DNA of 64,000 nt from an uncultured Mycoplasmatota bacterium (lineage in GTDB: Bacteria; Bacillota_I; Bacilli_A; Izemoplasmatales; Izemoplasmataceae). The translations under genes were made by a program, and so were the position numbers. Positions within the stretch are counted from its first letter, which is position 1. Every line of letters starts with the position of its first letter. The notes under the pieces are model-generated. The model did not search any database and was not told the origin of the DNA. It saw only the letters and a list, made by a program, of their open reading frames with translations. Shown piece after piece: positions 1-64,000 of this stretch. The DNA is taken from positions 237,433-301,432 of the forward strand of contig CAJXVW010000002.1 of NCBI GenBank assembly GCA_913062645.1. Reading direction: 5' to 3'.

Positions 1-1067
1 CAGTGCGAACAGAATTTCGCGGTCATCGGATTGTCCTTGTGGCACTTCGGACATTGCTTGGAGCCGGCCGGTGCGGCCGGTTGCGCTTTCTTGAGGTTGT
101 TGCCGCAGCCGCTGCAGAACTTGGCGTCCGGCGCGTTGGCGGTGTTGCATTTGGGACAGATGACCTGCTGGGTCTGCTGGGCCGTGGCGGCACCGATCGT
201 GGCACCGGCCATGGCGCCCATCTGGCCGCCCATCGCCTGGCCCATCGCGGCGCCCATGCCGAGTCCCATGCCGGCGTTCATCAGGCCGCTGCCGCTGCCT
301 TCGTTGGATGCTGCCTTATCCATCGTGTCATAGGAGCGTTCCTGTTGGTAGGTGTAGCCGACAATGTCCATTTCGGCACGTTTCGCGAGGGCTTCCTTGA
401 GCCGTTTGACGGCCGGGTCGTCTTCGGGAACGTTGATCGAGTTGACCATGAACTCGCGGGTCGTGACACCGTATTTTTCAAAGGACTGGTTGATCTTTTC
501 GCCGACTTCTTCGCTGATGTCGTCGATGTAGGCGTTGACGTCGAGAATCGAGATTCGCTTGAGTACGAGATACTCGCTGATGAGGTCCTTGATCTTGGTC
601 ATCACGATGCCTCGGAAGTACTTGACGAGCGTCGGCTTGTCAAAGCGTTTCGCGGTGCCGACAAGTTTCACCAGGAACTTGCGGGCGTCGACGATCTGGA
701 TGCCGAACTGGCCGAAACTGCGGACGGGAACGAACACGCCGTATTTCGGATCCTGAAGTTGGATCGGGTCGGGCGTGCCCCATTTGACGTCGAGATCGAC
801 GAGTTTGTTGACGTACCAGACTTCGGCCTTGAACGGGCTTTCGCCGCCGAATGGAATCCGGGCGAGTTTGCCGAGCAGGGGGATGTTCTGGCTTTTCAGG
901 GTGTGCCGCCCCGCACCGAACAGATCGAGCGCCTTGCCGCTGCGATAAAGGATCGCTTCCTGCGACTGGTTGACGATCAACTGGGTCCAGGTGGCGAGTT
1001 CATCGGAAGGGTATTTCCATGCCAACACTTCCGGCGAACCTTCGTATTTGATGATTTTGATTGCCAT
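1..1067 (-). CDS. SPFH-domain protein with C-terminal double zinc ribbon (virion-core/YdjI-like), partial, runs off window start
   Basis: Minus-strand reading from ATG at 1067: MAIKIIKYEGSPEVLAWKYPSDELATWTQLIVNQSQEAILYRSG...; Gly/Met/Ala-rich linker; CPKCNTANAPDAKFCSGCG and CPKCHKDNPMTAKFCSH zinc-ribbon motifs. Absent from the ORF track because no stop lies in the window. Confidence 0.85.
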   Translation of the reverse strand, partial: MAIKIIKYEGSPEVLAWKYPSDELATWTQLIVNQSQEAILYRSGKALDLFGAGRHTLKSQNIPLLGKLARIPFGGESPFKAEVWYVNKLVDLDVKWGTPDPIQLQDPKYGVFVPVRSFGQFGIQIVDARKFLVKLVGTAKRFDKPTLVKYFRGIVMTKIKDLISEYLVLKRISILDVNAYIDDISEEVGEKINQSFEKYGVTTREFMVNSINVPEDDPAVKRLKEALAKRAEMDIVGYTYQQERSYDTMDKAASNEGSGSGLMNAGMGLGMGAAMGQAMGGQMGAMAGATIGAATAQQTQQVICPKCNTANAPDAKFCSGCGNNLKKAQPAAPAGSKQCPKCHKDNPMTAKFCSH

Positions 1068-1221
1068 GTGCTTACCGCCTTTTCTAAGGGAATGTGAAAG
1101 TGATTGTCGTAGGTTGGTCCCACTTTAACTGATTAAATTATATCACAAACTTATTTGTAAATGTATATAATCTCCGGGAATTGTAGAAGTTCTAATTAAT
1201 TACGGCATCTTGAACGTGGTT

Positions 1222-1250
1222 TTGATTTCCGATTGGTGTTGTACTATAAT
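1222..1250 (+). promoter_or_regulatory. SigA-type promoter (TTGATT-N17-TATAAT)
   Basis: TTGATT 1222-1227, 17-bp spacer, TATAAT 1245-1250, upstream of the lipoprotein gene. Confidence 0.6.
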
Positions 1251-1280
1251 GGAGTTGATCATCAACGAGGAGGTTCTTCC

Positions 1281-1772
1281 ATGAAACGAATCATCGCAGT
1301 CCTGATGATATGGATGCTTGTCGCCTGCAAGCCGGACTTCAGCATCCCCGACTACATCGACACCTTTGCCAGCGATTATGCGTATGAACTGGATACCACG
1401 ACCGACAAGGACGGCTTTGTCACGGCGACCATCGATTCCGAATTCTTCTGCTCCGAGGACCACGAAGCCCTCTTCGAAGAACTCGCCTTTCTGATGTGGC
1501 ACTACGAACGACCCGACGATTTGATTGCCATTCATGGTCGTTGCGACGATGTTCTGGTGGTGGCGGAAGACACCAATTACTACACGCAAACACTCACCAT
1601 CGGTACGTCCGTCTTCGACATCGACGGTTTGCCGACACCCAAGGAACTGGGCACATGGGTCGAGACCAACCATGGCGACTTCGATGCGGCGGCGCAAGCT
1701 GCGGCGGCCACGCATTTCGCCATTGCCGAAGACGATGTCACCAAACTCTGGAACGACTACATATCCGAGTGA
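1281..1772 (+). CDS. small putative lipoprotein
   Basis: MKRIIAVLMIWMLVACKPDF lipobox; RBS gaggagg upstream; start moved from ORF start 1233. Confidence 0.75.
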   Translation: MKRIIAVLMIWMLVACKPDFSIPDYIDTFASDYAYELDTTTDKDGFVTATIDSEFFCSEDHEALFEELAFLMWHYERPDDLIAIHGRCDDVLVVAEDTNYYTQTLTIGTSVFDIDGLPTPKELGTWVETNHGDFDAAAQAAAATHFAIAEDDVTKLWNDYISE

Positions 1773-1779
1773 ACTGTCA

Positions 1780-1808
1780 AAAAAAGAGACGACAATCGTC
1801 TCTTTTTC
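1780..1808. terminator. bidirectional Rho-independent terminator
   Basis: aaaaagagacga-caa-tcgtctcttttt between convergent genes. Confidence 0.75.
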
Positions 1809-2739
1809 ATTTCAGTTCTTTTTTGAGTGTCATGAAGCGTTTGACAATCTCGAAGCCTTGTTCCAAGTAGATCCGTCCGGCCGGATTGTCACGACCGGTG
1901 AATAGCGTCATATAGGATGCTCCGTGTTCCTGATGCCACCAAAGAAGCATCTGAAACAAACCCTTCCCGAGGCCATGGCCGCGATAACGTTCCAATACAC
2001 CGATTCCGGCGAAATACCCCCGGCCTGATGATTCGACCCAGAACGGTCCGGCGAACCCCACGACGCGCTCGCCGGCAAGGGCGATCACGAATGGATGATC
2101 GAGGTGATCGAGAATCGCGCGTTGCCACCCGGGATGTCCGACCTCGTTGGCGAACACCATGAGGGCATCACGATGGGTGGCATCGGAAATACATACCGCC
2201 AGTCCGTTCGCGCGTTCTTGTTCCAGTCGCGCGGTGATGGCGTCGCTTGGTACCCAGTCGGACAGCGTACGATAATACGTTTCCTGCACGCTGTGGTCAC
2301 GATACCCCAGCGATGCGTAGAAGCGGTGATCCACACCATCGAGTTCCACACCCTGATACATCGGATGCGTCACCCCCGGTTTCACCCACCAAGCGGTAAG
2401 AATCGGATTGAAGAAATGAATCCATATGCTCGTCAGACCGGATTCCCTGACCAGGGTCTCGAATCGTTCGATCAGCCGTCGTCGTACGTCGTCGGCACCG
2501 AGACAGAAACTGAGGTAGGCTTTGTCGGTCGTCAACGAGCCGATCAACAGACCGTTCACATCCTCTTGTCGATGCACCAGCATGACGGCATCGCGATAGG
2601 TTTCGAAAAACTCCGGTTCCCTCAGCACGACAAACGGTGTGTGTCGCTCTGCTTTTGTCTGATAGAAGACGTATATCGCTTTCAGATCGTGTTTCCGCGG
2701 ATCGACGACAACAATGTCCGAATCGCTTTGGCGCATCAT
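1807..2739 (-). CDS. GNAT family N-acetyltransferase
   Basis: 310 aa; C-terminal GVLERYRGHGLGKGLFQMLLWW...GFEIVKRFMTLKKEL typical GNAT acyl-CoA motif. Confidence 0.75.
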   Translation of the reverse strand: MMRQSDSDIVVVDPRKHDLKAIYVFYQTKAERHTPFVVLREPEFFETYRDAVMLVHRQEDVNGLLIGSLTTDKAYLSFCLGADDVRRRLIERFETLVRESGLTSIWIHFFNPILTAWWVKPGVTHPMYQGVELDGVDHRFYASLGYRDHSVQETYYRTLSDWVPSDAITARLEQERANGLAVCISDATHRDALMVFANEVGHPGWQRAILDHLDHPFVIALAGERVVGFAGPFWVESSGRGYFAGIGVLERYRGHGLGKGLFQMLLWWHQEHGASYMTLFTGRDNPAGRIYLEQGFEIVKRFMTLKKELK

Positions 2740-3245
2740 CAGCGGCCGTCCTCAGCGAGCAGACCGTATACCAGCACGTCGATGTATTGTTCGCCGTCGA
2801 AATGCGCGTTGCGTTTCGTTCCTTCGTGTTTGAACCCGAGATGTTCCAAGGTTCGTTTCGAGGGTTCGTTGCAGGCGTAGACCTCGGCTTCGATGCGGTG
2901 GCATCCCGCATCGAACAGACTGTCGATGAACAACCGTAAGGCCTCCTTGGCGAGACCCTGTCCGCGATCGGTCCCGAGCGCGAAACGCAGCCAGGCGACA
3001 TCATGGCGCTCGTCCATGAAGTCGATCCGGACGTAACCGATCGGCCGATGGTCGTGTTCGATGATCTGGTAGCGGGCGTCCTCACATTCGAGCGCTCGGG
3101 AAATGTCGGCGCGCTGGCCATCCAGGGTGATGGTGGTGCCGGGATCCAGCGCCATCATCTTAACGTAGGGATCCTGTTTCCATGTCACTATCAGCGGAGC
3201 GTCGTCTTCGGTGATGTTGCGCAGGGTGATCGTCATCGGTTCCAC
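2739..3245 (-). CDS. GNAT family N-acetyltransferase (RimJ/RimL-like)
   Basis: 168 aa; LGTDRGQGLAKEALRLFIDSLF...EVYACNEPSKRTLEHLGFKHEG. Confidence 0.8.
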   Translation of the reverse strand: MEPMTITLRNITEDDAPLIVTWKQDPYVKMMALDPGTTITLDGQRADISRALECEDARYQIIEHDHRPIGYVRIDFMDERHDVAWLRFALGTDRGQGLAKEALRLFIDSLFDAGCHRIEAEVYACNEPSKRTLEHLGFKHEGTKRNAHFDGEQYIDVLVYGLLAEDGR

Positions 3246-3310
3246 CTCGTTCCTTCGAGTTGATTATATCACGAGCGGCACCATCGAACCAGATGTTTTG
3301 TCTTGCCGGC

Positions 3311-3339
3311 AATCAAAAAGGCATCCGACGCGGATGCCT
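3311..3339 (-). terminator. Rho-independent terminator for flavodoxin gene
   Basis: ggcatccg-acg-cggatgcc with A-tract on + (U-tract on -). Confidence 0.65.
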
Positions 3340-3345
3340 GTTCAC

Positions 3346-3861
3346 TCACAGGTTGCGAACGTAGTCGACGAGTTCGACGATGTGCTTCCTGTCGACGTGA
3401 TCGGTCGGGTTGTGGAACCCGCGCAGGAACTCGATGTCGTCCTTGGTCTTGTCTTTCTTGTTCTCCAGACCCTTGCGGCCGATGTTCAGGAAGAACTTGA
3501 GAACGCCCTTGACCTTGGTCAGGTCGATACCGCCGGGAAGATAGAAAAACGGGAACTTGTTCCGTTCGTCTGGAGTGAAGTTTTTGGCTTCTACTTCTTC
3601 TCCGTATTCCGTGATTTCAAGACTGCCGCCGACAGCGAAGACGATCGGTCGTTGATCCTTGATCATCCGTTTGAACTTGCCGAGTTTCTTCATCTTGCCC
3701 ATGTAGATGCCGGTGCCGAAGATGACGGTGTCGTAGGTCGTCAGTTCCTTCCTCGATGTTTCATCGAGCGGTTTCGCAACGCAGCCGAGCTCCATCGCGA
3801 TCCATTCGGCGTATCGCTTGGTGTGTCCGTATTTGCTTTGATACAACACGATCGTGTTCAT
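3346..3861 (-). CDS. flavodoxin-domain protein
   Basis: 171 aa; MNTIVLYQSKYGHTKRYAEWIA FMN-binding loop; TYDTVIFGTGIYMG. Confidence 0.75.
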   Translation of the reverse strand: MNTIVLYQSKYGHTKRYAEWIAMELGCVAKPLDETSRKELTTYDTVIFGTGIYMGKMKKLGKFKRMIKDQRPIVFAVGGSLEITEYGEEVEAKNFTPDERNKFPFFYLPGGIDLTKVKGVLKFFLNIGRKGLENKKDKTKDDIEFLRGFHNPTDHVDRKHIVELVDYVRNL

Positions 3862-3978
3862 GGTTCACCTCTTGTCAATGAGTTGTTGCCGCATCCATTA
3901 TAACATATCTCACGACTACCAAAAGCGACGAAATCAAATCATAACAAAAACGCAACGCCGATGGGCGTCGCGTTGGCA

Positions 3979-5064
3979 TTACTGTGTTGGTGTCTCTTCG
4001 TGCAGGCGGATGAAAATGTAACCGATGGTGATGTCGTCTTGCGCGCTCAGCTGATAGGACAAGATGACGGTTTCACGATCCGGCTGCTCCGTCGCGATGG
4101 CAGAAATGAACGATGCCGAAACAATCAGCGTATCGTCATCGAACACGTAATCCGCGGTACCGATGTCCGCACCGCTGACGGTGACGAACTCTCCACCGAA
4201 CAAGGCAAATTCAAAACTGAGGTCGTTTCCCTCGAACAACACGGTATTGGGTGAAATCATCGCCGGCGAGGCATCCTCATAGACTTCGAGCGTGACATCA
4301 ATGCGTTCGCTTGTGGTGATGATTTGAATGACATGCTCACCCGGGGTCAACACGGCGAGCCACGACGATGCGATGTAGACTCGATCGGTCTGGATGTCGA
4401 GCCATTCATCGGGCAGGAATCCACGACCATTTCGAAACAGTGCGATCACGGGTTCTGTCAGTACGGCATCGACCCGCAAATCGATTGGAAGGAGCCGGTT
4501 GAAATCCGCATCGAATGCCTGGCTGGCTTCCGGGAAAGTATGGTGATACACCGGCTCTGACCAGACGGACGAGCCCGTCGCGTAAATCGCTTTGACGCGA
4601 ATGGTGAACAGGCCGTCTTCATGGAACGGCAGAGTCATTTGTGTTGTCTCGGTGGTGTAGGTCTGATCGTTGACGGCGACTTCGAACGAAATCGCTTCGC
4701 CATCCAGGGTCCATTCCAGGACACCGCCTTGATAGTTCACGTTCCGCGGAATCTCATAGGTGCGGCTTAACGTGATTTCCAACGGCTCGGAAAACTCGGA
4801 TTGCCGATCCATGCGATTGGCACGGACACGGAAGACGTAGGTTCCGTCTGCCAGTTCCAACAGGGAATATTCATTGGTCGACACCAGTTCTTCGGTGCCG
4901 TCGATCTCGACCGTGTAGTATCCGGCATCGTCCACCGCATCCCAACGAATCGCGTCCTCTTCGTGAACGAGATTGGTCGGAACTGCGAGCATTGGCTCAT
5001 CCTCGGCCGACTTGCAGCCGACCAGCAACGTTGCAAGCAGCACGGTCATCAGTAATTTTTTCAT
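3979..5064 (-). CDS. lipoprotein with FnIII-like and X2-like Ig modules
   Basis: MKKLLMTVLLATLLVGCKSAEDEP lipobox; IRWDAVDDAGYYTVEIDG; VYIASSWLAVLTPGEHVIQIITTSERIDVTLEV. Confidence 0.7.
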   Translation of the reverse strand: MKKLLMTVLLATLLVGCKSAEDEPMLAVPTNLVHEEDAIRWDAVDDAGYYTVEIDGTEELVSTNEYSLLELADGTYVFRVRANRMDRQSEFSEPLEITLSRTYEIPRNVNYQGGVLEWTLDGEAISFEVAVNDQTYTTETTQMTLPFHEDGLFTIRVKAIYATGSSVWSEPVYHHTFPEASQAFDADFNRLLPIDLRVDAVLTEPVIALFRNGRGFLPDEWLDIQTDRVYIASSWLAVLTPGEHVIQIITTSERIDVTLEVYEDASPAMISPNTVLFEGNDLSFEFALFGGEFVTVSGADIGTADYVFDDDTLIVSASFISAIATEQPDRETVILSYQLSAQDDITIGYIFIRLHEETPTQ

Positions 5065-5112
5065 GTGTCTCACCTCTCGTGTGTGTTCCGCGGACTGAAA
5101 CGATGAGGATTG

Positions 5113-6279
5113 TTACAACCCGATTTCCTCGAACATCTCGGCGACGCGATGAATGTGTTGTTTGGGAATCGCCGTTTGCCGCATCATCTGAATCGATTTG
5201 CGACGATTTGTGAACAGTACGCGAATCAGACGCATCGTCCATGCGACGGGATACAACAACACCGTCCGATCCAGAAACCGGTAGCGATGCCGCAACGCCT
5301 GCCGCGACGGAAAAATCATTCGCCGCAGATGCGTCCAGCGTGGATGTTCGCCGGCGGTGGAGCTGATTCGACCAAGGGCGCGATTGAAGCGTTCGCCGGT
5401 TCCGTGCACGCCACTGAGTGCGACGTAGCGTGTCATCAGTTCGAACGTGCCTTCGGTCCATTCGATTGGTTCGGGCAGTTTCGTGGGAAGTCCGAAATAG
5501 CGTTGGGCCATGGCAAGAACCGTGACGGCGAACCGCCGGTACCCGATCTCGTCGAGATACGTCCGGACGGTGTCCCAGCGAATGTCTTGAGCGTAGTGTT
5601 CCACGTACAGTCCGATGTCCAGAAACGTGCGCAGGCCGACGCCGCCGGACCGGAAGTGTTTCGCCATGTGGTAGATGAGATACACCAACTCGTATCCGAT
5701 CTCGAGCTGGTGCTCGTGCTGTCTCGACGGGACGGCGTGATCCCAAGCCGTATCAAAGAGTGTGTGATCGCCGCCGTCGATGTTGCGCGAGATGCGGGGA
5801 TGCACCTCGATTGTGACCTGATTGGTGTGGGTGAACAGGTCGTGCGCTTCGCTGTTGACGGGATTCACATAGCCATGCGTTTCCAACAATTGATGAACAT
5901 CATCCATGTTCCGTTCGCGGACAAGAACATCAATGTCGCCCATCGAGCGCATGTGCGGTGCGGGATAGAGGTTCCGCAAGCGCGAACCCTTCATGAAGAC
6001 ATGATCAATGCCCGCCTCATCGAACAGTTTGCGGAGATCTTGCATCGCCTCGTCCTGGCGTGCTGCGGTGGCGACGTAAACGTAGTGCTCGCGTCGCAGT
6101 TTCTCGCACAGTTCGGTGGTGTCTTCGCTGTGACAGAGAGTGTGATAGATGGTTCCGGACAACCCGTTTTCCTTGGCCATGCGAAACAACAGAGCGGGAT
6201 TGTCCGGCGTTCCCTCGAATCGTTGTCCAACGATCGTGTCGCGGACAATCGAGCATAGCAACATGGCAGTGTCAAGCAT
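5113..6279 (-). CDS. nucleotidyltransferase family protein (NTP_transf_5-like)
   Basis: GIDHVFMKGSRLRNLYPAPHMRSMGDIDVLVRERNMDDVHQLLETHGY; start at MLDTAMLLCSIV rather than ORF start 6456. Confidence 0.75.
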   Translation of the reverse strand: MLDTAMLLCSIVRDTIVGQRFEGTPDNPALLFRMAKENGLSGTIYHTLCHSEDTTELCEKLRREHYVYVATAARQDEAMQDLRKLFDEAGIDHVFMKGSRLRNLYPAPHMRSMGDIDVLVRERNMDDVHQLLETHGYVNPVNSEAHDLFTHTNQVTIEVHPRISRNIDGGDHTLFDTAWDHAVPSRQHEHQLEIGYELVYLIYHMAKHFRSGGVGLRTFLDIGLYVEHYAQDIRWDTVRTYLDEIGYRRFAVTVLAMAQRYFGLPTKLPEPIEWTEGTFELMTRYVALSGVHGTGERFNRALGRISSTAGEHPRWTHLRRMIFPSRQALRHRYRFLDRTVLLYPVAWTMRLIRVLFTNRRKSIQMMRQTAIPKQHIHRVAEMFEEIGL

Positions 6280-6709
6280 GATTCGAATCACGTCCTTTGC
6301 GGATCGCTCGCCGGAATCTGAGCGCCGTTCGGTACAACAACACATGCAATCGTTGCAGCGGACGATTGACAGGTTTCGCGGGTTCATCCGCACCATATTT
6401 GCTAACGATTCCCAGCACGTCGCTGCGACCGCAGGTTTCATTGGAGAAGCGCGCATCCCCGCGCAAGGTCAGTCGATCGCCGGTTCCGATCAGACGGTGA
6501 AGCACGAGCCGATCACCGATGCGACACAAAAGAATGTCATTGCGCCGTGGTTCGCGCCGGATGGGACGAATCTCCACCAATGTCTTGCGATGGCGAAACA
6601 ACGGACGCATGCTGGAACCAGTCACGCGGAGCACGACCGATTGATCATTGCCGAGATGCTCCTCGAGAAACCGAAGGGCATCGGAAGCGGCCAGTGATAC
6701 GATCTTCAC
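6272..6709 (-). CDS. S24/S26 (signal-peptidase-like) protein without N-terminal TM
   Basis: 145 aa; VLRVTGSSMRPLFRHRKTLVEI ... NDILLCRIGDRLVLHRLIGTGDRLTLRGDA; GTG start overlapping PqqD stop (GTGA). Confidence 0.7.
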   Translation of the reverse strand: MKIVSLAASDALRFLEEHLGNDQSVVLRVTGSSMRPLFRHRKTLVEIRPIRREPRRNDILLCRIGDRLVLHRLIGTGDRLTLRGDARFSNETCGRSDVLGIVSKYGADEPAKPVNRPLQRLHVLLYRTALRFRRAIRKGRDSNHA

Positions 6710-6972
6710 GACTCCAATAGCCGGTGTTTGCGGACGATCGCGAGAAATGATCGCACGTCACGACTGGCGACATCGCGGGTCACCTCGAACGAATCCAACA
6801 AGAGCTCAATCAGGTCGGTCTCCTCGGCACCGCTTTGCAACGCACGGAACAACATCGCGCCAGACGCATTCAGCGTGATGATGCCATTGAACGAAACCGC
6901 CTCTTGACCAGATGGCACAACAACGTATTCCCCAGCCAATTCCTTGAGGATGTATTCAGACTTTATCTTCAT
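6706..6972 (-). CDS. PqqD family protein (RiPP recognition element-like)
   Basis: MKIKSEYILKELAGEYVVVPSGQEAVSFNGIITLNASGAMLFRALQSGAEETDLIELLLDSFEV. Confidence 0.85.
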   Translation of the reverse strand: MKIKSEYILKELAGEYVVVPSGQEAVSFNGIITLNASGAMLFRALQSGAEETDLIELLLDSFEVTRDVASRDVRSFLAIVRKHRLLES

Positions 6973-7819
6973 ATTGACCTCCGAAAATTTCATGATGCAG
7001 GACAGCAGCACTATCTGCTGTAATCCGACTTTCAAAGGAGACGACAAGCACCTTATCAATTATTGATTCTATCATATTTGATACAACATCAAGCAACTCT
7101 CGATTGCGGGGTCGAACAACATGCTGAAACAACTTGACCATTTTTTCCTTATTGGAGAGTTGCACAATTTTGTTGGTTCCTCTTGCGATGCAGACAACAG
7201 CCTTGACCGTTGCATGATCATTGGCCTGTTTCATATCCTTTCCGCACCACGGCGATCCCGCCACCCACAGCCTTCCGTCTTCCAGATAAAGCAACGGCTT
7301 GTCATCGTTGATGTATGTCGCGTCGAATCGTTCGATCCAATGGCGTGCATGGGTGGACTTGCCCGTCCCCGACGTCGCCGCGAACAACACCGCGTCGTCG
7401 CCCAGTCGGATCGCCGAGGCGTGAAGGGCGACCCGTCCGTGCAGAAGCGCAAGTTCCATGAAGATCATGCCGGTTAGAACATATTCCAACTCCGCCAAGC
7501 GTGACCGTTCGTCCTGTTCATGCAGGCGGACGGTGATCAGGCGGTAGTCCCGATCATGGCAAATCATCTGCTTGCAGACGCCACTCTCATCGTACGCCGC
7601 GATCCAGGTTTGATTGTTGTCCTGATACACGTGACGATTGCGATACGCGGCCGTTTCACGCAAGCCGTTCGGAACATCGAATCCAGATTCGACACGGACC
7701 ATGATGCGGTGTTGCGGATTGTCGTAAGACGTAACGTAGGGGTCTATCAACGTCTGGAAATAATCGTCGAAAACATACTGCAGTTCCACGCGGATTCCCG
7801 CTACCAGCAATTTGGCCAT
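6956..7819 (-). CDS. HprK-like kinase (lasso/RiPP-cluster K-protein type)
   Basis: 287 aa; LHASAIRLGDDAVLFAATSGTGKSTHARHW (P-loop), YINDDKPLLYLEDGRLWVAGSPWCGK. Confidence 0.8.
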   Translation of the reverse strand: MAKLLVAGIRVELQYVFDDYFQTLIDPYVTSYDNPQHRIMVRVESGFDVPNGLRETAAYRNRHVYQDNNQTWIAAYDESGVCKQMICHDRDYRLITVRLHEQDERSRLAELEYVLTGMIFMELALLHGRVALHASAIRLGDDAVLFAATSGTGKSTHARHWIERFDATYINDDKPLLYLEDGRLWVAGSPWCGKDMKQANDHATVKAVVCIARGTNKIVQLSNKEKMVKLFQHVVRPRNRELLDVVSNMIESIIDKVLVVSFESRITADSAAVLHHEIFGGQYEDKV

Positions 7820-7916
7820 GGCATCACCTCGTCAAAGTAATTATATCACAGCATTCGAAAACAACAAGCCCTTTCCTTGTCGCCTGCAACATGCTACAAT
7901 AAATTGAGGTGATGTG

Positions 7917-9545
7917 ATGTTCTACCTTCGATTCTATCGTGACCGCATCCGTGAGTTCCCCTGGTTGAAGCGCCCCCTGCTGCTTTTGACCGCGTTGAAT
8001 TTGGTGCTTGGCGCCACCGCGGTCGGCTTTGCCTATGTCAGCAAACTGGTGCTGGACGACATCCTTCAAAACGACGTCGCCAACATCGTGTTCAACGCGC
8101 TATTGCTGGCGGGTTTCATCGTGTTTCAACTGGTGTTGAAAACGACGACCAACTATCTGGCGACCGTGTATCAGACCACCACCCACAAACGGCTTCAGGA
8201 TCACTACGTCAAAACATTGCTGGGCCGAACGCTGCCGGCGATCCAAAGCAAGCACACCGGGCTTTGGATGAATCATCTCGACAGCGACGTGGTCCGATTC
8301 AGCCATGGCGTTCTCGACATCGCACCGCGGTTCGCCTTCATGGCGTTCCGATTCGTTCTCGCGTTCGTGCTGCTGGCCTATCTCGACTGGATGGTCGCAC
8401 TGGTGCTGGTCGGTTTCGGCGGGGTGTTGCTGATCATCGCCCTGACCCTTCGCGAGGAAATGAAACGACGCCATGTCGAGCGACAGGACGCCGAAGGGGC
8501 GGTCCGCAGTTTCCTTCAGGAACAACTGGATCACGCGCCGGTCATAAAATCCTACCAGGCCGAGACGTACACGCTCGACCTGCTTCGCGGACATCAGACG
8601 GTCTATGCCGACAAACAGATTCGTTCGCGTCGTCTTGCGATTGTCGCATCGACCGGCCTTCAGGCCGGCTTCATGCTGGCTTACGCCCTGGTCATCGTCC
8701 TCGGCGCATACCGCATCACCCTCGGCGCGCTCACCGTCGGCGGGCTGGTGGCGATCCTGCAGTTGACGGAATATATGCAATCGCCGTTCCGCATCGCCGG
8801 CAATCTTCTTCCAGCGTATTCCGCCATGGAATCCTCCTTTGAACGCCTGCAAGGAATCGCGGCACTGGAAGTCGAAGCGACGGACCGAGTCCCGGTCCGA
8901 CCATTCGATCGAATCGTCATCGACAATCTTCACTTCTCCTATGGTGCCAGCGAAATTCTGAATGGTCTGTCGTTCGAGGTTCGCCAAGGCAGCCTCGTTC
9001 ATCTCGCCGGTCCATCCGGCATCGGCAAGACGACCTTTCTGTATCTGTTGCTCGGATTGTTGCGCCCGACAGGCGGCAACATCGCCCTGGTCCACGACGA
9101 CGACACGCAGCCGATCGGACCAGAGACCCGTTCCTACTTCGCTTTCGTCCCGCAACAGATTCGCATCGTGTCGGGCACGATTCGCGACAACCTCCGGTAC
9201 AACCGCGACGAAATCGATGACAACGCATTGGTTCAGGCTTGTCAAAACGCCGTAATCGACAAGGACATCGAAGCCCTGCCCAACGGATATGACACCGTCG
9301 TCGGCGAACGCGGTCTCGGAATGAGCGAAGGGCAGCTGCAACGGCTTGCCATTGCCCGGGCGTTGTTGTCGGAGGCCTCCGTTCTCATTCTCGACGAAGC
9401 CACCTCCGCTCTGGACAAAGAGACGGAACAACTCGTTCTTGCCAATCTGCGTCAATTGCCAGACAAGACGATCATCCTCGTGTCTCATCGCGACGTGGAC
9501 GACGACATGACGTATCAGCGAATTGACATTGGACATCAACCATAA
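7917..9545 (+). CDS. ABC transporter, fused permease/ATP-binding exporter
   Basis: Six-TM-type N-terminal region; Walker A GPSGIGKTT; signature GMSEGQLQRLAIARALL; Walker B VLILDEATSALD. Confidence 0.9.
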   Translation: MFYLRFYRDRIREFPWLKRPLLLLTALNLVLGATAVGFAYVSKLVLDDILQNDVANIVFNALLLAGFIVFQLVLKTTTNYLATVYQTTTHKRLQDHYVKTLLGRTLPAIQSKHTGLWMNHLDSDVVRFSHGVLDIAPRFAFMAFRFVLAFVLLAYLDWMVALVLVGFGGVLLIIALTLREEMKRRHVERQDAEGAVRSFLQEQLDHAPVIKSYQAETYTLDLLRGHQTVYADKQIRSRRLAIVASTGLQAGFMLAYALVIVLGAYRITLGALTVGGLVAILQLTEYMQSPFRIAGNLLPAYSAMESSFERLQGIAALEVEATDRVPVRPFDRIVIDNLHFSYGASEILNGLSFEVRQGSLVHLAGPSGIGKTTFLYLLLGLLRPTGGNIALVHDDDTQPIGPETRSYFAFVPQQIRIVSGTIRDNLRYNRDEIDDNALVQACQNAVIDKDIEALPNGYDTVVGERGLGMSEGQLQRLAIARALLSEASVLILDEATSALDKETEQLVLANLRQLPDKTIILVSHRDVDDDMTYQRIDIGHQP

Positions 9546-9571
9546 CCGAGCTCACAAGGCTCGGTTTTTTT
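9545..9571 (+). terminator. Rho-independent terminator after ABC transporter
   Basis: accgagc-tcacaag-gctcggttttttt. Confidence 0.75.
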
Positions 9572-9756
9572 GTAATTTTGTCAATCATGTCGGAAAAAAG
9601 GTTAAATTAACCAATCATCTATTCGATTAACTTTTTACTACCATAACCATTAATAATCTAATTATTATGCGATCATGCCATGTGCAATAGATTAATTTTT
9701 ATCGTATTTTTAATCTTATTTGATTAATTTAATTAATTAATTTTTCACTGAAAGCA

Positions 9757-9785
9757 TTGTTATGATAGCGCTTTTTTGATATAAT
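9757..9785 (+). promoter_or_regulatory. SigA-type promoter of the glycan locus
   Basis: TTGTTA-N17-TATAAT preceded by a very AT-rich tract; spacer contains AGCGCT palindrome. Confidence 0.7.
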
Positions 9786-9816
9786 CGAAGTGACATCCCA
9801 TACGAGGTGGTCCACC

Positions 9817-11823
9817 ATGAAAAAATTATTTCTGTCCTTGTCGCTTGCACTCACGATTGTCGCCCTTGCCGCGTGCCGGCAGGATAGCGTACCATTGTTG
9901 GTCCGTGATGAACGTGTGCAAAAAACGATTCGTACAATCGATCAATTCCCCGCTTTTCCAACAAATTACACATACACAGATTACCGCCAGCACGCACTGG
10001 ATCTGGACACGCTGCTGTTTTCGTTTGCGGCGAACGACGTTGCCGTACCACCATCGTACGATCCAAGCGATCAAAGTACGTGGACTCCTCTTGGCTTTTG
10101 GATCGATCAATCTCGACAACCGGACGATTATGACCCGCTTGTGACCGGATATCTGAAACGATCGTTCGGGCTCCCGACATACGTGGCGGACAACCGCGTC
10201 GTCAGTTCCGGTAGCGAAGCAGTCACGGTGATACCGTCGGTGTTGGGTTCCAGTTGGGTGGGGATCGACAAGCGTGCTCAATCCATTGGCGGTGATACGT
10301 TTGATTTCGTCGACATGACACTCCGTTATTACGATACGGGCAGTCAATTGGTTCACAATGGTAGTGTTCAAGGCCAAAGCTTCTGGTATGACATTTTCCC
10401 GCAAATCATGTTTTCCCGCTTATATCATCTGTACCCGGACACGCCCTACATGGAAGAAATGGTGCTCAACGGCGCCGAGCAATGGCTCGAAGCATTGCCG
10501 TATTTCGTTGTTGACGGCACCGCGAACTACGAGTTTGTCGGCTTTAACGTAGTACTCGAATCCCCGACGGTCGTCGGCGATCACATCGAGCCTCCCAATG
10601 GCGGTTTGGCCTATTTGTTCTATTCTGCGTACCTCATCAGCGGCGACGACCGCTTTCTGGAAGGCGCCAAAGAGGTTCTCGACTACCTCATGACCTATCC
10701 CAAAAACCCAAATTACGAAGCGATGACCGATTATGCCCCTTATGTCGCAGCCATTCTCAATACGCGACACGGCACCGAATATGACATCGACCGCCTGTTG
10801 TACTATCTGTTCGAGGGCGATTCCGCCTTCCGTCCCGGTTGGGCTGTCATGACCGGTGATTTCAATGGTCGTCCGGTAGACGGTCTGGTCGGGCAACGTG
10901 GTGATTACGCATTTGCCATGAACTCATTCCATCTCGCCACGACTTTGGCGCCCATGGTGAAGTATGACACGCGCTACGCCGATGCGATCGGAAAATATCT
11001 GTTGCACCTTACCAGCAACGCCCGATGGTTTTTGCCACATTCTTTCGACATCGAGCATCAGACGATGCCGAACTATCCGGAATTCGACCCGAACGGATTG
11101 CTGGTGTACGAAGGCTTTCGTCAAGAGTTCAATGGCATTCGTCCGATTGCCATGGGCGATGCGACGACGATGTTCGGCCAAAACAGCGACTTAAGCATTT
11201 ACAGCAGCGTCTTTGTCGGCGGTCTTGGAGCGATTGTCAGCGAGACCGATCAATACGGCATTCTGCAATTCGACCTGGACGCGACGGACAGCTTGCGCAC
11301 AAACGAATACCGTCACTTCCTGTATTACAATCCGTTTGATGAAGATCACACAATCCACGTGACCCCTGAAGGTGGTCCCTACGACGTCGTGAACTTGATT
11401 GAAAAACAGCTGATCGGCCGCAACGTGGACGGGGAACTCCGTCTCGTCGTTCCCGCCAACTCGTCGTTGTTGATTGGGCTGTATCCTCCGGAAAGCGCCT
11501 TTGCCACAAGCGACGGAGCATTGTTGCTTCAAGGCGAAATCCTCACCCGCTACGACGCTGCCGTGACACTCCCCAATCTGGTCGCTCGCCAGGAGTTGAC
11601 GCAATCCAGCGAAATCGCCATTTCCTACCAGGCCCCACGGGGTGATGAAGTCACCGACATGGCAATTTACTTTGACGACATTCTCGCCTATCAAGGGGCT
11701 CCGCTTGAGATGTACCAATACGACAAGGCATTGTTGCCGGATACCGATTACACATTGCGGATCGTCGTGACGACACGCGATGGACGTACGGACACCACGT
11801 CAAAACGCGTCGTGTGCAGATAG
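9817..11823 (+). CDS. lipoprotein, putative alpha/alpha-toroid carbohydrate-active protein of unknown family
   Basis: MKKLFLSLSLALTIVALAACRQ lipobox; repeated helical stretches such as GGLAYLFYSAYLISGDDRFLEGAKEVLDYL and GDYAFAMNSFHLATTLAPMVKYDTRYADAIGKYLLHL. Confidence 0.6.
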   Translation: MKKLFLSLSLALTIVALAACRQDSVPLLVRDERVQKTIRTIDQFPAFPTNYTYTDYRQHALDLDTLLFSFAANDVAVPPSYDPSDQSTWTPLGFWIDQSRQPDDYDPLVTGYLKRSFGLPTYVADNRVVSSGSEAVTVIPSVLGSSWVGIDKRAQSIGGDTFDFVDMTLRYYDTGSQLVHNGSVQGQSFWYDIFPQIMFSRLYHLYPDTPYMEEMVLNGAEQWLEALPYFVVDGTANYEFVGFNVVLESPTVVGDHIEPPNGGLAYLFYSAYLISGDDRFLEGAKEVLDYLMTYPKNPNYEAMTDYAPYVAAILNTRHGTEYDIDRLLYYLFEGDSAFRPGWAVMTGDFNGRPVDGLVGQRGDYAFAMNSFHLATTLAPMVKYDTRYADAIGKYLLHLTSNARWFLPHSFDIEHQTMPNYPEFDPNGLLVYEGFRQEFNGIRPIAMGDATTMFGQNSDLSIYSSVFVGGLGAIVSETDQYGILQFDLDATDSLRTNEYRHFLYYNPFDEDHTIHVTPEGGPYDVVNLIEKQLIGRNVDGELRLVVPANSSLLIGLYPPESAFATSDGALLLQGEILTRYDAAVTLPNLVARQELTQSSEIAISYQAPRGDEVTDMAIYFDDILAYQGAPLEMYQYDKALLPDTDYTLRIVVTTRDGRTDTTSKRVVCR

Positions 11824-11834
11824 GAGTGTTCATC

Positions 11835-13691
11835 ATGAGACGATTACTACAATTTACAGTTGTCTTGACGCTCGCCGTATGGATGGCGGCCTGCAACGGC
11901 AACTCCGGCAACCCCGATCCCGATGACAAGGAACCAATCGGTTGGGATGGGAACAGCATCACCTATACCGCTTCGGATATCCGGAGTTTCGGCAGCGGCA
12001 CACCGCGCGGCACCGTCAACTATGACAACGCCGATGACGTTGCGGTGATATGGAACATCGACTCCAGCCTTGACAACTACGGCGGAGTTCAAACTCCGAT
12101 GCTGTCGCTGGACTTCTCCAAAGCCGTCATTTTTGAAATGGACGTTGTCGACGTTTACACCGAATACATAGTAAAACTGTCGGTCGAGGGCGAGAACGAG
12201 TATTACTATGTGCTCTCTGACGAAGGTGAAACGGGAACCGTTTCAGTCAATGTCGTCGACGCCATGCTCAGTGACAAGTACCGGACCCGCATGACGCAAC
12301 CGGATCCCGGTTATGCAACGGGCTGGAAGTACGCCGGTGAGACGAAAAACTGTGCGTTCCACATTCTCGCCAAAGGCCCGAGCGGTGAACAGCAGACCGC
12401 CGAACTGAAGATCAGAAGCATCTCCATCTACAACGACAAGCAACCGATCACATCGGTGGAAATTCTTTCGAATTCGATTGAGGACAACGTGCTTCGCGCC
12501 TTGAAGGGAACGACCGGCGAAACACTATCGGCCAACGTGTATCCCGTCGAAGATGACAACCAATCCGTGTTGTGGCGCAGCGCCGATCCGAATGTCGTTT
12601 CCGTCTCACCCGACGGAAGTTTGACGTTCCATGCCGTCGGCAACACCGAAATCTACGCCATTTCAAGTGTCGACCAGTCCAAACGAGCGGTACTTCCCGT
12701 GGTGTCATTGTCCGGCTACGAAAATCCAGCCGACCTGTCGGAGGCGCTGAACGACATCGCATACGACGGATCCTCGGCGGATCTCGCTCTGTTTGACGAT
12801 CTCTTCCGCACCACCTGGGGCGACGACATCTTGCAACCGATATCGATGGGCGAACGCCAGGCACTCTCGCTACGCGGCGACTCCGGCAACTATGTTGTCG
12901 AAAACGCCTTTGAACGGACGGACGCAACCATGGTGAACCAGGCAACGAACGACCGCGTCAACGACGGCGCATTCGTGCCCTTCCAGTTCGATGCGATCGA
13001 CACTGCCACGATTTATCGCAACATCAACGGTTATCTCTACCAAGAAACGTACGACGGCACGCTCGCCGTACGCTACGCCGACTTTGACGGATCCTTCCGC
13101 AAAACCGCTACGTATCGCGAAACCGGCATTCTGAAACTGCCCGATGGTACGTTGCGCAAGTATGCCATCGAAGTGCTCGACGTCACACGACTGGGGTCGT
13201 ATGGTCCAGCCGATTTTCTCGACGAAAGCAAATGGATCACACCCGATCGCACGCGCCAGGATGAAGATGCGACCATTCACGCGCTCAGTCCCGCATCCGT
13301 TTCCATTGACGGCGATCTTGCCCGCATCCGGCAAGACAAGTATCCCGAAGCCAAATACATGTTCGGCGGTTTGGTCAGCGAAGCTTACAACGTCGGTCCC
13401 GACGATCAGGTTGAAATCGTTTTGGATGTCGCGGCGCTGACGCGCATGAACGATTTCGTGATCACGATGTGGGAAGTCAAGATCCTCTACTACGATGCGA
13501 ACGGAACGGTCATCAACAGCAATCCGATCAAGATTGATTCCGGCAACACGACCGGCGTTCATGTCGTTCGTTTCGACCCCGCCTACGACAACTTCCGAAT
13601 CTATCTCGTTGTCAACGGCAGTGACATCGGTGCGCAATTCGAAGACGCCCGCATCGACATCCGCTCATTCAAGATTCAGATCATCGACTGA
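11835..13691 (+). CDS. lipoprotein with bacterial Ig-like (Big_2-like) domain
   Basis: MRRLLQFTVVLTLAVWMAACNG lipobox; LSANVYPVEDDNQSVLWRSADPNVVSVSPDGSLTFHAVGNTEIYAIS. Confidence 0.7.
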   Translation: MRRLLQFTVVLTLAVWMAACNGNSGNPDPDDKEPIGWDGNSITYTASDIRSFGSGTPRGTVNYDNADDVAVIWNIDSSLDNYGGVQTPMLSLDFSKAVIFEMDVVDVYTEYIVKLSVEGENEYYYVLSDEGETGTVSVNVVDAMLSDKYRTRMTQPDPGYATGWKYAGETKNCAFHILAKGPSGEQQTAELKIRSISIYNDKQPITSVEILSNSIEDNVLRALKGTTGETLSANVYPVEDDNQSVLWRSADPNVVSVSPDGSLTFHAVGNTEIYAISSVDQSKRAVLPVVSLSGYENPADLSEALNDIAYDGSSADLALFDDLFRTTWGDDILQPISMGERQALSLRGDSGNYVVENAFERTDATMVNQATNDRVNDGAFVPFQFDAIDTATIYRNINGYLYQETYDGTLAVRYADFDGSFRKTATYRETGILKLPDGTLRKYAIEVLDVTRLGSYGPADFLDESKWITPDRTRQDEDATIHALSPASVSIDGDLARIRQDKYPEAKYMFGGLVSEAYNVGPDDQVEIVLDVAALTRMNDFVITMWEVKILYYDANGTVINSNPIKIDSGNTTGVHVVRFDPAYDNFRIYLVVNGSDIGAQFEDARIDIRSFKIQIID

Positions 13692-13705
13692 TTGGAGAGA
13701 TTGAC

Positions 13706-14743
13706 ATGGTCAAGCAACTCATCATCGAATCTTCGCAATTGCGTCCCACGCGGGACGGTTTTCGCGTACTCGGCGTGTTCAATCCAAGCGTCGTGCGCCA
13801 TGGCGACAAGTTCGTGATGATCGCCCGCGTCGCCGAAGAACTGGTGCAACCGGACGAAGAACATTTTCACGTTCCATATTACACGGACTACGACACCATC
13901 GCATACAAGTGTCTGCCGCGCAAACATCCCGATTACGATTACTCCGACTTGCGCATCATCAAAAACGGAGCGACTTCGTATCTGACATCGATATCTCACT
14001 TCCGAGTTGCCCGCAGCAACGACGGCGTCCACTTCGAGTGGGATGCTCACAATTTCATTCTCCCGGAAAACACTTATGAGGAATACGGGATCGAAGATCC
14101 GCGCATCACGCTCATAAACGGTACATACTACATCACCTACACCGCCGTCAGCAGGTTTGGCGTGAATGTCGGCCTGATGCGAACCGACAACTTCCGCTCG
14201 TTTGAACGGCTCGGTCTGATTCTGCATGCCGACAACAAGGATTGCGCCATCTTCCCCGAACCCATCGGCGGTCGTTTCTACGCTCTTCATCGCCCGTCCT
14301 TGTCCCATTTCGGTTCGCTGGACATATGGCTCGCAGAGAGCGAGAATCTATTGTATTGGGGCAATCACAATGTGCTTGAACAGGCGCGAATCGAATACCG
14401 CGACAGTGCCCGCGTCGGCGCCGGCGCCGTTCCCATCGCCACCGAACATGGCTGGCTCGTGATTTACCACAGCGCGGATGCCGCACATCGATATCACTTG
14501 TGCGCGATGGTGCTCGACAAGAACAATCCGTCGATTGTCAAAATGCGACCGGTGAAACCGCTGGTCGAACCGTCCGAGCCGTTCGAACGATCCGGCTTCC
14601 TCAACGATGTCGTCTTCACCTGCGGAGCGTTGCAGCATGATGGCTACTTATGGATCTATTACGGTGTCTGCGACGAACATATCGCACTGTGCAAGATCAC
14701 ACATGAGGACGTGTTTGCGACTATGGAGGCGGTGTCCTCATGA
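13706..14743 (+). CDS. GH130 family glycoside phosphorylase/hydrolase (beta-mannoside type likely)
   Basis: 345 aa; VFNPSVVRHGDKFVMIARV, YGIEDPRITLINGTYYITYTAVS, KDCAIFPEPIGGRFYALHRPS. Confidence 0.9.
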   Translation: MVKQLIIESSQLRPTRDGFRVLGVFNPSVVRHGDKFVMIARVAEELVQPDEEHFHVPYYTDYDTIAYKCLPRKHPDYDYSDLRIIKNGATSYLTSISHFRVARSNDGVHFEWDAHNFILPENTYEEYGIEDPRITLINGTYYITYTAVSRFGVNVGLMRTDNFRSFERLGLILHADNKDCAIFPEPIGGRFYALHRPSLSHFGSLDIWLAESENLLYWGNHNVLEQARIEYRDSARVGAGAVPIATEHGWLVIYHSADAAHRYHLCAMVLDKNNPSIVKMRPVKPLVEPSEPFERSGFLNDVVFTCGALQHDGYLWIYYGVCDEHIALCKITHEDVFATMEAVSS

Positions 14744-16062
14744 CTCGTCGAACAACGCACCTTTGGCTGATACTTGTCGTTTTACTGGTTTCGCTTGTGA
14801 GCGCATGCAATCGGGTTGACGACACACTGCGCATTGCATTGGACAAGGAGGATCAGGACCGATACGATCAACTGTTCGCCTATTTCACTGCGGAAACCGG
14901 CATTGAAATCAACGCCACCTACGGCGAAGACATCGGCAAACTGGTCGGCACCAATGATGAACCCGACATCATCAAAACCAGCACTGTCGCCGTTTTGGCA
15001 ATGAAAGATTCATTGCTCGATCTCACTCCGTACATCGAAGCAGACGCCGAACTAGACACATCGATCTACATCGATGCGATCATCGACGCGCTGACCATCG
15101 ACGGTAAGATTTATGCGTTGCCGACATCGCTCAACACATCCTTGCTGTACTACAACAAAACGCTGTTCGACGAGCGCGAGAGCGAACTCCGTGAGGCACT
15201 CGATCTGACGCCCGAACAGTCGCACTATCCGCAAGCCGGATGGACCTACGACGACTACCGTGACGCCGGAGTTGCGCTGTCGGAATACACCGTCGACGTC
15301 AACGGCGATCGACACTACAGCCAGTTCGGGGCCGAGACCCAATTGAACTGGTGGGGCGAATGGCTGGTCTATCTGCGCCAAATGGGTGGGTCGTTCTATG
15401 TCTCGGGAAGCAACAATCGCGTGTCCGCACTCGATTCAGAGGCGGCGTATGACGCCACGGCATTCTTTGTCGCAAAATCGATGGGCGACGCAACCGAGAA
15501 GTTTGCTCCCGACGCCATTGAATCCGCCAGCGGCTTTTCGTTCATGAGCGGCAATACGGCGATGATGCTGGGCGGACATCTCGGCGACTGGTTCAGTTAC
15601 GAAGCGCTCGGACTTGACTGGGACATACAGATTTTGCCGGTACCGACCGACCGACCGGACGCTCGCGGCGGAGAATTGTCGGCCGACGCCTTTGGCATCT
15701 CGGTTCGCAGCGACAAACCCGCCGACGCCTTTGCCTTCTTGAAAATGTGGGCCGGTGAAGAGGGCGCCAAACAAATGTACCGCAACAACAAAGTCGGCGC
15801 ACTGAAGAACATGGAGGACATCATCGCGAGTCTTCCGGAAGCGGATCAGAAAGACATCGACATCAGCGTCCTGTTCGACGCCGTCGCACTCGCCGAACCA
15901 TTGCCTCGTGAACAGGACTTCTCCAAGGTGATGCGCGAGTTGGTGATGGGAGAACTGTACAAGCTGATGTTCGAAGGACGCGGTTCGGAAACCGACATCC
16001 AGCTCGTTCTCAATCGCATCAAGACCAATGTTGACTCTTACTACGACAATTTATACGACTGA
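14740..16062 (+). CDS. sugar ABC transporter substrate-binding lipoprotein
   Basis: VVLLVSLVSACNR lipobox; LPTSLNTSLLYYNKTLFDE; FAFLKMWAGEEGAKQMYRNN; followed by two permeases. Confidence 0.9.
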   Translation: MTRRTTHLWLILVVLLVSLVSACNRVDDTLRIALDKEDQDRYDQLFAYFTAETGIEINATYGEDIGKLVGTNDEPDIIKTSTVAVLAMKDSLLDLTPYIEADAELDTSIYIDAIIDALTIDGKIYALPTSLNTSLLYYNKTLFDERESELREALDLTPEQSHYPQAGWTYDDYRDAGVALSEYTVDVNGDRHYSQFGAETQLNWWGEWLVYLRQMGGSFYVSGSNNRVSALDSEAAYDATAFFVAKSMGDATEKFAPDAIESASGFSFMSGNTAMMLGGHLGDWFSYEALGLDWDIQILPVPTDRPDARGGELSADAFGISVRSDKPADAFAFLKMWAGEEGAKQMYRNNKVGALKNMEDIIASLPEADQKDIDISVLFDAVALAEPLPREQDFSKVMRELVMGELYKLMFEGRGSETDIQLVLNRIKTNVDSYYDNLYD

Positions 16063-16076
16063 CGGCAGGTGATTCG

Positions 16077-16991
16077 ATGACGCAACCCCGGAGCGGTTTG
16101 ATACAGGCCAGGCAACGACGATATTTCTTGTCTTTCAGCGGCATCGCGATTCTTGGATTCGCGCTCTTTTACCTGTATCCGATCGTTCGGACGATGATGC
16201 TCAGTTTCACCGACAAGACGATTTTCGCAGTATCGACCGACTACGTCGGCGTCGAAAACTACATGTATGCGTTGACCAAGGATCCGCTGTTTTGGAAATC
16301 CATTCAGCAATCGCTCGTGTTCGCCGTCATAAGCGGTGCGCTGGTGCTTGTCACGTCGTTGATTCTGGCGATGTTGCTGAATACCGACGTTCCCGGCATC
16401 GGCGTGTTCCGGGTCATCTACTTCCTGCCATTCATCGTGCCGAGTTTCGCTGTCGGCGCGGTGTACAAGAACCTGTTCAATCCCGACACCGGGCTGATCA
16501 ATCGCGCGCTGGGCCTGTTAGGCGTGCGCGAGGAGCCTTTGTGGTACCTTTCTCCGGAATCGGCCCTGGCGACGATGATCATCATCAGCGCGTTCGGATT
16601 CGGAGTCAAGATGCTGGTCTTTCTCGCCGCGTTGCAAGGCATCAACAAAGAATATTACGAAGTTGCCACCGTCGAGGGCGCGAGCTCATGGCACAAGTTT
16701 CGACGCATCACATTGCCGTTGATCTCGCCGATGTTGTTCTTCAACGTCATTTTGATTACAATCGACGGATTGAAAGCGTTTAATCTGGCATTCGTAATGG
16801 GCAACGGCGAAGGCTTTCCGTCCAATTCGACGCTGCTGTTTCCGATTTACATGTTCATGACGGCATTCAACATGCCGTTCCGCCTCGGTTACGCGGCGGC
16901 CATGGCATGGATATTCTTTCTGATCATTCTCGCGCTGACCTTGATGCACTTTCTGTTGTCTCGATATTATGTCGAGAAGGACATTTCATAG
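16077..16991 (+). CDS. sugar ABC transporter permease (MalF/UgpA type)
   Basis: 304 aa multi-TM; EAA loop EVATVEGASSWHKFRRITLPLISPML. Confidence 0.9.
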   Translation: MTQPRSGLIQARQRRYFLSFSGIAILGFALFYLYPIVRTMMLSFTDKTIFAVSTDYVGVENYMYALTKDPLFWKSIQQSLVFAVISGALVLVTSLILAMLLNTDVPGIGVFRVIYFLPFIVPSFAVGAVYKNLFNPDTGLINRALGLLGVREEPLWYLSPESALATMIIISAFGFGVKMLVFLAALQGINKEYYEVATVEGASSWHKFRRITLPLISPMLFFNVILITIDGLKAFNLAFVMGNGEGFPSNSTLLFPIYMFMTAFNMPFRLGYAAAMAWIFFLIILALTLMHFLLSRYYVEKDIS

Positions 16992-17002
16992 GGGGTGGCG
17001 GC

Positions 17003-17863
17003 ATGAACCATAAGCAAAACAGACGATGGCTCGTGTACATCCCGCTCGTGCTTTTCGCAATTGTTGCATTGACACCGTTTTATTATCTCATTGTGACCGC
17101 CTTCAAGGATTTGAACGAGGCATCGCAGCAAGCGACCTTCTGGCCTCGCTCGTTTGCGTTGTTCGAGAACATCCGGTTTGTGTTTCAACATCCTGATTAC
17201 CGCATCGGTCGGATGTTCATGAACACGATGTTCATCTTCGCGATGAAGACGGCGGGGACGGTGCTGACTTGTTCCATCGCCGCCTACGGTTTCGCGATGT
17301 ACGAGTTCCCCTTCAAGAACATCCTGTTCTTCGTGTTGCTCAGCACGATGATGATTCCCGGCGAGATCCTCGGCATTCCGATCTACGAGTTCATGGTCAA
17401 CACGGGACTCAAGGAAGTCGCCTACATTCCGCTGTGGATCGCCACGTGGTTCGCCACCGACGTGTTCATCATCTTCATGTTCCGCCAGTTTTTCATGAAC
17501 ATACCGAAAGCGCTCATCGAAGCCGCCCGGATGGATGGTTACAATGAGTTTCAGATATTCTTCCGCATCATCGTGCCGATCAATCGACCCGTCTTCGTGA
17601 CCGTCATTCTCCTGTATTTCATCGGCACCTACAACGACCTCTATGGACCGGCGCTCTACATCACCGACAAGAGCAACTGGGTCATGGTTCACAGCATCAA
17701 TATCTTCGAGACGCTTTACAGCAGTGGTTCGAGCAGTTACATCGTTCCGTGGAACTACGTCAGCGTGGCCAGCCTCGTTGCGATGATTCCCGTGGTACTG
17801 CTGTTTGGATTCATGCAGAAGCAATTCATGGAAAGCGTCGCGGGAGTGGGGATCAAAGGATGA
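17003..17863 (+). CDS. sugar ABC transporter permease (MalG/UgpE type)
   Basis: Multi-TM; EAA loop EAARMDGYNEFQIFFRIIVPINRPVFVTV; start at MNHKQNRR. Confidence 0.9.
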   Translation: MNHKQNRRWLVYIPLVLFAIVALTPFYYLIVTAFKDLNEASQQATFWPRSFALFENIRFVFQHPDYRIGRMFMNTMFIFAMKTAGTVLTCSIAAYGFAMYEFPFKNILFFVLLSTMMIPGEILGIPIYEFMVNTGLKEVAYIPLWIATWFATDVFIIFMFRQFFMNIPKALIEAARMDGYNEFQIFFRIIVPINRPVFVTVILLYFIGTYNDLYGPALYITDKSNWVMVHSINIFETLYSSGSSSYIVPWNYVSVASLVAMIPVVLLFGFMQKQFMESVAGVGIKG

Positions 17864-18783
17864 CCAGACGAACAACGAAAACCCTCGATCAACTACTGAT
17901 CGAACACCGCAATGATCGGAACATCCGGCGTACGGAGCGACTGATCTTTCATGGTGTTGACGGGCACGATGTCTACAACATTTCTCAGCCGTTTTCCTGG
18001 GGTGGCGTCACGTATCTCGCCGGGCGCGTCGAACGTCGCGACAGCGAACAATCCGACGTGCGTTTGTTCGAACGAATGAATGAGACATCCTATCGGGCGA
18101 CCGATGTCCGATTTCCCAACCTTCAAGATCCGTTTGTGACCGTATTGGAGGATTCGGTGATTCTCGGAGGAACCGAGATCGACAGCAAGGACAACCGCAT
18201 CACCGGCTGGCGAACCGTGGCCTATCGGGGAGAGTCATTCGCAGCGATGTCCCGCGTGCTGACTGCGCCGGAAGGCATGAAGGATGTCCGTGTTTGCTGG
18301 GACGCCCCGCACTGGCACATCTTCACACGTCCCCAGGGTGGCGTCGCGGGCAAAGGAACAATCGGGTATCTTCGCGTGTCGGATCTGCGTCACGCCACGC
18401 CCGAGCGGCTTGCGCAAGCACTGTTGCTCGACACATTGTTCGAGGAACACTGCTGGGGCGGTGTCAATCAGGTGTTTGTCCTTGATGACCGCCACCTGGG
18501 CATCGTCGGACACATCGCAACAATGTCGGAAGGCGATGTTCGCCACTACTACGGCATGACCTTCGTGTTCGATCACCAAAGCCAAACCTGCAGCGACCTT
18601 CGCATCGTCTGCGAACGCTCGGATTTCGCTCCCGGCGAGCACAAACGAGACGACTTGAAAGACGTGGTGTTCCTGGGCGGCATGATCCGCCATGACGACC
18701 ACACCGCGACATTGTATACCGGTTTGTCGGACGCCGAGGCCCACCTCGCCGTCGTCGACGATCCATTCTCCTACACGAGGTGA
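17860..18783 (+). CDS. DUF1861-like beta-propeller protein
   Basis: DVYNISQPFSWGGVTYLAGRVERRDSE ... QDPFVTVLEDSVILGGTEI ... YTGLSDAEAHLAVVDDPF; ATG overlaps preceding stop. Confidence 0.6.
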   Translation: MTRRTTKTLDQLLIEHRNDRNIRRTERLIFHGVDGHDVYNISQPFSWGGVTYLAGRVERRDSEQSDVRLFERMNETSYRATDVRFPNLQDPFVTVLEDSVILGGTEIDSKDNRITGWRTVAYRGESFAAMSRVLTAPEGMKDVRVCWDAPHWHIFTRPQGGVAGKGTIGYLRVSDLRHATPERLAQALLLDTLFEEHCWGGVNQVFVLDDRHLGIVGHIATMSEGDVRHYYGMTFVFDHQSQTCSDLRIVCERSDFAPGEHKRDDLKDVVFLGGMIRHDDHTATLYTGLSDAEAHLAVVDDPFSYTR

Positions 18784-18787
18784 TTTC

Positions 18788-20140
18788 ATGAGCCATGCGA
18801 TGAAACGAATGCTCTCCATCCTCGCCGTCATCCTGCTTGCCGGGTGCCGCAACACAACAATCTTGACATCGGTTGAAGAGGGTTTTTCGTTCACGGCGAT
18901 GAACGTTCTGACGTATGAGGTGACCTTCGATGCGGATGATGTCCTGTACGTTCAGGGCGACGACATCATGCGCACCGACGTCACGATCGCCGAAGGCATC
19001 TTGACCGTAGGCACGGAGTACCTCGCGTCCCTTGATCCCGGTGATCACGAGTTCGTTGTCCGTACCGTCGACGAAACGCTGCACCGATTCCGCATCGTCG
19101 TGTTGGATGAACACAACCGGCATCGCATCATCAACGGCGGTTTCGAAACGGGTGACCTAATGGGTTGGACGTCACAAACGACATTCAAACGCGAACAAGG
19201 CATTCTCAGTTTCACCGATGCCAACATCGTAAGTGCCGATGGTCTCGACGGCGACGGGTCATGGTCGCTCGGACGACGCGAAGACGATGATGGAGCCCTT
19301 GCCGGCGAACGTCTCGGCATGTTGCGTTCCAGCATCTTCGAACTTGCCGGATCCGGATGGATCACGTTTTCACTCGGAGGCGGCAATCCCTATCTGAACT
19401 ACGTGTCCGTGCGCCATGCGACGACGCATGTCGAGATTGCACGTTTCGCCAATCTCGCGGCGCTGCCGGGCGGACGCCTGACACCGTATCGCGCTGATCT
19501 GTCGCAGCATGTCGGAGAACCTCTGTACCTCGAACTGGTTGACAACGGCGCACAAAGCACCGACACGCTGTTTGCCGATTCATTTGAAACCTACCATGAG
19601 ACATCCCCCGAAAACGGTACGATCGCTGTTGACATGACGCCTTCGTTCGATGACGTCTTTGTTCCCAATCAACTGTTCAACGGCGATTTTCGACTCGGGC
19701 TTGACGGCTACGATACCGTCTCGTTCGGCTCCGGCGAGACGTTCCATGTCGAGGACGAGATCTTGAAAAGCAATCTTGGCGGCGACGATGCGCGCGGCTT
19801 GCTACGATCATCATTGTTCCGCGTGGATGGATCCGGTTGGATCAAAATCGACCTCGGAGCCGCTCAAGGGGCACGGTATGACAAGGACACCTATGTCTCG
19901 ATTCGTCGTCAGGACACCAACGAAGAAATCTTTCGTTTCGCCAACCGCAATGCCGACGGCACAGCGCCGGTCTCCTATTACATCGACCTCTCATCCTTTG
20001 CCGGAGACCATCTGTATCTGGAGATCGTCGACAACGCCGGCGACGCGTGGGACACGATCTTCGTGTATGACATCACAACGTATTTCGCCACGGCTCCGGT
20101 CGTGACATACGACACCCTGGGGGTGAATCTGAATGAATAG
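18788..20140 (+). CDS. lipoprotein with X2-like domain and two NGGFETGDLxGW jelly-roll-like modules
   Basis: MLSILAVILLAGCRN lipobox; RIINGGFETGDLMGWTS...; NQLFNGDFRLGLDGYDT...; LYLEIVDNAGDAWDTIFVYDITTYFATAP. Confidence 0.7.
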   Translation: MSHAMKRMLSILAVILLAGCRNTTILTSVEEGFSFTAMNVLTYEVTFDADDVLYVQGDDIMRTDVTIAEGILTVGTEYLASLDPGDHEFVVRTVDETLHRFRIVVLDEHNRHRIINGGFETGDLMGWTSQTTFKREQGILSFTDANIVSADGLDGDGSWSLGRREDDDGALAGERLGMLRSSIFELAGSGWITFSLGGGNPYLNYVSVRHATTHVEIARFANLAALPGGRLTPYRADLSQHVGEPLYLELVDNGAQSTDTLFADSFETYHETSPENGTIAVDMTPSFDDVFVPNQLFNGDFRLGLDGYDTVSFGSGETFHVEDEILKSNLGGDDARGLLRSSLFRVDGSGWIKIDLGAAQGARYDKDTYVSIRRQDTNEEIFRFANRNADGTAPVSYYIDLSSFAGDHLYLEIVDNAGDAWDTIFVYDITTYFATAPVVTYDTLGVNLNE

Positions 20141-23100
20141 AATCAAAACGATCGCAACACTTCTATTGGTCCTGAGTTTTCTCTCCGCATGCACTCCTGA
20201 CACACCGCCAGTTGACGAACCGGACCCGATCGAGATTGGACCGATCGTTTTCCATCTCGGCGACGAGTCTCTTCGTCATGACATCGACTTGTCCCCGTAT
20301 GTCGATCGCGATCTCGCCGGCGCCGATCTCCCGGACACGGCTTTCGTCATCGATGATGCCGGTTTCACCATCATCGGCGATGCGCTGAACGTTCTGGATC
20401 CTGGCACGTACGACATGACGTTGACGCTCGACGCCGAGATCGTGCCGTTCTCATTGGATATTCGCGTGCCGACGGACGGTTCGGTCACGCCGACCATCAT
20501 ACCCATCACGGAACAGGTGTTCCAACTCGGTGATCCAACCCCGCTTCAGTGGACAATCGACACCAAGGGGTTGCCGCTCGACGACATCCGCTTCAACGGC
20601 GCATCATTGGCCGCTTCCGACTATGATCTGACTGACGGTGAACTGCGCTTGTCGGTTTCCTTTCTCGAACAATTGGAACCCACAGCAGGTCACACGCTCG
20701 CCATCGTCACAGTCGGCGGCACGGCGTCTGTGACGATCGTCATCAATGACACGCCGACACTGGCGACCAAAACCGATCTCATCAAGTTCCCCGGAGAAAG
20801 CATCACCGCAGAATCGTTCCTGGATTTGGTTTCTGATGCGGTCGGCGACCTGACTGTAACATTCGAGCTGCTTACCGACCGGGGCACGCTGACCGACCTT
20901 GACGACGGCAGTTTCTCGTTCGTGCCCGACGGCGTCTTTCATGGCGCGGTCGAGTTGCGCATGACCGCGAGCGACTCCTACGGCGCCAGCTCGTCGCGTG
21001 TCTACACGCTGACCTACAAGCGTGTCGATCCGACATTGACGGGATCTCCGAACCTGTCCTATGACCGTGCAGTCCCACAGGACATCGAACTGTTGTTTGA
21101 CACCTCGGGCATCGAAGACGATTCCCTGTCTTATCCGATTCAGCAACTGACGCAAGGATTGTACGAGCTAGTTCCGGGCGATGTCCTGATCGATCCCGAG
21201 ACCGTCGGCCGCGTCGTGCTCGATGCGTCATACCTTGCGACGCTGCCCGTCGGCGACCATCCGATCGTCGTCATCACCAATGCCGGTTCGACGACGGTGA
21301 CGGTTTCCGTCAATGATACGCGGACACCGACGGTCGACCGCGCCAATGCGGTCTTCGTCAAGTTTGCCGACAGCCAACCCTTGCACTTCGTGATCACGCC
21401 CTATCAAAACGTCATCGACGCCGCCTCGTTCACCATGATTGACCTCGATTGGACGGTCGGCACTGATTACACCTATTCCGGCAATGTTCTTACGATCACG
21501 GCCGATTTCCTCAACACACTGTCCATCGGCGATCATGTTGTCCGCTTGTTCGGCGAACCGTTCATCACACTGACGGTACAGGCCCTCCAACCACCCGCAT
21601 GGAACGGCGGCGACCTGCCATTGGTGCGGGAACAGAGCGTCGACGACGCACCACTCGTGCTTCCCGTGCTGCTGTATGGACGCGAAGCCGATGTCATCGT
21701 ATTCCTCAACGGAGATCAAGTTGATGAAACATCATACGCTGTGACATCCGACCAGATTGCCTTCACCAGCGCATGGGTCGCCACCCTTCCCTACGGCGAG
21801 CACGACATCGCCATCACGACGTCGCAAGGGACCTTGCACGTGGTGTTGAACGTCGGCGACGCCCCGATTGCGAATGACGGTTCGCAAAACGTCACCAAGT
21901 TCACCTTTGAAACCATCCTTGCGGAAACATTACGCGTCAGCGCCATCGAGCCATTCGAGCTAACGGGGGTGGAACTGCGTTCGATCACCTATCATTCCTA
22001 CGTCGAACTGCCTGCCACGCCCTCAGAAACGGGATCGATCTCGCAAAGCGGTCTCGTCGGCAGCGGTGATTTCGGTACCCTGACGCTCGATCCCCAGACC
22101 ATGTCGTTCGCCTTGCAACGTGCCGACGGATGGTTCGGCGTCGTCTTGTTCACGTATGTCGCGATCGACGAACTCGGCTTTGAGAGTGCGCCGATCACGA
22201 TGGATGTCGTCTACAAACAAATGGCTCCAGTGCTTGCCGATCAAAACGACAAGACCTATCTCTTACGTGAATCGCCCGCATCCGAGGCCGACATCACGTA
22301 CTCGATCATAAACGCTTCGGGCGACAGCGACTTCCCGATTCATCGCTTGTATCATGGGGATGTCCTGCTTGTCGAGGACGTCGATTACGCCATCCCCGAA
22401 CGCGACGGTTCCACACGGTTCTTCGTACTGAAAAGCACGTATCTCAACACGCTGGAACCGGGAATTCACGAGTTCACGCTGTACACTGACGGTGGCCGCG
22501 TCACGTTCCAACTCGACATTCTCGCTCCGCTTTCCGTCGTATCCCATTTCACCACCTTCGACAAGGGCAGTCCCGAAACGGTGTCAATCGAACTCGACGG
22601 CCGTCCCGTGACGGTCGACTCGATTTGGATCGCCGGCAGTCAAGTACCGTCGGAGCACGTTACACTCGACGGTACGACGCTGAGCGTTTCCGCCGTTGCG
22701 TTGTCCGGTCTACCCTATGGAACCGCGGAAATGACCATCGTCAACGGCAACGGTGCGACGTCCTTCACGTTTGATGTCGTCGACAGCCGACTCCCATTCA
22801 CAACGATCGCCTCCGCCACGTATCTGGAATCGTCGATGGCCGACATCGATATCGGCTTGACGCTCTACGACAGCACTCTCATCGACGTCCGCATCGACGG
22901 GACGACGGTTGATCCAGAACACTACACGCTCATCAGCAACGCACTGATCATCGATGCCGATTTACTCGAGACCATCTTCCAGGCGGACACCACCGTTGAA
23001 CTTGAAATCGTAACCGATGACACCACGCTCACCGTTGATATCGCATTCACCGCAGCACCGCTGCTTCCGCAACTGACGCAGACATCGGAGGACTTCCACA

Positions 23101-24479
23101 TCGACGCGTTGTCACCGGTGACGTTTGCGGTCGTGATGAACGATTTCACCTTCAACAGCATTTACCATCAGGGCGAAGCGCTGATCGATCCCGACGACTA
23201 TCACTATGATGCCGTCACCGGCGAACTGACCTTCGATCCACTCGCGCTGCTCGAGTTGTACGATGGTTCGACGAGCTACAATTTCACCTTGCACACGACA
23301 GCCGGCTCAAATGTCGGATTCACAATCTTCTTCGATCATCCTCACAACCGCGTTGTGAACGGGTCGTTCGAGACCGGAACGCTTTACGGATTCACCGCAT
23401 TCTCGTTGTGGAAAGACGAATCCGGCATGATGGCATGGACCGACGAACGAGTCGTGACCGGCGGATACTTCGAAGACGAGGCTTTCTCCTACGGCCGCAC
23501 CGGAACCTACAACGTCGGCATATACGGCGGCACCATCACCAAGGATTCGGGACAAGAACGAATGGGGTACCTGCGCAGCAGCGACTTCATCCTCGGTGGC
23601 AGCGGCCACATTTCCTTCCAACTCGGTGGCGGTCGCAACACGTCATTCGCCTACGTGTCCGTCCGCGACGCGGCAACGGACGCGGAACTGGCTCGTTTCG
23701 GCAACCGCCATTTCGGCAACACCGCACTGTCCCAGACGGACAACGCCGAGGCCTTCTTGTTTACCTACTACATTGATTTGACAACCATCGCCGGCATTGA
23801 TCTGGGCGACTCGCTATATCTCATAATTGTCGACGGTGCGTCCAACGAGTGGAGCGTCCTGTCCTTGGATCATCTGATCACTTACTACGAAACGGCACCG
23901 ACGTTCACGTCTGATCAAGCCGCGATCAACATCCTTCCCCTCGTTGCCGGCACAACAACCGCAACCAATGCGATCGTCAACGGAACGTTCGACGATGGAT
24001 TGAACGGTTGGACCGATGTCAATGGCGTTTTCTCCATCAGCGACGGCTATGCCATCAGCAACGTCGATGGCAATGCCGGAACCGGCGTGTTGCGCTCCAG
24101 CGCTTTCACCATCGATGGTCCCAATCAGTACTTGCAGTTCGACTGGGCCGGCTGGCTAGCGCTCGACAAACAACTCTTCGTTTCAATCCGCGAGGTTGGC
24201 ACCAACATCGAAGTGATGCGCCTGGTTCGGCGCGACAACCTGAGTTCGTATCAGGCCGGTGATTTCCATAATCACATCTACGACCTGAGCGGTCTCGACT
24301 CCACCAAACTGTATTACATCGAAATCGCCGACAACGCCAATGGCGACTGGGCGGTTCAGAAGATCGACAACATCCGACTCGTTGATGAAGCCGCCTGGTT
24401 GACGGTTCCAGAAGGCGACCGCGGTGTGACGATCAGCGGTCTCCCGCTGGCATTCACTTACGTCGATCCCACTACCTAG
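20133..24479 (+). CDS. giant (1448 aa) surface lipoprotein with about nine X2-like repeats and two C-terminal NGxF modules
   Basis: LLLVLSFLSACTPD lipobox; repeated 'L-x-YL-x-TL-x-x-GxH' strands; C-terminal NRVVNGSFETGTLYGFTA and NAIVNGTFDDGLNGWTD modules. Confidence 0.75.
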   Translation: MNRIKTIATLLLVLSFLSACTPDTPPVDEPDPIEIGPIVFHLGDESLRHDIDLSPYVDRDLAGADLPDTAFVIDDAGFTIIGDALNVLDPGTYDMTLTLDAEIVPFSLDIRVPTDGSVTPTIIPITEQVFQLGDPTPLQWTIDTKGLPLDDIRFNGASLAASDYDLTDGELRLSVSFLEQLEPTAGHTLAIVTVGGTASVTIVINDTPTLATKTDLIKFPGESITAESFLDLVSDAVGDLTVTFELLTDRGTLTDLDDGSFSFVPDGVFHGAVELRMTASDSYGASSSRVYTLTYKRVDPTLTGSPNLSYDRAVPQDIELLFDTSGIEDDSLSYPIQQLTQGLYELVPGDVLIDPETVGRVVLDASYLATLPVGDHPIVVITNAGSTTVTVSVNDTRTPTVDRANAVFVKFADSQPLHFVITPYQNVIDAASFTMIDLDWTVGTDYTYSGNVLTITADFLNTLSIGDHVVRLFGEPFITLTVQALQPPAWNGGDLPLVREQSVDDAPLVLPVLLYGREADVIVFLNGDQVDETSYAVTSDQIAFTSAWVATLPYGEHDIAITTSQGTLHVVLNVGDAPIANDGSQNVTKFTFETILAETLRVSAIEPFELTGVELRSITYHSYVELPATPSETGSISQSGLVGSGDFGTLTLDPQTMSFALQRADGWFGVVLFTYVAIDELGFESAPITMDVVYKQMAPVLADQNDKTYLLRESPASEADITYSIINASGDSDFPIHRLYHGDVLLVEDVDYAIPERDGSTRFFVLKSTYLNTLEPGIHEFTLYTDGGRVTFQLDILAPLSVVSHFTTFDKGSPETVSIELDGRPVTVDSIWIAGSQVPSEHVTLDGTTLSVSAVALSGLPYGTAEMTIVNGNGATSFTFDVVDSRLPFTTIASATYLESSMADIDIGLTLYDSTLIDVRIDGTTVDPEHYTLISNALIIDADLLETIFQADTTVELEIVTDDTTLTVDIAFTAAPLLPQLTQTSEDFHIDALSPVTFAVVMNDFTFNSIYHQGEALIDPDDYHYDAVTGELTFDPLALLELYDGSTSYNFTLHTTAGSNVGFTIFFDHPHNRVVNGSFETGTLYGFTAFSLWKDESGMMAWTDERVVTGGYFEDEAFSYGRTGTYNVGIYGGTITKDSGQERMGYLRSSDFILGGSGHISFQLGGGRNTSFAYVSVRDAATDAELARFGNRHFGNTALSQTDNAEAFLFTYYIDLTTIAGIDLGDSLYLIIVDGASNEWSVLSLDHLITYYETAPTFTSDQAAINILPLVAGTTTATNAIVNGTFDDGLNGWTDVNGVFSISDGYAISNVDGNAGTGVLRSSAFTIDGPNQYLQFDWAGWLALDKQLFVSIREVGTNIEVMRLVRRDNLSSYQAGDFHNHIYDLSGLDSTKLYYIEIADNANGDWAVQKIDNIRLVDEAAWLTVPEGDRGVTISGLPLAFTYVDPTT

Positions 24480-24490
24480 GAGGTGTTCCC

Positions 24491-26995
24491 ATGCCCAAAT
24501 GGATGTTGCTGGCAACTGCCATGCTATTCGTTTTGACACTGTCCGCCTGTCGGCGTGACGACGAAGACCCGGATGACACCAATCACGACGATCCGATCGT
24601 CGACGATGATGAGCAAATCCCCAACGGTGGCTTTGAAACCGGTGATCTCACCGGATGGACCGTGGTGTCCGGATCGGCGTTCGCCGATGCGGGTGTGACC
24701 GACGCCATCATCGATCCTTCTCACAACCGCCCCTACGGACAAGAGGGGTCGTACTTCTACGGACGGTATCAGGAGTCCGAAGTCGGCGTGTTGCGCTCGA
24801 CCGCCTTCACCATCAAGGACAGCGGCTACATCAGTTTTCGTCTGGGAGGCGGACAAAACACCGCCCTGACATACGTGTCGATCAAGGATGCTTCAACGGG
24901 AATCGAGTACGCCCGTTTCGGCAACACGTTGTTCAACTCGGACACGACCGATGATTATGCCCGGTTCAACGAGTCCAATCTGGTTCCGTACATCGCTGAT
25001 CTGTCTACCTATCTCGGTGAAACGGTATACATCGAGATCGTCGATCGGTCACGACAGAACTGGGGACTCCTGACATTCGACGATTTCATCACGCATTACG
25101 AGACATCCCCCGATCAGACGGTCGGCTCTCTAGCAGATGACATCAAACCGCGGTTCGCCGTTCCCAATTCTCCATTTGCGCCCAATAACTCGACTTTTGA
25201 TACCAGCGATTTGAGCGGTTGGACCGTCGCCTATGGGGATGCATTCAACGACAATCATGTCGTAGCCGGTCCATATGGGCAGCGCCTCAACAACCGGAGT
25301 TCGGAAAGCGAACTGGGCGTGTTGCGGTCCGGTCTGTTCACGGTTCAGGGTTCGGCATTCGTTTCCTTCCGGCTCGGAGCGATGCATCAGAACAACCGCG
25401 ACCATCTGTACCTGTCGATTCGGAAGGCCGGAACCAACGAAGAAGTCTTCCGCACCTACAACTCCCGCGGCCGTTTCAGCGATGAAGAAGCCACGCACTT
25501 GTACTTCGTGGATCTCGAGGAACACCGCGGCGACCAACTCTATTTCGAGTTGGTGGACAACGCCGCTTCCGAGTGGGGCTTAATCATCTTCGAAGACTTG
25601 ACGACACACTATCCGGAAATGCCATTCGTGCGAGACGAGATCGCCGTCGACTTGAATCATCTCGGTGCGACGGAACGGACGTACGCCGTGATGCGCGCCG
25701 ATGTCGACGCGTGGATCGCGGGTATCGACCCATCGGACTTTATTCCCGACGATGCGGATGCGGCGACCATCGCGTTCTACGAAGACCATTTCCGCACCAT
25801 CTTGTCCAACGTGTTCTACTCGACGATTGACGGCTTCACCGTTGAATCGCCAAAATCCGGGACGCTGACGTTTCCCGGGGTCAACAGTTACCTCGAAGAC
25901 GGCACGACCTTCACAATCACCGGCGACATCCCGGCGATGTGGCTGCGCGACTCGCCGGCACAGATCCTCCAGTACCTGCATTGGGCGGATCAGGATCCTG
26001 ACGTCCGCGACATGACCAAAGGCATGATCCGTCGACTGTTCATGTACATTCGCATGGACCCCTACGCCAACGCCTTCAATCTGGACGGTTCGACATGGGA
26101 GCGCAAGTATGAAATTGATTCGCTGTGTTATCCGATTTGGCTCGCCCAGCAGTATTATGACATCACCGGCGACGACTCGATTTTCGACAAGTACTACATG
26201 ATGACCGTCGACACGATCATCGCGACCTTCCTCGCCGAACAGAATCATTCCGACGCCAACTACGACATCGCCGAAGTGTCGCAGGCGGACAAGGACAAAT
26301 ATCCGACTGCGGTGCAGACAGGCATCGGACTGATCTACAACGCCTATCGTCCCAGTGACGACGTATCGAAATACAAATACTTGATCCCTTCGAACATGTT
26401 CGCCGTCGTGATTCTCGAATACATCGCCTCAATCTACACCGAACTCGAGCTCGACAGCACGACCGCCCAACAGGCGAGCGACCTCGCGGCGGAAGTCCGG
26501 GCGTCGATCTACGAACACGGTACCTACGATCATCCGACCTACGGTGAGATCTTCGCCTACGAGGTCGACGGTCTGGGCAACTACAACTTGATGGACGACG
26601 CCAACATCCCGAGTCTGTTGTCGATACCCTGGCTGGGATTCGTCGATGCCGACGATCCGATCTATCAGAACACCCGCGCCTTCATCCTCAGCGAAGACAA
26701 TCCGTTCTACTTCAGCGGCACCTTCGCCGCCGGCATCGGCAGCGAGCACACGCCGAACGGATACGTCTGGCCGATGGCTCTGGCGATGCAGATGATGACC
26801 AGCACGAACGACGTCGAATGGCGAAATGCGCTGGCAGACATCGTGCTCAACACGGCCGGCACGTTCGTGCTGCATGAAGGGTTCAATGTCAACGATCCCG
26901 CAGATTACTCGCGCGAATGGTTCACATGGCCGTGCGCGCTGCTCGCCGAAGCTATCATCCAACATGAAGCGGACAAATTGTCCGCGGTCGAATAG
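24491..26995 (+). CDS. GH125-family exo-alpha-mannosidase-like lipoprotein with two N-terminal NGGFETGDL modules
   Basis: LTLSACRRD lipobox; FTITGDIPAMWLRDSPAQILQYLHWA; IRMDPYANAFNLDGSTWERKYEIDSLCYPIWLAQQYYDITGD. Confidence 0.88.
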   Translation: MPKWMLLATAMLFVLTLSACRRDDEDPDDTNHDDPIVDDDEQIPNGGFETGDLTGWTVVSGSAFADAGVTDAIIDPSHNRPYGQEGSYFYGRYQESEVGVLRSTAFTIKDSGYISFRLGGGQNTALTYVSIKDASTGIEYARFGNTLFNSDTTDDYARFNESNLVPYIADLSTYLGETVYIEIVDRSRQNWGLLTFDDFITHYETSPDQTVGSLADDIKPRFAVPNSPFAPNNSTFDTSDLSGWTVAYGDAFNDNHVVAGPYGQRLNNRSSESELGVLRSGLFTVQGSAFVSFRLGAMHQNNRDHLYLSIRKAGTNEEVFRTYNSRGRFSDEEATHLYFVDLEEHRGDQLYFELVDNAASEWGLIIFEDLTTHYPEMPFVRDEIAVDLNHLGATERTYAVMRADVDAWIAGIDPSDFIPDDADAATIAFYEDHFRTILSNVFYSTIDGFTVESPKSGTLTFPGVNSYLEDGTTFTITGDIPAMWLRDSPAQILQYLHWADQDPDVRDMTKGMIRRLFMYIRMDPYANAFNLDGSTWERKYEIDSLCYPIWLAQQYYDITGDDSIFDKYYMMTVDTIIATFLAEQNHSDANYDIAEVSQADKDKYPTAVQTGIGLIYNAYRPSDDVSKYKYLIPSNMFAVVILEYIASIYTELELDSTTAQQASDLAAEVRASIYEHGTYDHPTYGEIFAYEVDGLGNYNLMDDANIPSLLSIPWLGFVDADDPIYQNTRAFILSEDNPFYFSGTFAAGIGSEHTPNGYVWPMALAMQMMTSTNDVEWRNALADIVLNTAGTFVLHEGFNVNDPADYSREWFTWPCALLAEAIIQHEADKLSAVE

Positions 26996-27005
26996 GAGGA
27001 CAACC

Positions 27006-29522
27006 ATGCAACCAACGACCATCTTGAACCGCGGCGCTCTCGCGCTGCTTGCCTTCCTTTGCATCATGCTGTCGCTGGGTACGCACGCGCTTCACGCCGA
27101 CACTGCTACATACGGTGTCGATCTCGCCTTCGGGCGGCGCGTCGTCTCCACTCCCCACACCGATGACAACACAAACACCCGCGCCGTCGACGCCAATCCC
27201 GACTCGCGTTACGCCAGTCAGGAAATCGATGACGCCTTCTTCTACGTCGATCTCGGATCGATGGAGAAGATCAAGCGCATCGTCATAACCTGGGAAGCGG
27301 CGTATGCCAGCGAATATGAGATACAGTTATCGAACGACGCCATGAACTGGACGACCGTGGAAACCGTGACGAACACGCAACAGACGATTGACGACATCGT
27401 GCTCAGCCATTATGTGGAAGCACAGTTCGTCCGTTTTCAGGGCGTGTCGCGCGCGACGTCCTACGGCTACTCGTTCTACAGTTTTGAAGTTTACGGCGCG
27501 CCCAGTCTGTCGAACGGAGCCTCGGTCTATGAGGTCTCCAGTCACGAAAACGAGTCCGAACTGCCCGCCGCGGCGATGACGGACAATCTCGCCGAAACGC
27601 GATGGGCGTCGACCGTCGCCGACAATCAGTACGTCCTGATCGACCTCGGCGCGGATACGATTTTCGACACCGTCAAGATTCGCTGGGAGGTCAGTTTCGC
27701 CCGCATTTTCGACATCTATGTCCAAAGCGATGTCGCGACCCAACCGGCGCGCGACGATGCCGGATGGGTCTGGATCGCCGGATCCGATGTCGGACTCGGC
27801 GAAGTCGACACGTTGACGACCGACACACCGATTTCGGCACGCTATGTGAAACTCGAACTCGTGCAGCGCGAAACATCGGAAGCCACCAAGAAAACCGGAC
27901 GATTCCCATGGGAATCGACGTTCTCCATCCATTCGTTCGAACTGTTCGACTGGAGCGCGATCGACGCATTGCCGCTCGGACATGCCATGGAGTTTTCGCA
28001 AAACAGTCCGGCCTGGCCGACGATGACCAACATCCGTCTCTTTGAAGAGGGGCTTTTGCTGGCACCCCACGGCTATCCGATCGAAGCCGACGGCGTGGTC
28101 ACCAATCTCGCCAGCATCGCTGACGGCGACATCCCCGGATTCGAGTCTTACGCCGTTTACAACCCCGGCGTCATCTACGACGACGACCGAGACATTTTCC
28201 ACATGATCTATCGTTCCGAATTGCCGGACAACTTCCGTCAGTATTTCGGAACACGATATGAACTCGGGCACATGTCGACACTGTCGTATGCTTCGTCGCC
28301 GGACGGATACCATTTCACCCGTGGTGACAACAACCCGGTGGTGTGGGCGACGCTGGCCGAAGAAAACGGCGGCGGCACCGAAGACCCCCGCATCTTCAAG
28401 ATACAGAACGATCCGAACCGCGATGGCCTGACGACTTATTACATCACTTACACGATGTACGATTACTCGATGACGCGCCAGGGCATTCTCTACACGCACG
28501 ACTTCGAAACCTTTCACAAAGTCGGCAACATCGCACCCGGATACGGTGGTGCGTTGAAATCCGGATCGTTCCTCACCGATCCCGAGGGCAACGCCGTCAA
28601 AATCAATGATCCTCGTCCCGGAAAGACCGGCATGGTCTACATGATCTACATGAAAGACGGCGCCTATACCCGCATCGGCTTCACCGACGACGTGATCAAC
28701 ATCGCTCCGGAGGACATCGTTGACATCGATACATCCGGATTCGGTCCCAACAGCATTGAAGCGCTGACCAAGTGGAACGAATCCTGCATGGCCATCACCA
28801 ACATCTACGGACCGGACGACCAGGACATCTATCTGATGTATGGCGGAACGCGTCTGAGCGATGAGAACATCCAGTACGAACAACCCAATGCGACCGGTTG
28901 GTTCTACGCCCTCGGCGCACTGAAGACAACGAAATCCAATCCGTTCGAACTGACCAACGTCGAACTGGATCTCGACGAACCGTCGATGTATCCGACCGAC
29001 ACCAACAAGATTGATTACGGCCTGTTTGAAAAATGCATGTTTGCCGATCAGATGATCCGCTACGACAACACCTGGTTCCTCTACTATGGCGCCGGCGACA
29101 TGTACGTCGGGCTGGCCAACGCCCGCGCCGATTTCAGTGCCGGAGCAGTGCGCTTCGAGCGTGAGGGGGACATTCTCACCTATGAAACGTTCGCCCTGAA
29201 CAAGCAATACGGAACGAATCAGACCGATTGGGACGTGGAACTGGTGCTGGCCATCTTCGATGGCGATCACCAACTGATCGACCAACAAACGCTGGCGGCT
29301 ACCGTCCCGCACTTTCGCCATCTCGACCGAGGCGCTTACGCCAACGGTTTGTATCTGGAAGACAGCGTTGACTTGTCGACGTACACGCTCCCGGCGACCT
29401 ATTATGCCGTCGCCTATCTGCGCGACGCTCAGACGCTCGAGATTCTCAACCAACAATCGGTGTTCACGGTCATCAGCGCCACGACCACGAGCACACCGGT
29501 GCCAAACCAAAAGGAGGCCTGA
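27006..29522 (+). CDS. secreted GH130-like enzyme with two F5/8 type C (discoidin/CBM32-like) domains
   Basis: Signal peptide MQPTTILNRGALALLAFLCIMLSLGTHALHA; ADANPDSRYASQ...YVDLGSMEKIKRIVITWE; YNPGVIYDDDRDIFHMIYR; GGTEDPRIFKI. Confidence 0.8.
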   Translation: MQPTTILNRGALALLAFLCIMLSLGTHALHADTATYGVDLAFGRRVVSTPHTDDNTNTRAVDANPDSRYASQEIDDAFFYVDLGSMEKIKRIVITWEAAYASEYEIQLSNDAMNWTTVETVTNTQQTIDDIVLSHYVEAQFVRFQGVSRATSYGYSFYSFEVYGAPSLSNGASVYEVSSHENESELPAAAMTDNLAETRWASTVADNQYVLIDLGADTIFDTVKIRWEVSFARIFDIYVQSDVATQPARDDAGWVWIAGSDVGLGEVDTLTTDTPISARYVKLELVQRETSEATKKTGRFPWESTFSIHSFELFDWSAIDALPLGHAMEFSQNSPAWPTMTNIRLFEEGLLLAPHGYPIEADGVVTNLASIADGDIPGFESYAVYNPGVIYDDDRDIFHMIYRSELPDNFRQYFGTRYELGHMSTLSYASSPDGYHFTRGDNNPVVWATLAEENGGGTEDPRIFKIQNDPNRDGLTTYYITYTMYDYSMTRQGILYTHDFETFHKVGNIAPGYGGALKSGSFLTDPEGNAVKINDPRPGKTGMVYMIYMKDGAYTRIGFTDDVINIAPEDIVDIDTSGFGPNSIEALTKWNESCMAITNIYGPDDQDIYLMYGGTRLSDENIQYEQPNATGWFYALGALKTTKSNPFELTNVELDLDEPSMYPTDTNKIDYGLFEKCMFADQMIRYDNTWFLYYGAGDMYVGLANARADFSAGAVRFEREGDILTYETFALNKQYGTNQTDWDVELVLAIFDGDHQLIDQQTLAATVPHFRHLDRGAYANGLYLEDSVDLSTYTLPATYYAVAYLRDAQTLEILNQQSVFTVISATTTSTPVPNQKEA

Positions 29523-29523
29523 C

Positions 29524-31590
29524 ATGAAACGACTGCTAGGTTCCATCACACTTGTTCTCGTTATCCTGCTGGCCGCCTGCGGCGGTGGACTGGATCGCCC
29601 CGAACCTCGTCTCGAAGCCGACCGGCTTGTTTCTTGGGATGCGATCGACAACGCCACCGCATACGAGATTGAAACCGGCGAGGAGACAATCACCGTCACC
29701 GAACCGTCGTGGACCATTCCCGGTCGTCTCTTCGGAGAGTTGTCCATTCGCGTCCGCGCGACGGACGGCGACAGGTTCGGCGATTTCAGTGAACCACTCG
29801 ATCTCACGGTTTACTTGCAGCTCGCCCCGCCCGACGGCATCCGTCAGGAGAATGGCGCGATCCGTTGGAATGCAGTTGCCGAAGCCACGGGTTACGTGGT
29901 TCGCATCAACGGCGTGGAATACCCCGCCAGCGGCACGACCTTCACCTATCAAGTCCTCGCTCCGACAACCGTCGAGATCCTCGCTCTCGGCAATCCGACC
30001 GGCTATGTCCGCAACAGTTTGTTCAGCGACAGCGTGACCTTGCGAGCACAACTCGCATCGGTCGCCAACATCACCTTCGACGATGGTGTTCTGTCCTGGG
30101 ATGCGGTCGCCAACGCCACGTCCTATCGCATCGTCATTGACGGCGACACCTACACCGCAACTACCAATGAACTGATCTTGCCGGCGCTGTACGGTGGCGA
30201 CGTGGATGTCTCAGTCACGGCATTGGATAATACAAGCACCTACCTATCATCCATTGCGACGACGACCGCTATCTCCATTCCGATGGTGGAATTGGACACC
30301 CCGACCGGCGTCACCGTTGCCTCGGGCATCCTGTCGTTCAACGCCGTGACCGGAGCGACCCGGTACGACATCTATGTCGACGGCATGTTCTACTCCACCA
30401 TCACCACAACCACGTACACCTTGCCGACGGCACTCTTGAACGACGGCGCACTGTATGTCCAAGTCGTCGCCGACGCGGACGGTTTCGTCGCGTCACAGCC
30501 AAGCACTCGCGCCTACATCGAAGTCACGGCAATCGCCACCGAAAGCGCCCTCCGAGCGATCGACCCCGACGGCGCCTACGTCCTGACGGCCGACATTGAG
30601 TTGTCTGGTTCGTGGGTTCCGATGTCCTTCACCGGCTTTTTCGATGGTGACGGACACACCATTTCCGGCATTGTCATCACAGCGGACGAAGCGGAAATCG
30701 GATTCTTCACCAATCTCTCCGAAGCAGTGGTTCAAAACCTCCGTCTCGAGGGCTCGATCGACCTCACCACAACGTCCAACAACGCCCGCGTCGGCGGACT
30801 TGCCGGGCGTTCCACCAAGAGCGACATCGAAAACGTCGATGTCGACATGTCGATCCTCGCCGTCTCAACCAACGGCGTCGGATTCCTAGGTGGCCTGTTC
30901 GGACAGAGCGAAGGAAACCGCGTCGTGCGAAGTTCCTTCACGGGCACCATTGAAGCAACCCATTTCACGGTCGGGGGATTGATCGGGCTCAGTGACGATC
31001 CCACCGCCGAACAGTGGATATATCAATCCGCCGTAACGGCGACGATCACCGTCGTCGGCGGCGAACAGAGCGCCAGCGGCGGCTTCATCGGTCGCATGGG
31101 CAACAATCGGATGACCATCGAACAGAGTGTCGCCGATGTTGTCCTGAGCGGTCCCGGTTACGTCGGCGGATTCGTCGGCTATCTCGGATCAGGCCGGATC
31201 GAAGACAGTCTCGCGCTCGGCACAGTCGAAGCGACCAGCGCATTCCTCGTCCATGCCGGTGGTTTCATCGGCCGCATGGAAGGATACAACAGCCATGTCG
31301 CGACCAGCATCAGCAAGGTCGCGGTCACCGCGTCCGAAACGGGTGATGACATTTTTGTCGGCAGTTTCGTCGGACACACCGTTGGTGGGACGTACCACAC
31401 CGTCTACGACAACTGCGTCTATGACATGGCGACCAGTAGCCTGGATCGCATCGGCAATCCTGACAGCGGAAGGGGGGATGGCATTCGTGGCGAACCGATG
31501 AACACTCCAACCACGCTCGAAGGGTTCGATACAAGCGTATGGAATTTCACCGCATCAACACCCGCATTGAACTGGCAATCACAACAATGA
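29524..31590 (+). CDS. lipoprotein with FnIII-like repeats and C-terminal GLUG repeats
   Basis: LVILLAACGGG lipobox; WDAVANATSYRIVIDGDTYT repeats; VGGLAGRSTKSDIENV, VGGLIGLS, SGGFIGRMG, VGGFVGYLGSGRIEDS. Confidence 0.75.
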   Translation: MKRLLGSITLVLVILLAACGGGLDRPEPRLEADRLVSWDAIDNATAYEIETGEETITVTEPSWTIPGRLFGELSIRVRATDGDRFGDFSEPLDLTVYLQLAPPDGIRQENGAIRWNAVAEATGYVVRINGVEYPASGTTFTYQVLAPTTVEILALGNPTGYVRNSLFSDSVTLRAQLASVANITFDDGVLSWDAVANATSYRIVIDGDTYTATTNELILPALYGGDVDVSVTALDNTSTYLSSIATTTAISIPMVELDTPTGVTVASGILSFNAVTGATRYDIYVDGMFYSTITTTTYTLPTALLNDGALYVQVVADADGFVASQPSTRAYIEVTAIATESALRAIDPDGAYVLTADIELSGSWVPMSFTGFFDGDGHTISGIVITADEAEIGFFTNLSEAVVQNLRLEGSIDLTTTSNNARVGGLAGRSTKSDIENVDVDMSILAVSTNGVGFLGGLFGQSEGNRVVRSSFTGTIEATHFTVGGLIGLSDDPTAEQWIYQSAVTATITVVGGEQSASGGFIGRMGNNRMTIEQSVADVVLSGPGYVGGFVGYLGSGRIEDSLALGTVEATSAFLVHAGGFIGRMEGYNSHVATSISKVAVTASETGDDIFVGSFVGHTVGGTYHTVYDNCVYDMATSSLDRIGNPDSGRGDGIRGEPMNTPTTLEGFDTSVWNFTASTPALNWQSQQ

Positions 31591-31637
31591 CACGATGAAT
31601 GGGCACATGCACCTAGATTACCGTAAGGAGGAATCAC

Positions 31638-31757
31638 ATGAAACAAGAATACGAAGCACCAACCATTGAAATCATTGAATTCGAATTGGAAGACAGCATT
31701 GCAAGCAGCGCCGATTTCGGTGGCGGAGCCATCGGAACCGAAGGCTTGTTCGAGTGA
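31638..31757 (+). CDS. 39-aa candidate RiPP precursor peptide
   Basis: RBS aaggaggaatcac then ATG; MKQEYEAPTIEIIEFELEDSIASSADFGGGAIGTEGLFE; YxxPxI leader-like motif, Gly-rich C-terminus; below ORF-track size cut-off. Confidence 0.75.
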   Translation: MKQEYEAPTIEIIEFELEDSIASSADFGGGAIGTEGLFE

Positions 31758-31768
31758 GGAGGACGGTC

Positions 31769-33997
31769 ATGAAACGACTTGGCGTTCTACTGTTGTTCAC
31801 GGTCCTGTTCCTCATCTCGGCCAACCACACGTTCGCCCTGCCGCAACAGGGCGCGGACTCCGTTACCGTTCAAGTCACGACGTATTTCGACAGTGACAAT
31901 ACGACCGGACCGGTATCCGTCAGCGCGACATACGGCGCGGCGCTTGCCTTTGACGGCGACCTGGACGAAGAAACCACCGGCTACACGTTCGCGTTCTGGT
32001 TGCTCAACGGAACCATCCGCAAAGACTTGCCCATCGATCATCAATTCATCGTAACCGACAACATGAGTCTTACCGGCGTCTTCAAACCCGACACGACAAG
32101 TCCTGAGACGTTCTATCTCCTGTTCATCGACACCAACGGAGAAGAACTCGGCATTCAGTACGTCACCGACGGCAATGACGGCACCGACATCACCGAGGGC
32201 CTTCCGACCAAACCGGGCTACACGATTTCTTCCACCCCGAAATGGTCCGACGACTACACCGGCGTGAACGAAGACCGCATCCTCATTCTCCGCTACGACA
32301 AGAGCACGAGCGACACCTATACGCTCACCGTCGACGGCGGCACCACGGATGACGGTTCCGGCAGTTCGACGAGCGGCACATACGACTACAATGAAGTCGC
32401 TACCGTCGTCGCCGACACCCCCGCCGGGGGCGAGTATTTCCATCACTGGGAAATCAACGACCGCACGGTCAGTTACCAGTCGACCTACTCGTTCACCGTC
32501 CTCGAAAGCGTCACCATCACCGCCGTGTACGCGACATCCGCACCGTCCGACAGCCCTCATGTCGGATTGAGTTACAACCTGTCGCTGCGCAGCGGATACA
32601 AATCCTATCTCGGCCAGTTCTATTTACCCAGCGGGTACACCTTGGTGGAGTACGGCGTGCTTTCTTCAACCTCGCAAGCCGACCTCTACATCGACACGGC
32701 GGGCGTGCAGCGCAATCAAGGCATGAAGTATCTCGGGACAACCAATGAGTTCGTCCTGTCGATCGCCGAAGCCAACGCTGTCAGCGTCAAACCGTACCTG
32801 ATCGCCAAAGACGGCTCGAACAACCTTGTGACCGTCTACGGACAGGCGTCCTACAACCTCTACAATGGTGGCTTCGAGACCGGTGATCTCACCGGCTGGA
32901 ACGCCTACACCCTCTGGAAGGATGAAAGCGGCATGGCGGCCTTCATCGACGATCGTGTCGTCAGCGGAACCTATTTTGGCGGCGGTTATCCATACGATCG
33001 CGAAGGCACTTACAACATCGGTGTCGAAGGCGGTTCGCTCACGTGGGACCAGAGTTCCGAACGCATGGGACATCTCCGCTCCGCGGACTTCACCCTCGGC
33101 GGCAGCGGTTGGATCAGTTTCAAACTCGGCGGCGGTAGAACGCCGGACTTCGCTTATGTCTCCGTCCGCAAGACCGAGGACCACACGGAAGTGGCGCGAT
33201 TCGCCAATCGTCATTACAATGACACCACCAAGGCGACCGCGCAATACGGCTCTACAATCACCAACGCCGAAGCGTTCATGTTCCAGTATTACTTCGACCT
33301 CGGCAGCCTGGCGGATGTCAGTCTCGGTGACAGCCTGTACTTCGTGCTGACCGAAGCGGCGGCATACGACTGGGCCATCCTGTCGGCCGACGCATTCGTG
33401 ACGTACTACAAGACAGCGCCATCGACAACCACCGACACGTTGGCGGAGAACATCGTTCCTTCCATCAACGGAGCGGGAAGCGCGACCAACAGCATTCCCA
33501 ACGGCGACTTCTCCAGCGGTCTGACAAGCTGGGACGACGTCCAGGGCGGTTGGTACGACAACTCCGGCATCGCTCAGAGCAACGAGAGCGGTGACGGTGA
33601 TCTCGGCGTCCTTCGCTCGAGCGCATTCACGATCAACGGCAGTAACATCTACCTCGAGTTCGACTGGGGCGGCGGCCTGAAATGGGACAAGCAGATTTTT
33701 GTCTCCGTCAAGGAAGTCGGCACCAACATCGAAGTGTTGCGCTTTGTCCGTCGTGACAATCTGTCTGGAAAAGAAAACACCAATCTGGACAATCACATGA
33801 TGGACATTTCCGGACTCGACAGCAGCAAAGAGTATTACCTCGAATTCGCTGACAATCGAACCAGCTCCTGGGGATTGTCGATCATCGACAACGTCGAATT
33901 GGTCGACCAGACTCGCTGGGACGCGGTAACGAGCGGTGACCGAGGCGTCTCCATCTCCGGCATTCCCACCAATTTCGCTTACGTCAAACCGGAGTAG
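31769..33997 (+). CDS. secreted protein with beta-repeat-type domains and two C-terminal NGGFETGDL modules
   Basis: Signal peptide MKRLGVLLLFTVLFLISANHTFA; YNGGFETGDLTGWNAYTLW; SIPNGDFSSGLTSWDD; RBS gaggagg. Confidence 0.75.
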   Translation: MKRLGVLLLFTVLFLISANHTFALPQQGADSVTVQVTTYFDSDNTTGPVSVSATYGAALAFDGDLDEETTGYTFAFWLLNGTIRKDLPIDHQFIVTDNMSLTGVFKPDTTSPETFYLLFIDTNGEELGIQYVTDGNDGTDITEGLPTKPGYTISSTPKWSDDYTGVNEDRILILRYDKSTSDTYTLTVDGGTTDDGSGSSTSGTYDYNEVATVVADTPAGGEYFHHWEINDRTVSYQSTYSFTVLESVTITAVYATSAPSDSPHVGLSYNLSLRSGYKSYLGQFYLPSGYTLVEYGVLSSTSQADLYIDTAGVQRNQGMKYLGTTNEFVLSIAEANAVSVKPYLIAKDGSNNLVTVYGQASYNLYNGGFETGDLTGWNAYTLWKDESGMAAFIDDRVVSGTYFGGGYPYDREGTYNIGVEGGSLTWDQSSERMGHLRSADFTLGGSGWISFKLGGGRTPDFAYVSVRKTEDHTEVARFANRHYNDTTKATAQYGSTITNAEAFMFQYYFDLGSLADVSLGDSLYFVLTEAAAYDWAILSADAFVTYYKTAPSTTTDTLAENIVPSINGAGSATNSIPNGDFSSGLTSWDDVQGGWYDNSGIAQSNESGDGDLGVLRSSAFTINGSNIYLEFDWGGGLKWDKQIFVSVKEVGTNIEVLRFVRRDNLSGKENTNLDNHMMDISGLDSSKEYYLEFADNRTSSWGLSIIDNVELVDQTRWDAVTSGDRGVSISGIPTNFAYVKPE

Positions 33998-34005
33998 CAC
34001 CATGA

Positions 34006-34030
34006 GGGCGGCATCTGCCGCCCTTTTTTG
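34006..34030 (+). terminator. Rho-independent terminator ending the glycan operon
   Basis: gggcggca-tc-tgccgccc followed by tttttt. Confidence 0.85.
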
Positions 34031-34084
34031 TTGACCTGATGGGATGAATGTGTTAACGTTGAAGTAACAAGGGAGGTTAACAAA

Positions 34085-35077
34085 ATGAAAAAAGTTACGT
34101 TGCAGACGATCGCTGACAAATTCGGGATCAGCAAAGTTGCCGTTCACAAAGCTCTGACAGGCAAGAAAGGGGTCAGCGACAAGCTGCGCAAAGAAATCGT
34201 GGCTTACGCTGATTCGGTTCATTACAAGCTGAAATCCGCGAAAGTCGACGTCGACAACAAGCGGTTCATCTTTTTTGTTAACCAGGATTTCTTTCTCACT
34301 CCCTCAGAACAGTTCTATTCCACAATCTTCTACTTCCTGAGCGCGGAATGCAATCGCATTGGCAGCACCCTTCAAGTCGCGTTCTTGCATCAGTCGAATG
34401 CCATTCAGACCATTCAACAAGCGACTGCGTCATTCAAGCCCGATGGTCTGTTCTTTGTCGGGCAGTTGGATTCGGACGCCATGCGGCACATCCGAACGCT
34501 GGACGTGCCAACGGTGTTCATCGATTATCATGTGCCAAAGGGGGGCGTTTCGAGTGTCTACATCAACCATTACGATGCCGGGTACCGGTTGACGTCCTAT
34601 CTCATTGAAAGCGGACATGAGGACATCGGTTTCATCGGTAACACAGGATCGACCAGCGCCATCATGGATCGCTACTTCGGATATCGCAAAGCGTTGTTGC
34701 AAGCCGGTTTGGCATTTCGCGAGAATCGTCATCTGAATTCCAATGTCGAACAAGACAATCCGAATCTGACGTTTCAACGAGAAAACCTGCCAAGCGCCTA
34801 TGTGTGTCACTGTGATGCCGCAGCCCAATGGCTTTACGCCTGGTTGTCGAGCAACGGCATGCGGATTCCGCAGGATGTCTCGATCGTCAGTTTTGACGAC
34901 ACGATGCTGTGCGACAGCCTGTTGCCACGCCTGACATCGCTCGGACCAAACAAGGAGCGTTTCGCGAAACTGGCGTTCCATCAGATGCTCGAATTGCTTC
35001 GCAATCCTGACAACACATCACAAACTCGATTGGAACCGAGCCTGTCGACACGCGAATCGGTTTTGCTACTCCTATAA
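34085..35077 (+). CDS. LacI family transcriptional regulator
   Basis: MKKVTLQTIADKFGISKVAVHKALTGKKGVSDKLRKEI HTH; SGHEDIGFIGNTGSTSAIMDRYFGYRKAL. Confidence 0.9.
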   Translation: MKKVTLQTIADKFGISKVAVHKALTGKKGVSDKLRKEIVAYADSVHYKLKSAKVDVDNKRFIFFVNQDFFLTPSEQFYSTIFYFLSAECNRIGSTLQVAFLHQSNAIQTIQQATASFKPDGLFFVGQLDSDAMRHIRTLDVPTVFIDYHVPKGGVSSVYINHYDAGYRLTSYLIESGHEDIGFIGNTGSTSAIMDRYFGYRKALLQAGLAFRENRHLNSNVEQDNPNLTFQRENLPSAYVCHCDAAAQWLYAWLSSNGMRIPQDVSIVSFDDTMLCDSLLPRLTSLGPNKERFAKLAFHQMLELLRNPDNTSQTRLEPSLSTRESVLLLL

Positions 35078-35233
35078 CAGGACCTCAGAAAACTCGATGC
35101 CATGTATGTCTTGTATGATTTGCGCGCATCAATCAATCCAGACCCATTTCTTGATCATTCGCATCCATTTTGGAGTTGATTTGTTTCCATGAAGATCTTC
35201 CGGTAATCGGAACAATCACCTTGATTCAAACAA

Positions 35234-35258
35234 AAACGGACCTGAGGTCCGTTTTTTC
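35234..35258. terminator. bidirectional terminator
   Basis: aaaaacggacct-ga-ggtccgttttttc. Confidence 0.75.
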
Positions 35259-35260
35259 AT

Positions 35261-35680
35261 TCAGTCGTCTCGTTGCACGTCATCCTTGTCAAAGTCGTCG
35301 ATGTCGGTGATGAGACCGTGAAACTCGTACTTGTGATCGTCGTCGGCTTCGAGATGGAGCCAGATGCCTTCGTCGGTGTAGGTGGCGACGATCGTGTCGT
35401 AGTCGAGGTCATAGTTGTCCTCGTGGAACCAGATGACGTCGTCCGTCGGGATCTGATAGTGTTGGATGAAGTCGTTGATCGACAGTTCCTCGCCATCCAT
35501 GCAGCCCGGTGGATTGAGATCCGGGTCGCACCAGGTGAATACCGAATAATGAAGCCTTTTGACATCCTGAACGACAACTTTCTTGGCGTGTTCGTCCTGT
35601 ACGGTGTAAATGTAGTAAATGATCGAAGTCAGACTACCGAGAACCAAGACCACGATGGCCAGCAAAAACCAGTGTCGCAT
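35261..35680 (-). CDS. small membrane-anchored protein of unknown function
   Basis: 139 aa; N-terminal TM FLLAIVVLVLGSLTSIIYYIYTV; acidic C-terminus. Confidence 0.6.
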   Translation of the reverse strand: MRHWFLLAIVVLVLGSLTSIIYYIYTVQDEHAKKVVVQDVKRLHYSVFTWCDPDLNPPGCMDGEELSINDFIQHYQIPTDDVIWFHEDNYDLDYDTIVATYTDEGIWLHLEADDDHKYEFHGLITDIDDFDKDDVQRDD

Positions 35681-35713
35681 GATGTCACGCTCCCTCCTGT
35701 GAGTTTGATGTTG

Positions 35714-36043
35714 TCAGTAAATGTCGCCGTATACCTGATAAGCGAGAATCGCGACCGGCACGTCGATGAGCAGCACGATCATGAACACCCAGCCGCCGAC
35801 CAGCACCATCGACAACACCGTCAAGAGCGAGAACAGTCCGACATAGAGCACGAACGTAATCAACGCCTTCTTCGTCACGCGGTAGTACAGCATCGTGCCG
35901 AACAGCGCGTCGAACAACAGATAAAACAGCAGCGTCGCGAACGGGTCGTTGCGGAAGAACAGGCTCCAGAGAGTCGCCAGCATGAAGATGCCGAAGAGAA
36001 CGGGAAGCACGTATTTTTGGAATCGGATCCAGAATATGCGCAT
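35714..36043 (-). CDS. small integral membrane protein
   Basis: 109 aa, about four hydrophobic segments. Confidence 0.6.
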   Translation of the reverse strand: MRIFWIRFQKYVLPVLFGIFMLATLWSLFFRNDPFATLLFYLLFDALFGTMLYYRVTKKALITFVLYVGLFSLLTVLSMVLVGGWVFMIVLLIDVPVAILAYQVYGDIY

Positions 36044-36081
36044 GGGTCATCACACTCCTTGTGTACCACTGTATTATATCA

Positions 36082-36112
36082 AAAAAACGAGCGCTTGTGA
36101 ACTCGTTTTTTG
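36082..36112 (-). terminator. hairpin terminator
   Basis: aaaaaaacgag...ctcgttttttt inverted repeat after the HTH gene. Confidence 0.5.
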
Positions 36113-36120
36113 GATTGTCG

Positions 36121-36570
36121 TCAACCTTTGATGACGGGACGAATGTCGTCCATGATGTCGCCGATGTAATCGATGTCGCCGATCAGTGACAACCGGACGT
36201 TACCGTTGTCCTGATGGAACCGCATCTCGATGCCCTTGTGCTGGTTCGACACGCGCATCACGATGTGTTTGATGCGCTCCACCTGGTCGTCGGTAAGATC
36301 ATGAAAATCCCATATCGTGCACATGCTGTGGTCTCCTTTCTTCTCGTACTCGCCGCGGAGAAACATCTTGACCTTCTCACTGGCGAGCGATGCGACCGAC
36401 TTCGAGAAGTCGATCTCTTCAAACAACGCAGTCACGTCGTCTTTGGTGAACCGCCACTCGCTGCCGATCTTGCGTCCTTTGAGCTGCCCCTTGGCAAGAT
36501 AGCGGCGCAAGGTGCGGTCGGAATACCCGGTGATCTCATGTAAATCTTTAAGGGTATAATAATCGGCCAT
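36121..36570 (-). CDS. helix-turn-helix (MerR/excisionase-type) DNA-binding protein
   Basis: YYTLKDLHEITGYSDRTLRRYLAKGQLKGRKIGSEWRFTKDDV. Confidence 0.8.
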   Translation of the reverse strand: MADYYTLKDLHEITGYSDRTLRRYLAKGQLKGRKIGSEWRFTKDDVTALFEEIDFSKSVASLASEKVKMFLRGEYEKKGDHSMCTIWDFHDLTDDQVERIKHIVMRVSNQHKGIEMRFHQDNGNVRLSLIGDIDYIGDIMDDIRPVIKG

Positions 36571-36747
36571 ACAACCACCTCCTGGATGATGTCACGTTCA
36601 GTGTACCATACATGTCAATGTATGTCAATATTTATTTTGGCATATGCTGTCATATTAAGTTGTCAAGTTATAACTATAATTATTACTATTTTTATAACTA
36701 TTTTGCTAATAATTGTGATACAATGAAGGTGACATGGAGGTGATAAT

Positions 36748-36981
36748 ATGTTGATCGATACCAACAATACAGTATCCGCCACTGAACTGAATCAACAACT
36801 CAGCAAGGTGCTCAAAGACTTGAAAGAGAAAAAGAACATCATCGTGATGAAGCACAACAAGCCCAGCTATGTCATCATGGATTTTGAAGAATATGAAACC
36901 TTGAAACGAGCATTCCTGATCCACGAGGCGGATGCGGTGATGGACGAGTATGACAAAGCCATGAAAGAACTGGCCAAATGA
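36748..36981 (+). CDS. phd: Phd/YefM-type antitoxin
   Basis: TVSATELNQQLSKVLKDLKEKKNIIVMKHNKPSYVIMDFEEYETL. Confidence 0.8.
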   Translation: MLIDTNNTVSATELNQQLSKVLKDLKEKKNIIVMKHNKPSYVIMDFEEYETLKRAFLIHEADAVMDEYDKAMKELAK

Positions 36982-37364
36982 AGTATTTCACCAAAGAGGA
37001 ACTCCTTATCTTTCATCATCGATTGTTGAACCGATATGGCGGAACTCCCGGTGTCCGCATGAATGTATTGGATGTTTGTTTATTCCAACCACTCCAAACG
37101 TTTGAAGAGCGTGATTTGTATCCCGATGTCATGGACAAGCTGTGTATGCTTGCTTACATGATCATCACCAAACATCCGTTTGTCGACGGCAACAAGCGCC
37201 TCGGCATGCTTGCTCTAATTCTCGGTGCACGGAACAACAACATATCCCTGGCCTTATCAAATGAGGATGTGATTCACATCGGTTTGTCCTTGGCAGATGG
37301 TTCGATGACCTATACATTATTCCGCAAGTTCATAGCCCAACAACAAAAAAGTCAACTCGGCTGA
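36978..37364 (+). CDS. doc: Doc-type (Fic fold) toxin
   Basis: Motif HPFVDGNKRLG; ATG overlaps antitoxin stop. Confidence 0.85.
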   Translation: MKYFTKEELLIFHHRLLNRYGGTPGVRMNVLDVCLFQPLQTFEERDLYPDVMDKLCMLAYMIITKHPFVDGNKRLGMLALILGARNNNISLALSNEDVIHIGLSLADGSMTYTLFRKFIAQQQKSQLG

Positions 37365-37376
37365 GTTGACTTTTCT
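37347..37376. terminator. bidirectional terminator between doc and rplQ
   Basis: aaaagtcaactc-ggct-gagttgactttt. Confidence 0.8.
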
Positions 37377-37385
37377 AATTGTGTG

Positions 37386-37748
37386 TTATTCGACGAATTC
37401 GATGATCGCCATCGGCGTTGCGTCGCCGCGGCGCGGTCCCATTTTGAGAACCCGGGTGTATCCGCCGTTGCGTTCGGTGAATCGCGGTGCGATGTCACTG
37501 AACAGTTTCTGCAGGGCGTTCTGGTCGTCGCCGGCGTCCAGGAAACGGACGGTCTGAGCGGCTTGGCGGCGTGCCGCCAGAGTGCCTTTCTTGCCCAGGG
37601 TGACCATTCTCTCGACGAGGCGTTGCAATTCTTTCGCCTTGGTTTCCGTCGTCTGAATGCGTTCGTGGATGATGAGTTGGGTGACAAGGTCACGCAACAT
37701 CGCCTTGCGCTGATCGCTGCGACGGTTCAGTTTGCTGTATCCAGCCAT
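37386..37748 (-). CDS. rplQ: 50S ribosomal protein L17
   Basis: [42 protein letters not shown]. Confidence 0.98.
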
Positions 37749-37763
37749 GTGAATTACCTCCTA

Positions 37764-38723
37764 TTAATGTCTTGCAAGCGACAGCCCGAGTTCGTCGAGT
37801 TTCGTCTTGACTTCTTTCAGTGACTTCTTGCCCAGGTTGCGAACCTTCATCATGTCTTCCTCGGTCTTCTGCGTCAGTTCTTCGACCGTGTTGATGCCGG
37901 CGCGCTTGAGGCAGTTGTAACTGCGGACGGACAAATCGAGATCTTCGATCTGCATTTCGAGAATTTGCGAGTTCTGTTCGTCTTCGCGTTCGGTCATGAA
38001 TTCTTCTTCCTTGACCTTCTCGCTGAGATCGACCATGACTTCGAGGTGTTCGATCATCATCTTCGAGGCGATGGCGATCGCTTCCTGCGGGGTGACGCTG
38101 CCGTTGGTCCAGATCTCCAGGGTCAGTTTGTCCTGCTTGGAGTTGCCGCTTGACGCCGGTGCGACGTCGTAGTTGACGCGGTTCACCGGGGTGTAGATGG
38201 CATCGATCGGGATGACGCCGATCGCCGAACGGTTGGTGATGAATTCCTTGTTGTCGTCGGCGTTGACATATCCGACGCCCTTGCGGGCGGTCATGATCAT
38301 CCGGAACTTGCCGTCGTTGACGGTGCAGATGTGCTGGTCTTCGTTGATGATGTCCACTTCGTTGTCGCAGATGATGTCTTTGGCGGTAACTACCTGAGGT
38401 CCTTCCACATAGATTTCCAAACGTTTCTCGACGTCGGGATCGTCGTTGTCGATGGTCAGGACGATGTCCTTCAAGTTGAGGACGATGCCGGTGACGTCTT
38501 CGACGACGCCGTCGACGCTGGAGAATTCGTGTTGTACGCCGTCGATTTCGCAGTTGACGATCGCAGCGCCCGGAAGACTCGACAGGAGCACCCGTCGAAG
38601 GGAGTTGCCGAGCGTGATGCCGTAACCGCGTTCGAGCGGGGTGATGACGAACTTCCCATACGTGTTGGTCTCATTCAACACTTCGATCGAAGTGTTCGGT
38701 TTTTCGAATTTCAAATCTTTCAA
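37764..38723 (-). CDS. rpoA: RNA polymerase subunit alpha
   Basis: 319 aa; [24 protein letters not shown]-terminal [35 protein letters not shown]. Confidence 0.98.
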
Positions 38724-38744
38724 AAGAACAACCTCCCTTAAGGG

Positions 38745-39131
38745 TTACTTGTGCGGACGTTTCGGCGGACGGCAGCCGTTGTGGGGAATCGGGGTGACGT
38801 CTTTGATGGCGGTGATTTCGAGACCGGCGGTCTGCAGGCTGCGGATCGCGGCTTCGCGGCCCGGACCCGGACCCTTGACGCTGACTTCCACTTTCTGGAC
38901 TCCGTGTTCCATCGCGGCTTTGGCGCAGGCTTCGCCTGCCAGCTGCGCGGCGAACGGGGTCGACTTGCGGCTTCCTTTGTACCCGAGGGCGCCGGCACTG
39001 CTCCACGCAATGGCGTTCCCCGTGGGGTCGGTGATGGTGATGATGGTATTGTTGAAGGTCGAGTGAATGTGGGCGACTCCAGAAGGAATGTTCTTCTTCA
39101 CACGACGTACTCTGCGTTGTCTTTTGGCCAT
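38745..39131 (-). CDS. rpsK: 30S ribosomal protein S11
   Basis: [46 protein letters not shown]. Confidence 0.98.
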
Positions 39132-39146
39132 GTTCTGTCTTCCTCC

Positions 39147-39512
39147 TTATTTCTTCTTGTTCGCGACCGTGCGGCGCGGGCCTTTGCGCGTACGCGCGTT
39201 GTTGCGGGTGTTCTGTCCGCGCGTCGGGAGGCCGCGGCGATGCCGCATTCCTCGATAACTTCCGATTTCCTGCAGGCGTTTGATGTTCATCAACACTTCG
39301 CGACGGAGATCGCCTTCGGTCTTGACCTTGGCGACTTCGCTGCGGATTCGCGACAGTTCGTCCTCGGTGAGGTCCTTGACGCGGGTGTCTTCCGATACTT
39401 CAGCGGCTGCGAGGATGTGTTTGGCGGTGGTTCTGCCGATCCCGAAAATGTAGGTCAGCGAGATGACGACGCGCTTGTCGCGCGGAATGTCTACACCGGA
39501 TATGCGTGCCAT
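39147..39512 (-). CDS. rpsM: 30S ribosomal protein S13
   Basis: [56 protein letters not shown]. Confidence 0.98.
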
Positions 39513-39527
39513 ATGATTTCCTCCTAA

Positions 39528-39641
39528 TTAACCTTGACGTTGTTTGTGACGCGGATTGTCGCAGATGACCATCACTTTGCCTTTGCGCTTGATGATCTTG
39601 CACTTATCACACATCTTCTTTACACTGGGTCTTACTTTCAT
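39528..39641 (-). CDS. rpmJ: 50S ribosomal protein L36
   Basis: Minus strand [37 protein letters not shown] (37 aa, below ORF-track cut-off). Confidence 0.97.
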
Positions 39642-39665
39642 GATAAATTCCTCCTATAAGGCGTA

Positions 39666-39893
39666 TTACCGCTTGTTGCGGTGGCGGTAGGTAATGCGCC
39701 CACGTGTTAGGTCGTACGGTGAGAGTTCCACCGTGACGCGGTCGCCTGGTAGAATGCGAATGTAATACATACGGATTTTACCAGAAACGTGAGCGTGAAT
39801 GCGATGTCCGTTTTCCAGTTCGACGATGAATTCCGTGTTCGGCAAGGCCTCGACGACTTTGCCTTCGAGTTCCAGTTTTTCTTCTTTCGGCAT
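39666..39893 (-). CDS. infA: translation initiation factor IF-1
   Basis: 75 aa; [58 protein letters not shown]. Confidence 0.97.
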
Positions 39894-39908
39894 GTGAGAA
39901 TTCCTCCT

Positions 39909-40658
39909 TTAGACGGTTGTCAGGATGACCGGTGCGCCGTCGGTGACGAGGATCGAGTGTTCGTAGTGAGCGCTCGGTTGCCCGTCGACGGTCACGGCCG
40001 TCCAATTGTCTTCGAGTACGCGTACGTCCTTGCGTCCCATGTTGATCATCGGTTCGATCGCCAGGGTCATGCCGGCTTTCAGTCTCACGCCCCGGTGCGG
40101 CAGTCCGAAGTTCGGTACCTGCGGGTCTTCGTGAAGCTGTTTGCCGACGCCATGGCCGACGAATTCGCGGACCACGCCATAACCGAAGGATTCGGCATGG
40201 CTTTGGATCGCGTGCGAGATGTCGGTGAGCCGGTTGCCGGCGGTCGCCATCTCCAGTCCCTTCCACAGGGACTCTTCGGTGATTTTCATGAGTTGCCGGA
40301 TGTCGTCCGATACGGTGCCGACGGCGTAGGTCCAGGCGCTGTCGCCGTGGTAGCCTTTGTAGTTGGCACCGATGTCGATGGAGATCAGGTCGCCGTCCTT
40401 GAGGATGACCTCATCGGACGGGATCCCGTGAACGACTTGTTCGTTGATCGAGGTGCAGGCGCTGGCGGGGAAACCGCCGTAGCCCTTGAATGAGGGCGTG
40501 GCGCCATGATCGCGGATGACGCGTTCGACGATCTGGTCGAGTTGTTTGGTGGTGGTGCCGGGTTTGACGTGTTCCTTCACCGCTTGATGAGCGAGGGCGA
40601 CGATGCGCCCTGCTTCCCTCATCAATTCGATTTCGCGTGGACTTTTGATCGAGATCAT
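39909..40658 (-). CDS. map: type I methionine aminopeptidase
   Basis: [45 protein letters not shown]; start moved from ORF start 40919. Confidence 0.96.
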
Positions 40659-41305
40659 GAGAGATCCTCCAGGATCTCCACGATGTCGGCATAGACTTTG
40701 TCGAACGGCTGCATGCCGTTGACGCTGTACAGGATGCCTTGCTCGCTGTAGTAGTCCAACAGCGGTTTGGTTTTGGTTTCGTAAATTTCCAGACGGCGTT
40801 CGACCGATTCGTGGGTGTCGTCGGGGCGTTGATAGAGCTCGCCGCCGCAGACGTCGCACACACCGTCGACTTCGGGTTTCTTGAAGCGCAGGTGGTAGGT
40901 CTCGCCGCACTGTTTGCACACCCGGCGCTGTTCCATGCGTTCGAACAGCACATCGTGGCTGGAGAGAATGTTGATGACGGCGTCGAGCTTGGTGCCCTTG
41001 TCGTCCAGCATCTCATCCAGTGCTTTGGCTTGATTGACGGTACGCGGATAACCGTCGAGAATGAAACTGTCTTCCGCGTCCGCTTCGTGAAGCCGGCGCT
41101 TGACGATTTCGTTGGTGATGTCGTCGCTGACAAGTTCGCCTTTCTTGATGAATCGCATCGCTTCGATGCCGATCTCGTCGCCGCGGTTGAACGCGTCGCG
41201 GAACATCTGTCCCGTCGAGATCGACGGCATCTTGTAGTCGTCGACGATCCGTGAGGATTGGCTTCCTTTGCCGGCTCCCGGTGGACCCATCACTAAGATT
41301 TTCAA
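40655..41305 (-). CDS. adk: adenylate kinase
   Basis: [38 protein letters not shown]; zinc-type [12 protein letters not shown]. Confidence 0.97.
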
Positions 41306-41315
41306 AGTATCCCTC

Positions 41316-42629
41316 TTACTTGATGAATCCGCTGTAATTCTGTTCTTGCGTCTGGGTCTTGATCTGTTTGGTGGTCTCGATCGCGACGCCGACGACGATC
41401 AGCAGACTGGTTCCGCCGATTTGGACATAGGCGGGCAGGTTGAAGATCATGCTGGCGAAGATCGGCAGACTGGCGACCAATACGAGATAGGTCGAACCGA
41501 TGATCGTGATCCGGAACAAGGTTTTCGAGATGTAGTTCTCGGTTTCGATGCCGGGACGGACGCCCGGTACGTAGGCATTCTGTTTCTGCAGGTTCTCCGC
41601 AACCTTTTCGGGGTTGATCTGGACGAAGCTGTAGAAGAACGCGAAGACGAAGATGAGCACCACATATACCGCATAACCGAGCGGTCTGGTGTAGGTGAAC
41701 ATTTCGTTGATCCACAGTCCCGCGGTGGTGGCTTGCAGGTTGTCGATGTACGACAAGACTGTGGTCGGAATCGACAGAATCGTGACCGCGAAGATGACCG
41801 GGATGACGCCGGCCGAGTTGATTTTCAAGGGGATGTGCGAATCGCTTTTCCCTTGGAATCGGGCGCTGGCCGGACGGTTCGAATACTGAATCGGTACTTT
41901 GCGGAAGGCGCTCTGCATGACCGTGACGAAGATGATGACGGAGATGTAGAGGACCAGGACGAGACTGAAGATGAGGATGTTTTCGGTGTTGGCGGCGCCA
42001 TTGGCGAGATAGGTCTCGATCAACGATGTGATCATGCCGGGCATCGTCGAGACGATACCGGCGACGATGATCATCGATGTGCCGTTGCCGACGCCACGCA
42101 TCGTGATCTGATCGGCGAGCCACAGCAGGAATGCCGTACCCGCGGTCATCACGATGGCGAGATAGGTGTAGGTGACGAAGTTGACGTTGGTGACGCCGAT
42201 GTCGAAGATCGAGTCTCCCGACAGGCGGAACGCATAGGTCATCGCGAGCGCCTGGACGAATGCCAGACCGATGGCCAGATAGCGGGTCAACTGGTTGATT
42301 TTCTGTTTGCCGGTTTCGCCTTCCTCCTGCCACTCTTTCAGGAATGGAACGATGTCCATCTGAAGCAGCTGGATGACGATCGACGCCGTGATGTAGGGGC
42401 CGATGCCGAGGGCGATGATGCTGTAGTTCTTCAGCGCGTTACCGGTGAACGCATTGGCGATGCCGAGCACGCCGCTGTCGGCGGCTTCGAAGAACTGACT
42501 GATGATGTCGGGGTTGATGAGCGGAATATGGATGTAAGTTGCCATCTTGTAGACGAGGAAAGCCAAGAATGTGAATCCGATTTTCTTCATCACATCTTTG
42601 TTTTTCAGTACTGCAACTATGTTGTCCAT
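41316..42629 (-). CDS. secY: preprotein translocase subunit SecY
   Basis: 437 aa; GIGPYITASIVIQLLQMDIVPFLKEWQEEGETGKQKINQLTRY. Confidence 0.98.
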   Translation of the reverse strand: MDNIVAVLKNKDVMKKIGFTFLAFLVYKMATYIHIPLINPDIISQFFEAADSGVLGIANAFTGNALKNYSIIALGIGPYITASIVIQLLQMDIVPFLKEWQEEGETGKQKINQLTRYLAIGLAFVQALAMTYAFRLSGDSIFDIGVTNVNFVTYTYLAIVMTAGTAFLLWLADQITMRGVGNGTSMIIVAGIVSTMPGMITSLIETYLANGAANTENILIFSLVLVLYISVIIFVTVMQSAFRKVPIQYSNRPASARFQGKSDSHIPLKINSAGVIPVIFAVTILSIPTTVLSYIDNLQATTAGLWINEMFTYTRPLGYAVYVVLIFVFAFFYSFVQINPEKVAENLQKQNAYVPGVRPGIETENYISKTLFRITIIGSTYLVLVASLPIFASMIFNLPAYVQIGGTSLLIVVGVAIETTKQIKTQTQEQNYSGFIK

Positions 42630-42630
42630 A

Positions 42631-43071
42631 TCAGATCACCTCGGCTGTTCCGCCAAGCGCTTCGATCTTTTCTGCCGCTGATTTGGTGAACTTGTTTGCC
42701 TGGACCGTCAGTTTGACAGTCAGTTCGCCGTTGCCGAGAATTTTCAGGCCGTCGAGTTCCTTGCGGACGAGACGGTCTTTTTTGAGCAGGTCCATGGTGA
42801 CGACGGTGCCTTCGGTGTATTGGTTGAGGGCACTGACGTTGACGGTGGCGAACTCGGTGCGGTGCGGGTTGTAGAACCCGCGTTTGGGCAGGCGTTTGAA
42901 CAGCGGCGTCTGGCCGCCTTCAAATCCCGGACGGGTTCCGCCGCCACTGCGGGCGTTCTGCCCATTGTGGCCTTTGCCGGCGGTTTTGCCGGTGCCGCTG
43001 CCCGGGCCGCGGCCGAGGCGTTTTTTGGCGTGGGTCGAGCCAGGAGTTGGTTTCAGGTTCGATAAGTTCAT
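42631..43071 (-). CDS. rplO: 50S ribosomal protein L15
   Basis: [44 protein letters not shown]. Confidence 0.98.
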
Positions 43072-43082
43072 GATGATACCTC

Positions 43083-43262
43083 CTATAACTCTTTCACTTC
43101 TACGAGGTGCTTGATCACGTTGATCATGCCCCGAATCGTAGGAGTATCTTCTCTGACGACGGTACGTTGCAATTTGGTCAGGCCGAGTGCGACGGCCGTT
43201 TTCTTCTGGTTGGGAGTACCGGCGATGGTGCTCTTCACCAGTTTGATCGCGAGTTTACCCAT
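43083..43262 (-). CDS. rpmD: 50S ribosomal protein L30
   Basis: [59 protein letters not shown] (59 aa, below ORF-track cut-off). Confidence 0.96.
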
Positions 43263-43792
43263 CAGTTCAACATCTCCTCGACGCTGAGACCGCGGGTGCG
43301 GGCGACCTGTTCGGCCGTGCGCAGCGTGTCGATCGCGTCAAAGGTGGCGCGGACGATGTTGATCGGCGTGTTGGAACCGAGCGATTTCGACAGGATGTCT
43401 TCGACTCCGGCGAGTTCCAATACGGCGCGGACGGGTCCTCCGGCGATGACGCCGGTACCGGCGATGGCCGGCTTCAGGAGCACTTTGCCGGCGCCGAAGC
43501 GTCCGATCACTTCGTGCGGGATGGTGCTGTTGTACATCGGGATTTTGACCATGTTGCGTTTCGCGTCTTCGATGGCTTTCTTGATGGCGTCGGGTACCTC
43601 TTGCGCTTTGCCGGTACCGAAGCCGACTTTGCCTTTTTTGTCGCCGATGACGACGAGGGCGCTGAAGCGGAAGCGACGGCCGCCCTTGACGACCTTGGCG
43701 ATGCGGTTGATGTGAACAACGCGCTCTTCAAAGAGCTTGGGCTCTCTTCTGCGACGCGGTTTGCGTCGTCTTCTTCTATCGTTGTTGTCCAT
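43262..43792 (-). CDS. rpsE: 30S ribosomal protein S5
   Basis: [51 protein letters not shown]. Confidence 0.97.
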
Positions 43793-43802
43793 GGGAACCC
43801 TC

Positions 43803-44165
43803 CTAGAATACCAGGCCGGCTGCGCGGGCAGCTTCGGCCAGGGCCTTGACGCGGCCGTGATAGAGATATCCGGCGCGGTCGAAGACCACTTTGTCGATGT
43901 TGTTGGCGAGTGCGCGTTCGGCCAGTTTGGCGCCGACGGCTTTCGCCGCGTCGATGTTGCCGCCGTTGGCCGCTTTGTCGTCTTTTTCGTTGCTGCTGGC
44001 GGAGACCAGGGTGACGCCGTTAACGTCGTCAATGATCTGCGCGTAGATGTGCTTGTTGCTGCGGAACACGCTCAAACGAGGTTGAGCGGGAGTTCCGACC
44101 AGATGCTGGCGAATGCGCTTATGGCGTTTCTGGCGCAGCTTGTTGCGTGATTTGTTTTTGATCAT
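43803..44165 (-). CDS. rplR: 50S ribosomal protein L18
   Basis: [40 protein letters not shown]-type reading; 120 aa. Confidence 0.97.
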
Positions 44166-44181
44166 GTGCTCTCACTCCTCC

Positions 44182-44718
44182 TTATTTGGCTGTTTTTCCT
44201 TCTTTGCGACGGACGTATTCGTCGATGTAGCGAATGCCTTTGCCGAGATACGGTTCAGGCGGACGGACCTTGCGGACGTTGGCCGCGAATTCGCCGACCT
44301 GCTGCTTGTCGATGCCGCTGACGGTGATGTCGGTGTTCTTGGGAACTTCGACGGTGATGCCGTCGGGGATCGCCATTTCCACGGGGTTCGAGTAACCGGC
44401 GTTGAGGACGAGTTTGTTGCCCTGCAACATCGCGCGGTAACCGACGCCGACCATGCGCAGCTGTTTCTTGAAGCCGTCGCTGACACCGACGACCATGTTG
44501 TTGATGAGCGCTCTGGTGGTGCCGTGGATGGCCCGATGGAACTTGCTTTCGCTGGGACGTTCGATGACGAGGTCGTTGCCGTCGAGGGTGAAGGTCAGTT
44601 CGTTGTTGAACGTGCCTTCGAGCTGGCCTTTGGGGCCTTTGACGACGACGTGATTGTTATCGAGTGTTACTTCCACACCTGCTGGGAGTGTGATGGGTTT
44701 CTTTCCGATTCGACTCAT
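44182..44718 (-). CDS. rplF: 50S ribosomal protein L6
   Basis: [35 protein letters not shown]. Confidence 0.97.
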
Positions 44719-44729
44719 GATAACACCTC

Positions 44730-45128
44730 CTACCAAACATATGCCAGGATTTCCCCGCCGACTTTTTGCTTGCGGGCTTCGCGATCGGTCATGATGCCTC
44801 GCGAAGTGGAAATCACGGCAATTCCTAGTCCGTTCAGTACTTTCGGGATTTCACTGTTTTTCGCATAGACTCGAAGTCCCGGCTTCGAGATGCGTTTGAG
44901 TCCTTTGACAACGCGTTCGTTGTTGTCCATGTATCTGAGTGTCACACGCAGGTTGTCCTGCACGTCTTTCTTGATGACTTTGTAGCCGGCGATGTAGCCT
45001 TCCTGTTTCAAGACTTCCAAAATCTCTTTTTTCAGCTTCGAAGCGGGAACGTCGACGGTTTCGTGTCTCATCTGGTTGGCATTGCGGATGCGTGTCAACA
45101 TGTCAGCGATGGGATCTGTCATTACCAT
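44730..45128 (-). CDS. rpsH: 30S ribosomal protein S8
   Basis: [50 protein letters not shown]. Confidence 0.97.
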
Positions 45129-45173
45129 TTCGTTTGCCTCCTTCCAATCTCTTGGAACATATTCATGTGGTGA

Positions 45174-45359
45174 TTACCAACTAGCTTTTTTGACGCCGGG
45201 GATCTGTCCCTTGTACGCGAGTTCGCGGAAACAGATACGGCACAATTTGAACTTTCTGTATACCGCGTGGGGACGGCCACAGCGCTCGCAACGCGTGTAT
45301 TCCCGGACCGAGAATTTCTGTTTGCGGTGCGATTTCACTTTTAATGATGTTTTAGCCAT
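45174..45359 (-). CDS. rpsN: 30S ribosomal protein S14 type Z
   Basis: 61 aa, [38 protein letters not shown]. Confidence 0.97.
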
Positions 45360-45371
45360 GAAGTAGCCTCC

Positions 45372-45911
45372 TTATTTACGGAACGGCATGCCGAACTGAC
45401 TGAGGAGCTCGAGGCCCTCGACATCGGTATTGGCCGTTGTGACGATGACGATGTCCATCCCGCGGACGCGGTTGACTTTGTCATAATTGATTTCGGGGAA
45501 GATCAGCTGTTCCTTGACACCGAGGGTATAGTTCCCACGCCCGTCGAATGCCGTTTTGCTGACGCCTTGGAAGTCGCGTACCCGGGGCAGCGCGATGTTG
45601 ATCAACTTGTCGAGGAAGTCGAACATCCGCTCGCCGCGGAGCGTGACCTTGCAGCCGATCGCCATTCCCTCGCGGAGTTTGAAGTTGGAGATCGATTTTT
45701 TCGCTTTGGTGATGACAGGTTTCTGGCCGGTGAGCTGGGTCAGCTCGGCGACCGCGTCGTCCAATGCTTTTGAGTTCATGATGGCGTCGCCGACGCCCAT
45801 GTTGACAACCACTTTGACGATCTTCGGGGCCGCCATCGGGGTTGTGTAATTGAATTTCTCCATCAGTGCGGGGCGCACTTTATCATTGTATGTTGCTTGC
45901 AGACGATTCAT
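45372..45911 (-). CDS. rplE: 50S ribosomal protein L5
   Basis: [46 protein letters not shown]. Confidence 0.98.
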
Positions 45912-45931
45912 ATGTAGTGGCCTCCTTTCCG

Positions 45932-46261
45932 TTAGTCTAATACCTCACCAGTTTTTTTCGAATAACGAACTTTTCTGGTGACTTGTTTTTTGCGGACGGT
46001 TTCCGTGACGGTCTTGTAGCCGATGCGGGTCGGACCCTGCTTCTTCTCGACGATCATCACGTTGGAAGCATGAATCGGTGCTTCGTATTCCAGGATCCCG
46101 CCGTCGGGATGAGCCTGGGTCGGTTTGGCGTGTTTCTTGATTTTGTTGACGCCTTCGACGATGACGCGATTCGTTTTCGGATAGACTTTCAGGACTTCGC
46201 CCTCTTTGCCGAGGTTGGCGCCGCTGATGACGCGGACGGTATCTCCTTTTTTGATTTTCAT
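45932..46261 (-). CDS. rplX: 50S ribosomal protein L24
   Basis: [47 protein letters not shown]. Confidence 0.97.
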
Positions 46262-46276
46262 GTGAGTACCTCCTCC

Positions 46277-46645
46277 TTACAGTACTTCCGGAGCCAGCGA
46301 GACGATTTTCATGTAACCGGCTTCGCGAAGCTCACGGGCCACCGGGCCGAAGATGCGGGTGCCGCGCGGACTCTTGTCCTCGCGCACGATCACGGCGGCG
46401 TTGTCATCGAATCGAATATAGCTTCCGTCTTTGCGACGGATCGGTTTTTTGGTGCGTACGATTACAGCTCTCAGGATTTCTCCTTTTTTGACCATTCCAC
46501 CGGGAGTAGCCGACTTGACTGTAACCACGACGACATCTCCGACTGAGGCGTATTTACGCCCCGTGCCTCCCAAAACCTTGATCGTCAAGACTTCGCGAGC
46601 ACCGGAGTTGTCTGCTACTTTCATTCTTGATTCTTGTTGAATCAT
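46277..46645 (-). CDS. rplN: 50S ribosomal protein L14
   Basis: [27 protein letters not shown]. Confidence 0.98.
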
Positions 46646-46678
46646 GGTGATAGCCTCCTTATTTACTCTGAACCGCTG

Positions 46679-46933
46679 TTACGAGGTTGTTTCGACAACT
46701 TCCAACAGACGGAATCGTTTGGATTTGGACAATGGACGGGTCTCCATTATCTTGACGACATCTCCGACTTTGGCCTGGTTGGCTTCGTCGTGAGCTGCGA
46801 ACTTCTTGGTCTGGACGACGCGCTTACCGTAGAGCGGGTGCTTGCGGTAGGTCTGAACCAGAACGGTGATGGTCTTGTCGTTGGTGTCCGATACCACGGT
46901 ACCGGTCATGACTCTGCGTTGTTTGCGTTCCAT
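46679..46933 (-). CDS. rpsQ: 30S ribosomal protein S17
   Basis: [39 protein letters not shown]. Confidence 0.97.
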
Positions 46934-46950
46934 GTTATTCTCTCCTCACT

Positions 46951-47166
46951 CTACTCGGCGCGCTCGTTGAGAACGGTTTTCATTCTCGCGATCGCTTTCT
47001 TGACGGTGCCGATTCGAGCCGTGTTCTCGAGTTGTCCGGTGGCCTGCTGGAAACGCAGGTCGAACAGTTCGCGTTTGAGTTCTTTGATTTCTTCGTTGAT
47101 CTTGGTTGTCTCCCAAGTGCGGATTTCGTTAGCTTTCACTCGAATCACCACTTTCGCGTTTGACAA
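46951..47166 (-). CDS. rpmC: 50S ribosomal protein L29
   Basis: [45 protein letters not shown]. Confidence 0.97.
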
Positions 47167-47556
47167 ATTTCGTGGTTACCGGGAGTTTGTGCTGGGCGAG
47201 GCGAAGCGCTTCGCGAGCGACGTCTTCCGGTACGCCGCCGATTTCAAACATGATCGTTCCCTGTTTGACAACGGCGACAAATCCGTCCGGGGCGCCTTTC
47301 CCGGATCCCATGCGGACTTCCAGCGGCTTGGCGGTTTTCGCCATGTGCGGGAAGATGCGGATCCAGACTTTCCCCTGACGTTTCATGTAACGCGTCATCG
47401 CGATACGGGCGGCTTCGATCTGGCGGTTGGTGATCCATGCGCCTTGGGTGGCCATGAGACCATAGTCACCGAAGTTGATGAACATGCCGCCTTTCGCTTT
47501 GCCTTCGTATTTGACGCGATGAGGGCGTCGATATTTGGTGCGTTTCGGAGTTAACA

Positions 47557-47557
<1 letters not shown>
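47129..47557 (-). CDS. rplP: 50S ribosomal protein L16
   Basis: [43 protein letters not shown]. Confidence 0.97.
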
Positions 47558-48210
<653 letters not shown>

Positions 48211-48221
48211 GTGATACCCTC

Positions 48222-48563
48222 CTATTCTCTCTCAGCCACGACACAGGTGATGTGGCTGGTGCGTTTCATGATGGCCGTGGCGCGACCTTGCGCGCGGGGC
48301 CGGAATCGTTTCAGCGTGGGACCTTCGTTGGCGAAGATTTCCTTCACGTAGAGGTCTTCCACGTCCATGTTGTAGTTGTGTTCGGCGTTGGCGACGGCCG
48401 ATTGAATCAGCTTCTCGACAACGGGACTGGCCGCTTTCGGGGTGAAGCGCAGAATGGCGAGCGCTTCGCCGACGGACTTGCCGCGAACGAGGTCGATGAC
48501 CAATTTGACTTTGCGAGAAGAGATGCGTACCATCTTGGCAGTTGCTTTGGCTTCCATATTCAT
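48222..48563 (-). CDS. rplV: 50S ribosomal protein L22
   Basis: [51 protein letters not shown]. Confidence 0.97.
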
Positions 48564-48568
48564 CTACC

Positions 48569-48847
48569 CTACTTTCTCTTCGCTTTCTTGTCGGTGCCGT
48601 GACCGCGGTTGCTGCGGGTCGGAGCGAACTCGCCCAGCTTGTGTCCGACCATGTCTTCCTGGACGTACACGGGGATGTGTTCCTTGCCGTTGTAAACGGC
48701 GATCGTATGACCGATGAATTCGGGGAAGATCGTCGAACGACGAGACCATGTCTGGATGACGCGTTTCTTGCCCTCTTTGTTCAGTGCTTCGACTTTCTTG
48801 AAGAGGTGTTCGTCCACAAAGGGACCTTTTTTTATTGAACGTGACAT
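48569..48847 (-). CDS. rpsS: 30S ribosomal protein S19
   Basis: [62 protein letters not shown]. Confidence 0.98.
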
Positions 48848-48864
48848 ATGTGAGTTCCTCCTCT

Positions 48865-49695
48865 CTACTTGTTCCGACGGCGAACGATGTATTTGTCGCT
48901 CGGTTTGTTCCGACGTCTGGTTTTCTTGCCGAGGGCGGGTTTGCCCCACGGGGTGACCGGGCTTTTCTTCCCGATCGGCTGACGGCCTTCGCCGCCGCCG
49001 TGCGGATGGTCCACCGGGTTCATGACGCTACCGCGAACCGTCGGACGGACGCCGCGATGGCGTTGTTTGCCGGCTTTGCCGATGCTGATCAGCGAGTAAT
49101 CGGCGTTGCCGACTTCCCCGATCGTCGCACGACAGGTCGCGAGGATGCGACGGACTTCGCCGCTGTTGAGGCGGACGAGCACGTATTTTTCTTCGCGGCC
49201 GAGAATCTGGGCGCTGGTGCCGGCGGCGCGGACGAGCTGGCCGCCTTTGCCGGGTTTCAATTCGATGTTGTGAATGACGGTACCAACGGGGATGTTGCGC
49301 AGCGGCAGGGCGTTGCCGACTTTGATGTCGGCGCCTTCGCCGCTTTCGATCATCATGCCGACCTTGAGGCCTTTGGGCACGAGGATGTAGCGTTTTTCGC
49401 CGTCGACGTAATGAATCAGCGCGATGAATGCGTTGCGGTTGGGGTCGTACTCGATGGTCGCGACCTTGCCCGGTATGTTGTCTTTGTTCCGTTTGAAGTC
49501 AATGATGCGGTACTTGCGCTTGGAGCCACCGCCGCGATGGCGGACGGTGATCTTGCCTTGCGTGTTGCGTCCCGATTTCTTGTTCAGCGTTACGAGCAGC
49601 GAGCGCTCCGGCTTATCGGTGGTGACCTCCGAATAGTCGAGAGTCGTCATGTGACGCGTACCATTCGTCATTGCTTTGTATTTCTTTAAAGCCAT
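48865..49695 (-). CDS. rplB: 50S ribosomal protein L2
   Basis: [53 protein letters not shown]. Confidence 0.98.
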
Positions 49696-49715
49696 AACAG
49701 TAACCTCCTTAAGGA

Positions 49716-50000
49716 TTAAGCGTTGAAGATTTCAATCTTGCTACCTTCAGCGAGCGTGACGATTGCCTTCGTAACAGCTGGTTTGAAACCTTGGTATTGG
49801 CCGACGCGTTTTTTCTTCGGCGTGGTCTTGATCTTGTTGACTTTCGTGACTTTGACGTCGAACAGTTCTTCGATCGCCTGTTTGATCTGGATCTTGTTGG
49901 CGCGCTTGTCGACGTCGAAGGTGTACTTGTTCTCCTGTTCGGCGAGCAGCATCGATTTTTCCGTGATGATCGGGCGTTTGATGATTTCGCTGGCTAACAT
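49716..50000 (-). CDS. rplW: 50S ribosomal protein L23
   Basis: [46 protein letters not shown]. Confidence 0.98.
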
Positions 50001-50623
50001 TATCCAAGCACCTCCTCGTATTGTTTGACGGCGTCGGCGGTCGCTACGATGGTGGGGAAGTTCATCAGTTCGTAGACGCTGGCCTGGCTGACGGTGGTGA
50101 CGGTCACGTTCGGCAGGTTGCGCGCCGACAGCATGACTGCTTCATTGGTTTGGTCGAGGACGACGGCGACTTTGCCTTCGAGCTTGAGGCTCGCGAGCAC
50201 GGCGACCATGTCCTTGGTTTTGATGTCGCTCAGTTCGAGTTTGTCCAAGACGAGGAACTTCTCGTCAGCGACGCGGCTCGAGAGAACGCTTTTCAGTGCG
50301 AGACGACGCACTTTCTTGTTGACTTTGAGTTTGTACTGACGCGGAGTCGGTCCAAACGTGATTCCGCCGCCGACCCAGATCGGGCTGGTGTTGGAACCGG
50401 CGCGGGCACGGCCCGTGCCTTTCTGACGCCAGGGTTTGCGACCGCCGCCGCGAACGGCTGCGCGGTTCTTGGTGCTGGCGGTGCCTTGGCGCATTGCGGC
50501 GCGCTGGGCTTTGACGACATCATAAACCGCCTGCTCGTTGGGTTCGATGCCGAATACGCTGTTGTTGAGTTCGAGTTCGCCGACGGTGTTACCGGCCTGA
50601 TTGTAGAGTGTGACTTTAGGCAT
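50000..50623 (-). CDS. rplD: 50S ribosomal protein L4
   Basis: [47 protein letters not shown]. Confidence 0.98.
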
Positions 50624-50646
50624 GTGTATTCTCCCTTCGACTCGTC

Positions 50647-51348
50647 TTACTCGGCTGCTTCTTCGGTGGCAGGTTCATTGCTTGCCACAGCGAAATCCGC
50701 AGGATTGAGCGGCTCTACCGGAGTCGATTTGACCGCGTGTTTGACGAACACGAGGCCTTTCTTCGGTCCCGGGACGGAGCCTTTGATGAGCAGGACGTTG
50801 CGCTCTAAGTCGACTTTGACGACTTCGAGATTTTGAATCGTTTTGGTTTCGTGTCCCATGTGACCCGGCAGGTTTTTGCCCGGACGGACATGGTTGGGGT
50901 CGATCGGACCCATCGAACCGGGGCCGCGGTGATAGTGGGAGCCATGTCCCATCGGGCCGCGGTGCTGGTTGTGGCGTTTGATGACGCCGGCGAAGCCTTT
51001 GCCCTTGGACGTTCCAGTGACATCGACCATTTCGCCTTCCGTGAAGATATTTACCCTAATCTCCTGACCTACTTCGAAGTTGTACAGCTCGGGGCCGCGA
51101 ACTTCTTTCAAGTAGCGCTTAGGATTGGCATCGGCTTTGGCGACGTGTCCCAGTTCGGGCTTGTTCGCAAGGCTGACGCGCTTGTCTTTGAAACCGAGTT
51201 GAACGGCTTCGTATCCATCATTTTCGATTGTTTTCTTTTGCAGAACTACGTTCGGTTCACATGCCACAACGGTGACCGGGATCAGTTTCCCGTCTTCGTT
51301 GAAGACTTGTGTCATACCAACTTTTGTTCCTAAGATACCTTTGGCCAT
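50647..51348 (-). CDS. rplC: 50S ribosomal protein L3
   Basis: [63 protein letters not shown]. Confidence 0.98.
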
Positions 51349-51374
51349 GAGTTACCTCCTTGTTTGAATTTGTG

Positions 51375-51680
51375 TTATTTGAGTACGATGTCAACACCGG
51401 ACGGCAAGTCCAGGTGCATCAGACTATCGATCGTCGCGGGTGTCGGATTGGTGATGTCGATCAACCGCTTGTGCGTACGACGTTCGAACTGTTCGCGGGA
51501 CGTCTTGTTGACGTGCACGCTGCGCAGGATCGTGAATACCTCTTTTTCGGTCGGGAGCGGAACGGGGCCGCTGATCTTCGCACCGGTTTTCTTACAGGTA
51601 TCGACGATTTTCTGTGCCGATTGGTCCAACAATCTGTGATCGTAGGATTTGAGTCTGATTCTGATACTTTGGTTCGCCAT
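51375..51680 (-). CDS. rpsJ: 30S ribosomal protein S10
   Basis: [49 protein letters not shown]. Confidence 0.98.
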
Positions 51681-51699
51681 AAATGTTTTCCTCCTTCTG

Positions 51700-51812
51700 C
51701 CTATTTCAAGAATAGACTTGCTCCGTGGAAATTACCTGACCACCAAGACAACGCTTACGGGTGTGTCAGCAACCTCCCACTTCGTAGCCTGACTCAGGCG
51801 TGAGTCTTGAAC
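51700..51812 (-). promoter_or_regulatory. structured 5' leader of the S10 operon
   Basis: Long untranslated stretch between promoter and rpsJ; GACTCA-CGCC-TGAGTC hairpin and GGGAGGTTGCTGACACACCCG element on minus strand. Confidence 0.5.
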
Positions 51813-51841
51813 ATAATAGCAAAAAAGAAACGCCAATGCAA
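51813..51841 (-). promoter_or_regulatory. S10 operon promoter (TTGCAT-N17-TATTAT)
   Basis: Minus-strand -35 at 51836-51841, -10 at 51813-51818, 17-bp spacer. Confidence 0.7.
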
Positions 51842-51986
51842 GACATTTATTCAGATTTTTCGGAAAAATATTTTCTATATAAATACATACGCTCGAGGAC
51901 GCCCAGAACAGGGGATTTTACCGCGAAACTTTTTTCAAAATTTTTTTTGCGTCTTTGCGAAGATCGTTGTTCATGATACAATTGAT

Positions 51987-52000
51987 GTAACATATGTTAC
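51987..52000. promoter_or_regulatory. perfect 14-bp palindrome, candidate Crp/Fnr operator
   Basis: GTAACATATGTTAC just downstream of TACAAT -10-like hexamer, 17 bp before the Crp/Fnr start codon. Confidence 0.6.
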
Positions 52001-52016
52001 GGAATGGAGGCTCGCC

Positions 52017-52637
52017 ATGGAACTCAAACATAGCCGGTTGTTTCAAAACACTGGAATCGACACATCCCCGATCGAGCGCAAACAGTTCCCCGCCAATTAC
52101 ACGATCGAGCTGGAAGGCGATGAGTCGACCTACATCGCCGTTGTTTTGGAGGGATCCATCCATGTCCAGGCCTACACCTTGTCCGGCCACACGATTACGA
52201 TCAACACGCTCACCGCGGGGATGATTTATGGTGATGTCTTGCTGTATGGGACCATCAACCACAACTATCCCGGCAATCTGATCACCGCCCAACCGACGAC
52301 CATCGCCGTTGTTCCCAACGATCTGGTTCGCCACCACCTGCGCACGAACACCGTCTTTCAAGATAACTTTCTGACGCTTCTCGCCGACAAGGTCTATATC
52401 TACAACTGGCACTCCAAACTGCTCAGCCAGGACACGATCCGTGACAAGATCCTCTTCTACCTTCATGAAGAGATTCGCATCCAAGGAGCCAATCGCATCC
52501 ATCTCAACATGACCAAAGAAGAACTTGCCCGCAAACTCTACGTCCAGCGCCCATCGCTGTCCCGCGAGCTGGCGGCGATGAAACAGGACGGACTGATCGA
52601 GTACGACCGCAAGACAATCACCCTCCTGGCAAGTTGA
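52017..52637 (+). CDS. Crp/Fnr family transcriptional regulator
   Basis: cNMP-binding-like N-terminus; HTH MTKEELARKLYVQRPSLSRELAAMKQDGLIEYDRKTITLL; RBS ggaggctcgcc. Confidence 0.85.
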   Translation: MELKHSRLFQNTGIDTSPIERKQFPANYTIELEGDESTYIAVVLEGSIHVQAYTLSGHTITINTLTAGMIYGDVLLYGTINHNYPGNLITAQPTTIAVVPNDLVRHHLRTNTVFQDNFLTLLADKVYIYNWHSKLLSQDTIRDKILFYLHEEIRIQGANRIHLNMTKEELARKLYVQRPSLSRELAAMKQDGLIEYDRKTITLLAS

Positions 52638-52654
52638 ACGCAATTACACGCATA

Positions 52655-52695
52655 TAAAACACCGATTCGAGTCGTTCTCGAATCGGTGTTTTTTG
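52655..52695. terminator. bidirectional terminator
   Basis: aaaacaccgattcga-gtcgttc-tcgaatcggtgtttttt. Confidence 0.8.
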
Positions 52696-52713
52696 TAGTA
52701 GCGATGTAGCGAC

Positions 52714-53571
52714 TCAATCCGCGGGGTGGTTCTCCCGATGCGCCCAGATCAGGCCGTTGTCATACAGAATGTCCATGATGTCGGTATTGTCGCGGGCCAT
52801 CCAGTTGGCGACATAATGAAGTCCGAAATACCGCATCGGCATCGATACCTCGCTGATGGACTGCAGGTATTGTTCGACATCCGCGACCGCCTCTTCTCCT
52901 TCGGTCTCGCGGACGACCGACAGAATCTGTTCGCGGTGTTTGTCCGAAAGCGGGATGGTTCGATTGGCGTACTTCTCGTCGTACCAGGCGTTCACCTCGT
53001 CATCGGAACAACGTTGATACTGTTCGCGATGAACGACGGCGTCGACGCTCAGTTTGGGAGCGATTTTCGGTGGTTTGGTCGGATACCCCATGGTAAGAAG
53101 CACCACCGGTACCACCCCTTTGGGCAAGGCGAACTTCTTCTGCAGTTTGGGAATGATGTCAACGGTGGTTCCGATGTACACCGACCCGATGCCCAGCGCA
53201 TTCGCGGCGGTTTCAATGGTTTGCGCGCAGATGATGACATCCTGGAACGAGATCCAGAAATGCCGGAAGCTCTTGTCCATCACGAATGGTGCCTTGTGCG
53301 CCTTGCTCCATTGTTTGAGCCGATGGTAGTCGATACAGAACAACAGGTTGAGCGGCGCTGTGCCGATGAATGGCTGCAGGTTCTGTTCGACAAACCAGCG
53401 ACGATTCTCCTCCGCTTCGATGCGGATGATGGATATCGGCTGGAGATTGCCTCCCGATGCGGCGTGCATGCCAGCCTGTAAAATCGTTTGAATCGTCTTT
53501 TCGGGAATTGTTTCATCGGTGAAATTGCGGACGCTGCCGCGGTTCATGAGTACTTGCAAGGTTTCATTCAT
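52714..53571 (-). CDS. nitroreductase family protein
   Basis: MNRGSVRNFTDETIPEKTIQTILQAGMHAASGGNLQPISIIRI; ANALGIGSVYIGTTV; start at MNETLQ. Confidence 0.85.
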   Translation of the reverse strand: MNETLQVLMNRGSVRNFTDETIPEKTIQTILQAGMHAASGGNLQPISIIRIEAEENRRWFVEQNLQPFIGTAPLNLLFCIDYHRLKQWSKAHKAPFVMDKSFRHFWISFQDVIICAQTIETAANALGIGSVYIGTTVDIIPKLQKKFALPKGVVPVVLLTMGYPTKPPKIAPKLSVDAVVHREQYQRCSDDEVNAWYDEKYANRTIPLSDKHREQILSVVRETEGEEAVADVEQYLQSISEVSMPMRYFGLHYVANWMARDNTDIMDILYDNGLIWAHRENHPAD

Positions 53572-53667
53572 GTGGATCCCTCCCATCCACGTTTCATGAT
53601 ACCGCAAATCCGTGGATACCTCAATGGTTAATTGTCCGCCAAATCGTCATGTTCGACACATGAATGA

Positions 53668-53701
53668 ACAACACCCGCAAGAATGCTCTTGCGGGTGTTG
53701 T
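53668..53701. terminator. 15-bp perfect inverted repeat, terminator-like without a clear T-tract
   Basis: acaacacccgcaaga-atgc-tcttgcgggtgttgt. Confidence 0.5.
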
Positions 53702-53723
53702 GATTGGATTGTTGATTGTTGGC

Positions 53724-54089
53724 TTAGTAATTGCCAACGTAATACGAGTCGCCAAGTCCCAGATGAATCGTGAAGATGCCCGGGAACACGGCCATCAGAA
53801 TTTGATACAGGACGCTCTTGTCAAAGGCTCTGGCGATCATGAAGTAGACAAGCAACATGTATGCTGCGTTGAGATACGGAACAAAGATCAGGATGAACAG
53901 CCATTCCGGGAATCCGGCGATTTTGTTCATCACGTAGACGTTCCAGAACGGCACAACCGCGGCGATTGGTTCTTCTCCTGCCTTCTCGAAGAGTTTCACC
54001 AATGCGATGATGTTGAGCAACAACAGTAACAATGATAAGATGGCTAGGAATACTAGCATTCCAAACCCTAATTCAGAAATGATATCCAT
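53724..54089 (-). CDS. DUF5684-like small membrane protein
   Basis: LVKLFEKAGEEPIAAVVPFWNVYVMNKIAGFPEWLFILIFVPYLN. Confidence 0.6.
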   Translation of the reverse strand: MDIISELGFGMLVFLAILSLLLLLLNIIALVKLFEKAGEEPIAAVVPFWNVYVMNKIAGFPEWLFILIFVPYLNAAYMLLVYFMIARAFDKSVLYQILMAVFPGIFTIHLGLGDSYYVGNY

Positions 54090-54235
54090 GTGTTTCTCCT
54101 TCCTTGTTTGAGTTCCCTCCCGGTGCGAATCATCAGCAATCGCAACAGGACGTGTCGAAATACATTATATCATATGAATGTCAAAAACGGAACCGCGTGT
54201 TTGAATTATTTGAAACGGCCCACCTTGGGGCCGTA

Positions 54236-55027
54236 TCAATTATTTCTTTGGGCGATGATCAACCGGTGTTCGCTGGAGGAATCTTTGATTCCCCATGCCG
54301 TGTCATGGAAGGAGCAAACACTAAATCCGTGATGATTCAGAAGATCTTTGATTTCGCCTTCCGTAAACACCTTAAGCCAGTTGAACAGTTCAACGGTTCT
54401 TGCTCCTTTGGCGACGATGTGATCGAGAACGATCCGCTCGCCGGAATACTTGGTTACGGTGACGTCAATGGTCGCCGGTCCGTTCATATAGAATCCGTCG
54501 GTTTCCTGGTAGGTGCTCCGGCCTTCTTCGATGCTGTCGTACCAATGGACATTGTGAACGTCAAAGAAGAAAATGCCGCCAGGTTTGAGGTGTCTTCGAA
54601 CGTTGTTCAACACGGCGCTTCTTCCCTGATCAGACAGCGCACTGAAGTCACAGTAAATCATCGTGATGACATCGTAGGTATCGCCCAGATAGACTTCGGT
54701 GTAGTTTCCCTCGACGTAGTTGACGTCCGCGTTCTGCGATTTGGCATACGCTAGCGAATGAGCCGAGAAGTCGACACCAGTTACGATTGCGCCACGTTGT
54801 TGATGCAAGTTGGTGTACAGTCCCGGACCACATCCGAAATCACATAGTTTGCTACCCGGTGACAAACCAAGTTCATTCCATATGAAATCCACGGTACGTT
54901 CGATGATGTCATACTTGCGTGAGGCGATGTCATCTGCGAAGGACAGATGGTGTTTCAGCATGTGTTTGGCGATATGGGGATCGGTCCACAGCGTCTTCAC
55001 GGTCATCTTCTCATATGGCTTAATCAT
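54236..55027 (-). CDS. SAM-dependent methyltransferase
   Basis: GSKLCDFGCGPGLYTNLHQQRGAIVTGVDFSAHSLAYAKS; start at MIKPYEK. Confidence 0.85.
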   Translation of the reverse strand: MIKPYEKMTVKTLWTDPHIAKHMLKHHLSFADDIASRKYDIIERTVDFIWNELGLSPGSKLCDFGCGPGLYTNLHQQRGAIVTGVDFSAHSLAYAKSQNADVNYVEGNYTEVYLGDTYDVITMIYCDFSALSDQGRSAVLNNVRRHLKPGGIFFFDVHNVHWYDSIEEGRSTYQETDGFYMNGPATIDVTVTKYSGERIVLDHIVAKGARTVELFNWLKVFTEGEIKDLLNHHGFSVCSFHDTAWGIKDSSSEHRLIIAQRNN

Positions 55028-55451
55028 CGGTCTTCTCCTGTATCGTGGTAGCCACATCGATGATCTGCGGTTTGATGCGATTGGCAACGCGACTTGTCAG
55101 CATCCGTGACAGTTTCATCTCGAGCTCCTCGAAGGTGCCCTTGATTTCCGGTAGTTTCTGAAGTCCCGTCGGTGATAACGAGACATACGAATAAATCCCC
55201 TCGCTTCTTCTGGAAATGTAACCAAGCCGATCGAGTTTGTCCAAAAAACGTGTCGTTGTCGATGGTGAAATATCCAATGACGAAGAAATGTCCGATGGCG
55301 TCAGTTCCTTCCAGGCATCCAATAACATCATCAATAATCCATATGTCGGACTCATGCCAGTTGATTTGAATGCATCATCCGCCACCTTCGACACGATTCG
55401 ATGCATTCTAGCGACTCCGAAATACATGCTGTCATAGAGAAATTGTTCCAT
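55020..55451 (-). CDS. MarR family transcriptional regulator
   Basis: 143 aa; ELTPSDISSSLDISPSTTTRFLDKLDRLGYISRRSEGIYSYVSLSPTG. Confidence 0.85.
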   Translation of the reverse strand: MEQFLYDSMYFGVARMHRIVSKVADDAFKSTGMSPTYGLLMMLLDAWKELTPSDISSSLDISPSTTTRFLDKLDRLGYISRRSEGIYSYVSLSPTGLQKLPEIKGTFEELEMKLSRMLTSRVANRIKPQIIDVATTIQEKTDD

Positions 55452-55462
55452 CCAATCACCTC

Positions 55463-55478
55463 ATTTGTATATACAAAT
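55463..55478. promoter_or_regulatory. perfect 16-bp palindrome, candidate MarR operator
   Basis: ATTTGTATATACAAAT directly downstream of minus-strand TTGCAT-N17-TATAAT promoter. Confidence 0.65.
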
Positions 55479-55681
55479 TATATCATTTATCCACAATGAA
55501 TGCAACTACATTATTGCGTTTGAGAAGGGCTTGAATGCACGAGTGGTCAATATCATAATTAATATTGACCACTTGATCATTTAACAGTCATTATTGTATA
55601 GACCATCTCGTTGGAAACAATCCCATATGGCGGTTTGTTTTAATGTATAATATGATTAGAACATACGAAAGGAGGGTGCCT

Positions 55682-56611
55682 ATGAAACGCGGGTTTGAAC
55701 GAGCGATCAAGATTGTCTTCCCCATCATCTTGCTGTATTCGATCCTGATTCTGATCGGAACGCGGATCGATGTGTTCAATCGAATCGCCGAACCATTCAC
55801 CTGGATCATCCCGGGGTTGTTCATTCTGGTATTCATGCATGCGCAGTTGCGATGGATTGGTCTTGTCGTAGGACTATTCTTCGCTGCCATCGTCGGTTAT
55901 TATGATTTGTCGTTCCTTGGCGCCTTTCTGCTTCCGATTCCGTTCATCATCGGATGGAACAACCTCACCAGAAAGAACATCCAGTTCTGGCAGAAGGCGG
56001 TATTCGCAGCCATCTATGTCCTGATCTTCGCATTGGTGTTGGGACCACTGCTAGAACAAGGATTCAACTGGCTTCGTGACGCATTGGAGTCGCTGTCGGG
56101 AACCAGTTATCTATTGCTCCTGCTGATCCTGGGCGGATTCACCGCCATCGATCTCGGTGGCCCCTTCAACAAGATCGCATTCAGTTTCTCCTTGTCGGCC
56201 TATCTCGACGGCCAGTACCAGATCAGCGGCCCCTTGCTCATCGCACCCGTCATCCCACCGCTTGCACTCGCTGTCTGTGCCACGTTCTTCCCAAAGTTGT
56301 TCCAAGGCGTTAATAACAAGTTCAAGTACGCCGCTTATGGAGCCTCGCTGATCGGACTTACCGAGGCGGCCATTCCCTATTTGACGCAGCGTCCATTCCG
56401 CTTAATTCTATCCGCCACGATCGCTTCCTCCGGAGCCGTCGTCTTCGCCGGTCTGGTCGGTCTGACGAACCGCGTCTTCGCCGCTGGTGTCATCGGCTTG
56501 TTCGGAACCTCAAGCGTGTGGTGGCAGCTCCTCGCCTATGTCATCGGCGTGGCGATATTCTGCCTGTTATATCCCGTACTAACCCTTCTACCATCAAATA
56601 AAAAGCGCTGA
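55682..56611 (+). CDS. stand-alone PTS fructose-type EIIC-like membrane protein
   Basis: 309 aa, multi-TM; FTAIDLGGPFNKIAFSFSLSAYLDGQY resembles the EIIC(Fru) D-[LM]-GGP-x-NK motif. Confidence 0.65.
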   Translation: MKRGFERAIKIVFPIILLYSILILIGTRIDVFNRIAEPFTWIIPGLFILVFMHAQLRWIGLVVGLFFAAIVGYYDLSFLGAFLLPIPFIIGWNNLTRKNIQFWQKAVFAAIYVLIFALVLGPLLEQGFNWLRDALESLSGTSYLLLLLILGGFTAIDLGGPFNKIAFSFSLSAYLDGQYQISGPLLIAPVIPPLALAVCATFFPKLFQGVNNKFKYAAYGASLIGLTEAAIPYLTQRPFRLILSATIASSGAVVFAGLVGLTNRVFAAGVIGLFGTSSVWWQLLAYVIGVAIFCLLYPVLTLLPSNKKR

Positions 56612-56627
56612 ACCCAGCGCTTTTTTT
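56601..56627. terminator. terminator
   Basis: aaaaagcgct-gaaccc-agcgctttttttat. Confidence 0.75.
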
Positions 56628-57552
56628 ATTGTTGGAACGATTGAACGGTGGTTTGGATCGCCGTTTCGATCGGGGTCGACTGAAAGTTTGGAAAATCCTT
56701 CCGAAACAACGCGTCGCTCATGTCATAGGGATGATCGAACTGATAGCGCATCTCTTTCATCGTCTTGACAATCGGAACGAACAGACCGATCAGTGCATGC
56801 ATGAATGGACCAGTCGCCTTGACGGAGAAGTTCGTGTTTAGTTCTTTGTTCATCAAATCCGCCAGTTCGACGATCGTTAGTTTGCCTGAAAGCGGCAGGT
56901 GATAGGTCTTGCCGTTGGCCTTGTCGCTGGTTCCGAGAACGACGAGGGCACGCCCGATGTCGGCGGTGTAGGCAAACGAATGAAGCTGATCAATTCGGCC
57001 AAGGAACAAGGGATCTTTTCCTGTTAGCATCCGTTCGAGAAAGGACGCATAGACGACACTGCCGGTTGCGCCGGGGCCGAAGAAGTCGGGGGCGCGGCCG
57101 ATCACATAGGGAATGTCGTGCTCTTCACAGGTTGTTTCGACCAATTCCGTTACCGCCAGGCGGACCTTTCCCTTACGAGCTTTCGGACGCCGTTTGTGTT
57201 GTTCGTCAAACGGGACGTCGAGCGGTCCGTAGAGGTACACGTTGTCGAGAAAAATCAGCTTGGGTCGCTTGTCTTTTACCGCATCGAGTACGTTGGTCAT
57301 GAGCGGAATCCAGTCTCGCTCCCAGGTCTTGGTGTCATAGGGCAGACCGACGCAGACGTAGACATGGGTCGCATCGTTGACGGCGCGTGCGGTGTCGTCC
57401 GGATTCAACAGATCCGCTTGCACGTAATGGTCGTCTGTCATGGGTTGTCTGCCCACCGTCCGGTAGGGCAGGTTGCGTGCGTTCAGTTCCTCGACGACGG
57501 CGCGTCCGGTGACGCCGTTGGCGCCGAGCACGACATGAAGTTCTTTGGTCAT
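56626..57552 (-). CDS. NAD-dependent epimerase/dehydratase (SDR) family protein
   Basis: MTKELHVVLGANGVTGRAVVEELNARNLPYRTVGR; FLDNVYLYG. Confidence 0.8.
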   Translation of the reverse strand: MTKELHVVLGANGVTGRAVVEELNARNLPYRTVGRQPMTDDHYVQADLLNPDDTARAVNDATHVYVCVGLPYDTKTWERDWIPLMTNVLDAVKDKRPKLIFLDNVYLYGPLDVPFDEQHKRRPKARKGKVRLAVTELVETTCEEHDIPYVIGRAPDFFGPGATGSVVYASFLERMLTGKDPLFLGRIDQLHSFAYTADIGRALVVLGTSDKANGKTYHLPLSGKLTIVELADLMNKELNTNFSVKATGPFMHALIGLFVPIVKTMKEMRYQFDHPYDMSDALFRKDFPNFQSTPIETAIQTTVQSFQQ

Positions 57553-57568
57553 TGGTACATCCTCCATT

Positions 57569-58096
57569 TCATTCGATCGATTCGTCGATCATCGTTTGAA
57601 ACCATGATGCCATCGCATCGTAATACGACAATCCGAAGAGATAGGTCTGTCGTTCGTATTGTCCCATGTCGCAGCCGACTTGTTCATCCAGCTGCAACAG
57701 TTCGTGTTTCATGAGCACGGTCCGGTTCAACCCATCTTTCAATAGTTCGAGTCGTCTCGCCGTAGGCAGATGACGATAGAAAAAGACCCGGATCAGATGT
57801 TCGTTACCAATGGCCGATATTGGGATTGGGGCGTTCAGCCACTCATCGAACTGTCGGCGGCCTTTTGTGGTAATCGCGTATTGGATTTTCCCACGGGCAT
57901 CGTCAGCAATCTTCGTTGCCTTGATCCAGCCGTCTTTCGTCAGACACTTGAGCGTCGGATAAATGGTCCCGTAGCTGGGATCCATGAAGTAGCCCGTGCT
58001 GCGTGAGATCATCTGTTTGATGTCGTATCCCGTCATCGGTTCGTGGACGAGAAAACCTAGCATCGCGTATTGGGTGTCGGTTCGTTTCACATGCAT
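57569..58096 (-). CDS. PadR family transcriptional regulator
   Basis: QYAMLGFLVHEPMTGYDIKQMISRSTGYFMDPSYGTIYPTLKCLTKDGWIK. Confidence 0.85.
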   Translation of the reverse strand: MHVKRTDTQYAMLGFLVHEPMTGYDIKQMISRSTGYFMDPSYGTIYPTLKCLTKDGWIKATKIADDARGKIQYAITTKGRRQFDEWLNAPIPISAIGNEHLIRVFFYRHLPTARRLELLKDGLNRTVLMKHELLQLDEQVGCDMGQYERQTYLFGLSYYDAMASWFQTMIDESIE

Positions 58097-58108
58097 CACC
58101 ACCTATCG

Positions 58109-58124
58109 TTTCGATATATCGAAA
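58109..58124. promoter_or_regulatory. perfect 16-bp palindrome, candidate PadR operator
   Basis: TTTCGATATATCGAAA downstream of minus-strand TTGACA-N17-TATCAT. Confidence 0.65.
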
Positions 58125-58164
58125 TGATACATTAATGATACACCCATCTTGCACCGTTGTCAAG

Positions 58165-58196
58165 AAAAAAAGCGATATCGCGTGATATCGCTTTTT
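58165..58196. terminator. terminator between padR and arcC
   Basis: aaaaagcgatatc-gcgt-gatatcgcttttt. Confidence 0.8.
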
Positions 58197-58198
58197 GA

Positions 58199-59113
58199 TT
58201 ACAGTGTGATGATGGTACCGGCTTTGAGCTTGAAGGCCTGTTCGGCGTTGTCCAAGGAGGCGATGACGGCGGTCTTGCCGTTGCTGGCGAAGCGCGTCGT
58301 GGCCTTGATCTTGGGGAGCATGCTGCCGGGGGCGAAGTGTCCTTCGTCAACGAGTTGATTCATCTTCGCGACGGTGACCTTCTCGAGTGCTTCCTGCATG
58401 TCGTTGCCGAAGTTGATGTAGACGTTGTCGACGGCCGTCAGGATGACGAGATAGTCGGCATCGATGAGCTCGGCAAGCGTTTCGGAAGCATTGTCTTTAT
58501 CAATGACTGCGGCGACGCCGTGGAGTTCGCCGTCTTTCTCGATCACAGGAATGCCGCCACCACCGACGGTGATAACGATGTGACCGTCGTGGAGGAGGGT
58601 TTTCACCATGTCTTTTTCCTTGACGTCGATGGGCATCGGACTGGGCACGACGCGACGGTAGCCGCGACCGGCGTCCTCGACCATCGTGTAACCCATGGAT
58701 TGTTCGAGCTGTTCGGCCTCTTCTTTGCTGTAGAAGCTGCCAATCGGCTTGCGCGGGTTTTGAAAGGCTTCGTCGTGTTCGTTGACAACGACCTGCGTGA
58801 CGAGCGCGGCGATCGATTTTCGGATGCCTTGACGGGCCAGTTCGTTGGCGATTGCGTTCTGCATGTGGAAGCCGATGTAGCCTTGGCTCATCGCGCCACA
58901 TTCGGGGAACGGCATGTCGGGTGTCGACGTGCTTTCGGTGAAGGCGAGGTTGATCATGCCGACCTGCGGTCCGTTGCCGTGGGCGATGACGACTTCATGG
59001 CCGTCCTTGATCAGACTGACGATCGGTTTCGCGACCGTCTTGAGCAGTTCTTTCTGTTCGGTGGCATTTTTGCCGAGGGCATTGCCGCCGAGACTGACGA
59101 CGTATCTACTCAT
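58199..59113 (-). CDS. arcC: carbamate kinase
   Basis: [38 protein letters not shown]. Confidence 0.96.
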
Positions 59114-60125
59114 GGACATCACTCAAGGTCGCAAGCATCACGGCCTTGATCGTGTGCATCCGGTTCTCGGCTTCCTGGAACACGACTGAGCGGGGTGATT
59201 CAATGACCTCGTCGGTGACTTCCATTTCACCATGTTTCACCTTGGGGTATGTGGCGCCGAACTCGTCGGCGATCTGTTTGCCGACGTCGGTGTCATTACC
59301 GTGGAAGGCGGGCAGGCAGTGCATAAAGATCGCCTTGTCGTCGGCATTGTTCATCATCTCCATGTCGACCTGATAGGGCGACAGGATGCGGAGCCGTTCG
59401 TTCCACACTTCTTTTGGTTCGCCCATCGACACCCATACGTCGGTGTAGATGACATGGGCGTCCTTGGTGCCCTCCATCTTGTCTTCGGTGAAGCGGATCG
59501 TGGCGCCGGTTTCCTTGGCGATTTCTTCGCACTGGGCGATCAGTTCGTCGGTGGGCCACAATTCCTTGGGCGCGACGCCGGTGAAGTGGAGCCCCATCTT
59601 GGCGCTGCCAATCATCAGGCTGTTGCCCATGTTATTACGTGAGTCCCCGACGTAGGTGAAACGGATGCCTTTCAAGTATCCGAACACTTCCTGGATGGTC
59701 AGGAAATCGGCAAGAATCTGGGTCGGATGATAGAGGTCGGTGAGACCGTTCCAAACCGGCACGCCGGCGTGCTCGCCGAGCAGTTCGACGTGTTCTTGTT
59801 TGTAGCCTCTAAATTCGATGCCATCATACATCCGGCCGAGGACACGAGCCGTGTCCTTGACGGATTCCTTCTTGTTCATCTGGCTGCCGTTGGGACCGAG
59901 ATAGGTCACGCCCATGCCGAGATCGAGGGCGCCGACTTCGAAGGCGCAACGGGTTCTCGTCGAATCCTTCTGAAACAGGAGGACGACGTTTTTGTCGGGA
60001 AGCAGTTTGTGCGGGATGCCGTCGTATTTTTCCTGTTTGAGGCGTGCCGACAACGTCAGAAGGTAATCGATTTCTTCCGGTGTGTAGTCCAAGAGTGTGA
60101 TGAAATTGCGGTTTTTCAAGTTCAT
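59106..60125 (-). CDS. argF: ornithine carbamoyltransferase
   Basis: [66 protein letters not shown]. Confidence 0.97.
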
Positions 60126-60149
60126 GGCGTTCTCCTTCGAAAGTAGTCT

Positions 60150-61367
60150 TTATTCAATGTCTTCGCGGTACAGGGGCATCGACATGCAGCGCGGTCCGCC
60201 GCGTCCTCGCGAGAGTTCGCTGGAGGGAATTTCAATGACTTCGATGCCTTCGTTGCGAAGCAGTTCGTTGGTGACGTGGTTGCGGTTGTAGACGATGACC
60301 TTGCCGGGGGCGATGGCGAGCGTGTTGGCGCCGTCGTTCCATTGTTCGCGACCGGCCGTGATATGATCGTCGCCGCCGATGTTGATCAGCTTGATGGGAC
60401 GGTTGAGATGCTTCTCGAGAATGTCCTCGAGCGTCGCTATGACCCGGACGACTTCAAGATCGGTTTTGGTCTTGGTGATTTCGAAGATTGTCAGTTCCTT
60501 CATGATCCCGGGATGGACCGTGAAGGTCCCGTAGTCGACCTGGGTGAAGACGGTATCCAGATGCATGAACGCACGGGTTTTGGGAATGTTGAAGGCGAGT
60601 ACCGTTTCAAATGTCGAGTTCTGTTGGAACAGTTCTCTGGCAACGGCTTCAATGGCGCGCGGGTCGGTTCGTTTGGAGATGCCGACGGCAAGCGTCTTCT
60701 TGTTCAGAACCAACATGTCACCGCCTTCGGATTTCCACCTGGTGGAGCGTTTCTTGTACCGGGGAATGACTTCCTTCTCAAACCGCGGATGATAGCGGAA
60801 CACGTACTCGGACAAAAGTGTTTCCCGACTGCGTGCTTCGGTCATCATGTTGTTGATGGCGACGCCGTCGCCGATCGAGGCGAATGGGTCGCGTTGGAAC
60901 AGCAGATTGGGAAGCGGATCGGTGAAGAACGGGTATTCCGTTTCCAGCATGTCGATGATGCTGAAGGGGCCGTGAATTTCAAATTCATGGGTTCGAATGC
61001 CTTCGACCATTTCCTGAACCAGGGTCGTGTTGTCGAGCTCGATCAATTTCTGATAGATGGCGTTCTTGACGTTGCGCGAGAGGATGTTCGACTCCTCGAT
61101 GAATTGATTGATGAACTGTTGCTTGATCTCCGGATGATGGTCGAGTGCTTCCACCATCAAGTCGGTGATGTAGAGGACTTCCACACCGTTGTCGCGAAGT
61201 ACTTGGGCAAAGGCGTCGTGTTCCTTCTGAGCGACTTCCAGATACGGAATGTCGTCAAACAGGAGCTTCTCCAGAAGGTCCGGGGTCAAATTCTCGATTT
61301 CCTTGCCGGGACGATGCAAGAGCACGCTCTTGAGCGGTCCGATTTCGGAGTATACATTGATTTTCAT
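60150..61367 (-). CDS. arcA: arginine deiminase
   Basis: 405 aa; NVYSEIGPLKSVLLHRPGKEIENLTPD; LLFQRDPFASIGDGVAIN; RGRGGPRCMSMPL. Confidence 0.97.
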   Translation of the reverse strand: MKINVYSEIGPLKSVLLHRPGKEIENLTPDLLEKLLFDDIPYLEVAQKEHDAFAQVLRDNGVEVLYITDLMVEALDHHPEIKQQFINQFIEESNILSRNVKNAIYQKLIELDNTTLVQEMVEGIRTHEFEIHGPFSIIDMLETEYPFFTDPLPNLLFQRDPFASIGDGVAINNMMTEARSRETLLSEYVFRYHPRFEKEVIPRYKKRSTRWKSEGGDMLVLNKKTLAVGISKRTDPRAIEAVARELFQQNSTFETVLAFNIPKTRAFMHLDTVFTQVDYGTFTVHPGIMKELTIFEITKTKTDLEVVRVIATLEDILEKHLNRPIKLINIGGDDHITAGREQWNDGANTLAIAPGKVIVYNRNHVTNELLRNEGIEVIEIPSSELSRGRGGPRCMSMPLYREDIE

Positions 61368-61383
61368 GCGTCACTTCCTCTCG

Positions 61384-62457
61384 TTATTTGATGTATTCGC
61401 GTGGGACGCGATTCGTGATTGAACAAATGATTTCGTAATTGATGGTGTCCAAGCGTTCGGCAACCTCGTCAATGGATACGATGCCACCCATGAGGATGAC
61501 GTCATCGTTTTTGGTGATGGTGTCATCCACTTTGATGAACATCTGATCCATGCAGATGCGCCCGATGATAAGGTAGCGTTTGCCGTTGATCTCCACATCG
61601 CCACCTTCATTCTTGCGAATGAATCCATCGGCGTATCCAATCGGTAAAATACCAATCCGCTCATGGTCGGTTGCACTGTAGGTCGCACCATACCCAACCT
61701 TCTCACCAGGAACGAGATTCTTGAATTGACTGATCTTTGTTTTTAACGTAAATGTATTCTTCAAAAAGTCCATATTTTCATCCAAGGTCAACCCGTACAA
61801 ACTGATTCCCAAACGGGTGTGAGTCGTAAAATCATAGTTCGTTTCATACTTGATCTGAGAACTGGAATTGGAGATGTGAATCTGTTCAAACGGATATGAA
61901 ATTCTCGACAAAATATCTTGGAACTTCTGAAGCTGCATGTCATAGTACGACTTGTCATTGTCGGCGGTACTGAAATGAGTGAAGATTCCTTCGAGGTGAA
62001 TCCGAGGGTTGTCATCCAACAGTTCGATAGCTCGAATGATATCGTTCAAATCTTTAAATCCGAGACGGTTCATTCCGGTGTCAACCTTAAGATGCACCGT
62101 CAATCTTGATTTCATTTTGGGTATCGATTGGATCTGATCGAAGTTACTGATGGTGACCACTATGTCATTCTTGCTTGCAATCTTCAATCCTTCGCCTTCA
62201 ATGACCCCCATGCACATGATCTTGATGTCTGGGAACTCAGCTCGTAGTTCCAGGGCTTCTTCTAGTAGGCTAACCGCATACTGGTCAACTTTTCTTTCGT
62301 GCAAGTAGCGTACAACTTCAATGGCACCGTGGCCATAAGCATTTGCTTTCACTACTGGGATGATCGTCTTGTTTCCAACGAGTTTTTGGACGTTTTGATA
62401 GTTCTGATAGAGGTGATTGAGGTTAATTAGAGCAACTGTCTCGCGATATCTATCCAA
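61384..62457 (-). CDS. alr: alanine racemase
   Basis: ALINLNHLYQNYQNVQKL; IIPVVKANAYGHGAIEV; RLGISLYGLT; YATYS-region VGYGATYSATDHERIGILPIGYADG. Confidence 0.92.
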   Translation of the reverse strand: MDRYRETVALINLNHLYQNYQNVQKLVGNKTIIPVVKANAYGHGAIEVVRYLHERKVDQYAVSLLEEALELRAEFPDIKIMCMGVIEGEGLKIASKNDIVVTISNFDQIQSIPKMKSRLTVHLKVDTGMNRLGFKDLNDIIRAIELLDDNPRIHLEGIFTHFSTADNDKSYYDMQLQKFQDILSRISYPFEQIHISNSSSQIKYETNYDFTTHTRLGISLYGLTLDENMDFLKNTFTLKTKISQFKNLVPGEKVGYGATYSATDHERIGILPIGYADGFIRKNEGGDVEINGKRYLIIGRICMDQMFIKVDDTITKNDDVILMGGIVSIDEVAERLDTINYEIICSITNRVPREYIK

Positions 62458-63517
62458 TGTAGTCTTTGGTAACGTATTTTGATGTCATGAGACTCAATAT
62501 TGAACCATAGGTCAATCGGAAGCTCATGATGTCACCAACCTCATATGAATTGATCGATTCTGACACGTCGACAATGATGTGATCACTGCTTGCGCCTATC
62601 GGTTTGATAGTATCAAACGGTATCAGTTGCCTGTGATCCACATCTTGTTTGCCTAACGCTAAGAGTGCTCTAAATCTCTTTCCTCTATCTTCGAAGTGTG
62701 GTACCTTTCCAAACGCATCCATACCAATTTGACCTATCGGGACGGAAGGTTTATGTTTCAGCTCAATGATAGATGCTTCGAGCGTGAATACATCGTTATA
62801 GGTGTTGTCGATATAATCTCCATATGCTGTTTCTCTCCCCAATACGACGCTTTCTCCCAGTCGGAGGTTGTTGATACCCTCTGGAAGCTTGTTGTTCAAC
62901 AGAAGATCAAGACTGGAAGAGTTACCACCACTGATGATCTCCAGTGATATATCGAATTTTGATTCGATTTCTTCTTTATACCGAATTAATTTACCTAGGT
63001 TATCTGGTGTGGGAATCACACCACCATAGCATGTAAGGTTGGTTCCAATGCCACGAAGAACAATGTGCTCCATGTCCAACACTTGTTTTACAGTGTCAAA
63101 AAGCTCATTTTCATCAAAAATACCCTCTCTGAGATCACCCAGGTCAATCATAAGTATGACTTCGTGTTTGAGACCGTGAGTTCCCGCTGCGTAGTTCAAA
63201 AGCTTGATCGTGGACAGCTCAGAGTTAAGAGATATGTCACAATGGTGAATCACATCGTCAATTTCACCATGACTTGGCAAACGAAGGAGAACTTTAGGAA
63301 TATCGGTCTTCATGTCTCTGAAATTTTCAATTCTCGAATCCCCAATGAAGTCAACCTGCTCCTCATTGTATATATCAATCAATTTTTGGTCAGCACAAAA
63401 TACTTTCGAAACAGCCATGATAGATATTCCATTATCATGGCATAGATTCTTCAGTTCTCGTAGATTATGACGAAACTTGCTTAAGTTGACCACTAATCTT
63501 GGAAACATGCGAATCAC
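62450..63517 (-). CDS. PLP-dependent amino acid racemase, ornithine-racemase-like (alanine racemase N-terminal fold)
   Basis: FPRLVVNLSKFRHNLRELKNLCHDNGISIMAVSKVFCAD; IISGGNSSSLDLLLNNKLPEGINNLRLGESVVLGRETAYGD; IGASSDHIIVDVSES. Confidence 0.75.
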   Translation of the reverse strand: MIRMFPRLVVNLSKFRHNLRELKNLCHDNGISIMAVSKVFCADQKLIDIYNEEQVDFIGDSRIENFRDMKTDIPKVLLRLPSHGEIDDVIHHCDISLNSELSTIKLLNYAAGTHGLKHEVILMIDLGDLREGIFDENELFDTVKQVLDMEHIVLRGIGTNLTCYGGVIPTPDNLGKLIRYKEEIESKFDISLEIISGGNSSSLDLLLNNKLPEGINNLRLGESVVLGRETAYGDYIDNTYNDVFTLEASIIELKHKPSVPIGQIGMDAFGKVPHFEDRGKRFRALLALGKQDVDHRQLIPFDTIKPIGASSDHIIVDVSESINSYEVGDIMSFRLTYGSILSLMTSKYVTKDYIG

Positions 63518-64000
63518 TCAATTCTCAAGGATTTTCTCAGTAGTTTTACAGCAATTTCCGGGTACTTCAATGATAGCACACCCACCGAAGCCATGATGTA
63601 ATCATGGTCTTTAAGGATCTTAACGTTCTTGTTTGGGACCATTTTGCGTGGATTCGACTGAAAATATTGCTCAAGTATACGTTCTGTATGGCTTAAGTTC
63701 ACTAATGCCCCTCCGGTAAGAATTACGAACTCGACTTGTGACAAGTCCTTACCTTCGGGTATGATTTTTTGTCCTGAGCTTGTGAACACTCTTCGAAGAT
63801 CACCGACATGCCGATCCAATGCTGTATGTGTACACTTCTTTGTTAACTCGTATACAAGACGCTTTTCCATCGCTGTTTTCGGTATATAGGTATAGTCGCC
63901 GAGCATTTCCACCAACTCTTCATCGGTGCAACCAACTGCAACAGCAAGGGTGTTTTCGGGGAACATTGCAACGACGTTCGAGTGGTTGATGAAAACCCCA
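63514..64000 (-). CDS. GlmL/MutL-like ATPase (aminomutase-reactivating-type), partial, runs off window end
   Basis: FVILTGGALVNLSHTERILEQYFQS...HDYIMASVGVLSLKYPEIAVKLLRKSLRIE; frame open to 64000 (GVFINHSNVVAMFPENT). Confidence 0.65.
   Translation of the reverse strand, partial: GVFINHSNVVAMFPENTLAVAVGCTDEELVEMLGDYTYIPKTAMEKRLVYELTKKCTHTALDRHVGDLRRVFTSSGQKIIPEGKDLSQVEFVILTGGALVNLSHTERILEQYFQSNPRKMVPNKNVKILKDHDYIMASVGVLSLKYPEIAVKLLRKSLRIE

Follow-up and report, generated by a model that had tools for sequence, protein, structure and literature searches.

The described systems closest to the locus analysed here are the tailoring genes of paeninodin- and pseudomycoidin-type lasso peptides (the kinases PadeK, ThcoK, and PsmK, the nucleotidyltransferase PsmN, a B1 RiPP recognition element [RRE], and an ABC exporter), the SynChlorMet (SCM) system with its HprK-like ScmC, PqqD-like ScmD, and radical SAM/SPASM enzymes ScmE and ScmF, the HPr-rel-A system (HprK-related kinase A, TIGR04352, with the PqqD family TIGR04353), and the sactipeptide/ranthipeptide systems. 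A His-Lys-Asp-Asp motif is a feature of lasso-peptide kinases (PMC9266682), and Y/W-x-x-P-x-L/I is a known recognition motif of RREs (PMC12710340, PMC10368454).

In the window, i.e., the 64-kb stretch of DNA that was analysed as a whole, four minus-strand open reading frames (ORFs) overlap at their ends: an HprK-like (PEPCK/HprK fold) P-loop kinase (6956..7819, 287 aa), a PqqD-family RRE (6706..6972, 88 aa), an S24/S26-type serine protease (6272..6709, 145 aa), and an NTP_transf_5 nucleotidyltransferase-like protein (5113..6279, 388 aa), with overlaps of 17, 4, and 8 nt, respectively. About 95 nt separate the kinase operon from a divergent plus-strand ABC exporter (7914..9545, alternative start 7917), which has transmembrane and nucleotide-binding domains (Pfam ABC_membrane and ABC_tran) and lacks a C39 peptidase domain; a divergent ABC gene is placed likewise at seven other loci (L032, L034, L036, L065, L080, L089, and L199). 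This layout is the one that the original prediction had reported, and Pfam supports its PqqD, Peptidase_S24, NTP_transf_5, and ABC assignments. The interval it delimited (5113-9545) does hold a real cassette, but it leaves out an fn3-containing lipoprotein with the lipobox LVGC directly 3' of the nucleotidyltransferase gene (3979..5073, minus strand), homologues of which travel with the cassette in relatives, and it does not reach the plus-strand stretch 31638-33997, which encodes the probable substrate and the secreted partner of that peptide. Base composition does not mark the cassette as foreign; there are mild dips only, near 7-8 and 9-10 kb.

In the window kinase, the motif residues His (LHASAI), Lys (GTGKST), and Asp-Asp (NDDKP) are all present. 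Pfam gives it no HprK assignment, and its HprK-like identity is suggested by sub-threshold matches to the NCBIfam models HprK_rel_B and ScmC and by an AlphaFold model (pLDDT 93), for which HPr kinase/phosphatase (1knx, E=8e-7) is the top hit in the PDB. The PqqD protein, the sole one of the genome, matches PF05402 (E=6.6e-13); in its AF2 model (pLDDT 92.8) it is predicted to adopt an RRE fold, the closest Foldseek structure being the leader-bound crystal of the lasso RRE TbiB1 (5v1u, E 3.6e-6, TM ~0.79), which also matched in a search against PDB sequence profiles (5e-8). The protease (Peptidase_S24, 7e-7) carries conserved G-x-SM-x-P and LHR motifs of the Ser/His type, and a clostridial homologue matches the models for SipW and for archaeal signal peptidase I, in both cases below the cut-off. 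The nucleotidyltransferase matches PF14907 (NTP_transf_5) at 1.6e-48, with a conserved KG(S) ... GDID motif.

Set against the known systems, the cassette has the same kinds of kinase (His-Lys-Asp-Asp) and nucleotidyltransferase as the lasso tailoring systems, and the leader motif Y-x-x-P-x-L/I is common to both; it differs from them in having neither lasso cyclase nor B2 protease, in its S26-like protease, in a conserved Ser that lies in the leader/core region rather than at the C-terminus, and in a peptide paired with a secreted protein. With SCM it shares kinase-like and RRE components and, in relatives, a radical SAM/SPASM enzyme: the relatives' enzyme matches ScmE (2.5e-19), and the kinases of L065, L091, and L111 match ScmC best, all of these matches being far below the NCBI cut-offs. 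The cassette nevertheless departs from SCM in its S26 protease, its NTP_transf_5 protein, and its defined precursor family, and we rejected SCM membership, as the window kinase scores 19.8 bits against ScmC (cut-off 125) and the cassette-family radical-SAM enzyme is absent from the genome. Likeness to HPr-rel-A lies in an HprK-like kinase with a PqqD partner, at the level of weak matches; membership is not supported (kinase 17.8 bits versus a cut-off of 200; no TIGR04353 match for the window PqqD). Membership in the PQQ system was likewise rejected, the matches all being sub-cut-off. Relatives share with sactipeptide/ranthipeptide systems a radical SAM/SPASM enzyme of sub-cut-off similarity to StsB, SkfB, and AlbA, an RRE, and a short Cys-bearing core, but they have a single Cys per core plus a kinase and a nucleotidyltransferase, and the window genome has a Cys-free core and lacks the radical-SAM enzyme.

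In Izemoplasmatales relatives that carry the cassette, most of which also have that enzyme, the operon reads radical-SAM/SPASM–HprK–PqqD–S26–NTase, then a gene for a peptide of 40–50 aa, then one for a large secreted protein; in ~10 loci the peptide gene comes straight after the cassette and ahead of the secreted-protein gene. The recurrence of this gene order in many relatives makes the cassette more than a chance assembly. Among 53 other loci, mostly from Clostridia, the kinase stands with PqqD in 48 and with S26 in 37, without a lasso cyclase; 12 of these loci also encode a Y-x-x-P peptide close to the kinase, in most cases from a gene that lies between those for the kinase and PqqD. Variants occur: radical-SAM enzyme and kinase are fused in one ORF at L044:6379-8262, and G063 has rSAM-S26-NTase with neither kinase nor PqqD nearby, so the kinase is not universal. 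In the HprK tree, the window kinase groups with kinases of radical-SAM-bearing Izemoplasmatales at weak support (85/35).

No peptide-family member was found among the small ORFs near the cassette, at positions around 5-10 kb. A probable precursor of 39 aa (MKQEYEAPTIEIIEFELEDSIASSADFGGGAIGTEGLFE; 31638..31757, plus strand; ribosome-binding site TAAGGAGG upstream) lies 24 kb from the cassette, inside the window, directly upstream of a gene for a 742-aa secreted protein with a signal-peptide-like N-terminus (31769..33997, plus strand; family profile 3e-118). Upstream of the peptide gene lies that of a lipoprotein with GLUG repeats that is akin to the fn3 lipoproteins (29368..31590, plus strand, as the ORF is listed, with a likely start further downstream near 29.5 kb; family profile 9e-58). 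The peptide matches its family at E 1.5e-18 and has a single clear copy in the genome. The family itself, without a match in Pfam or NCBIfam, comprises 32 peptides with an RRE-type leader motif YxxPx[ILV]; 31 of them contain [IF]A.S, and 29 of the 32 genes are immediately followed by a member of the same secreted-protein family. Leader and IAxS motif are both intact in the window peptide, which is probably the substrate of the cassette. Judged by sequence and predicted structure, two features of an RRE-dependent RiPP are present: a protein with an RRE fold, and a short encoded precursor with a recognition motif that is co-conserved with the enzymes, though not adjacent to them in the window genome. 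As regards LasC and B2, there is no need to invoke distant enzymes, one of the options in the original prediction; it is the substrate that is distant.

Across 101 genomes, the peptide co-occurs with the kinase (17/24 versus 6/77, p=2.6e-9) and with the radical-SAM enzyme (15/17 versus 8/84, p=1.9e-10), although these p-values, like those for the core Cys, overstate independence because the genomes are related. An order-level search yielded no peptide-bearing genomes beyond the 23 known. Peptides of radical-SAM systems mostly have a single Cys at a fixed position; it is missing from the peptides of systems without a detected radical-SAM gene, among them the window core peptide. Cys and radical-SAM enzyme occur together in 13 cases, with 2 having the enzyme without Cys, 0 Cys without the enzyme, and 3 neither (p=0.012; p=0.001 with three further loci added). 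For G020 and G084, the absence of a radical-SAM gene was called from incomplete assemblies, and the G020 kinase lies outside any recognisable cassette. The radical-SAM/SPASM enzyme of relatives probably modifies the single fixed core Cys. Since this enzyme is what the kin have in addition, it is also what is absent here relative to them: the window genome, 99.68% complete, has no homologue of it.

Taken together, these data favor, with a probability of roughly two in three, the reading that the cassette serves to mature and export a RiPP-like peptide in an RRE-guided, kinase-based system, which operates without a radical-SAM step in this genome, and that the substrate is the 39-aa peptide. The chemistry may be sketched as follows. 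PqqD would bind the leader via Y-x-x-P-x-I (Tyr5, Pro8, and Ile10), as its predicted fold and the motif suggest, and the HprK-like kinase would phosphorylate a serine, for which the near-invariant Ser24 of I-A-x-S is the likeliest candidate. By analogy with PsmN, which elaborates the phosphate of a phosphorylated lasso peptide, the NTP_transf_5 protein may add a nucleotidyl or sugar group to the Ser phosphate. The S26-type Ser/His protease would then cut off the leader near Ile-Ala-x-Ser, a site that fits the small-residue -3/-1 rule. Judging from the operon structure, export of the product would fall to the divergent ABC protein, and the exported peptide would function at the cell surface in concert with the secreted protein encoded alongside it.

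Several observations sit uneasily with this reading: the 24-kb distance in the window genome; a recognisable peptide in just 12 of the 53 non-mollicute loci; six genomes, several of them incomplete, in which a peptide was detected but a kinase was not (G015, G017, G026, G046, G063, and G085), and others in which the reverse holds; and G024 and G041, which combine a radical-SAM enzyme with a Cys-less peptide. The original prediction compared these genes with those of paeninodin-type lasso clusters, and one reading would make the cassette a reduced lasso system of that type with the cyclase and B2 protease encoded elsewhere or lost, given that kinase, PqqD/B1-like RRE, nucleotidyltransferase, and exporter are known lasso accessory genes. 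The prediction's report that cyclase and B2 are missing from the window extends to the whole assembly: profile searches returned no match to Transglut_core3 (B2 protease) and none to Asn_synthase above the cut-off of 21 bits (two matches fell below it, at 20.6 and 19.9 bits). Moreover, a motif search of 80 related loci found no Asn-synthetase-like ORF save one that looks ThiI-like, and relatives with the same cassette have radical-SAM/SPASM enzymes; an S26 protease stands in place of B2; and the lasso leader signature YxxPxL plus Thr(-2) appears here as Y-x-x-P-x-I, with no conserved Thr where position -2 is proposed to lie (leaders with Ile or Val at -2 are also known). We therefore rejected a lasso assignment, which we regard as highly improbable. 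The description as a RiPP-like maturation cassette was supported; neither of the observations named in advance as speaking against it, an Asn-synthetase/B2 pair elsewhere in the genome or a PqqD protein without RRE fold, was made.

An unlikely alternative is that the cassette is a decaying remnant, in which an essential radical-SAM enzyme is gone, the substrate Cys has been lost, and the remaining genes persist without function. The genome does lack the enzyme, which the relatives nearest by architecture have kept, and three same-genus genomes gave neither a kinase nor a peptide match; yet all cassette genes are intact with their motif residues, as are the motifs of the peptide, and cassettes without a radical-SAM enzyme exist elsewhere, in full and with a divergent ABC gene in the Acholeplasmataceae L065, L080, and L089, with no PqqD detected in L074 of the same family, and as a kinase/ABC divergent pair with no radical-SAM gene between in G044, from another genus. 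NTP_transf_5 and HprK-like proteins are not confined to peptide systems, and fn3 lipoproteins and large secreted proteins accompany the cassette, so that it could instead modify these surface or secreted neighbors, or a surface glycan, directly, with the short peptide as a regulatory or accessory ORF. We consider this similarly improbable: the predicted RRE fold and the Y-x-x-P motif point to leader recognition, the clostridial peptide gene lies inside the kinase-PqqD operon, and the core Cys follows the presence of the radical-SAM enzyme.

Our literature search turned up no published description of this peptide or cassette family. It also yielded no paper in which HprK, PqqD, and radical SAM appear together or in which PF14907/NTP_transf_5 is named, and neither S26 nor signal peptidase figures in a review on the leader proteases of RiPPs. 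Considerably more tentative than the reading of the locus itself is the proposal that the cassettes of Izemoplasmatales, Acholeplasmataceae, and Clostridia make up an undescribed RiPP class. Here, the HprK-like kinase, guided by the RRE, and the NTP_transf_5 protein would place a phospho-glycosyl or phospho-nucleotidyl group on a near-invariant Ser of a short peptide, an S26-type Ser/His protease would release the product, and the product would work with a large secreted protein, the radical-SAM step on a single Cys being an optional module gained or lost together with that Cys. The analysis offers a concrete enzyme-substrate pairing for a kinase/RRE/S26/NTP_transf_5 cassette that occurs commonly among bacteria of gut and sediment; because HprK/nucleotidyltransferase tailoring is here separated from lasso peptides, a simple linear peptide could serve as the model for its chemistry. 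The radical-SAM enzyme and the single Cys on which it would act are apparently linked, which makes for a natural experiment on the gain and loss of RiPP modules. Peptide and secreted protein are so tightly paired that one may ask whether these peptides work at the cell surface and not as antibiotics that are released.

All five genes of the original prediction were confirmed at their coordinates: on the minus strand, an HprK-like kinase (7819-6956), a PqqD protein (6972-6706), an S24/S26-like protease (6709-6272) and an NTP_transf_5 nucleotidyltransferase (NTase; 6279-5113), with neighboring ORFs sharing ends (overlaps of 17, 4 and 8 nt), and, diverging from these four on the plus strand, an ABC exporter (7914/7917-9545). 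A Pfam search of the window proteins recognized PqqD, Peptidase_S24, NTP_transf_5 and the ABC exporter, and gave no match for the kinase. The AlphaFold model of the latter (pLDDT 93) best matched HPr kinase/phosphatase and next PEP carboxykinases; its P-loop residues, HASA His and NDDKP Asp pair are kept, with small variations, in the window protein and 14 aligned relatives. The PqqD protein gave a confident model, best matched by TbiB1, a lasso-peptide RiPP recognition element (RRE) crystallized with leader, which was also matched by sequence profile. Conservation of G-x-SM-x-P and LHR among relatives suggests a Ser/His signal-peptidase-like site in the S26-like protein, and comparison with relatives showed that the NTase retains K-G ... 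GDID. The gene at 3979-5073 encodes a member of the fn3 lipoprotein family accompanying the cassette in relatives.

The predicted lack of a B2 protease and an Asn-synthetase-like cyclase extends to the whole genome (1.99 Mb, two contigs, 99.68% complete): Transglut_core3 was not found, and Asn_synthase gave only two partial matches (20.6 and 19.9 bits) below the cut-off of 21. This genome encodes one PqqD protein and no homologue of the radical-SAM/SPASM enzyme (rSAM) of relatives' cassettes. Judged by its named relatives, it belongs to Izemoplasmatales or close by.

Lasso, PQQ and sactipeptide RREs bind Y-x-x-P-x-L/I motifs (PMC12710340; PMC10368454). A scan for short ORFs with Y-x-x-P-x-[hydrophobic] yielded a family of 40-50 aa peptides, without match in Pfam or NCBIfam, encoded directly 3' of the cassette in relatives. 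The sole clear copy in the window's genome (31638-31757, plus strand), the probable substrate of the cassette, is preceded by TAAGGAGG and immediately followed by a secreted-protein gene (31769-33997) of the same family as relatives' secreted proteins. The motif [IF]-A-x-S occurs in 31 of 32 non-redundant peptides, and for 29 of the 32 the next gene on the same strand, directly downstream, encodes the secreted protein. In the window, both genes lie within a plus-strand area rich in carbohydrate and surface genes (26994-35077), 3' of a GH130/F5_F8 secreted protein and 5' of a LacI-type regulator (34085-35077).

The kinase was found in 23 of 100 related genomes, intact neighborhoods usually reading rSAM, HprK, PqqD, S26, NTase, after which come large secreted proteins (one or two, with domains of InlB-like, Ig-like or endonuclease type) and fn3 lipoproteins. 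The divergent ABC gene of the window recurs in three genomes of the same family (L032, L034, L036), but 5' of rSAM; in G044, kinase and ABC diverge directly and no rSAM separates them. ABC also diverges from rSAM-less HprK-PqqD-S26-NTase in Acholeplasmataceae (L065, L080, L089, the last with a split kinase ORF) and from an rSAM-less cassette at L074, where no PqqD was detected. Contig L044 encodes an rSAM/SPASM-HprK fusion (6379-8262, plus strand; 627 aa) besides a separate rSAM-HprK-PqqD cassette. A two-rSAM version occurs in Bacillota MAG UR.bin57 (L134:4576-11900, plus strand: S26, rSAM, PqqD, rSAM, ABC, HprK, NTase). G063 carries rSAM-S26-NTase (L198:6906-9693, plus strand), with neither kinase nor PqqD detectable in the surrounding 15 kb, and a Cys-bearing precursor elsewhere. 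HprK-like proteins lacking PqqD, S26 or NTase neighbors (L046 in G005, L051 in G020) are possibly orphans or another system.

Across 101 genomes, the peptide co-occurred with the kinase (17/24 vs 6/77, Fisher P = 2.6e-9) and with rSAM (15/17 vs 8/84, P = 1.9e-10), kinship being ignored. Most peptides of rSAM-bearing genomes have a single Cys ~9 residues past the IAxS serine. Among genomes with peptide and maturation gene, counts were 13 rSAM+Cys+, 2 rSAM+Cys-, 0 rSAM-Cys+ and 3 rSAM-Cys- (P = 0.012; P = 0.001 with three further loci; kinship ignored), two of the three rSAM-negative calls coming from incomplete assemblies. Five genomes with a Cys-bearing peptide and neither kinase nor rSAM detected (G015, G017, G026, G046, G085) were left out because the cassette was not found in them. 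The test was framed after the first sequences were seen and is therefore a lead, not a planned test. G024 and G041 (cassettes L034, L035; peptides L156:1219-1344, L155:234-464) keep rSAM, and Gly occupies the Cys position in their sole detected precursors, which match the window there (G-x-G-A-[IV]-G-T-E); these genomes possibly represent a stage on the way to losing rSAM.

Scanning 84,980 species genomes gave 80 loci. In 53 of these, nearly all clostridial MAGs, the kinase occurs together with PqqD (48), S26 (37), ABC (16), NTase (10) and rSAM (1); a motif search of the 53 revealed no Asn-synthetase-like ORF except one ThiI-like ORF, and 12 have a gene for a related peptide, which often separates the kinase gene from that of PqqD. 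At five clostridial loci (L103:9402, L104:1864, L105:279, L106:9300, L112:1955), a small dockerin-like secreted protein ending in Pro (e.g., HIYQP) precedes the kinase, and no Y-x-x-P peptide was seen.

The Ser that HprK-type lasso kinases phosphorylate lies at the C-terminus; PsmN attaches hexoses to the phosphorylated residue, possibly via nucleotidylation (PMC9266682). Because C-termini vary in the present family and the IAxS Ser is the only nearly invariant hydroxyl residue apart from the leader Tyr, we propose this Ser as the kinase target. Leader removal would most likely fall to the S26 protease, since the ABC protein showed no C39 peptidase domain in the Pfam search, and cleavage may occur close to the IAxS Ser.

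Cassettes of kinase, RRE and rSAM (SynChlorMet) and the tailoring of lasso peptides by kinase and NTase are both known, and assignment of the window cassette to either was not supported; no paper on the present gene combination was found in the open-access literature searched. There is a fair chance that it belongs to a new RiPP class. The system is accessory, as kinase and peptide are missing from the three same-genus genomes, and operon structure suggests that the secreted partner acts at the cell surface.

Follow-up and report, generated by a model that had tools for sequence, protein, structure and literature searches.

Does the 39-residue open reading frame that follows a mannose-glycan degradation operon in an uncultured Izemoplasmatales bacterium encode a RiPP precursor, and if so, which enzymes modify it and where does the product act? 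We addressed this question by comparative analysis of the window (the whole 64,000-nucleotide stretch of DNA around this frame) with related genomes, and by comparison with the LPPs (linear polyphosphorylated peptides), known from the lpp cluster of Paenibacillus alginolyticus DSM5050 (Nat Commun, May 2026; PMC13381572).

Genomic context of the peptide gene

The frame runs from the ATG at 31638 to the TGA at 31755-31757, and its product is MKQEYEAPTIEIIEFELEDSIASSADFGGGAIGTEGLFE (Table 1). The initial annotation had proposed it as a substrate of the enzyme cassette at 5.1-9.5 kb, and the frame, its ribosome-binding site and the gap of 11 nt between its stop and the next ATG at 31769 match exactly what was quoted there. 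This next ATG starts the gene of a secreted protein (MKRLGVLLLF..., with a signal peptide), whose GGAGGA Shine-Dalgarno sequence abuts the peptide TGA; translational coupling from the peptide to the secreted protein is likely because GGAGGA begins directly after the TGA. From the upstream stop at 31590 to the start of the peptide gene, the sequence has no terminator-like site. The upstream mannose-glycan operon includes two GH130 domains and carbohydrate-binding modules. Pfam and NCBIfam scans of the 39-aa peptide alone matched no family, and a PDB sequence search with profiles of the peptide, of NDOM (the conserved N-terminal region of the secreted protein), of the NTase and of the kinase gave zero matches. 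A gene of 39 residues is easily missed because of its size.

Table 1. Coordinates of the features of the candidate peptide system and its surroundings in the window.
Feature	Position	Strand	Details
NTP_transf_5 (PF14907) protein, LppN-like	5113..6279	-	GDID motif
S24/S26 signal-peptidase-like protein, LppS-like leader peptidase candidate	6272..6709	-	GSSMRP, LHR
PqqD/RRE protein, LppB-like	6706..6972	-	leader-binding residues N35, D72, F76 invariant
HprK-like kinase, LppK-like	6956..7819	-	P-loop SGTGKST, NDDKP
ABC exporter, LppD/MsbA-like	7914..9545	+	ABC_membrane + ABC_tran
Mannose-glycan degradation operon, upstream of peptide	13706-31590	+	GH130, sugar ABC importer, DUF1861, CBM_X2 protein, GH125, F5/8C + GH130, GLUG protein
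Shine-Dalgarno AAGGAGG	31625..31631	+	6 nt 5' of peptide ATG
Candidate RiPP precursor peptide gene, 39 aa	31638..31757	+	leader M1-I21 with YxxPxI and core A22-E39 with phosphosite S24; core and phosphosite predicted
Secreted partner protein	31769..33997	+	signal peptide, NDOM (31769-32554), tandem beta-strand repeats resembling InlB/MucBP-type surface proteins
Terminator-like hairpin 3' of partner gene	34004..34025	+	
LacI-type regulator	34085-35077		

Conservation of the peptide family

A protein search with the peptide as query gave matches in 25 of 150 genomes, the own one included, the best non-self match sharing 66% identity (E = 1e-11). Profile A1, made from 27 peptide sequences, recovers 26 strong carriers among the 150 genomes and, at E <= 1e-4, 26 carriers in a sample of 396 genomes from the phylum. 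Residues Y5, P8, I21, A22 and S24 are invariant across the 27 sequences, whose consensus is YExPxIEIIEFxLEESIAxS. At least 48 distinct peptides of Izemoplasmatales/Acholeplasmatales-type Bacilli belong to the family; 47 of the 48 carry YxxP, 47 carry the I-[A/S]-x-S box, and the distance between Tyr and Ser equals 19 in all 46 peptides where it is measurable. The differences at first, second and third codon positions amount to 5819, 4183 and 10200 over all family pairs, and to 227, 174 and 477 for the window peptide against other members; the third position changes most, and the peptide sequence itself is therefore under selection. In close peptide pairs, dN is well below dS. These observations confirm that the 39-aa frame is a real gene, conserved beyond chance. 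The initial annotation had made its proposal hinge on conservation of the frame and of YxxP in relatives, and both proved conserved; the Y5-x-x-P8-x-I10 motif that it described is present, in support of a leader of the PqqD/RRE type.

Looser peptides of the type xxxPEIEVxxFxxxDVIATS occur in Ruminococcaceae and other families (L129:5841-5924, L177, L178, L179), where they are not accompanied by NDOM; no cassette was detected near those of L177 and L179.

Enzyme cassette

The LPP core gene set consists of a SpI-like peptidase, a discrete RRE, an HprK-like kinase, an NTP transferase and an MsbA-like transporter (PMC13381572), and all five gene types are present at 5113-9545 of the window, the exporter gene being divergent from the enzyme genes (5113-7819). 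The structural model of the kinase (pLDDT 92) has HprK/P structures as its best matches. The PqqD protein scores above the Pfam cut-off, and its residues N35, D72 and F76, invariant in 13 sequences of the PqqD family, align in 9x8z with LppB N33, D70 and F74, the residues that bind Tyr and Pro of the leader. GxSMxP and HR are retained in the S26-like protein, whose similarity to signal peptidases is weak; set against LppS S29/H68/D93, its family has invariant Ser33 and His71, and the likewise invariant D85 and E91 are possible counterparts of D93. The NTP_transf_5 match (E = 2e-48) is accompanied by an invariant GDID motif. A C39 peptidase domain was not found in the exporter, and PADLOC returned generic ABC and radical SAM matches only, with no defence system.

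A scan with the NTase profile named mainly Candidatus Izemoplasmatales/Izimaplasma, Acholeplasmataceae and other Tenericutes-type MAGs as relatives, with Paenibacillus contaminans and Clostridia as outliers. Clostridia matches without other cassette genes (L128, L130-L133 and others) were assigned to a wider NTP_transf_5 family and not counted here. At the Paenibacillus contaminans locus (L124:8070-8168), the peptide MKKEYEKPQIEIEEYELPCICSESGGLGDGEDF adjoins HprK-PqqD-S26-NTase and NDOM-like matches; it carries a Cys in the leader region and has no A-x-S box.

Proposed leader cleavage and maturation

LppS, assisted by LppB, cuts the LPP leader after FET (T-1), so that the core starts A1-Q2-S3, and LppK phosphorylates core Ser3 up to four times (PMC13381572). 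The comparison suggests cleavage between I21 and A22 in the window peptide, with S24 as the phosphosite. A cut before A22 combined with S24 phosphorylation is the simplest reading because the LPP core has A-Q-S with residue 3 phosphorylated and I-[A/S]-x-S is conserved here. One point against this LPP-like reading is residue 21, since Ile is uncommon at -1 in substrates of signal-peptidase-like enzymes. Cleavage after ASSA, as proposed in the initial annotation, did not hold up: the family conserves I-A-x-S but accepts A, G, M, T, S, L, V and other residues at position 25, so that a cut after ASSA is no conserved feature, and the LPP precedent points to a cut before Ala22.

The alternative that survives best keeps the peptide as a cassette substrate and places the cut after the conserved A-x-S (or ASSA), so that Ser24 would be lost or would end the leader. 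Cleavage after A-x-S satisfies the classical -3/-1 rule of signal peptidases and was initially favoured; we demoted it because of the LPP cleavage data, in which the related enzyme cleaves after FET and leaves two residues ahead of the phosphorylated Ser. Since the invariant Ser is, moreover, better explained as a phosphosite, we regard this alternative as unlikely.

We conclude that the product of the frame is probably a precursor that matures into a linear RiPP with phosphate, of the LPP kind; binding, phosphorylation and cleavage of this precursor are predicted by comparison. The PqqD/RRE protein (6706-6972) would bind the leader via Y5-x-x-P8-x-I10, and the HprK-like kinase would place one or more phosphates on the invariant Ser24. 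The Ser-His signal-peptidase-like protein would remove the leader right before A22-x-S24, and the MsbA-like pump would export the core of ~18 residues, which would then act with the NDOM protein. The NTP_transf_5 protein may attach a sugar or a nucleotide to the phosphate, much as a nucleotidyltransferase is reported to do with hexoses in the lasso peptide pseudomycoidin (PMC8498205); the role of the NTase is unproven even in LPPs, in which deletion of LppN gave no visible change (PMC13381572).

Linkage of the peptide to the cassette

HMMs built from these loci reveal the recurring gene order [rSAM]-HprK-PqqD-S26-NTase-PEP-NDOM. At ~18 loci the peptide gene adjoins genes for the HprK-like kinase, the PqqD/RRE protein, the signal-peptidase-like protein and the NTP_transf_5 protein. 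The complete order with the radical SAM gene (rSAM) was found at eight of the first loci (L031, L034, L036, L037, L038, L039, L045 and L059; in L038 the rSAM gene is cut by the contig end), and the order without it is exemplified by L103, L104, L168, L170, L172, L173 and L175. The PqqD gene is present in 20 of 26 peptide-carrying genomes versus 14 of 124 others (Fisher 5e-11, shared ancestry ignored), and several of the six peptide-bearing genomes without PqqD are incomplete. The conservation of the peptide near PqqD/HprK genes in relatives, proposed in the initial annotation as a check, is borne out, and its assignment of the frame as a substrate of the 5.1-9.5 kb cassette is supported by this linkage. 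A variant locus (L032:879-8419) contains two tandem rSAM-HprK-PqqD sets with one peptide; in the first set rSAM and HprK share one 627-aa frame, an apparent fusion.

Further peptide copies stand alone with NDOM at a distance from the enzymes, and in the window the cassette and the peptide-NDOM pair lie 22 kb apart in separate operons. This separation could mean that the cassette acts on another, unseen peptide and that the 39-aa frame is an orphan relic. We consider this very improbable, given that cassette-distant peptide-NDOM pairs are common in cassette-holding genomes (e.g. G065 C10, G076 C36), that a search of the own genome found no second peptide copy, and that the peptide is under purifying selection.

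Secreted partner and radical SAM subtype

NDOM comprises ~230-260 residues, a signal peptide followed by tandem beta repeats, and starts at -4 to +15 nt relative to the end of the peptide gene in 48 of 48 distinct peptides, this count being that of the distinct peptides with NDOM found directly after them. It occurs in 24 of 26 peptide-carrying genomes versus 3 of 124 others (Fisher 2e-22, shared ancestry ignored). Its AlphaFold2 model (pLDDT 87, pTM 0.65) partly resembles an immunoglobulin-binding protein of R. gnavus, YwfG and the InlB B-repeat, with low TM-scores, and beyond NDOM the partner protein varies (LTD, Big_2, Flg_new, LRR). The precursor gene thus lies directly 5' of the gene for one kind of secreted protein in all 48 distinct cases with NDOM, often far from the enzymes, and this makes the partner the likely site of peptide action; the peptide product probably acts together with the secreted NDOM protein encoded right after it. 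More tentatively, the phosphorylated (perhaps glycosylated) peptide could be a dedicated NDOM partner, bound or attached to the conserved N-terminal repeats outside the cell, rather than a free secreted natural product. In that case the peptide-NDOM pairs would be modules for adhesion or glycan binding that draw on a common modification cassette.

Several genomes show other arrangements. Contig G131:C1 carries five NDOM genes, in a genome with 4-5 peptide-NDOM pairs and a single PqqD match; one cassette may serve several pairs. In G020 (L044) the pair closes a GH16/GH3 operon of the beta-glucan type. A genome of the same genus, G003, encodes an NDOM protein (G003:C68:654-1385), and neither the peptide nor PqqD was found in it; this NDOM gene is a possible remnant after loss of the system.

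The radical SAM/SPASM gene of the cassette is present in 19 relatives; in the own genome (G000, 99.7% complete) it has no match at E <= 1e-60, and there is none in the window, whose peptide has no Cys. Among loci with readable status, all 11 peptides whose locus includes an rSAM gene have a core Cys, as against none of the 15 whose locus lacks it (Fisher 1.3e-7, uncorrected for ancestry). A strict rule per genome was dropped: in G024 and G041, which have rSAM, the peptides lie on other contigs and contain no Cys. The rule therefore has exceptions and is stated only for genes within one locus. In many relatives the radical SAM/SPASM enzyme probably acts on a core Cys as an additional modification, and the swap between a Cys core with radical SAM and neither provides a natural comparison for the role of that enzyme. 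A search of viral contigs with the radical SAM profile gave three weak fragments only, and thus no sign of viral origin.

The constant position of the peptide directly 5' of NDOM, with a stop that in the window abuts the NDOM Shine-Dalgarno sequence, would also suit a purely regulatory role, in which the leader peptide serves to couple its translation to that of the secreted protein and is no substrate at all. Such a function can hardly account for the strong, motif-like amino-acid selection with YxxP at a fixed distance from I-A-x-S, for the co-occurrence with PqqD and the position directly after RiPP enzymes in many operons, or for a core Cys that tracks the radical SAM gene, and we judge it very unlikely. 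Translational coupling may exist in addition to the substrate role.

Comparison with known systems

The system shares HprK-like kinase, RRE and nucleotidyltransferase with the lasso peptides paeninodin and pseudomycoidin (PMC8498205), and its YxxP leader adds to the likeness. However, its gene content is not that of a lasso system, and a lasso precursor of this type is extremely unlikely: a B2 transglutaminase-like peptidase (PF13471) has no match in the own genome, the Asn-synthase-like cyclase (PF00733) has two weak fragments there, both below the cut-off and outside the window, the candidate leader peptidase is signal-peptidase-like, and paeninodin-type leaders have WxxP, in which Tyr replaces Trp in the window family. 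In rSAM-bearing relatives, the kinase (ScmC, 32 bits) and PqqD (ScmD) weakly match SynChlorMet (TIGR04248-TIGR04251), and the rSAM/SPASM protein moderately matches ScmE and ScmF, but every score is far below the cut-off and such an rSAM is missing from the own genome. The likeness to PqqA/PqqD/PqqE consists of the PqqD fold, joined in relatives by a radical SAM/SPASM protein, whereas no PqqA-like core is present here and the PqqD and PqqE scores are below the equivalog cut-offs.

The closest likeness is to LPPs. Both systems have a discrete PqqD/RRE protein, an HprK-like kinase, a signal-peptidase-like leader peptidase, an NTP transferase and an MsbA-like exporter, both belong to Bacillota, and both lie in carbohydrate-gene-rich surroundings. 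LPP precursors are delimited as 35-200 aa with a YxxPx[V/I] leader, a range that includes the 39-aa peptide, and A-x-S stands at the predicted core start. The gene set, the short YxxP precursor and the RRE residues of LPPs are thus found here, whereas the full published leader consensus is not: YxxPxVLxHQxIxFETxxS is replaced by YxxPxIEIIEFxxEESIAxS, with HQxIxFET absent and one extra residue between Tyr and Ser. The core has ~18 residues as against 45 in LPP, and the hosts are Izemoplasmatales/Acholeplasmatales-type Bacilli. The main text of the LPP paper mentions neither radical SAM, Izemoplasma, Mollicutes nor surface proteins, and its supplement may already list some of these genomes (PMC13381572). 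Our literature search found no RiPP report for Izemoplasmatales/Acholeplasmatales-type bacteria.

We conclude with good confidence that the system works like an LPP system, and this match, the NDOM partner and the radical SAM/Cys subtype go beyond the initial annotation. LPP-like clusters are thereby extended to Izemoplasmatales/Acholeplasmatales-type bacteria, with three new features that distinguish them from the published LPPs: the leader variant, a subtype in relatives that combines radical SAM with a Cys core, and NDOM as an obligate partner gene. The only paper that we found on LPPs describes their biological role as unknown (PMC13381572), and the link to NDOM makes the role of an LPP-like peptide testable.
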